Source: Novosphingobium sp.
GTDB lineage: Bacteria > Pseudomonadota > Alphaproteobacteria > Sphingomonadales > Sphingomonadaceae
DNA length: 32,741 nt
Reading direction: 5' to 3'
Assembly (NCBI GenBank): GCA_020446505.1
Contig: JAGREN010000021.1
Location: forward strand, 1-32,741
The translations under genes and the position numbers were made by a program. Positions 1-32,741 of the stretch are shown in pieces (position 1 is the stretch's first letter; each line of letters opens with the position of its first letter). The notes beneath the pieces are model-generated. The model searched no databases and had not been told where the DNA came from. It saw only the letters and a list, made by a program, of their open reading frames with translations.

Positions 1-655
1 TGTCGGTGACTTCCTCGGGCCGCTCATCGACGAGCAGCACCAGCAGGAAGACTTCCGGATGGTTGTCGGTGATGGCCTTGGCCATGTTCTGCAGCAGCAC
101 GGTCTTACCCGTGCGCGGCGGCGCGACGATCAGCGCGCGCTGGCCCTTGCCCTGCGGCGAGATGAGGTCGATCACACGCGCCGACTTGTCCTTGACCGTC
201 GGATCGAGCGTGTCGAGCTGCAAGCGCTCGTCGGGATAGAGCGGCGTCAGGTTATCGAAATTGACGCGATGACGGACCACGTCCGGATCGTCGAAATTGA
301 CCTTGGTGAGCTTGGTAATCGCAAAATACCGCTCGCCATCCTTCGGCGCGCGGATTTCGCCCTCGACCGTGTCGCCGGTGCGCAGACCCCATTTGCGGAC
401 CTGGTTGGGCGAAACGTAGATATCGTCAGGCCCTGCGAGATAGTTCGCTTCCGGGCTGCGCAGGAAGCCGAAACCGTCGGGCAGCACTTCGATCGTGCCC
501 AGCCCCATGATTTCCTCGCCATCCTCGGCGACTTCCTTGAGGATGCCGAACATGATGTCCTGTCGGCGCATCGTCGATGCGCCTTCGACCCCCAGCTCTT
601 CAGCCATTTCGACCAGTTCGGCCGGGGTCTTTTCCTTGAGTTCCTTGAGATGCAT
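1..655 (-). CDS. rho: Transcription termination factor Rho (N-terminal part, runs off window)
   Basis: Rho is the hexameric RNA-dependent ATPase that terminates transcription. The reading frame opens at ATG 655 ([14 protein letters not shown]) and is cut by the window start after about 218 residues, so the C-terminal half is missing. Visible parts are the Rho N-terminal helical domain (about 1-45), the cold-shock-like RNA-binding domain with [11 protein letters not shown] and [19 protein letters not shown] (about 55-115), and the Walker A motif in [15 protein letters not shown], followed by the [10 protein letters not shown] motif at the cut end. It is transcribed leftward, away from the probable origin, as are hemJ and hemE. 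No clear promoter was recognised in the 146 bases between it and hemJ. Identity is secure. Confidence 0.97.
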
Positions 656-801
656 GTAATTTGTTTTCCGAATAAGGGAATTTGGATGAAAGACCGGCGG
701 GTCGATGGGCTTGGAGAAAGCAGACCGGGCCGCGTCAGTTCGCGCAGCCCCTTGGGCCGGTGTCTAGGCAGATAGGCGCTCGCCGCCCCGCGGTCAACGC
801 A

Positions 802-1245
802 TCAGAACGGTTTTACGACCACCAGCACGACGATCAGTGCCGCAGCAAGGCCAGGTACCTCGTTAAGCAGGCGCAGCTTCTTTCCGGTGAGGCTCCGTTC
901 GCCCCTCGCCAGCTTTTTCGCATAGCTCACCAGCCAGCCATGATAGCCGCTGAGAAGAACCACGAGCAGCAATTTGGCATGGAACCAGCCTTGCGAAAAG
1001 GCGCCTGTCGTCATGGCCAGAGCAAGTCCGAGGATCCAGACCACAATCAGCGAAGGCGTCAGGATGATCTTGCGCAATTTCGCTTCACGGTCGAACCAGC
1101 GCGCCTCTTCGGGAGAGCCCGGTTCGGATTCCTGATGATAGACGAAATAGCGCGGCAGCATGAACAGGCCGGCCATCCAGAAGATCACGAAAATGATGTG
1201 CCCGGCCTTGAGCCAGAGGTAGATCATGTCAAGAATCTCGCTCAT
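802..1245 (-). CDS. hemJ: Protoporphyrinogen IX oxidase HemJ (UPF0093/CopD-like)
   Basis: A 147-residue inner membrane protein of the HemJ family, which oxidises protoporphyrinogen IX to protoporphyrin IX late in heme synthesis. About four hydrophobic segments are visible (roughly 8-32, 60-80, 88-106, 132-146). Family features seen are His16 in WLKAGHIIFV, the LPRYFVYH motif (30-37), Lys91 in the WFHAK segment, and LRLLNEVP (124-131). It starts 42 bases downstream of hemE on the same strand, which fits a heme operon. Length is typical of the family. The generic label would be CopD/UPF0093; the hemE neighbour supports HemJ. Confidence 0.92.
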   Translation of the reverse strand: MSEILDMIYLWLKAGHIIFVIFWMAGLFMLPRYFVYHQESEPGSPEEARWFDREAKLRKIILTPSLIVVWILGLALAMTTGAFSQGWFHAKLLLVVLLSGYHGWLVSYAKKLARGERSLTGKKLRLLNEVPGLAAALIVVLVVVKPF

Positions 1246-1287
1246 CGCGCTCGTCTAGCCGACCGCGCGCGGTCCGTCATCCGCCTT

Positions 1288-2313
1288 TCACGCACGCCAG
1301 CTGCGCACCAGCGACAAGAGGCGTTCCACATGAGCCACGGGTGTATGCTGGCCGATGCCGTGGCCAAGATTGAATACGTGCGGCCTGTCGGCAAAGGCTT
1401 CGAGGACGGCGAGCGTCCTGACGTCAAGTTCCTCGCCGCCGGCAAGCAGGACCAGCGGATCGAGGTTACCCTGAACCGGCAGGCTGGCAGGCAGCGCCTT
1501 TGCCGCCCACAGCGGATCGATGGTCTCGTCGAGACCAAGCGCATCGACACCAGTCTCGCGGGCATAGGCAGGCAGCTTCTCGCCCGCGCCCTTGGGAAAA
1601 CCGATCACCGGAATATCGGGAAAACGGCTCTTAAGGGCAGCGACAATCGCGGCATTGGGAGCAATGACCCAGCGCTCGAACTCGGCTGGCGCAAGACTGC
1701 CGGCCCAGCTGTCGAACAGCTGCACGGCTTCGGCGCCTGCCGCGATCTGCCCGGCAAGATAGGTGATGGTCGTTTCGGTGATCGCATCGATGATGGCCTG
1801 AAAGCCTTGCCGGTCGCGATAGGCCATCGAGCGGGTATCGTGCTGGTCGCGGCTGCCCTGCCCCGCCACCATGTAGGTCGCGACTGTCCAGGGACTGCCC
1901 GCAAAGCCCAGCAGAGTGCGTTCGCTGCCCAGAGCGGCCTTTACCTTGGCGACCGTCTCGTAGATCGGTGAGAGGCGCTCAGGGACGGCGTGGAGGCTTT
2001 CCAGCGAGGCATCGACCAGTGCGGGAGACAGATGCGGCCCCTCGCCCGCCAGGAACTCCAGCTCCTGCCCCATGGCATAGGGCACGATCAGGATGTCGGA
2101 GAACAGGATCGCTCCGTCGAACCCGAAACGCCGGATCGGCTGCAAGGTGATCTCTGCCGCTGCATCGGTATCGTAGACGAGAGCAAGGAAACCGCCCTTG
2201 CGCTCACGCAATGCGCGATACTCGGGCAGGTATCGACCTGCCTGGCGCATGAGCCAGACCGGACGCGCTGGAGAGTTCTCACCGCGCAGGGTGCGGAGCA
2301 GGAGACCGGGCAT
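1288..2313 (-). CDS. hemE: Uroporphyrinogen decarboxylase
   Basis: A 341-residue cytoplasmic enzyme that decarboxylates the four acetate side chains of uroporphyrinogen III to give coproporphyrinogen III. The N-terminal family signature PVWLMRQAGRYLPEYR (residues 19-33) is intact. Further conserved blocks are LFSDILIVPYAMG, GFAGSPWTVATYMVAG, LFDSWAGSLAP and the C-terminal VFNLGHGI. Full length for the family. The start is ATG 2313; the ribosome site is weak (GGA about 9 bases upstream). An AT-rich stretch lies directly upstream and probably holds its promoter. Being next to the hemE/ppsR gap is the classic alphaproteobacterial origin context. Confidence 0.97.
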   Translation of the reverse strand: MPGLLLRTLRGENSPARPVWLMRQAGRYLPEYRALRERKGGFLALVYDTDAAAEITLQPIRRFGFDGAILFSDILIVPYAMGQELEFLAGEGPHLSPALVDASLESLHAVPERLSPIYETVAKVKAALGSERTLLGFAGSPWTVATYMVAGQGSRDQHDTRSMAYRDRQGFQAIIDAITETTITYLAGQIAAGAEAVQLFDSWAGSLAPAEFERWVIAPNAAIVAALKSRFPDIPVIGFPKGAGEKLPAYARETGVDALGLDETIDPLWAAKALPASLPVQGNLDPLVLLAGGEELDVRTLAVLEAFADRPHVFNLGHGIGQHTPVAHVERLLSLVRSWRA

Positions 2314-2633
2314 CGTGAAGGGTCCAATCTAAATAATAATTAGATTTATATAAGGATTGTTGGAGTCTGTTGGTCTTGTGGAAATCGGGGAAAGCGGCCC
2401 CTTGCCCGATTTCTCCCGGCTTGAACAGGCTCTGTCCGATCCCGACTCGCGCGCCCCGCGCGTCAAGACAAGCTTATCCCCGCTGTCCCCAGCCTGTGGG
2501 CATCGCTTTCGACATGTGGGCAGTTTGCCCATCGCGGGACTGGAATCGGGCATGGAATCGAATGCCGGAGTTGTCAGTGCAATTGTCCCGTGGTTTATGC
2601 TGGCGTCTTTCCACAGGGTCTCACCACTAGCGA
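2314..2633. other. oriC: Probable chromosomal replication origin (oriC)
   Basis: The gap between divergent hemE and the PPDK-regulator gene (the RP001 family) is where the origin lies in Caulobacter and, by gene conservation, Rickettsia. Seen here: an AT-rich tract at 2328-2353; degenerate DnaA-box-like 9-mers at 2377-2385 (minus, ATTTCCACA), 2474-2482 (TTATCCCCG) and 2607-2615 (CTTTCCACA), each two mismatches from TTATCCACA; a TCCCCA element at 2486-2491, like the weak W-boxes of Caulobacter; two TGTGGG sites 20 bases apart (2495, 2515); four GANTC sites (2363, 2444, 2543, 2555); and a 9-base-arm dyad at 2381-2413. No perfect DnaA box or TTAA-N7-TTAA CtrA site is present. Genes run outward on both sides. 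Confidence 0.72.
2326..2354 (-). promoter_or_regulatory. AT-rich tract: likely origin unwinding element and hemE promoter region
   Basis: This stretch is almost entirely A/T in an otherwise GC-rich region. It contains an inverted repeat with arms AATCTAA (2326-2332) and TTAGATT (2340-2346) around a 7-base AT centre. It ends 13 bases before the hemE start, and its minus strand offers several TATAAT-like hexamers, so it may be both DNA-unwinding element and promoter. The double role is inferred from the Caulobacter origin, where a hemE promoter lies inside the origin. Confidence 0.5.
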
Positions 2634-3479
2634 ATGACTGGCGTCAATCTCCACCTCCTGTCCGATTCCACCGGCGAAACGCTGGAGATGATCGCCAAGG
2701 CGGCGCTCGCGCAGTTCGATGACACAGACGTGGTGCGCCATTTCTGGCCGATGGTGCGCTCGCAGCAGCATCTCGACCGGATCCTGGGCGAAATCACGGC
2801 CAAGCCCGGTCTGGTGCTCTACACACTCGTCAACGAAAAGACACGGTCGGCACTGGAAGAGAGCTGCAAGGCGCGCGGCATGCCTGCCGTGCCGGTGCTC
2901 GATGTCGTGACCGATGCGCTGGAAACGCTGCTCGGGCAGGAAGCCAAGGGGCGACCTGGCCGCCAGCACAAGCTCGACGATGCCTATTTCGCCCGCGTCT
3001 ATGCGATCCAGTATACCATTGCCCACGACGACGGAGTGGCATGGGAAGACTGGGAAGAGGCCGATATCGTCCTGGCCGGCGTATCGCGTACTTCCAAGAC
3101 GCCCACGAGCATCTATCTGGCCAATCGCGGCTACAAGGTCGCCAATATCCCGATCGTGGTGGAGAGCCCCCCGCCCCCGGCGCTCTATGGCCTGCGTCGC
3201 CCGCTGGTTGTCGGACTGACCACCGCGCCCGAACGGCTGGTTCAGGTCCGCCGCAATCGCCTGCTCTCGCTCAGCCAGTCGCCCGATACCGACTATGTCG
3301 ATGCGGACAGGGTTTCGGACGAAGTGAAATATGCCCGGCGCATGTTTGCCGACAACGGCTGGCCGGTGATTGACGTCACGCGGCGCTCGATCGAGGAATC
3401 GGCGGCCGCCATCATCAACCTGTTCAACGAGCGGCGCATCCAGCCGGATAGTGGGCTGGACGGTCCGGGCGCGCTGTGA
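2634..3479 (+). CDS. ppsR: Pyruvate, phosphate dikinase regulatory protein (DUF299/PPSR)
   Basis: A 281-residue bifunctional serine/threonine kinase and phosphorylase that inactivates and reactivates pyruvate phosphate dikinase (or PEP synthase) using ADP and phosphate. Visible are the N-terminal [15 protein letters not shown] block (6-20) and the P-loop-like [11 protein letters not shown] (149-159), followed by NIPIVVE and [12 protein letters not shown]. Length is typical. It is the homologue of Rickettsia RP001, the gene that flanks the alphaproteobacterial origin opposite hemE. Its TGA overlaps the GTG start of maf by four bases, so translation is probably coupled. The target dikinase is not in the window, so whether it acts on PPDK or PpsA cannot be told here. 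Confidence 0.94.
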
Positions 3480-4057
3480 GCCTGATTCTCGCGTCCAAAA
3501 GTGCCTCGCGCCAGGCGATGCTGCGCGATGCAGGCGTCAGCTTCACGGCTCGACCTGCCCACATCGACGAACGCGCACTCGAGGCCGGGATGAAAGACGC
3601 CGCGCCCGATTCGGTTGCCAGGGCGCTTGCAGAGGCCAAGGCCATGGCGCTGGCCGACAGCGACGATGTCGTGCTGGGAAGCGATTCACTCGTCGTGGTC
3701 GCGGGCAGGCGGTTCGACAAGCCCGCCGACCGCGAGGAAGCCAAAGCGCATCTTGCATTCTTCTCGGGCAAGGAGATGCAGCTTCATTCCGCTGCCGCTC
3801 TGGCGCAACGTAACAGGATCGTGTGGAGTCATGCCGACCTGGCGATCTTGCGGGTCCGCGAGTTGTCGGACCGGTTCATCGATGCTTATCTCGACGCCGA
3901 ATGGCCCGCGGTTGCCGGCTGCGTCGGCGTATTTCGCATCGAGGCGCGCGGCGTTCACCTGTTCGAATCCATTCAGGGCAATCACTTCACCGTACTGGGC
4001 ATGCCCCTGCTGGCGGTTCTCGGCGCGCTTCGCGACATGGGCGAGGTGGCGTCATGA
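3476..4057 (+). CDS. Maf-family nucleoside triphosphate pyrophosphatase
   Basis: A 193-residue Maf/YhdE/YceF-type house-cleaning enzyme that hydrolyses non-canonical nucleoside triphosphates to monophosphates. The N-terminal [12 protein letters not shown] motif (5-16) is present, as is the catalytic acid in GSDSLV (Asp70); the usual GADT is replaced by GSDS, as in the YceF-like branch. [11 protein letters not shown] and [21 protein letters not shown] blocks are also conserved. The start is GTG 3476 overlapping the ppsR stop (GTGA), and its own stop overlaps the aroE start (ATGA). Exact substrate class (dTTP/UTP or m7GTP) is not decided from sequence. Confidence 0.92.
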
Positions 4058-4884
4058 CAGGCAGACCCTATGCCGAGGTGATCGGCGATCCGATCAGCCA
4101 TTCGAAGTCCCCGCTGATCCACAATTTCTGGCTGGAGAAGCTGGGAATTGATGCGGAATACCGCGCCTGCCACGTCAAGCCTGACGATTTGCCGGACTAT
4201 TTCGCATCGCGTCGCAAGGATCCCGACTGGCGCGGTTGCAATGTGACGATCCCGCACAAGCAGGCAGTCATCGCCAGCATCGACCGGCTTTCGGATGCCG
4301 CCGAACGTGTCGGCGCAGTAAATACGGTCTGGCGCGACAGCGACGGCAGACTTCATGGCACCAACACCGATGTTGACGGCATTGCCGAGGCGACCGGCAG
4401 ATCGGCAGTCGGCAAGATCGTGGTCATTGGTGCCGGAGGCGCGGCACGCGCGGCCTTTGCCCTGCTCGCGACCATGCCCGAAGCAGATGCGACGGTGCTG
4501 GCACGTTCGCCCGAAAAAGCGGAACGCGCCTGTAGCGAGTGCGGGCTTTTCGCCAGGACGCTGACATTCGCAGCCGGTTCGGGCGCGTTCGAGGGCGCTT
4601 GCCTGGTCATCAATGCGACCCAGCTCGGCATGACCGGCCAGGAAGCAATGCCACGCTTCGTGCTTGACGAGATCGAAGGCATGACGCCGGACGGGCTGGT
4701 CTTCGATATGGTCTATGCACCGCTCGAAACGGAGCTGCTGCGACATGCCCGGCAGAACGGTCTTGCGGTGTCGGACGGCCTTGTCATGCTGGTCGGACAG
4801 GCAGCCACGGCATTCGAAAAGTTCTTTGGCCAGTCACCGCCACGCGATCTGGACGACGAATTGCGCAGGATTCTGACGTCATGA
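4054..4884 (+). CDS. aroE: Shikimate dehydrogenase (NADP+)
   Basis: A 276-residue enzyme that reduces 3-dehydroshikimate to shikimate in aromatic amino acid synthesis. Shikimate-binding SHSKS (15-19) and the catalytic Lys69 in NVTIPHK and Asp106 in NTDVDG are present, with Asn90 in AVNT. The nucleotide-binding GAGGAARA begins at residue 127. The C-terminal DMVYAPLET and [17 protein letters not shown] blocks are intact. ATG 4054 sits inside an ATGA overlap with maf, and the stop overlaps coaE the same way. Full length and secure. Confidence 0.96.
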
Positions 4885-5489
4885 ATGACAAACGTCCCTT
4901 CATACTCGGTCTCACGGGTTCGATCGGCATGGGCAAGTCCGCTGTCGCCGCCATGTTCGAAGGCCTGAATGTCCCGGTCTTCGATGCCGATGCCGCCGTG
5001 CACGAGCTGCAAGGTCCGGGCGGGGCGCTGCTTGGCGCCATCGAGGCCGAGTTCCCGGGCACCACCGGGCCGCAGGGCGTCGACCGGCAGAAACTCGGCG
5101 CGGCCGTGTTCGGAGACCAGACCCGGCTCAAACAGCTGGAGGCCATCGTTCATCCCGCCGTCGGCGCAATGCGGCACCAGTTTCTCGAGGATAACGCGGA
5201 TCAGCCGCTAATCGTGTTCGACATCCCGCTTCTGTTTGAAAAAGGCGACCCCAGGCAATCAGGCGTCGACGCCGTGCTCGTTGTTTCGGCATCGGCCGAA
5301 GCCCAGCGTGCCCGCGTGCTGGCGCGGCCCGGAATGACGCCCGAAAAGTTCGAACATATCCTCGGCTTGCAGGTGCCTGACGCGGAAAAGCGGGCACGCG
5401 CCGATTTCGTGATCGATACCGGCACTTCGCTGGCCGAAACCCGCCACGCCGTTCAGGCGCTGGCGCATCGGCTGATAGGGCAAGAATAA
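4881..5489 (+). CDS. coaE: Dephospho-CoA kinase
   Basis: A 202-residue P-loop kinase that phosphorylates dephospho-CoA at the ribose 3'-hydroxyl, the last step of coenzyme A synthesis. The P-loop GSIGMGKS is at 13-20, DADAAVHEL at 35-43, the lid-region HPAVGAMRHQF at 91-101 and DIPLLFE at 114-120. ATG 4881 overlaps the aroE stop (ATGA). The set ppsR-maf-aroE-coaE is a four-gene translationally coupled run. The next gene, dnaQ, follows after 49 bases. Confidence 0.96.
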   Translation: MNDKRPFILGLTGSIGMGKSAVAAMFEGLNVPVFDADAAVHELQGPGGALLGAIEAEFPGTTGPQGVDRQKLGAAVFGDQTRLKQLEAIVHPAVGAMRHQFLEDNADQPLIVFDIPLLFEKGDPRQSGVDAVLVVSASAEAQRARVLARPGMTPEKFEHILGLQVPDAEKRARADFVIDTGTSLAETRHAVQALAHRLIGQE

Positions 5490-5538
5490 GCGCAGCAACC
5501 CCTTGCCTCGCGGCGCTGTGAGGTCGATATAGTCACTA

Positions 5539-6243
5539 ATGCGCGAAGTAATTTTCGATACCGAAACGACCGGGCTCGATCCCGGCTCGGGCGACAGGCT
5601 GGTCGAGATCGGTTGCATCGAAATGGTCAACCGGGTCACCACGGGCCGGACCTGGCACTGCTACTTCAATCCCGAACGCGACATGCCGATGGAAGCCGAA
5701 CGCATCCATGGACTGAGCGACGCTTTCCTTGCCGACAAGCCGCTGTTCGCCGCCAAGGCGCAGGACTTCCTCGACTTCATCGCCGACAGCCCGCTCGTCG
5801 CGCACAATGCCGGCTTCGACTTCGGTTTCATCAATGCCGAACTGGGGCGGCTGGGCATGCCTGCGGTCGGCATGGACCGGATGATCGACACCGTCGCGCT
5901 TGCCCGCGCCCGTCATCCCGGTGCGAAGAATTCGCTCGACGCCCTGTGCACGCGGTACGGCATAGATCGCAGTCACCGCACGCTGCACGGCGCGCTGCTG
6001 GACGCGGAACTGCTCGCGCAGGTCTATGTCGAGCTGACCGGCGGCAGGCAGATCGGGCTTGAGCTCGTTGCCGATATCGACGCCGTCGTCACCGAGACGC
6101 GCGTCACCATTCGCAGCGACCGGACGTTCCGGCCCGCGCGCCCGCATCGGGCCAGCGCGCAGGAACTTGCCGCTCATGGAGAATTTCTGAAGACGGTGAC
6201 CGCCCCTCTCTGGGGCCCGCCGCTTTCGCCATCAGGAGAATGA
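5539..6243 (+). CDS. dnaQ: DNA polymerase III epsilon subunit (3'-5' proofreading exonuclease)
   Basis: A 234-residue DEDDh exonuclease that proofreads for the replicative polymerase. ExoI Asp7 and Glu9 in FDTETTG, ExoII Asp94 in NAGFDFGFI, and ExoIII His150 and Asp155 in HGALLDAEL are all present with the spacing expected of DnaQ. The C-terminal extension (about 185-234) is the usual polymerase-binding tail region. It starts 49 bases after coaE. Its stop overlaps an ATG at 6240, but the next gene more likely starts at 6249. The position close to the origin in the coaE-dnaQ order is common in alphaproteobacteria. Confidence 0.95.
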   Translation: MREVIFDTETTGLDPGSGDRLVEIGCIEMVNRVTTGRTWHCYFNPERDMPMEAERIHGLSDAFLADKPLFAAKAQDFLDFIADSPLVAHNAGFDFGFINAELGRLGMPAVGMDRMIDTVALARARHPGAKNSLDALCTRYGIDRSHRTLHGALLDAELLAQVYVELTGGRQIGLELVADIDAVVTETRVTIRSDRTFRPARPHRASAQELAAHGEFLKTVTAPLWGPPLSPSGE

Positions 6244-6248
6244 CATCA

Positions 6249-6815
6249 ATGGACATCCGCGTTTCCGGTCATCAGGTCGATACTGGTGAAGCTCTGCAAA
6301 TCCACGCGACCGAACGCCTGACTGTGATCGTCGAGAAATATTTCAGCCGTGCCCTGTCCTCTCATGTGACGTTCGGACGGGGTCCGGCTGGCGGTTTCCG
6401 TTGCGACATCATCATGCATGTCATGCACAATCTGGTGCTCAAGGCGACCGGCACGGCGCATGACGCGCATCTCGCTCTCGATCAGGCTGCCGAGAAGATC
6501 GACAAGCAGCTGCGACGCTACAAGCGCCGGCTCAAGGATCGGCACGAGCAGGCCGCCCACGCCCAGGCTCAGGAAGACGCAGCCTATACGATCTTCGAGG
6601 AACCGGCGGCAGAAGACGAGGAGATCCTCATCGATGCACCTGTCGTCATCGCCGAGACCCGCGTCGACATTCCCGAAGCGACGGTTTCGGACGCGGTGAT
6701 GATGCTGGACCTGCGCGACACCTCGGCGCTGTTCTTCAAAAATGCTGGAACCGGACGCCATAATATGGTTTACCGCCGCGGCGATGGTTCGATCGGCTGG
6801 GTCGAGCCGTCCTGA
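6249..6815 (+). CDS. hpf: Ribosome hibernation-promoting factor, long form
   Basis: A 188-residue long-type HPF/RaiA protein that binds the small ribosomal subunit and dimerises 70S ribosomes into inactive 100S particles. The N-terminal S30AE domain (MDIRVSGHQVDTGEAL to about residue 100, with HDAHLALDQAAEKIDKQLRR) is followed by an acidic linker and the C-terminal dimerisation domain (TSALFFKNAGTGRHNMVYRR). ATG 6249 is preferred over ATG 6240 because AGGAG lies 10 bases upstream of 6249 but almost touches 6240. Hpf is often found just after rpoN; no rpoN is present here. Confidence 0.93.
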   Translation: MDIRVSGHQVDTGEALQIHATERLTVIVEKYFSRALSSHVTFGRGPAGGFRCDIIMHVMHNLVLKATGTAHDAHLALDQAAEKIDKQLRRYKRRLKDRHEQAAHAQAQEDAAYTIFEEPAAEDEEILIDAPVVIAETRVDIPEATVSDAVMMLDLRDTSALFFKNAGTGRHNMVYRRGDGSIGWVEPS

Positions 6816-6910
6816 AGCCCGCTTAACCGGGGGCTTTCCAAACGGAGGAGGGGCATCGCCGCGCGTCGTGCGGGCGGCGATGGCAACCATTTGACGCTCC
6901 GAGGCGTCAA
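6815..6910 (+). terminator. Three consecutive hairpins between hpf and ptsN
   Basis: Three perfect inverted repeats occupy most of the gap. They are AAGCCC/GGGCTT (6815-6836), CATCGCCGC/GCGGCGATG (6854-6882, 11-base loop) and TTGACGC/GCGTCAA (6891-6910, 6-base loop). None is followed by a real T-run, so the call as terminator is tentative; the last one could be an operator for ptsN. Confidence 0.4.
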
Positions 6911-6928
6911 GACAGTGTCCGAGTCACT

Positions 6929-7390
6929 ATGAGCTTTCATTTCAAAATCGTGCCCGAGGCGGTCGGCTTTGCCGACGCCGCTTCGAAAGCAGAAGTCATC
7001 GCGCAGATGGCGAGCCTGTTTGCTCGAGTCTATGGGCTCGACAAGGCAGAGCTGGAAACGCGCCTCAGCGCACGCGAGGCTCTTGGGAGCACAGGTTTCG
7101 GTCGGGGCGTGGCGATCCCGCATGCGCGCATGGCGGGACTGAAACTCCCGGTTGCCTCCTTTCTCAAGCTCGCCCGGCCGATCGATTTTGAATCGGCGGA
7201 CAAGGCGCCGGTAAATCTCGTGTTCGGTCTGATCTCGCCGGAACAGGCCGGGCCGCAGCATCTCCACGCACTGGCCGCGATTTCCCGGCTCATGCGCGAA
7301 GAGCGCTTCCATGAGGCGTTGATCTCCGCTGGAGGCGAGGAAGAACTGTTCGGATTGCTAGCCAATGTCATCGATCGCGACGCAGCCTGA
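6929..7390 (+). CDS. ptsN: Nitrogen-PTS EIIA protein PtsN
   Basis: A 153-residue phosphocarrier of the regulatory nitrogen phosphotransferase system (EIINtr-NPr-EIIANtr), which controls potassium, nitrogen and carbon metabolism by its phosphorylation state. The active histidine is His65 in the GFGRGVAIPHARM motif. LGLI-type core (NLVFGLISPEQAGPQHLHALAAISR) and the C-terminal helix are conserved. It follows hpf after a 113-base gap rich in hairpins. The downstream thioesterase gene starts inside its last 26 bases. Confidence 0.94.
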   Translation: MSFHFKIVPEAVGFADAASKAEVIAQMASLFARVYGLDKAELETRLSAREALGSTGFGRGVAIPHARMAGLKLPVASFLKLARPIDFESADKAPVNLVFGLISPEQAGPQHLHALAAISRLMREERFHEALISAGGEEELFGLLANVIDRDAA

Positions 7391-7844
7391 AGAGTCCGGC
7401 GCGCAGCTGCACTGGCGCGCGCTTGAGCGGCTCTATCAGTCCGCGCCGATCAACGAACTGTTCGCGTCTCGCCTGCAGATCACCGGCACCGGCGAGGCGG
7501 CGATCCGCTTCACCGTAGACGAGAGCTGCTTTCATGCTGCGGGTGCCGCGCATGGAACGATCTACTTCAAGATGCTCGACGACGCGGCTTTCTACGCCGC
7601 CAACACCCTGGTTTCCGACCGCTTCCTGCTCACGACTTCGTTCAACCTGCACTTCACCAAGCCAGTGCGTGTCGGCGAAGTGGTCGCCGAGGGTCGTTGG
7701 GTCAGCGGCCGCAAGCGGGTCCTCGTGGCCGAATCCCGGCTGGTCGATGCCGAAGGTGACGAGATCGGCCGCGGTACCGGAACCTTCATGCGTTCGCGGA
7801 TCCCGCTTTCCAGCCTGCCGGGCTATTCCGGCGGATCGAGCTGA
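7365..7844 (+). CDS. PaaI-family hotdog-fold thioesterase
   Basis: A 159-residue hotdog-fold protein likely to hydrolyse acyl- or aryl-CoA thioesters. The family core is FHAAGAAHGTIYFKMLDDAAFYAAN, with the AHGT segment where PaaI enzymes carry catalytic residues, followed by TTSFNLHFTKPVRVGEV and the LVAESRLVDAEGDEIGRGTGTFMRS strands. The start ATG 7365 lies inside the ptsN end in another frame, with a weak ribosome site, but no better in-frame start precedes the conserved HWRALERLYQSAPINEL block. Substrate is unknown. DUF1491 follows after 16 bases. Confidence 0.82.
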   Translation: MSSIATQPEESGAQLHWRALERLYQSAPINELFASRLQITGTGEAAIRFTVDESCFHAAGAAHGTIYFKMLDDAAFYAANTLVSDRFLLTTSFNLHFTKPVRVGEVVAEGRWVSGRKRVLVAESRLVDAEGDEIGRGTGTFMRSRIPLSSLPGYSGGSS

Positions 7845-7860
7845 GACCGATCCAGGCCGA

Positions 7861-8187
7861 ATGGACGTCCGCCTGCCAGCGCACCTCGAGGTTTCGGCCC
7901 TGATCCGCGAGGTTCAGGCGAGCGGAGGATTCGGGACCGTCATTCATAAAGGTGAACGCGACGCCGGCACTATCCTTGTCGTTCTGGTGGAAAACGGTGA
8001 GAACATGAGGGTTTACGAGCGCATGCCGCAGCTCGACGGTACGCGGGCGTGGACGCCGAGTTTCTCTGAAGACATTGAAAATAAAGAGAAATCATCCGAA
8101 TACCTGAATCGCCGTGCCGCGCAGGACCCGGATTTATGGATCCTGGAACTGGATATCGCACGTGGTGAACGGTTCATCGGATTATAG
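7861..8187 (+). CDS. DUF1491 family protein
   Basis: A 108-residue conserved alphaproteobacterial protein of unknown function. It opens MDVRLPAHLEVSALIREVQASGG and ends DPDLWILELDIARGERFIGL, the pattern of the DUF1491 family. No signal peptide or membrane segment. It is 16 bases downstream of the thioesterase gene on the same strand, so the two are probably co-transcribed. The recognition rests on memory of the family pattern; function is not known. Confidence 0.8.
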   Translation: MDVRLPAHLEVSALIREVQASGGFGTVIHKGERDAGTILVVLVENGENMRVYERMPQLDGTRAWTPSFSEDIENKEKSSEYLNRRAAQDPDLWILELDIARGERFIGL

Positions 8188-8252
8188 CCTACCTTTCGTT
8201 GACTTTGTTGCGCTGCAAAATAATTGCGCCCTCGCTTTCGCGGAGGCGGCGT

Positions 8253-8272
8253 TCACGGGTATCGGCCCGTGA
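8253..8272 (+). terminator. Hairpin after the DUF1491 gene
   Basis: A perfect inverted repeat TCACGGG (8253-8259) and CCCGTGA (8266-8272) with a six-base loop, 66 bases past the DUF1491 stop. No T-run follows, so it could be a Rho-dependent end or a 5' leader structure of the hydrolase gene. A TTGACT/TAATTG pair with 16-base spacing lies just upstream (8199-8226) and may be a promoter reading into it. Confidence 0.35.
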
Positions 8273-8386
8273 TGCTAGCACGCAGACGGGGGGCGACCGG
8301 CGAATCCGGGCAATCACATAACGCCGCCAAGCGGTAGATTGTTTCCGTTCGTGTCAGGCGCGCTCACCGCCCTTTGACAGGATACA

Positions 8387-9037
8387 ATGCGTACCAAATT
8401 GCATGTGGCCAGCGGCATTGCCGTGGCCGCTACAATGCTGACCGTCATGTTCAGCGCCACCGGATCAGGCGCTATGGCGGACGAGGCAACCCCGGTTCTG
8501 GTTCAGGAAGCCGTGGGCATTCAATCGATTTCACAAGCGGTGGTCGCAGCCCTTCCCGAAGAGGCTCCCACGGCATCAGTCCCTGAAATCGCAACGCCAG
8601 CCACTCCGCCCGCGCCCGTGCGCGCGGCCAGCCTCGCAGGCCTGGTCAAGGCCCAGCCGGTTCCAGGCGCTCTCGATTCCGAGATGCGCTGCCTTGCGGG
8701 TGCGATCTATTTCGAGGCTCGCGGCGAATCGCTTGCTGGCCAGCTCGCTGTCGGCCGGGTGATCGTCGAGCGCGCAAGCTCGCATCGCTTCCCCTCGTCC
8801 TATTGCGGCGTGGTGTTCCAGCGTTCGCAGTTCTCGTTCGTGCGTGGCAATTCGATGCCGTCCATCAGCGAAGGCTCGGCGGCGTGGAAGAAGGCAGTTG
8901 CCGTCGCCCAGATTGCCGATCAGGGTACCTGGGATAGCCCGGCCGAAGGCGCGCTGTTCTTTCATGCGTCGCGCGTTTCGCCCGGCTGGAGGCTGAAGCG
9001 CCTCGCGCAGGTCGACAATCACATATTCTATCGCTGA
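8387..9037 (+). CDS. Cell wall hydrolase, SleB type
   Basis: A 216-residue exported protein. Residues 1-31 form a signal peptide (Arg/Lys start, hydrophobic core, cut near GSGAMA). A Pro/Ala-rich linker (about 56-90) leads to the SleB/hydrolase-2 domain (about 98-216), with the catalytic-type Glu110 in AGAIYFEARGES, then QLAVGRVIVERA, FPSSYCGVVFQRSQFSF and GALFFHA. It likely cleaves peptidoglycan glycan strands in the periplasm. ATG 8387 has AGGA five bases upstream. The C-terminal domain is the same as in spore-cortex lytic enzymes, but this organism is not a spore former, so the role is wall remodelling. Confidence 0.88.
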   Translation: MRTKLHVASGIAVAATMLTVMFSATGSGAMADEATPVLVQEAVGIQSISQAVVAALPEEAPTASVPEIATPATPPAPVRAASLAGLVKAQPVPGALDSEMRCLAGAIYFEARGESLAGQLAVGRVIVERASSHRFPSSYCGVVFQRSQFSFVRGNSMPSISEGSAAWKKAVAVAQIADQGTWDSPAEGALFFHASRVSPGWRLKRLAQVDNHIFYR

Positions 9038-9044
9038 GTTCTGG

Positions 9045-9076
9045 GCAGCTTCCGATCGATAGGGATCGGGAGCTGC
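9045..9076. terminator. Hairpin between convergent hydrolase and xthA genes
   Basis: GCAGCTTCCGATC (9045-9057) pairs with GATCGGGAGCTGC (9064-9076) through 13 base pairs, one of them G-T, around a six-base loop. It starts eight bases after the hydrolase stop. There is no T-run, but the position between convergent genes suits a transcription end. Confidence 0.5.
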
Positions 9077-9172
9077 GAAAGGCCCGCGCGGCGCTTGAGC
9101 GTTGTTTTCGGTTTGCGTCAGCTCGAACGGAAAACACACTAGAGCCAGGTGAGTGCTTTCGCGCCCCTGCGC

Positions 9173-9946
9173 CTAGCTGACTTCCACCCACATTGGTGCG
9201 TGATCGCTGGCCTTTTCCCGGCCGCGGTGCGCCTTGTCGACGCCGCAAGCCGTGAGCCGGTCCGCCAGTTCGGGGCTGAGCAGGGCATGGTCGATACGGA
9301 AGCCGTGATCGCGCTGCCAGGCGCCTGCCTGGTAGTCCCAATAGGTCCAGACGCCGCCACGCGGGTTGTGGAGGTCGATAGCGTCGGTCCAGCCGTCGTT
9401 GAGCAGCCGCATATAGGCATCGCGCGATTCGGGCTGCATGAGGGCATCCACGGCCATTGCCTTGACCGACCAGACGTCCTTGTCCTCGGGAATCACGTTG
9501 AAGTCGCCCAGCACTACCGCAGGCACTTCCTCGGCGGCGATTTGCGCCATGCGGGCGCGTAGCCGTTCCATCCAGCGCAGCTTGTAGTCGAACTTGGGGC
9601 CGGGCTGCGGATTGCCGTTGGGCAGGTAGATGCAGGCGACGCGCAGGCCGAACACGTCTGCTTCGATGTAGCGCGAGTGATCGTCGTCAGGATCGCCATC
9701 GAGGCCGCGTTTCACCTCGACCGGCTGTTCGCCATCGGCGAGGATGGCAACGCCGTTGAAGCTCTTCTGGCCGTGCCAGATCGCCTTGTAGCCGATCTTC
9801 TCGAACTCGGCGGCCGGAAAGCCTTCGTCCTGCGACTTGATTTCCTGCAGGCAGGCGACCGAAGGGCGCGTTTCTTCCAGCCATTCGAGCAGGCGCGGCA
9901 GTCGCGCCTTGATCCCGTTGATGTTGAAACTCGCGATTCGGGTCAC
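9173..9946 (-). CDS. xthA: Exodeoxyribonuclease III (AP endonuclease)
   Basis: A 257-residue Mg-dependent enzyme of base-excision repair that cuts at abasic sites and degrades duplex DNA 3' to 5'. Visible catalytic residues are Asn10 (FNINGIKARL), Glu35 (LQEIKSQD), Tyr107 (IYLPNG), Asp148 and Asn150 (LGDFNVIP), Asp219 (RIDHALL) and Asp248-His249 (SDHAP). The GTG start at 9946 overlaps the upstream gene's stop (GTGA), which favours it over more distant in-frame starts. It is co-directional with the A-type Fe-S carrier gene upstream. Confidence 0.95.
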   Translation of the reverse strand: MTRIASFNINGIKARLPRLLEWLEETRPSVACLQEIKSQDEGFPAAEFEKIGYKAIWHGQKSFNGVAILADGEQPVEVKRGLDGDPDDDHSRYIEADVFGLRVACIYLPNGNPQPGPKFDYKLRWMERLRARMAQIAAEEVPAVVLGDFNVIPEDKDVWSVKAMAVDALMQPESRDAYMRLLNDGWTDAIDLHNPRGGVWTYWDYQAGAWQRDHGFRIDHALLSPELADRLTACGVDKAHRGREKASDHAPMWVEVS

Positions 9947-10275
9947 ACGGAGAAGCTCGACCCGCAGCCGCATCCCGCAGCGGCATTCGGATTCTCGACC
10001 CGAAAGGCCGCACCACCCAGCGATTCGACGTAGTCGACCACGCAGCCGGCAACCAGTTCGAGACTGACCGGATCGACCACGAGCTGCACGCCATCGGTCT
10101 CGGTGACGAGGTCGTCGCCTTCCGGTGCGTCGGCAAGGCCGAACTTGTAGAGGAAGCCGGAACAGCCGCCGCCTTCCACCTCGAGCCGGAGGATCGCCGG
10201 CTTGTCCTGCTTCACCGCAATCGCTGCGACGCGCGCGGCGGCGGACGGGCTGAGTGTGAGCGTCTGGGCGTTCAT
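9943..10275 (-). CDS. A-type iron-sulfur carrier (ErpA/IscA/SufA family)
   Basis: A 110-residue Fe-S cluster carrier that delivers clusters to apo-proteins. The three ligand cysteines are Cys38 (GGGCSG) and Cys102 and Cys104 (GCGCGSSF). An additional Cys78 is present. The ATG at 10275 begins MNAQTLTLSPSAAARV, the normal start of the family; longer upstream frames are not conserved-looking. Its stop overlaps the xthA GTG. The suf operon lies elsewhere in the window (31544 onward), so this carrier is encoded apart from it. ErpA is more likely than SufA on context. Confidence 0.92.
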   Translation of the reverse strand: MNAQTLTLSPSAAARVAAIAVKQDKPAILRLEVEGGGCSGFLYKFGLADAPEGDDLVTETDGVQLVVDPVSLELVAGCVVDYVESLGGAAFRVENPNAAAGCGCGSSFSV

Positions 10276-10327
10276 AGAGGCGATGTAGGCAGCATGGGGC
10301 GCGATGGCAAGCCGGTTGGGAGCCGGA

Positions 10328-10756
10328 TCAAGCCGTCTGGATATAGTCGCGCATCGCCTCGGCTTCGGACTGGACCTTATCGATCCGGTATTTGACGATA
10401 TCGCCGATGGACACGAAACCGACCATCTTGCCACCCTGCATGACCGGGAGGTGACGGATGCGCCGTTTGGTCATCAGCGAAAGCGCATCGATGGCCCCGG
10501 TATCCACGCTCACGGTGACGGCAGGGCTGGTCATGGCGTCACGCAGGCTGAGCGAAAGCGCCTGCTGCCCCATGCCGCTCAACTTGTAGATCGCGTCGCG
10601 TTCGGAAAAAATCCCGACGACCGAGCCGGATTCGACGACCGGAATGGCACCGATGCGGTGCTTGGCCAGCAGGCCGATAGCTTCGGATACGGTCGCGTTA
10701 GCCTCGCAAGTGACGATCTCGAACGAGCGGGCTTCGAGAATGCGGCCAATGGTCAT
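10328..10756 (-). CDS. CBS-domain protein
   Basis: A 142-residue protein made of two tandem CBS domains (about 8-62 and 73-130), which usually bind adenosyl nucleotides and regulate partners. Motifs are IGAIPVVESGSVVGIFSERDAIYKL in the first and IRHLPVMQGGKMVGFVSIGDIVKYRI in the second. ATG 10756 is chosen because GGGAGAA lies about five bases upstream; a longer start at 10789 is possible but lacks this. No enzymatic domain is attached, so the partner is unknown. The A-type carrier gene lies 52 bases downstream. Confidence 0.88.
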   Translation of the reverse strand: MTIGRILEARSFEIVTCEANATVSEAIGLLAKHRIGAIPVVESGSVVGIFSERDAIYKLSGMGQQALSLSLRDAMTSPAVTVSVDTGAIDALSLMTKRRIRHLPVMQGGKMVGFVSIGDIVKYRIDKVQSEAEAMRDYIQTA

Positions 10757-10888
10757 CGCGGTTCTCCCAGGTGCTTGCATGTGCATCATGCCACAACTGT
10801 GGAATTTCCGCCAGTTCGGCGCGCGTTACCTCCAGTTGGGGCGCTTTGTCCTTGCACGCGCGGCCAAGTCGCGCGATTGCAGGCCGCG

Positions 10889-11182
10889 ATGGTTCCCAAG
10901 AGTCCTCTCGACGATCCCGAAACGGCCGCATTCGCCTGGGCGCGATTCCGTCGTCTGATGCGCTGGATGATGCTGGTGACGATCACCATGGTGATCGGCT
11001 CGATGGTCGTGCTTTATCGCAGCAACGGGCTTGTCTCCGTCCACTTCTACATTGCGACGGCTCTCGGCATCGGTTTTGCGATGCTGCTGATGTCGGCGCT
11101 GATGGGGCTGGTGTTCCTGTCGGCAGGAACCGGACACGACGATGCGATCATCGATCCGCTCGAAGATGAGCGAGAGCCCTAG
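10889..11182 (+). CDS. Small inner membrane protein, unknown function
   Basis: A 97-residue protein with two predicted membrane spans, about 25-43 ([17 protein letters not shown]) and 53-78 ([25 protein letters not shown]), and an acidic C-terminal tail. The N-terminal part is cytosolic-looking ([17 protein letters not shown]). This pattern recurs as a hypothetical protein in sphingomonads, but I know no function. It is divergent from the CBS gene. Its TAG stop shares the palindrome CTAG with the TAG stop of the convergent gene at 11179. Confidence 0.7.
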
Positions 11183-11553
11183 CTCTCGGGCGAGGTAAGC
11201 CTGAATTCCTCGACCGGGACACCGCCGATCAGGTGTTCCTGAATGATGCGCTCCAGCACGGGCGGCGTGCAGCTATGGTACCAGACATTGTCCGGCCAGA
11301 CGACGGCAACCGGTCCGGCAAGGCAGATACGCAGGCAGTCCGCCTTGGTGCGATAGACGCCGCCCTTCTTGTCGAGCTTCAGTTCCTTGAGCCGCGCCTT
11401 CAGATAGCGCCAGGCTTCGGCGCCGACTTCGGGCTGGCAGCATGCCGCCTTTTCCGATTCGGCGCACAGGAAGATGTGTCGCTGCGCCGTATCGCCGCCA
11501 TAGGCAGCCAGCGCACGCCGTGCATTCGCAAGAGCTTCCGGCGTCGCGGTCAT
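11179..11553 (-). CDS. Thioredoxin-like [2Fe-2S] ferredoxin-domain protein
   Basis: A 124-residue protein of the 2Fe-2S thioredoxin-like fold. Likely cluster ligands are Cys30 (HIFLCAES), Cys38 or Cys39 (AACCQPE), Cys73 and Cys77 ([10 protein letters not shown]); Cys95 is extra. The [26 protein letters not shown] tail is typical of this family in proteobacteria. ATG 11553 is preferred since it forms an ATGA overlap with the stop of the upstream thioesterase gene; ATG 11568 is an alternative. Function is presumed electron transfer or cluster handling; partner unknown. Confidence 0.85.
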
Positions 11554-11981
11554 GACGCGATCAGCCACGGTTCGAGTTGCCCGCGATAGTGCTCAGGGTG
11601 GGGTGCCGCCTTGCCATCAAGCATTGTCACCATGACGGTCTCGGCATAGGCCACGGGACGCTCTCCCTGCACGGCCAGTTGCGCGACCGTCTGGCTGGTC
11701 CTGCCGATCGCGCGCAGTCCGGAATGACAGACCACCGGTTCGGGATAGAACGCCTCCCCGAGGAACTGGACGTTGAGGTTGGCCACCATGATCGTGAAGG
11801 ATGCGTCCGCTTTCGTCATGCCGCTCTGGCGGTGCAGGTGCCCTCGGCCTTCCTGCAGGAGGTCGATCAGCTTGACGTTGTTGAGGTGGCGATTGACGTC
11901 GAGATCGCTGTAGCGCAGCCCGATCTCGGTGCGCATCGGGTAGCTGGCTGGGTCCAGCAGATAGGGTTCCGGGGCTGCCAT
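11550..11981 (-). CDS. Acyl-CoA thioesterase, 4-hydroxybenzoyl-CoA/YbgC type
   Basis: A 143-residue hotdog-fold thioesterase. The catalytic-type Asp lies in [25 protein letters not shown], which matches the YbgC/FadM active-site segment. Later strands are [28 protein letters not shown] and [22 protein letters not shown]. It is translationally coupled to the following [2Fe-2S] gene. Natural substrate not predictable; medium- or long-chain acyl-CoA is the usual guess for this group. Confidence 0.82.
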
Positions 11982-11996
11982 GAGCGTTGTCCTAGA

Positions 11997-12153
11997 GCAT
12001 CGCGCGAAAAAGTGGGAACCGGTTTTTCGCTAAAGCAATGCGGAACCAGAAAACTGCATCGCGCGAAAAAGTGGGAACCGGTTTTTCGCTAAAGCGGTGC
12101 GACACCGCAAACCTGCATCGCGGGGCGAAGTGAGATCCGCTTCCTTAAGGGGC
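11997..12153. repeat. 59-base tandem repeat with palindromic core (2 exact cores plus a decayed third)
   Basis: A 40-base unit at 11997-12036 is repeated exactly at 12056-12095. Its core is palindromic: GCGAAAAA and TTTTTCGC flank GTGGGAACCGG. The 19-base spacers are similar but not identical. A third, decayed copy begins at 12115, again exactly 59 bases on (GCATCGCGGGGCGAAGTGAG). Such AAAGTGGGAACCGGTTTTTCG elements occur as dispersed REP-like repeats in alphaproteobacteria (recalled, not searched). It lies between the popZ stop and the thioesterase start, all on the minus strand. Confidence 0.85.
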
Positions 12154-12199
12154 AATGCGACGAAAAGGACGTGCGAAGACCCGGCCTTCGGGTAGCCGA

Positions 12200-12646
12200 T
12201 CAGCTGCGGTTCCCGGAAATGCGCCGGATTTCGTCGGCCACCAGCTTTTCGACGAGCGGCGGCAGGTTCTTTTCCAGCCACTCGGCAAGAGCCGGGCGGA
12301 GCATTTCGCGCACGAGGCTTTCGATGGAAGTCTCACCCGAACGAACGATCTGCGGCTGCGCGCCCGGTTTCGCGAGCATTGCCAGGGCCGCGAGCGATTC
12401 GCCTATATCGGCCTGGGTAGCGTCGCCAAGCAGCGGACCGTCTTCCTGAACGTCAGCCACTTCTTCTTCCTCGAATTCCTCGATGCCGTGGCCATCCGAT
12501 CCGAGATCGAGCACGTCATCATCCGGCAGGCCGCGCGTCTCGCGCTCGCGTCGCAGGTCCGCCGCACCGGCACGATTGTCGCGCGCGATGACCTGCTTGA
12601 TCGATTCGAGGATTTCCTCGACCGTCGGTTCAGAAGAGTTCCCCAT
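12200..12646 (-). CDS. popZ: PopZ-like polar organising protein (DUF2497)
   Basis: A 148-residue protein with the PopZ layout. There is a short N-terminal helix EPTVEEILESIKQVIARD (about 6-23), a long acidic and disordered middle rich in Asp/Glu (about 30-85), and a C-terminal oligomerisation region SLVREMLRPALAEWLEKNLPPLVEKLVADEIRRI (about 107-144). In Caulobacter PopZ forms a polar hub that anchors the replication origin through ParB. ATG 12646 has AGGGAAG just upstream. It lies 23 bases after tolC. The organism's probable origin lies about 10 kb away. Confidence 0.88.
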   Translation of the reverse strand: MGNSSEPTVEEILESIKQVIARDNRAGAADLRRERETRGLPDDDVLDLGSDGHGIEEFEEEEVADVQEDGPLLGDATQADIGESLAALAMLAKPGAQPQIVRSGETSIESLVREMLRPALAEWLEKNLPPLVEKLVADEIRRISGNRS

Positions 12647-12669
12647 CTTTCTTCCCTGCCGATTTCTGC

Positions 12670-14124
12670 TCATTTGCCCGGAATTTCGCCGCCTTGAACG
12701 GCGGTGTCAACCGTTCTCGTCGCCTTGGCCTGCGGTGCGGGATCGTCATCCCAGTCGAACCACTTGCCGCGCACACGGTCGTAATTCACCTGCGGGTCGT
12801 AGAGAACGCCGCCTTCGAGACCCAGATCGCGTGCTTCCGCCCGCCCCATGGCGGCGAGCAGCGAGAAGCCGGCGACGTAGGCGTTGCGCCGTGCCGTCAC
12901 CAGCCGCACCTGAGCCGTGATGAGTTCCTGCTCTGCATCGAGGATGTTGAGGATCGTGCGGTTGCCCACGGTGTTTTCTGCGCGGACGCCTTCGAGGCTG
13001 AGCTCGGCAGCATCGACGGCCACTTGCGAACTGTCGATCAGTTCGCGCGATGCTATCCATGCGGAATAGGCAGCCCGCGTCTGGGCAATGACGTCACGTT
13101 CCGCGGCGATCTCGCTTTCCAGCGCGGCGCTGGCGAGAGCCTGGGCGCGGCGGCGCTGGGCGGCGGGCCTGCCGCCCTGGAAGATCGGCAGCGAGAGCCG
13201 AGCGCCGACCTGCGCGGTCTTGTCCGTTTGCGAAAGGTCGGGGATCAGGCTGCCGCCGAGCGTTCCGAAATAGTCGTTGTAGCCGCCCTGGCTGTAGAGG
13301 CTGACCTTGGGAAGGCGTCCGGCCCCGGCGACATCGATGTCGTATTCGGCGGCCTGCGCCTGTTCCTTCGCTGCGATGAGGTCGGGATTGTTTTCAAGCG
13401 CGATTGCCACAGCCTCTTCGGGTGAATTGGGCAGGTTCGGCAAGGGTGGGGGCGCAGCCAGGGTTCCCGGCGGAGAGCCGACCAGCCGGATATAGGTTTC
13501 GCGGGCACCGGCAAGATTGGCAGAGGCCGTTCGCGCATCGCCCTGTGCCAGTGCCATCCGCGCCTGCGACTGGGCGACGTCGGTGCGGGTGAGGTCGCCG
13601 ATCTCGAAGCGGTCCCTGGTGGCGCGCAGGTTGACGCCGAGCACGTCGACCTGATTGTTGCGCAGCCCGACGATCGCTTCCTGCAGGATCACGTCCATGT
13701 AGGCCGCGACGACCTGTGAGAAAATGGCGGATTCGGTGCCGCGCAAATCGGCCTGACCGGCCTCGACCCGCGTTCTGGCGGCCTTGACCGCGTTCTTGAC
13801 TGCGCCGCCCGAATAGATCGGCACGCCAAGCTGTACCTGCGCCACGAGTGCCCGGTCAGGACTGGTGAAGCTGTTCGCGCTCTTTTTCACGAACTCGGAA
13901 TAGGTCGTGTCCGCTGTCACGGACGGAAGGCCCGCCGCGCGTTCGATCGGGACGGTCTCGTCCACGCCACGCTGGCGGGCACGGGCCGCCTGAAGGGTGG
14001 GGTTGGACTCGTAGGTCTGCGCGAGCGCCTCGCGCAAGGTATCGGCCATGGCCGGGGCGCTTGCGATCAGCAGTCCCGAACCCAGACCCGTCAGCAGTCC
14101 CGCACGTATTCCGGAAATACTCAC
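12670..14124 (-). CDS. tolC: TolC-family outer membrane efflux protein
   Basis: A 484-residue type I secretion/efflux outer membrane channel. Residues 1-27 form a signal peptide ending APAMA. Two tandem outer-membrane-efflux repeats follow, the first opening LREALAQTYESNPTLQAARARQRGVDE, the second around EEAVAIALENNPDLIAAKEQAQAAEYDI. The conserved VGNRTILNILDAEQELITAQVRLVTARRNAYVAGFSLLAAMG helix is intact. The start is GTG 14124, two bases after the pcm-like stop, so the two genes are coupled. The C-terminal tail (about 450-484) is Pro/Ala-rich. No inner membrane partner is present nearby, so it probably serves several pumps. Confidence 0.93.
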   Translation of the reverse strand: MSISGIRAGLLTGLGSGLLIASAPAMADTLREALAQTYESNPTLQAARARQRGVDETVPIERAAGLPSVTADTTYSEFVKKSANSFTSPDRALVAQVQLGVPIYSGGAVKNAVKAARTRVEAGQADLRGTESAIFSQVVAAYMDVILQEAIVGLRNNQVDVLGVNLRATRDRFEIGDLTRTDVAQSQARMALAQGDARTASANLAGARETYIRLVGSPPGTLAAPPPLPNLPNSPEEAVAIALENNPDLIAAKEQAQAAEYDIDVAGAGRLPKVSLYSQGGYNDYFGTLGGSLIPDLSQTDKTAQVGARLSLPIFQGGRPAAQRRRAQALASAALESEIAAERDVIAQTRAAYSAWIASRELIDSSQVAVDAAELSLEGVRAENTVGNRTILNILDAEQELITAQVRLVTARRNAYVAGFSLLAAMGRAEARDLGLEGGVLYDPQVNYDRVRGKWFDWDDDPAPQAKATRTVDTAVQGGEIPGK

Positions 14125-14126
14125 GC

Positions 14127-14729
14127 CTAGAAGCTCCAGCGCTTCGGCGCCCTGAATTCGGCGAGCACCGGGATGCCCATGTCGGCAACGGGTAGCAGGG
14201 CCAGATCTCCGCCGACCTTGGCACCGACGGCAAGCCGGGTCACGCCGTTGTCCAACGTGCCGGTGACCAGCCGGCCACCGTCGGCCAGCAGGGATGCGAA
14301 CGAGCGGGGCATCTCTTCCACGGCGCCGTCGACCACGATCAGCGTGTAGGCGCCCTTGCCGCGCTTGGTCTTGGCTGCTTCGGGATCGACAGCGTCGAGC
14401 GTGCCGACCAGCGGGCGCAGCAGCGCGGCGAGATAGCCCTTGCCGTCGCCCACGATCAGCGCCTTGTCCTCGGCAGAAGGCTTCGCCTCTGCCAGCATGC
14501 GACCATGGACCAGCGGTGAAGCGAGTTGCCTGCCGTCAGCAAGCGGGATCGACCGATCGATATAGGCGGCATCGCGCATCGCGGGCGGCACGAATTCCTC
14601 GCGCGCTACCGAGGACATGGCCGAGAGAACCCACGGTTCGTTCACGCCGCTGGTGCGCAGCTGGCTGTCGATCATGGCGCGGCGGGCAGCGGCATGCGTG
14701 CCGGCGCTGCTGTCCTGAGTGGTTGTCAT
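14127..14729 (-). CDS. Degenerate protein-L-isoaspartate O-methyltransferase homologue
   Basis: A 200-residue PCMT-family protein. The N-terminal block (ARRAMIDSQLRTSGVNEPWVLSAM, REEFVPPAMRDAAYIDRSIPL) is clearly PCMT-like, but the SAM-binding motif I, normally close to EIGTGSGYQAA, reads IVGDGKGYLAA (from about residue 93). The segment between motif I and the next strand (YTLIVVDGAVEEMP) is much shortened. Typical enzymes have about 210-230 residues. It may therefore not bind SAM normally. ATG 14729 is chosen as start; ATG 14741 is possible. It precedes tolC by two bases. Sphingomonad homologues of this kind are usually annotated as pcm. Confidence 0.72.
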   Translation of the reverse strand: MTTTQDSSAGTHAAARRAMIDSQLRTSGVNEPWVLSAMSSVAREEFVPPAMRDAAYIDRSIPLADGRQLASPLVHGRMLAEAKPSAEDKALIVGDGKGYLAALLRPLVGTLDAVDPEAAKTKRGKGAYTLIVVDGAVEEMPRSFASLLADGGRLVTGTLDNGVTRLAVGAKVGGDLALLPVADMGIPVLAEFRAPKRWSF

Positions 14730-14890
14730 TACGCGAAACATTCCCTCATGGCTGTAGCCGGCGGCAGGTTCGCCAGGCTGCTCCGGGGCGCCTTCTAGGC
14801 CAAGGAGGCTGCCTCGCCAAGCGCTTTGACGGCGAGCGGACGTGGCACTATTGCGGGCGCGAAGACACCCCATTCAAGGAACGCGTGGAC

Positions 14891-16414
14891 ATGGCAGACA
14901 TGGTGACGATTCGCGAGCAGGACCTGATCGACAGCGTGGCCGATGCGCTGCAGTTCATCAGCTTCTATCATCCGATGGACTATATCCGGGCACTCGGCGA
15001 AGCCTACGAGGCGGAGCAGGGCCCGGCGGCGAAGGACGCGATTGCCCAGATCCTCACCAACAGCCGCATGTGCGCCGAAGGGCATCGCCCGATCTGCCAG
15101 GATACCGGCATCGTCAACGTCTTCGTCAAATGGGGGCAGGACTGCCGCCTCGAATCGGACATGTCGCTGCAGGAGGTCGTCGATGAGGGCGTGCGCCGGG
15201 CCTATAACAACCCGGAAAACAAGCTGCGCGCCTCGATCCTGACCGACCCGGCGTTTACCCGCCGCAATACCAGGGACAATACGCCGTGCGTGCTTTCGGT
15301 CGAGATGGTGCCGGGCAGGACCGTGTCGATCGATGTCGCGGCAAAGGGCGGTGGCTCGGAGAACAAGTCGAAGTTCAAGATGATGAACCCGAGCGACAAC
15401 ATCGTCGAATGGGTGCTGGAGATGCTGCCGCAGATGGGTGCTGGCTGGTGCCCGCCCGGCATGCTCGGCATCGGTATCGGCGGAACGGCGGAACACTGCG
15501 TCAAGCTCGCCAAGGAAAGCCTGATGGACCCGATCGACATGGGCCAGCTCAAGGCGCGCGGCCCGCAGAACGATATCGAGGCGCTTCGCATCGAGATCTT
15601 CGACAAGGTCAATGCGCTCGGCATCGGCGCGCAGGGGCTGGGCGGCCTGTCGACCATCCTCGACGTGAAGATAAAGGACTGGCCCTGCCACGCGGCAGGC
15701 AAGCCGGTAGCCATGATCCCGAACTGTGCGGCGACCCGGCACGCACACTTCACTCTCGACGGATCGGGACCGAGCTATCTCGAAACGCCCGATCTCGATA
15801 GCTGGCCTAAAGTGCAGTGGGAGCCGGATGCGGCGGCCAAGCGAGTCAACCTCGATACGCTCACTGCCGAGGAAGTGCGCAGCTGGAAGCAGGGCGACCG
15901 GCTGCTGCTCAGCGGCTCGATGCTGACCGGGCGCGACGCCGCGCACAAGCGCATCCAGGACATGCTTGCCAGGGGCGAGGAGCTGCCCGTCGATTTCAGG
16001 GGGCGTGCGATCTACTACGTCGGCCCGGTCGATCCGGTGGTCGGCGAAGTCGTCGGTCCGGCTGGTCCGACCACGGCGACCCGCATGGACAAGTTCACCG
16101 ACATGATGCTCGAGCTCGGGCTGCTGGCGATGATCGGCAAGGCCGAGCGCGGGCAGGGCGCGGTTCAGGAGATCGCGAAGCACAAGGTGGCCTATCTCAT
16201 GGCCGTGGGCGGAGCCGCCTATCTGGTGGCGCGCGCGATCCGCGAGGCAAAGGTCGTCGGTTTCGAGGATCTGGGCATGGAAGCCATCTACGAATTCACT
16301 GTCGAGAACATGCCGGTGACGGTCGCGGTCGACAGCGAGGGCAACAATGTCCACACGCTCGCCCCGGCGCACTGGAAGGACAAGATCGCAAAGGAACGGC
16401 TGCTCGCCGATTGA
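14891..16414 (+). CDS. Class I fumarate hydratase ([4Fe-4S])
   Basis: A 507-residue oxygen-sensitive fumarase that hydrates fumarate to malate in the TCA cycle. Likely cluster cysteines are Cys69 (RPICQDTG), Cys187 (GWCPPG) and Cys279 (PNCAATRH), with spacing close to that in E. coli FumA. The KGGGSENKSKF segment and GPAGPTTATRMDKF are conserved. The ATG at 14891 begins MADMVTIREQDLIDSV; the open frame extends far upstream without conservation. It diverges from the pcm-like gene. Its cluster requirement ties it to the Fe-S genes in this window. Confidence 0.95.
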   Translation: MADMVTIREQDLIDSVADALQFISFYHPMDYIRALGEAYEAEQGPAAKDAIAQILTNSRMCAEGHRPICQDTGIVNVFVKWGQDCRLESDMSLQEVVDEGVRRAYNNPENKLRASILTDPAFTRRNTRDNTPCVLSVEMVPGRTVSIDVAAKGGGSENKSKFKMMNPSDNIVEWVLEMLPQMGAGWCPPGMLGIGIGGTAEHCVKLAKESLMDPIDMGQLKARGPQNDIEALRIEIFDKVNALGIGAQGLGGLSTILDVKIKDWPCHAAGKPVAMIPNCAATRHAHFTLDGSGPSYLETPDLDSWPKVQWEPDAAAKRVNLDTLTAEEVRSWKQGDRLLLSGSMLTGRDAAHKRIQDMLARGEELPVDFRGRAIYYVGPVDPVVGEVVGPAGPTTATRMDKFTDMMLELGLLAMIGKAERGQGAVQEIAKHKVAYLMAVGGAAYLVARAIREAKVVGFEDLGMEAIYEFTVENMPVTVAVDSEGNNVHTLAPAHWKDKIAKERLLAD

Positions 16415-16475
16415 GCAGCCGAACCGCAGTCGTTTTGCTGGCCATGCCCGGCATCAGGCAGTAGTCTGGCCGTTC

Positions 16476-16742
16476 ATGGCCATCATCATGCTCTTCGCGC
16501 TGGGCGTTGCCAATTTCGCCATGCACAAGGCAGTGATGGAAAGCGGCCACCCGATGGTTGCGCGCACCACGGTCTGGTTCGGGCTGATGGGCGGCAAGCT
16601 GGGCCTTGCTGTCGAATTCATCGTCCTGCTGGGCGCGATGCTGATGGTCGACGCGGGCATGACCGGGTGGACCTGGGCCTATATCGTCTACAGCCTGCTC
16701 AATGGGTTGTCGGCCTGGCTTATCCTTTCGGGCCGGGTCTAG
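16476..16742 (+). CDS. Small membrane protein, unknown function
   Basis: An 88-residue protein with three hydrophobic stretches, about 1-15, 38-58 and 63-86, and a short charged segment HKAVMESGHPMVART between the first two. It begins 61 bases after the fumarase stop. The ATG at 16476 lacks a good ribosome site, so the start is uncertain. The next gene starts 25 bases after it. It is recognisable only as a conserved-looking hypothetical membrane protein; no function is proposed. Confidence 0.6.
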   Translation: MAIIMLFALGVANFAMHKAVMESGHPMVARTTVWFGLMGGKLGLAVEFIVLLGAMLMVDAGMTGWTWAYIVYSLLNGLSAWLILSGRV

Positions 16743-16767
16743 GGGAACCTTGGGGCACTCCATTCGT

Positions 16768-17631
16768 ATGACCGGAATGGCAAAGAACAATCTCATCTGG
16801 CTCGTATACAACCGCGCAAGCGGCAGTAACGACGAAGCCTCCCTCGCTGCTCTCGAAGACGCCCTGCACCAGGCAGGAATGACCATCGCGCAACGGACCT
16901 GCTTCCCCGAAGAGCCCGCGCCGGTCGCAGAAGACCTCATGGGAGAGGATATCGGCACCGTCTGCGTCTTTGCCGGGGACGGTACGATCCATACTGTCGT
17001 GACGGGTCTGTTCGGCTGGCCGGGCCGCGTGCTGGTGCTGCCGGGCGGCACCATGAACCTGCTTTCGCATCAGCTTCATGGCGAAGCGACGCCCGTCGAG
17101 ATCGTCGCTCGTCTCGCCGGGGGAGGTGGCCGGACGACGCGACCGCCGATCCTCGAAGGCCGCTACGGCTATGCCTTGACCGGAGCTCTGGCCGGGCCCG
17201 GCACGGAATGGAACAACGCCCGCGAAGCGATGCGGCATAGCGCAATCGGCGAACTGGTCAGTTCGGCAGCAGGAGCGGCAAGTCAGTCCGTTTCCGGCGA
17301 CCGTGCCGTGCTGCGGGGGTTTGAAGACGTGCGTGCCGAAGGCTATGCCGCCATCTCGATTACCCCTCAGGAGGCAGGCATCAGCGTCAAAGGCTACTAT
17401 GCCGACGATCTCGGCGACTATCTCGGACAACTTGCCGCGATCGTGACGGGCGATTTCCGCAACGGTCCGCACGACCGGCTCGGCACTATGCCCAAGGTCG
17501 ACATTGCCAGTCTTGGCGGAGAGCCGCTCGGCCTGCTGATGGATGGCGAGCCGCATCAAGGGCAGGCAAGCGAGTCATTCCGGATAGCGATCTGCGAAGT
17601 CGATCTGATCGCGACTCTCGACGATGCGTGA
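16768..17631 (+). CDS. Diacylglycerol kinase-like lipid kinase
   Basis: A 287-residue protein with a diacylglycerol kinase catalytic domain (YegS/LCB5 superfamily). The N-terminal WLVYNRASGSND carries the nucleotide-site NP/SGS-type segment. The glycine-rich catalytic loop is VFAGDGTIHTVVTGL (68-81), usually GGDGT in the family, so one Gly is Ala. LPGGTMNLLSHQL follows (91-103). The end of the protein is inside the next gene by eight bases. ATG 16768 or ATG 16777 may be the start; neither has a strong ribosome site. The substrate lipid is unknown. Confidence 0.78.
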   Translation: MTGMAKNNLIWLVYNRASGSNDEASLAALEDALHQAGMTIAQRTCFPEEPAPVAEDLMGEDIGTVCVFAGDGTIHTVVTGLFGWPGRVLVLPGGTMNLLSHQLHGEATPVEIVARLAGGGGRTTRPPILEGRYGYALTGALAGPGTEWNNAREAMRHSAIGELVSSAAGAASQSVSGDRAVLRGFEDVRAEGYAAISITPQEAGISVKGYYADDLGDYLGQLAAIVTGDFRNGPHDRLGTMPKVDIASLGGEPLGLLMDGEPHQGQASESFRIAICEVDLIATLDDA

Positions 17632-18502
17632 TCCCGGACAGGCAGGCGCGGGCGAGATCAGGATATTCCACCTGAGCGACATCCATTTCGGTCTGGTGGA
17701 CGCTGCCGCGATTGCCTGGGTGCAGGAATGCATCGCGCTGGAAAGGCCCGATGCCGTGGCGATCACGGGCGACCTGACGATGCGCGCACGCCACCGCGAA
17801 TACGGGGCGGCAAATGACTGGATCGGGTCGCTGGAAGTTCCCGTGACGGTCAACATCGGCAATCACGACATGCCCTATTTCAACCTGATCGAGCGGTTCG
17901 TGGCACCATACCGGCGCTACCGGGCGATTCATTCGATGGTCGAGAGCGAGGTCGACCTGCCGGGGCTCGCCATCGTGCCGCTCAAGACGACGGCGCGGGC
18001 GCAATGGCGGCTCAACTGGTCGAAGGGATGGATCACTGGCGCGGCGCTCGCCGAGACGCTCGCGCACATCGACGCTCTGCCCGAAGGCACGCGGGTGGTC
18101 GTTTCCGCGCATCATCCTCTGGTCGAGACCGGCACGCGGGGCACGGCCCTGACGCGCGGTGGCTCGCACGCGCTTGAGGAACTCGCCCGGCGCAAGGTGC
18201 TGGCCGTCCTGTCGGGCCATGTGCACGACCCGTTCGATCTGGTCGAGGAAACTGCGGCGGGGCCGGTGAGGATGATCGGGGCGGGCACGCTGTCGCAACG
18301 CATCCGGTCAACGCCGCCGAGCTTCAACGACATAAGGATCGCAGGCGATACGCTGCGCGTCGAAGTGCGCAACCTGCAGCGGGTGGCGACACCCGACATG
18401 CAGATCGATGACGTGCCGGAAGACGCCATGCCGCCGCGTGAACCGGGCGAACCCGTCTCCCATGTCGCTACGATTCCGGCCGAGGATCCCCCCGTCTACT
18501 GA
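17624..18502 (+). CDS. Calcineurin-like metallophosphoesterase
   Basis: A 292-residue phosphoesterase. All metal ligands of the family are visible: Asp19 and His21 (LSDIHFG), Asp50 (TGDLT), Asn80-His81-Asp82 (GNHD), His163 (SAHHPL), His199 and His201 (SGHVHDPF). It resembles the class III cyclic-nucleotide phosphodiesterase/CpdA group and lipid pyrophosphatases, without deciding between them. The C-terminal 40 residues are Pro-rich and probably flexible. It overlaps the lipid kinase gene by eight bases, so the two are made together, which hints at a role with phospholipid or lipid phosphate. Confidence 0.85.
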   Translation: MRDPGQAGAGEIRIFHLSDIHFGLVDAAAIAWVQECIALERPDAVAITGDLTMRARHREYGAANDWIGSLEVPVTVNIGNHDMPYFNLIERFVAPYRRYRAIHSMVESEVDLPGLAIVPLKTTARAQWRLNWSKGWITGAALAETLAHIDALPEGTRVVVSAHHPLVETGTRGTALTRGGSHALEELARRKVLAVLSGHVHDPFDLVEETAAGPVRMIGAGTLSQRIRSTPPSFNDIRIAGDTLRVEVRNLQRVATPDMQIDDVPEDAMPPREPGEPVSHVATIPAEDPPVY

Positions 18503-18512
18503 CGCACCCCGC

Positions 18513-18549
18513 AAGCAAAAGGCCCGCACCGATTGCTCGGGCGGGCCTT
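18513..18549 (-). terminator. Intrinsic terminator for the DUF2807 gene
   Basis: AAGGCCCGC (18519-18527) and GCGGGCCTT (18541-18549) form a nine-base-pair stem around a 13-base loop. Read on the minus strand the stem ends in CCTTTTGCTTGC, a short T-run, so it ends the transcript of the minus-strand gene that stops at 18569. The plus-strand phosphoesterase stops 16 bases before the stem and may use it too. Confidence 0.7.
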
Positions 18550-18568
18550 CGCGGGGGGCTCGTGGCGA

Positions 18569-19273
18569 TCAGTAGGCGTGTTTTACGTCACCGATCCCGT
18601 TGATTGTGCTGTTCAGCTTCGCCGGCTTGGTGTGCAGCGTGACGTCGCCTGCCCCATTGATCTCAAGATCGACGATGCCCTTGGCCGAGAGCTCGATATC
18701 GCCGGCCCCGTTGATCTCGACGCTGGCGTCCGTCACCTCGACATTCTCGAAGTCGAAATCCGCGGCACCATCCGATTCGAGCCGCAATTTCGCGATCTTC
18801 CCCGTCGCCGTGACATCGGCGGCGCCGGCCGATTGCACTTCGAAGTTTTCCTGATCGAGATCGAAAAGTTCGACATCGGCTGGCGCATCGAGATGCAGGC
18901 CGAGCAGCCTCGGCGCCTTTATGACGACCGAAAGCGAGGCGTGCTTTGCCTTGCCTCCTTTTGAAAAGCCAAGCTTGCCATTCTCGTAGACGAGATCGTC
19001 AATCGCTTCCTGCGGCCCCTCGACTTCCATCGAGGCGGTATCGCTGCGCTCGAAGCGGAGATCCACCGGCATGTCGATGACGAGCATCTTTGCAGCGTCG
19101 AATTCGAATTGCCGGGTCGTTGTCGGCCCTTCGTATTCGTCGCCCAGGACAATTACATGCCTTTCCTCGAAAGCCTTGCGCAATGCCGGGCCGCCGATGG
19201 CGACTGCCGCGCCGATCGAAACAAGGGCGAGCATGGCGGCGCTGACCGCGACGATGAGGAGTTTCCTTATCAT
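18569..19273 (-). CDS. DUF2807 (GIN domain) exported protein
   Basis: A 234-residue protein with an N-terminal signal or anchor helix (about 4-26) and a C-terminal beta-repeat region of the DUF2807/GIN type, with repeated INGAGDI/INGAGDV/INGIGDV and SDGAADF, SAGAADV turns (about 140-230). These right-handed beta-solenoid-like repeats suggest an extracytoplasmic adhesin-like or sensor domain. It starts 12 bases after the HAAS gene and belongs to the padR-HAAS-DUF2807 set. Biochemical role is unknown. Confidence 0.82.
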   Translation of the reverse strand: MIRKLLIVAVSAAMLALVSIGAAVAIGGPALRKAFEERHVIVLGDEYEGPTTTRQFEFDAAKMLVIDMPVDLRFERSDTASMEVEGPQEAIDDLVYENGKLGFSKGGKAKHASLSVVIKAPRLLGLHLDAPADVELFDLDQENFEVQSAGAADVTATGKIAKLRLESDGAADFDFENVEVTDASVEINGAGDIELSAKGIVDLEINGAGDVTLHTKPAKLNSTINGIGDVKHAY

Positions 19274-19285
19274 GTTGCCTGCTCC

Positions 19286-19855
19286 TTATACGTCGTTCTT
19301 GCCGATGGCTGGCTGGATCACCCGATAGTGCAGGCGTCCGAACCAGATCGTGGCATTGATGAGGCCGATGCTGACAAGGGTCAGTATGGAACCGATCGCA
19401 ATCGCGACGCCCATGACGCCAAGACCCATCAGGAAAGCGACCATGCCGCCTCCGGGAAAGCCGGCGAACGGCCCCACGATCATCATCGCGCCGCCTGCTA
19501 CGAACAGCCCGAAACAGGCGGCATAGAAAGCCACAACGAGCCCGAGCACCGACAGGAAGATCGGCAGCAGGATCAGGATGTCCAGCGTGGCAAGGCCCAT
19601 GAAGCCGATGACGGCTGCCCAGGCCGCGGACGGCGAGCGATCCTCTCGCCATTGCCTGACGCCCGATTCGAGCCTTAGTTCCCGTGCAAGGCGGCTGGGA
19701 TTTCCAAGCGCCTCTGCGATCTCGATTTCCGAGCGGCCTTCTTCCATGCCGGCGTCGAAATGCGCCTCGTAATCGGCGACGATGTCGTTCTGCTCGGCAG
19801 CGGGCATCCCGCTCAGTCCGCTTCTGAGGCGGCGCAGGAATTCATTGCGTGTCAT
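19286..19855 (-). CDS. HAAS/DUF1700 membrane protein
   Basis: A 189-residue protein. The N-terminal cytosolic HAAS-type helical domain is MTRNEFLRRLRSGLSGMPAAEQNDIVADYEAHFDAGMEEGRSEIEIAEALGNPSRLARELR (quoted in part as family pattern: MTRNEFLRRL to GNPSRLARELR). It is followed by about four hydrophobic spans (about 80-180) rich in Gly/Ala. ATG 19855 has GGAGGG five bases upstream and overlaps the padR end by 14 bases. HAAS proteins typically sit beside PadR regulators, where they are thought to couple a membrane signal to the regulator. Confidence 0.82.
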   Translation of the reverse strand: MTRNEFLRRLRSGLSGMPAAEQNDIVADYEAHFDAGMEEGRSEIEIAEALGNPSRLARELRLESGVRQWREDRSPSAAWAAVIGFMGLATLDILILLPIFLSVLGLVVAFYAACFGLFVAGGAMMIVGPFAGFPGGGMVAFLMGLGVMGVAIAIGSILTLVSIGLINATIWFGRLHYRVIQPAIGKNDV

Positions 19856-20207
19856 CATTTCCCTCCGCTTGCGCGCCAGCGTTTTCTTTCCCGGATAACA
19901 GGGCTTCCACGGCTTCCACGAATTCGCGCCATTCGCTCGCCTGAGCATCGAGGCGCTGACGACCGGCATCGGTGATCGCGTAATACTTGCGTGGCGGGCC
20001 GGAGGGCGATTCCTCAAGGTAGGTCGAGACGAGCCCCTCACCCTGCATGCGCCGCATCAGCGGGTAGATCGTGCCTTCGCCCATATCCACGGCTGCGGAG
20101 AGGCGGCTGGCTATCTCGTAAGCGTAGCTGTTGCCTCTCGCGAGGAGTGCCAGGACGCAGAGTCCCAGCACCCCCTTCTTGAGTTGGACTTCGATACCTT
20201 CTGCCAA
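19842..20207 (-). CDS. PadR-family transcriptional regulator
   Basis: A 121-residue winged-helix regulator. The PadR core is LKKGVLGLCVLALLARGNSYAYEIASRL, then EGTIYPLMRRMQGEGLVSTYLEESPSGPPRKYYAITDAGRQRL (winged helix about 8-85), followed by a short C-terminal dimerisation helix WREFVEAVEALL. The start is TTG 20207, well supported by AGGAG seven bases upstream. It leads the HAAS and DUF2807 genes with overlaps or very short gaps, so it likely controls them. It is about 66 bases downstream of urcA on the same strand. Confidence 0.9.
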   Translation of the reverse strand: MAEGIEVQLKKGVLGLCVLALLARGNSYAYEIASRLSAAVDMGEGTIYPLMRRMQGEGLVSTYLEESPSGPPRKYYAITDAGRQRLDAQASEWREFVEAVEALLSGKENAGAQAEGNDDTQ

Positions 20208-20232
20208 GTTCCGGCTCCTCGTGAAGCCCTGA

Positions 20233-20254
20233 GCGGGCCGCTTGTGCCGCCCGC
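20233..20254 (-). terminator. GC-rich hairpin between urcA and padR
   Basis: GCGGGC (20233-20238) and GCCCGC (20249-20254) pair around a ten-base loop in the 66-base gap. No T-run follows. It could end the urcA transcript partly, or tune expression of padR downstream. Confidence 0.35.
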
Positions 20255-20273
20255 CCTCGGGAATTCCGTGGCG

Positions 20274-20606
20274 TTACGCGCCGTCGCTGCCGCTGTCGAT
20301 GATGCGGGCGAACTGCGGCTCGATCTGACGCATCGCGCTTTCGTAGCATTCCTTCTGCTGGTGAGAATGGAGGCGCGTGCCAGTCACAGGTGCCCTGTCG
20401 AGACCGCAGGCGGCGCGGGCCGCCCGTTCGATCCGGCGGGTCAGTTCAGCCTTGCCCTCGGCACTCTTCAGATTGAGGTCCGAATAGCGGACTTCGACAG
20501 TGCTGCCCTGTTCGGGGGTGGCGGCGAAACTCGGCGGTGTCATTGCGCACAGCGCCACGGTAGCGGCGACGGAGGCGATAGCGGCGATTACAGTCTGCTT
20601 GCTCAT
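20274..20606 (-). CDS. UrcA family exported protein
   Basis: A 110-residue protein with a signal peptide (about 1-28, cut near SFAA) and the UrcA family core VEVRYSDLNLKSAEGKAELTRRIERAARAACG (about 37-68), a second cysteine in QQKECYESAMRQI. UrcA proteins are small periplasmic proteins common in Sphingomonadales and Caulobacterales; the molecular role is unknown. Two cysteines (Cys67 and Cys87) could form a disulfide. ATG 20606 has GGGG seven bases upstream. A good promoter lies about 60 bases upstream. Confidence 0.86.
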   Translation of the reverse strand: MSKQTVIAAIASVAATVALCAMTPPSFAATPEQGSTVEVRYSDLNLKSAEGKAELTRRIERAARAACGLDRAPVTGTRLHSHQQKECYESAMRQIEPQFARIIDSGSDGA

Positions 20607-20666
20607 TTCAATTCCCCTTCATTTTCCCTGGCCGTCATCCGCGACTCGGTGCCGGCCAATGGCCAC

Positions 20667-20695
20667 TGTATATGGCAAGGTAGTGTGTAATGCAA
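20667..20695 (-). promoter_or_regulatory. Promoter of urcA
   Basis: On the minus strand TTGCAT (20690-20695) and TATACA (20667-20672) are separated by exactly 17 bases, close to the consensus for a housekeeping sigma factor. The start point would fall near 20660, giving a leader of about 54 bases. The 17-base repeat array lies immediately upstream. Confidence 0.55.
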
Positions 20696-20753
20696 GATAC
20701 CATGTGGTGATAAATAGCATGCGGTAAATGATACCGATCATAACATGATATCG
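20684..20753. repeat. Array of imperfect 17-base repeats upstream of urcA
   Basis: Units begin at 20684, 20701, 20718 and 20735, each 17 bases apart, sharing GTGGTGATAAAT/GCGGTAAATGATAC-type sequence and GATAC or GATAT ends. A perfect 5-base-arm palindrome CGGTAAATGATACCG sits at 20722-20736. The spacing and AT-richness suggest operators; the match among units is partial. Confidence 0.4.
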
Positions 20754-20806
20754 GGCGATGATCTGCGGGGGATGGTCGCGGGAAATCAGGGATTTAGGCG
20801 ATGCAA

Positions 20807-20839
20807 AGCAAAAGGGGCCGCAGTTGCCTGCGACCCCTT
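20807..20839 (-). terminator. Intrinsic terminator of the rplM-rpsI operon
   Basis: AAGGGGCCGCAG (20812-20823) and CTGCGACCCCTT (20828-20839) pair over 12 positions. In the minus-strand RNA the single mismatch becomes G-U, the loop is the stable tetraloop GCAA and the stem is followed by UUUUGCUUU. It lies about 42 bases past the rpsI stop. Confidence 0.85.
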
Positions 20840-20851
20840 GGGCTGTTGCAA

Positions 20852-20876
20852 TGCCGGACAAGCCGGCAAATTTTTT
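20852..20876 (+). terminator. Plus-strand intrinsic terminator facing rpsI
   Basis: TGCCGG (20852-20857) and CCGGCA (20863-20868) with loop ACAAG are followed by AATTTTTT (to 20876), a complete intrinsic terminator on the plus strand. No plus-strand gene lies upstream of it, so it either blocks antisense transcription into rpsI or ends an unannotated short RNA. Confidence 0.6.
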
Positions 20877-20880
20877 CGAA

Positions 20881-21405
20881 TCAGCGCTTCGAGAACTGGA
20901 AGCTGCGGCGTGCCTTGGCGCGGCCATACTTCTTGCGTTCCACGACGCGGCTGTCGCGGGTGAGGAAGCCGGCAGCCTTCACTGGCGAGCGCAGTTCCGG
21001 CTCGTACTTGGTCAGCGCCTGCGCAATGCCGTGCTTCACGGCACCGGCCTGGCCCGAAAGACCGCCGCCCTTGACCGTGGCGACGACGTCGTACTGCTCC
21101 TCGCGGCCAGCCACCTTGAACGGCTGGTTGATGACGAGACGCAGCGACGGGCGTGCGAAGTACACTTCCTGATCGCGGCCATTGACGGTGACCTTGCCGC
21201 TGCCGGGCTTGAGCCAGACGCGAGCGACGGCATCCTTGCGGCGGCCGGTGGCATAGGCGCGGCCCTGGCCGTCCAGTTCCTGCGGGCGCAGCGGCACGCT
21301 GGGCGTTGCAGGAGCGGTCGGCATTTCGGGCGCAGCGGCCGGAGCTTCGCCGGTCAGGTCCTTCAGATCGGACAGGCTATCGACGGTATCGGTATCGGAC
21401 ATCAT
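20881..21405 (-). CDS. rpsI: 30S ribosomal protein S9 with N-terminal extension
   Basis: A 174-residue S9. The conserved body begins at [21 protein letters not shown] (about residue 47) and ends with the usual QFSKR tail that reaches the P-site. The first 45 residues are an extra acidic, Ala/Pro-rich tail ([34 protein letters not shown]), compared with about 130 residues for E. coli S9. Such extensions occur in alphaproteobacteria. ATG 21405 overlaps the rplM stop (ATGATG); the second ATG at 21402 is equally possible. Confidence 0.97.
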
Positions 21406-21881
21406 GCGCCCACCTTGTTCTTGCGATTCATGGAAGCCACGTCGAGCGGCTGGGGCTGCGTTCCGGCATGGGGATGCTCGGCGCCTGCATAGAGGTGCAG
21501 GGCGCGCATCTGCGCACGGCCAAGCGGACCGCGCGGGATCATGCGTTCAACCGCCTTTTCGAGCACGCGCTCGGGGAAGCGGCCGTCGAGAACCTTCTCG
21601 GCAGTCACGCCCTTGATGCCGCCGGCATAGCCGGTGTGCTTGTAATAGGTCTTCGTGCCGCGCTTGTTGCCGGTGAAGCGCACCTTGTCGGCATTGATGA
21701 CGACAACGTGATCGCCGCAATCGACGTGCGGGGTGAAGCTCGGCTTGTGCTTGCCGCGCAGGAGATTGGCGACAACCACGGCGAGACGACCGACGACGAG
21801 GCCTTCGGCGTCGATCAGGTGCCAGTTCTTTTCCACCTCGGCCGGCTTGATCGACCGGGTGACCTTGCTGAGCGCCTTCAT
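21402..21881 (-). CDS. rplM: 50S ribosomal protein L13
   Basis: A 159-residue L13. Conserved blocks are [64 protein letters not shown] and [44 protein letters not shown] 21881 is set by AAAGGAG about eight bases upstream; the longer open frame before it is not conserved. It forms the usual rplM-rpsI pair, overlapping rpsI. Confidence 0.97.
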
Positions 21882-21999
21882 GGCCACTCCTTTCCAATAA
21901 AATTCAAAAGCGCCGCCTGCTCGCCAGGGGCGATGCAGCGGGACGGCGGCCCAATCGTCAAATTCGAGCGGCAAGTCAAGCGAAACCGGGCCATACAGA

Positions 22000-22019
22000 A
22001 GAGGTAAAATAATACCTCT
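22000..22019. promoter_or_regulatory. AT-rich inverted repeat upstream of rplM
   Basis: AGAGGTA (22000-22006) and TACCTCT (22013-22019) form a perfect 7-base-arm dyad around AAATAA. It lies 16 bases beyond the stop of the upstream minus-strand gene and about 120 bases before rplM. A low-GC stem without a T-run favours an operator rather than a terminator. Confidence 0.4.
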
Positions 22020-22035
22020 AGACTGGCGAGCGCAC

Positions 22036-22788
22036 CTATTCCTTGCGTGTCAGCGTCCAGGTTTCCTCGGTAATGCGCGTCGAATCGCCCAGGCGGGTCG
22101 TAACGCTGCGCTGCAATCTGAACAGCAATCCGGAACCTGAGTCGACCTCGGCGTCGATCTCTATCGAAACCTGGCCGGTCTTTCCTCCCGGCAGCGGCAT
22201 GACGTTGGTGTTGCTGTGCTTGCCGGGCGCGGGCCTGAACAGGTCTTCCGGCCAGGCTGTCTGGATCGGGTTTGCCGTGGCCTGCCCGATAAATGCATCG
22301 GCGTCGCGGGCTTCGGCTGCGGGAAGACTGGCCGGGACGAGCGCCTGCGCCTGCCTGCCTGCCTCCGCTGCGAAGGATTCCTGGTCCCGCTCGCCGGCGG
22401 ACAGGAACCTCCCCTGTGCGTCGATCCGCATCGGGAACATGCCGGTGTCGGGTCGGGCGCGCTCCATCGCCATGAGCGCTTCGAATTGCCTTGGGGCTTC
22501 GATATCGACACCGATCAGCTCGCCTTCGATCCGAAACCCGGTTCCCTCGGGCACGAAGTGGATCCTGTAGCTGCGTGCGGTTGCGATGGTAATGCCGCCG
22601 GGCAAGGGGCGGCGCAGGGTACGAGTGAGCACCATTGGCTCGGACGACGGCACGAAGGGAGAGACGGCGCTCGCAACCGCTTCGACCGGAGCGAGAGACA
22701 GGCCCGCGAGAGGCAGCGCTGCAGCGGCGCTGGCGAGCAACACGGTACGCATTGCACCAATGCCGGATCCGATCTCCGGGCCAATCAT
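22036..22788 (-). CDS. Exported protein of unknown function
   Basis: A 250-residue protein with an N-terminal hydrophobic segment (about 13-40: [20 protein letters not shown]) that looks like a signal peptide. This suggests the true start may be ATG 22752, with ATG 22788 an alternative. The rest is a beta-rich globular domain with [29 protein letters not shown] and a C-terminal [39 protein letters not shown]. No family is recognised with confidence. It lies between ctaA and rplM on the same strand. Confidence 0.65.
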
Positions 22789-22907
22789 GGCTTGCCCCTG
22801 TTCATGCAGACGAGATGCCCCCTGCCCCTCGCAAATCGCACGACTTGCCCGCTCGTGCGCTAGGTATTGATACGCAGGAAGTGGATTCCGTCAAGAAACC
22901 ACTGCGA

Positions 22908-23987
22908 TCAGGCGTCTACCGCGCGACCGTCTCTGCGACCGGCGACATGCGCGCCCCAGACCGTCGCTGCGACGACAAGAGCGCCGGTGAACTGGTGCAG
23001 CACGGCCAGCCACAGCTCCATCCCTGACCAGATCGTCGAGATACCCAGCAGGATCTGCACGCCGAAAGCCGTGTGGATCGCGATCGAGACATCGCGCCTG
23101 CCCAGCGCGCGGACTCTCCTCGACAGCACCACCAGCACCGCGACGACGACGAAGGCCCACCAGCGATGGATGAAGTGGACGAGAAACGGGTCGTTGAACA
23201 AGGCATGCAACGCGCCTTGCGACCAGTCGATCCCGTCGGGAAAGAACGAACCCTGCATCAGCGGCCACGCATCGGCCCGGAACCATCCCGCCCCGGCAAC
23301 ATATCCGGCGCGCATTCCCGCGACCAGGGCTCCGAACAGGACCTGCACGGCAACGGTGCCGATCGCCAGCGCGCCCAGTGGAGACGAACGCGCCGATGCC
23401 CGCCCTTCCCTGACGCCGAGCACGTCGAGCGCCGTCCAGACCAGCGCGCCTAGCGTAATCAGGGCGACGCCGAGATGGGTGGCGAGCCGGATGTGGCTGA
23501 CCTTTACATCTGCGCTCAGGCCCGAAGTCACCATCCACCAGCCAACCGCGCCCTGAAGCCCGCCGAGCGCGAGCAGGGCCAGCAGCCGCGGCTTGTAGCC
23601 GCCGGGAATGGTCCGCCGCATCCAGAACACGGCCAGCGGCAGGGCAAAGGCCACACCAGCCAGCCGCGCGAGCAGGCGGTGGACCCACTCCCAGAAGTAG
23701 ATGAACTTGTACTGCGCGAGAGTCATGCCCGCTGGTCCGTTGACCTCGACGTACTGCGGGATCTGCTTGTAGGCTTCGAACTCTCGCTGCCACGCTGCTT
23801 CGCTGAGCGGGGGGATGACTCCGGTGACGGGCTTCCACTCCGTAATGGAAAGGCCCGACTCGGTCAGCCGGGTAATTCCGCCGACCACGAGGATCAGGCA
23901 GACCAGTCCAGCCACGGCAAGGAGCCACCGGGCGATGGCAGGCGTATCGTCGCGTGTGCCGATAAGGTGTGCGGGCCGGGCCTTCAT
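22908..23987 (-). CDS. ctaA: Heme A synthase (COX15/CtaA)
   Basis: A 359-residue inner membrane enzyme that oxidises heme O to heme A for cytochrome oxidase. About eight membrane spans are visible in two four-helix bundles. Conserved parts include GGITRLTESGLSITEWKPVTGVIPPLSE, YKFIYFWEWVHRLLARLAGV, and HLGVALITLGAL, with further His in IHRWW and LHQFTGAL. ATG 23987 has AGGGG six bases upstream; the longer frame starts with TTG. Length is standard for the proteobacterial type. It diverges from the MerC-like gene. Confidence 0.95.
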   Translation of the reverse strand: MKARPAHLIGTRDDTPAIARWLLAVAGLVCLILVVGGITRLTESGLSITEWKPVTGVIPPLSEAAWQREFEAYKQIPQYVEVNGPAGMTLAQYKFIYFWEWVHRLLARLAGVAFALPLAVFWMRRTIPGGYKPRLLALLALGGLQGAVGWWMVTSGLSADVKVSHIRLATHLGVALITLGALVWTALDVLGVREGRASARSSPLGALAIGTVAVQVLFGALVAGMRAGYVAGAGWFRADAWPLMQGSFFPDGIDWSQGALHALFNDPFLVHFIHRWWAFVVVAVLVVLSRRVRALGRRDVSIAIHTAFGVQILLGISTIWSGMELWLAVLHQFTGALVVAATVWGAHVAGRRDGRAVDA

Positions 23988-24075
23988 GTGCGCCCCTCTA
24001 GCCAAGCCTGCGCGCGGCGCAAGGGATCAAAGGGAAGACCTTGCGCGATGATACAACATAACATACCTGACCTCT

Positions 24076-24447
24076 ATGCGCCGCGCTCTTCTCTCGATTC
24101 GGGATCGCTTCGATCGTGCAGGCATAGTCCTGTCCGGGCTTTGCGCGGTTCACTGCGTGCTCGGCATCCTGATTGTCTCGGTGCTCGGGCTAGGCGGCGG
24201 TGCTCTGCTTGCGCCGCAAATTCACGAGATCGGCCTCGCGCTTGCCGTTGCGGTTGGAACGATCGCGCTTGGAGCCGGTTTCGCCAGGCACGGCCGCCCT
24301 GCTCCGCTCGCTCTCGGCGCGATCGGCCTGTCGCTCATGGCCATGGCCCTGCTTGTCCAGCACGGGCTTGGCGAAGCTGTGCTGACGATTTGCGGCGTGT
24401 CTCTTGTCGCAGCAGCGCACGTCTGGAACTTGCGCCGCGCGTATTGA
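24076..24447 (+). CDS. MerC-like inner membrane protein
   Basis: A 123-residue protein with four membrane segments and the MerC-type start [23 protein letters not shown], where the Cys-x-x-x-Cys pair (LCAVHC) is the mercuric-ion-binding motif of that family. No mer regulon genes (merR, merA, merT) are nearby, so mercury transport is not implied; sphingomonads often carry such lone MerC-domain proteins of unknown role. It starts 88 bases after ctaA on the opposite strand. Confidence 0.8.
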
Positions 24448-24463
24448 ACGCTATCTGCGGCTC

Positions 24464-25447
24464 ATGTCCGCAGAACTCTCTCTCATCGTCAACGGCGAAC
24501 CGCGACGCGCACCCCACGGTGCGACGATTGCCGATCTTGTCGAGTCGCTCGAACTCAATGCGAAGAAGGTCGCGGTGGAACGCAATGGCCTGATTGTCCC
24601 GCGCTCCACTCTGGCCGATGTGTTGCTGGGCGACGGTGACGAACTGGAGATCGTGCATTTCGTCGGCGGTGGGAACAGCGAGGAAACCTGGACCGTTGCC
24701 GGACGCACCTTCCGCTCGCGACTGATCGTCGGCACCGGCAAGTACAAGGACTTTGCCCAGAATGCCTCTGCGCTTGAGGCCAGTGGCGCGGAAATCGTCA
24801 CGGTCGCCGTGCGCCGCGTCAACGTTTCGGACCCCAAGGCGCCGATGCTGACCGACTACATCGACCCCAAGAAATTCACCTACCTGCCGAACACGGCCGG
24901 GTGCTTCAACGCCGAGGAGGCGATCCGCACCCTTCGCCTCGCGCGCGAGGCGGGCGGCTGGGATCTGGTGAAGCTGGAAGTGCTGGGAGAGGCTCGCACG
25001 CTCTATCCCGACATGCGCGAGACCTTGAAGGCTACCGAGGTGCTGGCAAGCGAAGGCTTCCTGCCGATGGTCTACTGCGTCGACGACCCCATCGCGGCGA
25101 AGCAGCTTGAGGAAGCGGGCGCCGTGGCCGTGATGCCGCTCGGCGCTCCCATTGGTTCGGGCCTCGGTATCCAGAACCGGGTGACGATCCGCCTGATCGT
25201 GGAGGGCGCGAGCGTGCCGGTGCTGGTCGATGCCGGCGTCGGCACGGCCAGCGACGCAGCCGTGGCGATGGAGCTTGGCTGTGACGGGGTGCTGATGAAC
25301 ACTGCCATTGCCGAAGCGAAAGACCCGCTGCTGATGGCGCGGGCGATGAAGCGCGCGGTGGAAGCCGGACGCGACGCCTATCTCGCGGGGCGCATGGCGA
25401 CGCGCAAATATGCCGATCCGTCGAGTCCCCTCGCGGGCCTGATCTGA
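24464..25447 (+). CDS. Fused sulfur carrier ThiS and thiazole synthase ThiG
   Basis: A 327-residue protein joining two thiamine enzymes. Residues 1-70 are ThiS ([20 protein letters not shown] to HFVGGG), residues about 76-327 are ThiG ([73 protein letters not shown]). ThiG builds the thiazole phosphate from 1-deoxyxylulose 5-phosphate with sulfur from ThiS thiocarboxylate; the Gly-Gly end that must be activated is internal here (GGG, 68-70). No thiamine riboswitch or other thi gene is visible. A fused form is known in some proteobacteria. Confidence 0.9.
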
Positions 25448-25572
25448 TCCCGCGACGCAAGCGCGCCAAACTACGCGCAAATACCGATCATGGTTAACGA
25501 GTTGGAAACCAAGTTGTGATGATCTGTTGCTGTCGGACGAAAGGTCTGGCGGTCTAACAGGGGACACGCGAC

Positions 25573-26100
25573 ATGGGGCAACTTCGCACCGCCTCGCTGA
25601 TGATAAACGAACTGCGCGAATTCGCGAGCTTCAGCCCTTGCGAGCAGCGCTACATCAAGCGCAGCATCGATATCGGGCTCGGCAGGCAGGACGCCTTCAA
25701 GCTCTGGGCGCGCGATGCATCCGAGATTTCCTCGATCCGCTCGCAATATGTCGCCTATCAGGACCTCAAGGGTCTGCGGGCCTCGGTCCCCGCCGAAACG
25801 GGACTCGAAGGCATCGAGGACTTCATGGGCAAGCTGGTGCGCATGGCCGCATTCGATCTTGCGCAAGACAAGCTTGAGAGCTTTTCCTCGTTCCGCTTCC
25901 TGTACGAACGCATTCTTGGCGCGAAGATCCGCCCCTGGCTGCCCGCAGCATTTTGCGCATCTTCGGCCCTGCCGCAGATTCGGCCCGACCGCCGCAAGTG
26001 CCTGCTTCACTCGATCAGCGAAGCTGCAGCGACTGCGCCGGGCTGGTCCGATTCGGAGCCTTCCTTCTTCCCGGAATGGATCGAGAAGGAAGTAGCCTGA
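25573..26100 (+). CDS. Uncharacterised 175-residue protein
   Basis: A soluble protein with helix-rich N-terminal half (LREFASFSPCEQRYIKRSIDIGLGRQDAFKLWARDASEISSIRSQ) and no signal peptide. It has an FRFLYERILGAKIRPWLPAAFCASS segment and an acidic-hydrophobic end. I do not recognise a family. ATG 25573 has AGGGG upstream. It stands alone between the thiS-thiG fusion and a PilZ gene, which starts 99 bases after its stop. Confidence 0.62.
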   Translation: MGQLRTASLMINELREFASFSPCEQRYIKRSIDIGLGRQDAFKLWARDASEISSIRSQYVAYQDLKGLRASVPAETGLEGIEDFMGKLVRMAAFDLAQDKLESFSSFRFLYERILGAKIRPWLPAAFCASSALPQIRPDRRKCLLHSISEAAATAPGWSDSEPSFFPEWIEKEVA

Positions 26101-26199
26101 CCAAGCCAAAGTCGCATTTCGCGCACAGGTTCAATGCAGATTTTAAGAGGAAAGTGACCCGATCCGGTCACAAATGGCCGGAGCAGGGAGTGCCGTACA

Positions 26200-26484
26200 T
26201 TGGCGGATCGCAAGTATCTCAGTGCCCAGTGCAGGACACCGCGCGGCGGCATAAACGAAGTTCACATCCTCGATCTGTCGGAAGTCGGCTGCCTTATCGA
26301 CAAGCGGATGATCCCGATGAGCGAGGGCGACCGGATTCTCATCAAGATGGAAGGTCTTGCCTTCCTGCCGTCATCGGTCCTGTGGGTCGAGGAAGGCGAT
26401 GCCGGCCTTGCCTTCGAGCAGCCGCTCTATGGTCCGGTGCTCGAGCATCTCAACCGTTGCTTTACGGTAGAAGCGACTGACTGA
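26200..26484 (+). CDS. PilZ-domain protein
   Basis: A 94-residue single PilZ-type domain: DRKYLSAQCRTPRGGINEVHILDLSEVGCLIDKRMIPMSEGDRILIKMEGLAFLPSSVLWVEEGDAGLAFEQPLYGPVLEHL (pattern summarised: HILDLSEVGCLI and VLWVEEGDAGLAFEQPL). Canonical PilZ proteins bind cyclic di-GMP through an RxxxR and a D/NxSxxG; here the DLSEVG segment is present but the RxxxR part is weak, so binding is uncertain. The only in-frame start is TTG 26200, with AGGGAG nine bases upstream, since a stop lies at 26155. Confidence 0.68.
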   Translation: MADRKYLSAQCRTPRGGINEVHILDLSEVGCLIDKRMIPMSEGDRILIKMEGLAFLPSSVLWVEEGDAGLAFEQPLYGPVLEHLNRCFTVEATD

Positions 26485-26508
26485 CCTTTGGTAGATGCGC
26501 ATCGGAGT

Positions 26509-26536
26509 TTTCGCCACACTTCCCCGTGGGGCGAAA
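26509..26536. terminator. Hairpin between convergent PilZ and fadD-like genes
   Basis: TTTCGCC (26509-26515) and GGCGAAA (26530-26536) are perfectly complementary, extended by CAC/GTG after one mismatch, around a six-base loop. It lies between the PilZ stop and the fadD-like stop and suits both strands as an end point. No T-run beyond three or four bases. Confidence 0.5.
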
Positions 26537-26540
26537 TCCA

Positions 26541-28343
26541 TCAACTGCGATAAAGGGCGTCGAGCCGCTCACCATAACGCTCGACCAGCTTGTGCCGCCG
26601 GACCTTGAGGCTGGGCGTCATTTCCTCGTTCTCGATAGTGAAGGGCTCGTCGGCAAAGGCGAACTGGCGGACCTTCTCGATCACCGAAAGCTGCGCGTTT
26701 ACCCGGTCGATCGCCTCGCGGACCGCTGCGCGGAACTCGGCATTCTCTTGCAGGGCAGCCATATTGCCGGTCTCGTCGTGGGATTTCGCCCACTCCTGCG
26801 CCCATTCGTCATCGGGCACGATCAGGCCGACGATGTGCGGGCGCTTGTCGCCAAGCACCATGGCCTGCGCAATCTCGGGCTGGAGCGTCAGCATCGACTG
26901 GATCTTCTGCGGAGAGACGTTGTCGCCCTTGTCGTTGACGATCATGTCCTTCTTGCGGTCGGTGATCTTGATCCGGCCTTTCTCGTCGAGATGGCCGATG
27001 TCGCCGGTGTGGAGCCAGCCGTTCTGCAGTGCGCGCGCGGTTTCGGCATCGTTCGCCCAGTAGCCTTGCGTGACAAGCTCGCCGCGCACGAGCAGTTCGC
27101 CGTCCTCGGCGATGCGCAGTTCCACGCCGCGAAGAGGCGCGCCGACGGTGTCCATGCGGATGCCGTCACGAGGTCGATTACAACTGATGACAGGAGCGGC
27201 CTCGGTCTGGCCGTAGCCCTGCAGCAGGGTCAGCCCCATAGCGTCGAAGAAGGTGCCGATCTCCGGGCTGAGCGGGGCGCCGCCCGATACGAGCGCCTTG
27301 ATCCGCCCGCCGAATTTCGCCCGGATTTTGGGCCGTAATGCCTTGCCGACTATGAAATCGAGCGGGAAGTCGATGATCCTGCGCTTGCCCGCCATCTTCC
27401 GTCCGCCAATGGCGACGGCAAGGTCCAGCAGCTTACCGGGCAGCTTGCCCTGCTTCTCGACCTGCTTGATGATCCGCGTGCGCAAAAGTTCGAACAGGCG
27501 CGGAACCACCACCATGATGGTTGGCCGCACGTCCTCGATATTGGCGGAGAGCTTTTCGAGGCTTTCGGCATAGTAGATCTGCGCGCCCAGCCCGATCGGC
27601 AGGAACTGTCCGCCGGTATGCTCGTAAGCATGGCTCAGGGGCAGGAACGATAGGAAGACTTCCTTCTCCCAGCCGAAGTCCTCTGCGATGATCCGAGCAG
27701 CGCCATCGACGTTGCACAGGATCGCACCGTGATGCTGGCGCACCCCGCGCGGCGCGCCGCCGGTTCCGCTGGTATAGATAATGCAGGCAAGATCGGTGCG
27801 CCCGATCGCGGCGATCCGCGCATCGACTGCCGAACGGGCCTGTGCTGCGTCGCCTTCGAGCAGATCGGACCACTGATGCCACGAGAAGCTGCCTTCCTGA
27901 GCATGGGGAATCGCTTCGATAGAAAACAGCATCTCCGCGGTATTGGTCTGGGTCAGTGCCGGAATAAGCGGTTTGGCGAGCTTCGCGCTGGAAACGATCA
28001 CGGCGCGTGCGCCCGAATTGTTCAGAATGTGCAGGTGATCGCGCTCGATATTGGTCGTGTAGGCCGGCACCGTCACGCAGCCCGCCGCCATGATGCCGAG
28101 ATCGGCGAGGCACCATTCGGGCCGGTTTTCGGAGACCAGCATCACCCGGTCGCCCGGACCCAGCCCGCGCGCGCGCAAGGCTTCGGCGATCAGGCAAACC
28201 TGTCGGGCAGCCTCGGCCCAACTGAGCGATTGCCAGACCTTGTCCCGCCTTGCCCAGAGCATGGGCTCGTCACCCAACCGGTCAGCCCGGTCGAGAAACA
28301 GCGAGACGAGATTGGGGCTGGTGTCGAAATCAGAAAGCTGCAC
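26541..28343 (-). CDS. AMP-dependent long-chain fatty acid-CoA ligase
   Basis: A 600-residue ANL-family ligase that activates carboxylic acids, probably long-chain fatty acids, through an acyl-AMP. The AMP-binding signature is YTSGTGGAPRGV (190-201). Further motifs are LQGYGQTEAAPVIS, HTGDIGHLDEKGRIKITDRKKDMIV and the C-terminal lysine region DNVSPQKIQSM. The start is GTG 28343 with a modest ribosome site. It is downstream of ggt on the minus strand with 66 bases between, where a hairpin lies. Substrate specificity is not set by sequence alone. Confidence 0.9.
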   Translation of the reverse strand: MQLSDFDTSPNLVSLFLDRADRLGDEPMLWARRDKVWQSLSWAEAARQVCLIAEALRARGLGPGDRVMLVSENRPEWCLADLGIMAAGCVTVPAYTTNIERDHLHILNNSGARAVIVSSAKLAKPLIPALTQTNTAEMLFSIEAIPHAQEGSFSWHQWSDLLEGDAAQARSAVDARIAAIGRTDLACIIYTSGTGGAPRGVRQHHGAILCNVDGAARIIAEDFGWEKEVFLSFLPLSHAYEHTGGQFLPIGLGAQIYYAESLEKLSANIEDVRPTIMVVVPRLFELLRTRIIKQVEKQGKLPGKLLDLAVAIGGRKMAGKRRIIDFPLDFIVGKALRPKIRAKFGGRIKALVSGGAPLSPEIGTFFDAMGLTLLQGYGQTEAAPVISCNRPRDGIRMDTVGAPLRGVELRIAEDGELLVRGELVTQGYWANDAETARALQNGWLHTGDIGHLDEKGRIKITDRKKDMIVNDKGDNVSPQKIQSMLTLQPEIAQAMVLGDKRPHIVGLIVPDDEWAQEWAKSHDETGNMAALQENAEFRAAVREAIDRVNAQLSVIEKVRQFAFADEPFTIENEEMTPSLKVRRHKLVERYGERLDALYRS

Positions 28344-28354
28344 GTTCAGGCCTG

Positions 28355-28373
28355 TCCCGGTATTTTTCCGGGA
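28355..28373 (-). terminator. Hairpin between ggt and the fadD-like gene
   Basis: TCCCGG (28355-28360) and CCGGGA (28368-28373) pair around a seven-base AT loop, 12 bases before the GTG start of the next gene. It could end the ggt transcript in part or act as a control site for the ligase gene. Confidence 0.35.
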
Positions 28374-28409
28374 ATTTAGAGGCCAGTTCTTCCCGCCACA
28401 ACCCTGTCG

Positions 28410-30119
28410 TTATTGTGAAACCGCGACACCTTCGCTGCGTGGATCGCCCGCGCCGATCAGCCCTTGCGATGTAACGGCCACGGCATTGGTCTTCAGCGGC
28501 AGGCTGTAGGCAACGACGCGGGCGTGTCCCAGCGCCTTGAGACCGGGGATCAGCGCCTCGAGCGCGGAGCCCTTCTCGACGATGACCGTATCATCCGGCG
28601 AATAGAGAACCGGCACCGCGATGGCCTCTGCGATAGGCAGTTTCCAGTCGATGAAGGCGATGATCGACTTGGTAACCTGCACCGGGATCGTGCCGCCGCC
28701 TGCCGCGCCGACTGCCAGCACCAGTTTGCCATCCGGGCCGTAGACCAGGCTGGGCGCCATCGAACTGCGCGGGCGCTTGCCGCCTTCGACCCGATTGGCG
28801 ACCGGCAAGCCGTCCTTTTCGGGTACGAAGCTGAAATCGGTCAACTCATTGTTCAGAAAGAAGCCGTCATGCATCAGGCCCGATCCGAATGGCCCCTCGA
28901 TAGTCGAGGTATAGCTCACGGCATTGCCGTCGCGATCCACCACTGCGAAATGCGAAGTGCCGTTTTCGGGCGGCTCGTCACCGTCCGGTGGAATGAGGTC
29001 GAGGCCCGGCTCGACGGTTTCGGCAGTCTTGTCGGCGCGGATCAGCCCGCTCCTGTGGGCGAGGTAGTCCCTGTCGATCAGTTGCGGCACAGGAACGGAA
29101 ACGAAATCGGGATCGGCCAGGAAACGCTCGCGGTCGGCGTAGGCCAGCCGCTGCGCTTCGGCGAAAAGGTGCCAAAACGTGGGCGAACTGGCCGACATCT
29201 GCGAAAGATCGAAGCGTTCCATCATGCCGAGTATGGAAAGCACGGTCGTCGCGCCCGAACTCGGCGGACCCATGCCGCAGACCTTGTAGGCACGGTAGGT
29301 TCCGCAGACCGGCTTGCGATACCTGGCCTTGTAATTCATGACGTCGGCTTCGGTCATGGTAGCCTTGCGCGGCGTATCGCGCGCCACGGCAATGGCGAGA
29401 TCGGCGCCGTCCTGGCCGTTGTAGAATGCCTGTGACCCCCGTTCGGCAATTCGCTCGAGCGTTTCGGCCAGCACCGGGTTGGTCAGCTTCGTACCGACTG
29501 GCAGAGGTTCGCCACCGGCATCGTAGAAGAGCGCCGCAGCCGCCTTGTCGCGCATGCCGGTCGCCTTGTTGCGCAAGAGGAAGTCCCGGCCCCGTTCGCT
29601 CAGAATCCAGCCCTGCCGGGCCAGCCTGATCGCGGGCGCGAACAGGTCGCGCCAGGCCAGCTTGCCGTGACGGCGGTGCGCTTCGGCAGCGAGCGCGACA
29701 TTGCCCGGCACCCCGATCGAAAGGCCCGAAGCGACGGCCTCGCGAAAGGGCAGGGGCTTGCCATCGGAATCGAGAAACCAGTCTGGCTTGGCAAGGGCCG
29801 GGGCCGTTTCGCGCCCGTCGATCGTGTCGACCATTCCGTCAGCATTGCCCCGGACATAGAAGCCACCGCCGCCGATGCCCGAACTCTGCGGTTCGACCAC
29901 GGTGAGCGCCAGCATGGTGGCTATGGCCGCGTCGGTCGCCGATCCGCCCTTGCGCAGGATTTCCGCACCTGCCTCGGCCGCGCGTGGATCGGCGGCGCTG
30001 ACCATGCCGGCCTCGAAACGCGTCGGCGTGGGCGCTGCCGTTGACTGGGGAGCAGGCAGGGTCGCGCAGGCAGCGAGCGACAGGGAGAGAAGGGCGGTTG
30101 TGAAGGCGCGCAGAAGCAT
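28410..30119 (-). CDS. ggt: Gamma-glutamyltransferase, putative lipoprotein
   Basis: A 569-residue Ntn-hydrolase that splits gamma-glutamyl compounds such as glutathione. The precursor is expected to cleave itself before Thr388 in NGTSHFAVVDRDGNAVSYTS, giving a small subunit of 182 residues. The oxyanion and glutamate-site motifs PSSGATTVLSIL and NNELTDFS are present, with PRSSMAPSLVYG. The N-terminus is unusual: LSLSLAACA (12-20) is a lipobox with Cys18, so it may be membrane-anchored. It starts nine bases after pyrD. Confidence 0.93.
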   Translation of the reverse strand: MLLRAFTTALLSLSLAACATLPAPQSTAAPTPTRFEAGMVSAADPRAAEAGAEILRKGGSATDAAIATMLALTVVEPQSSGIGGGGFYVRGNADGMVDTIDGRETAPALAKPDWFLDSDGKPLPFREAVASGLSIGVPGNVALAAEAHRRHGKLAWRDLFAPAIRLARQGWILSERGRDFLLRNKATGMRDKAAAALFYDAGGEPLPVGTKLTNPVLAETLERIAERGSQAFYNGQDGADLAIAVARDTPRKATMTEADVMNYKARYRKPVCGTYRAYKVCGMGPPSSGATTVLSILGMMERFDLSQMSASSPTFWHLFAEAQRLAYADRERFLADPDFVSVPVPQLIDRDYLAHRSGLIRADKTAETVEPGLDLIPPDGDEPPENGTSHFAVVDRDGNAVSYTSTIEGPFGSGLMHDGFFLNNELTDFSFVPEKDGLPVANRVEGGKRPRSSMAPSLVYGPDGKLVLAVGAAGGGTIPVQVTKSIIAFIDWKLPIAEAIAVPVLYSPDDTVIVEKGSALEALIPGLKALGHARVVAYSLPLKTNAVAVTSQGLIGAGDPRSEGVAVSQ

Positions 30120-30128
30120 GCGCTCTGC

Positions 30129-31184
<1,056 letters not shown>

Positions 31185-31261
31185 GGTTCGAGGCGATAGC
31201 CGGGTCCGTGGCGGCGCACAAACGTCGCGAGGCGAGAAAGCGAAACTTCATTGCCGAAAAG

Positions 31262-31294
31262 ATGCAATTTGCATGCTTGTCGCATTTCTACAAT
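31262..31294 (+). promoter_or_regulatory. Palindrome plus -10-like element upstream of a gene-less terminator
   Basis: ATGCAATTTGCAT (31262-31274) is a perfect 13-base palindrome. A TACAAT hexamer, one base from the -10 consensus, follows at 31289-31294. No -35 lies at proper distance, since the palindrome takes that place, which suggests an operator or activator site. A start near 31301 is inferred. A similar motif, GCATTGCAAATGC, lies at 31419-31431. Confidence 0.45.
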
Positions 31295-31300
31295 TCCTCT

Positions 31301-31414
31301 GCGGGGGAGATGCCTAAAGCGGCACCGCGACCCGATGGGCTGCAGGTGAGCTACGCTCCCGGGCCTCTCGATTTCTGGCGGCTTCCTGGCATGACTGGGG
31401 AGCCGCCCTTTTTT
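31301..31414 (+). ncRNA. Candidate small RNA or suf leader ending in a strong terminator
   Basis: No plus-strand gene is found between pyrD (minus, starting at 31184) and sufR (31544), yet a complete terminator sits at 31377-31414. The -10-like TACAAT at 31289 predicts a transcript of about 114 bases. The interior shows only short pairings (GGGAG/CTCCC, CCC-GAT-GGG). It lacks the conserved tip of SRP RNA and I see no RNase P, tmRNA or 6S match. An alternative is a 5' attenuator of sufR-sufB. Confidence 0.4.
31377..31414 (+). terminator. Strong intrinsic terminator upstream of sufR
   Basis: GGCGGCT (31377-31383) and AGCCGCC (31401-31407) pair perfectly; TCC and GGG extend the stem to ten base pairs with one G-U. 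The loop has 11 bases. C then TTTTTT (31409-31414) follows. This is the best terminator sequence in the window apart from that after rpsI, and it points toward sufR. Confidence 0.8.
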
Positions 31415-31464
31415 GCGCGCATTGCAAATGCTCGATTGCGCGGCCCCCAAGCCGTCTGCGCCTC

Positions 31465-31513
31465 TTGAAACCCGCAGACTAGCGGCCTAGATGAAACCGG
31501 AACTAATCAGTCC
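31465..31513 (+). promoter_or_regulatory. Probable sufR promoter with operator-like dyad at the start point
   Basis: TTGAAA (31465-31470) and TAGATG (31488-31493) are separated by 17 bases. The predicted start near 31500 lies in GGAACTAATCAGTCC (31499-31513), an inverted repeat of GGACT with one bulged base. Autoregulation by the Rrf2 protein at this dyad is inferred, by analogy with IscR. Confidence 0.45.
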
Positions 31514-31543
31514 AGTTTGCGGACCACAGGATTTTCCCGAGCG

Positions 31544-31987
31544 ATGCGACTTTCCAGCATGGCAGACTATGCCGTCGTCATCATGGCTGCGGCCTCCCGC
31601 CATTGCGGCTGCGCGATTCGCGAATCGGGCGAGCTGGGCCTGCGCGTGCGTCTTTCCGCGGGCCAGCTTGCCGAGGAAACCGGCCTTCCCGCGCCGACCG
31701 TGCAGAAACTCGTCAGCCGCCTCGTCGCAGCCGGGCTGCTCCATTCGACACGCGGCATGGGCGGCGGCATCAGGCTCGCTCGTCCCGCCGCTGCCATCAC
31801 GCTGGCCGATATTGTCGAGGCTGTCGAAGGCCCCATCGCCATGACGGCCTGCCTCGAGGAAGGCCGCCACGAATGCACCCTGGAAGAAGCGTGCAGCGTG
31901 CGCGGGCACTGGCCCATCGTGAATGAAGTGTTGCGCGATGCGCTGGCCGGAGTGCCGCTCACCAGATTGGCGGAGGCAGGCCAGTGA
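31544..31987 (+). CDS. Rrf2-family SUF regulator
   Basis: A 147-residue winged-helix regulator of Fe-S assembly. The Rrf2 DNA-binding part is [20 protein letters not shown] then [48 protein letters not shown] (about 1-82; quoted in part). Likely cluster cysteines are Cys103, Cys111 and Cys117 in the C-terminal half, as in IscR. There are two extra cysteines near the N-terminus (CGC, 21-23). It overlaps sufB by four bases (GTGA), so it is the first gene of the suf operon and probably controls it. Confidence 0.9.
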
Positions 31988-32741
31988 CCGATGAATCGAC
32001 GATCCGCGACGCCGCCGCGCGTGAGGCTGCCGCCAGGGTGGCGGACTACGAGCATGGCTGGTCTTCCGATATCGAGCAGGAATTCGGCCCCAAGGGGCTG
32101 TCCGAAGACACCGTGCGCTTCATCTCGGCCAAGAAGAACGAGCCGGAATGGATGCTCGAATGGCGGTTGAAGGCTTTCCGCCGCTGGCTTGAGATGACGC
32201 CGCCCGACTGGGCGAAGCTGAATGTCCCGGCAATCGACTATCAGGACGCCTATTACTACGCCGCGCCCAAGGCGAAACCAAAGCTGGAATCGCTGGACGA
32301 GGTCGATCCCGAAATCCTGCGTGTGTACGAAAAGCTGGGCATCCCGCTCGAAGAGCAGAAAGTGCTCGCTGGGGTGGAAGGCGCGCGCAAGGTCGCGGTC
32401 GATGCCGTGTTCGATTCGGTTTCAGTCGCCACCACCTTCCGCAAGGAACTGGAGCAGGCTGGCGTCATCTTCCTGTCGATCAGCGAGGCGATCCGCGAGC
32501 ATCCCGAACTGGTGAAGAAGTGGCTGGGCCGCGTCGTTCCCCAGCATGACAACTATTTCGCTTGCCTCAACTCGGCGGTGTTCTCGGACGGCACCTTCGT
32601 GTGGATCCCGGAAAACACGCGCTGCCCTATGGAGCTTTCGACCTATTTCCGCATCAATGCGCAGAACACCGGACAGTTCGAGCGCACCCTGATCGTCGCC
32701 GAAAAAGGCAGCTACGTCTCCTATCTCGAAGGCTGCACCGC
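31984..32741 (+). CDS. sufB: SufB, Fe-S cluster scaffold (N-terminal part, runs off window)
   Basis: The reading frame from GTG 31984 overlaps the sufR stop and stays open to the window end, giving 252 residues of the normal roughly 480-490. SufB forms SufBC2D, the main scaffold of the SUF cluster pathway. Visible family blocks are [40 protein letters not shown] (about 21-61; quoted in part), [52 protein letters not shown] and [49 protein letters not shown]. The closed-end frame makes it easy to miss as an open reading frame. Confidence 0.96.

Follow-up and report, generated by a model that had tools for sequence, protein, structure and literature searches.

The 320-bp gap between hemE and the PPDK/PpsR regulator gene (ppsR) of this Novosphingobium sp. 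is very probably its chromosomal replication origin. The window (the whole stretch of 32,741 nucleotides that was analyzed) is contig C9 of a draft genome comprising 3.18 Mb in 178 contigs. Because this assembly is too fragmented for global skew, relatives were used. A preliminary description of the sequence had placed the origin between hemE and the RP001/PPDK-regulator gene, and that placement is now supported by the skew, the parS sites and the box conservation of relatives. The location of the origin is already known for the family (PMC4741004), and our result confirms a family rule while providing a well-delimited target of 320 bp.

The limits of the gap are exact, with hemE (1288–2313) on the minus strand and the regulator gene (2634–3479) on the plus strand, in agreement with the divergent gene direction described earlier. 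Within the gene order proposed at that time (rho-hemJ-hemE // ppsR-maf-aroE-coaE-dnaQ), hemE and the PPDK regulator scored above NCBIfam cut-offs, hemJ and maf matched with scores below theirs, and rho, aroE, coaE and dnaQ were named from translations alone. The divergent hemE/regulator arrangement was present in 28 of 30 loci from the class Alphaproteobacteria (the best 30 returned, our own included). All gap elements listed in the preliminary description were recovered upon rechecking the sequence, either in place or a few bases off. For example, the AT-rich tract was given as 2328–2353, and the AT-richest 26-mer of the window begins at 2326 (24 of 26 positions are A or T, a value reached by starts 2326 to 2328 alone). 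Feature coordinates are collected in Table 1.

Table 1. Features of the hemE/ppsR gap (window coordinates; proposed functions are putative).
Feature	Position	Strand	Basis
hemE/ppsR gap, proposed chromosomal origin	2314–2633		GC-skew switch and nearby parS sites of relatives; conservation of the gap
AT-rich tract, proposed duplex unwinding element	2326–2353		AT-richest 26-mer; AT-rich stretch at hemE end of aligned gaps
Degenerate DnaA-trio-like stretch, GANTC 2363–2367 inside	2354–2376	+	TTG TTG at 2357–2362, then frame break
DnaA box 1 (ATTTCCACA), putative, nearest AT-rich tract	2377–2385	−	TCCAC core in 77/77 relatives
Conserved block TGCCCGATTTCTCCC	2403–2417	+	Genus-set gap alignment
GANTC (CcrM) site GACTC, conserved CGANTC block	2444–2448		Genus alignment, motif scan
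Weak DnaA-like cluster TTATCCCCG...TCCCCAGCCTGTGGG, W-box-like, putative	2474–2500		Block partly conserved in genus alignment
Two GANTC sites (2543–2547, 2555–2559)	2543–2559		Motif scan
Promoter-like TTGTCA-17-TTTATG, probably for ppsR	2571–2599	+	TTGT-17-GGTTTAT spacing in 72/78 gaps
DnaA box 3 (CTTTCCACA), putative, at expected ppsR transcription start	2607–2615	+	TCCAC core in 73/77 relatives

The position of the GC-skew switch was computed directly from relatives. For G005, a complete chromosome from the same genus, 40 stretches of 20 kb were sampled. Skew was positive in 18 of 20 stretches on one side (mean +0.039) and negative in 17 of 20 on the other (mean −0.026), such that 35 of 40 had the expected sign. 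The best symmetric split put the origin within 45 kb of the gap, and the cumulative minimum over a contiguous 200 kb around the gap fell 3.1 kb from it. On the positive side, the two stretches of wrong sign lie past dnaA, at distances of 541 and 639 kb from the gap. In G027 (same genus, 20 stretches, completeness of the contig not established), the local minimum was 0.3 kb from the gap and nine of ten stretches on each side had the right sign. Ten stretches each were sampled in G040 (4/5 and 5/5 as expected) and G049 (5/5 and 5/5), which represent other families of the order and for which resolution is only about 150–225 kb. Thus the skew check that had been suggested gave a switch at the gap in G005 and G027 and a coarsely consistent result in G040 and G049. 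For the genome under study, synteny with G005, in which the two are some 350 bp apart, places contig C141 (reversed) next to the left end of C9. Over the resulting 50 kb, the minimum was at window position 1338, ∼1 kb from the gap, with mean skew of −0.026 on C141 and +0.011 to the right of the gap. Keto (GT) skew was rejected as a locator, since its minima within 200 kb were 83 kb (G005) and 22 kb (G027) off the gap and disagree with GC skew.

Each of the six relatives searched (G005, G027, G040, G049, G054 and G059) has a cluster of parS-like sites at a distance of about 5–16 kb. The clusters lie on the hemE side of the gap, as read from the locus in five cases and inferred for G049 from gene direction assuming a circular record. 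Three parS-like sites are carried on C141, some 9–11 kb from the gap if the contigs are joined as in G005. A few two-mismatch parS-like sites were also present elsewhere in G005, G040 and G049, and the reversed parS pattern also matched, three times in G054 and with a single hit in both G040 and G049.

In many bacteria oriC is located at dnaA, and DnaA can regulate promoters. It is therefore conceivable, though very unlikely in our estimation, that the origin is beside dnaA and that the gap is only a conserved divergent promoter region under DnaA regulation. A promoter-like element with fixed 17-nt spacing does lie upstream of ppsR, and the G005 stretches just beyond dnaA (541 and 639 kb) are negative before the sign turns positive again. 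But dnaA is 434 (G005), 575 (G027), 437 (G040), 329 (G049), 81 (G054) and 91 kb (G059) from the gap, assuming circular records, which argues against a dnaA-linked origin; the skew switch occurs at the gap in G005 and G027 and within about 150–225 kb of it in G040 and G049. Moreover, toward dnaA every one of the five G005 stretches located 52–443 kb from the gap is positive, which places the main switch before dnaA. The Sphingomonadales are described as not conserving dnaA near ori, with parAB suggested as an anchor (PMC8116508).

We give still less weight to an origin that lies outside the gap but close to it, on the hemE side in the rho-parAB segment. Skew minima resolve to a few kb and fall 3.1 kb (G005) and ∼1 kb (our own 50 kb) off the gap, and parS is on the hemE side, both of which such a location would accommodate. 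Against it, the conserved DnaA boxes and the adjoining AT-rich tract sit in the gap, the box scan on the hemE side being limited to the window.

Conservation of the gap was set against that of the regions upstream of rho, ptsN and sleB, which were compared for conservation and GANTC only. The genus set was built from the best 80 of 580 loci, which are hence close relatives, and includes a few loci named Erythrobacter or Qipengyuania. Gaps were obtained from 77 loci (L057, L066 and L088 were dropped because they contain no usable hemE), and the window brings the set to 78. Mean identity of the gap to the window was 59%, with 25% of columns at least 90% conserved, compared to 20% and 0 in shuffles. 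The corresponding values were 52% and 17% for rho (70 loci), 26% and 0 for ptsN (74 loci), and 50% and 18% for sleB (64 loci), where sleB may include coding sequence. The gap is the most conserved of the four regions compared, by a margin that is not wide. The block TGCCCGATTTCTCCC is well conserved in the genus set and matches none of the motifs tested. The Caulobacter RNA CcnA is encoded in Cori. No Rfam match to known structured RNAs was found in the gap at E up to 1 in 2000–2900, a result that does not exclude an unlisted small RNA.

Three DnaA-box-like 9-mers with two mismatches had been reported and were found at 2377–2385 (−), 2474–2482 (+) and 2607–2615 (+), as were the TCCCCA element (2486) and the TGTGGG repeats (2495 and 2515). 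These degenerate boxes adjoin the AT-rich tract. Sites of this quality are not enriched over the window as a whole (37 versus 32.4 ± 5.5 in shuffles), and the gap is the only place in the window where three cluster within 320 bp (8 of 3243 overlapping stretches, with starts from 2301 to 2371). No box with fewer than two mismatches occurs in the gap of the window. The absence of a perfect box, which had been read as a sign of low-affinity DnaA binding, is real and also usual for the set: perfect TTATCCACA is present in the gaps of 6 of 77 relatives, and 66 of 77 have a box with one mismatch or none. Across relatives the core is kept and the 5′ half is variable, and TCCACA is the 6-mer with the top z-score in the genus-set gaps (252 versus 14.5 expected). 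Low-affinity binding is accordingly plausible.

GGTTTAT is retained in 75 of 77 relatives, and TCCAC follows it after 10–11 nt in 73 of 78 gaps. From these patterns we infer that the TTGT-17-GGTTTAT pair is probably the ppsR promoter. The succession of this pair and DnaA box 3 (2571–2615) suggests that DnaA could regulate ppsR transcription.

The four GANTC sites noted previously in these 320 bases begin at 2363, 2444, 2543 and 2555. This count alone is weak evidence (P = 0.035 by shuffling and 0.062 with a first-order Markov null). For the genus set of 78, the mean is 5.24 sites per gap (range 2–12, window 4) versus 1.30 in shuffles, or about four-fold. Density in these gaps is 15.3 per kb, compared to 2.5 per kb for whole loci and 2–4 per kb for the three control regions. 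GANTC is also the most enriched of the 16 words of the form XYN-rc(XY), at 3.4-fold over the Markov null. In 58 of 78 gaps, a site precedes box 1 by at most 30 nt. The genome under study encodes a CcrM-type RAMA domain and GcrA. A broader statement, that GANTC is dense in all alphaproteobacterial origins, was rejected on densities of 6.1 per kb in the class (3.5 shuffled) and 3.7 per kb in the order (3.1 shuffled). One gap of 457 bp from another family of the order (L181, G040:C1:435700–439600) contains 13 GANTC sites, while two other gaps of that family (L183 and L189) contain one and none; L181 looks like an independent gain.

The enrichment of GANTC in the gap across the genus may be new, as no GANTC-enriched sphingomonad origin was described in the accessible portions of the open literature searched. 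A role for GANTC methylation at this origin is a hypothesis. E. coli oriC carries clusters of Dam GATC sites and is associated with SeqA. The gaps of the genus set may likewise represent an origin enriched in a methylation motif, the motif in this case being GANTC for CcrM. SeqA and hemimethylated GATC are mentioned in PMC10225481. The Caulobacter origin contains several GANTC sites, and deletion of ccrM did not disturb initiation (PMC3973325). In Agrobacterium, CcrM affected ori2 and not visibly the DnaA-dependent ori1 (PMC11514494). Neither Caulobacter nor Agrobacterium ori1 showed timing of initiation by CcrM at a DnaA-dependent origin, and a GANTC-dense origin would reopen that question.

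B. subtilis DnaA, starting from a box, assembles along trinucleotides of sequence 3′-GAT-5′. According to one review, the end bases of a trio may vary and the middle base must be A (PMC6727663). A published origin search uses NAN, and its authors suspected deviant trios that lack the middle A (PMC8287927). The rule of that search (at least three NAN trios no more than 16 nt from a box with at most two mismatches) finds no match in the window, where the longest NAN run at box 1 is one. The trio-like stretch of the window occupies the same place as arrays of TNG in other Alphaproteobacteria, although its own longest run is two. To describe these arrays, two further sets of gaps were used. The order set holds 20 gaps of 19 genera, drawn from 24 genomes of the same order (G049, G052 and G053 were left aside, and one further genome gave no match). 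The class set holds 27 gaps: 57 genomes, our own among them, were sampled, 39 had the regulator gene, and the best 30 loci included 28 with divergent hemE, from which our own was omitted. One genome of the class set (G070) belongs to the family of the window.

Runs of at least three TNG on the hemE-to-ppsR strand were present in 16 of 27 class gaps and 9 of 20 order gaps, versus 1 of 27 and 0 of 20 on the other strand. Expected numbers from 200 shuffles were 2.9 (class) and 1.7 (order) on average and 9 and 5 at most. In total, there are 25 arrays in 47 gaps, and eleven gaps of each set have no such run. TGTG is found within 22 nt after the array in 20 of the 25. Middle bases were G 25, A 21, T 18 and C 0 in the class and T 16, A 14, G 10 and C 0 in the order; note that trios of one gap, as well as related genomes, are not independent. 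Middle C was absent from all 25 arrays, while 38% (class) and 50% (order) of shuffled arrays also lacked it. TNG is the most common of 16 XNY words in the class set (the next three each reach 10/27); in the order set, which is AT-rich, ANA is equally common. An automatic script mis-chose boxes in several gaps, and hand-set anchors were therefore used for the order set. With these, the first-position G run was 3.95 versus 2.37 ± 0.19 and the third-position T run 3.80 versus 2.44.

The genus set is an exception. Runs of at least three TNG occurred in 14 of 78 gaps (3 of 78 on the other strand), and 9 of 45 middle bases were C, which goes against the exclusion of C there. Its G-register signal was 3.33 versus 2.51 ± 0.10 (69 distinct sequences).

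Several other measures were rejected. The middle-A (NAN) rule gave mean longest runs of 1.70 against a null of 1.81 in the order (no enrichment) and 1.77 against 1.55 (sd 0.08) in the genus (slight enrichment). With automatic box choice, which is wrong in some order gaps, at least three NAN trios were reached in 16 of 78 gaps of the genus and 5 of 18 of the order. Period-3 power of G was 1.74 in the order (shuffled mean 1.01, largest 1.81) and 0.62 in the genus (1.03), values affected by several mis-chosen boxes and the dropping of two order gaps. Counting G alone yielded mostly noise, with runs of at least four in 27 of 27 class gaps and 15 of 20 order gaps compared to 86% and 53% in shuffles; by this count, middle C is merely depleted (22 of 159 in the class and 8 of 81 in the order).

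E. coli DnaA binds TTGT in the unwound region (PMC10316083). Because TTG repeats contain TTGT, a simpler reading is that part of the arrays consists of TTGT-type sites. No description of an alphaproteobacterial trio code was found in the accessible portions of the open literature searched.

The B. subtilis DnaA structure shows the amine of the middle base in contact with Asn187 and the guanine in contact with Arg202 and Glu228; a middle A or C works, and G or T works poorly (PMC10721633). We compared 36 alphaproteobacterial DnaA proteins (our own, those of G005 and G027, four others from the order, and 29 from class members), of which 33 were aligned and three (L285, L293 and L304) were read by eye. 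The position of Asn187 is occupied by Tyr in 26, Phe in 4, Val in 2, and Ile, His, Asn and Arg in one each, Val being present in the DnaA of the genome under study. The Arg202 position is Lys and the Glu228 position is Glu in 36 of 36. Fragments of the T. maritima and A. aeolicus proteins have Asn and Gln, respectively, at the Asn187 position. The sole Asn-bearing DnaA of the 36 is L302 (G115), and the gap of that genome (L261) is without a TNG run of three. Thus an amine-demanding residue has mostly been replaced in a class where the middle base varies. On sequence comparison, loss of Asn and a variable middle base together constitute one contrast between lineages, at most a candidate covariation. 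A divergent DnaA encoded by L304 (G063:C7) carries the Arg. In the same genome, no hemE match was found upstream of the regulator gene within locus L271, and its origin may be elsewhere.

Our tentative proposal, to which we assign somewhat less than an even chance, is that Alphaproteobacteria use 3′-GNT-5′ (N being A, G or T and not C), matched by the loss of Asn, and that in Novosphingobium the array has decayed further, frequently with GANTC within or next to it, so that opening would come under cell-cycle methylation control. Both the trio code and the density of methylation sites may be novel, and both are clearer in relatives than in the window. If the changed code were true, the published middle-A motif rule would not hold for many organisms of an entire class, and the way in which DnaA reads single-stranded DNA could be tested cleanly with one residue and one base position.

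Computation gives the skew position in relatives together with the anatomy of the gap and its conservation; in the following scheme, we infer that DnaA binds, in what order the steps occur, and what methylation and the promoter contribute. DnaA would bind boxes 1 and 3 as well as the intervening weak sites, and then polymerize from box 1 over the trio-like stretch into the AT-rich tract. Opening of this tract would permit helicases to load in both directions, and ParABS, working from the parS cluster ∼9–11 kb away on the rho side, would move the sister origins. CcrM sites may make the gap sensitive to methylation state, and box 3, overlying the ppsR start, may couple initiation to ppsR transcription.

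Parts of this arrangement are known from other systems. The predicted oriC of Sphingopyxis granuli TFA, from another genus, is likewise near hemE and has intergenic conserved putative DnaA boxes and a DUE; parS, GANTC enrichment and a trio code are not mentioned in the accessible portion of that report (PMC4741004). Hyphomonas neptunium, also an alphaproteobacterium, has its origin close to hemE and a parAB operon ∼7 kb from hemE. There GC skew was ambiguous and the position was measured by marker frequency (PMC6650430), whereas skew is the main evidence here. Caulobacter crescentus Cori shares the hemE neighbourhood, weak DnaA sites, an AT-rich region and several GANTC sites (PMC4468827, PMC8959179; GANTC, PMC3973325), but unlike the gap it has five full CtrA boxes and two stronger DnaA boxes. 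The resemblance to Cori drawn in the preliminary description, which includes the position between hemE and the RP001 homologue, ends at the CtrA sites: TTAA-N7-TTAA is absent from the gap of the window (two places match with two mismatches), and TTAA-N6/7-TTAA occurs in the gap of 1 of 77 relatives. The basal unwinding system of B. subtilis presents the same order of box, short spacer, trinucleotide array and AT-rich tract (PMC8287927, PMC10721633). Alphaproteobacterial arrays retain the 3′-G and 5′-T with a variable middle base, whereas the published rule requires A, and the array of the window is degenerate.

Outside of the gap, synteny with the 60 kb of G005 compared ends at ∼16.4 kb of the window (the remaining stretch being 16410–32741). 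Positions 32066–32741 match G005 in inverted orientation, which suggests a rearrangement. The highest AT skew of any 1-kb step in the window (+0.21) is at 23001–24000.
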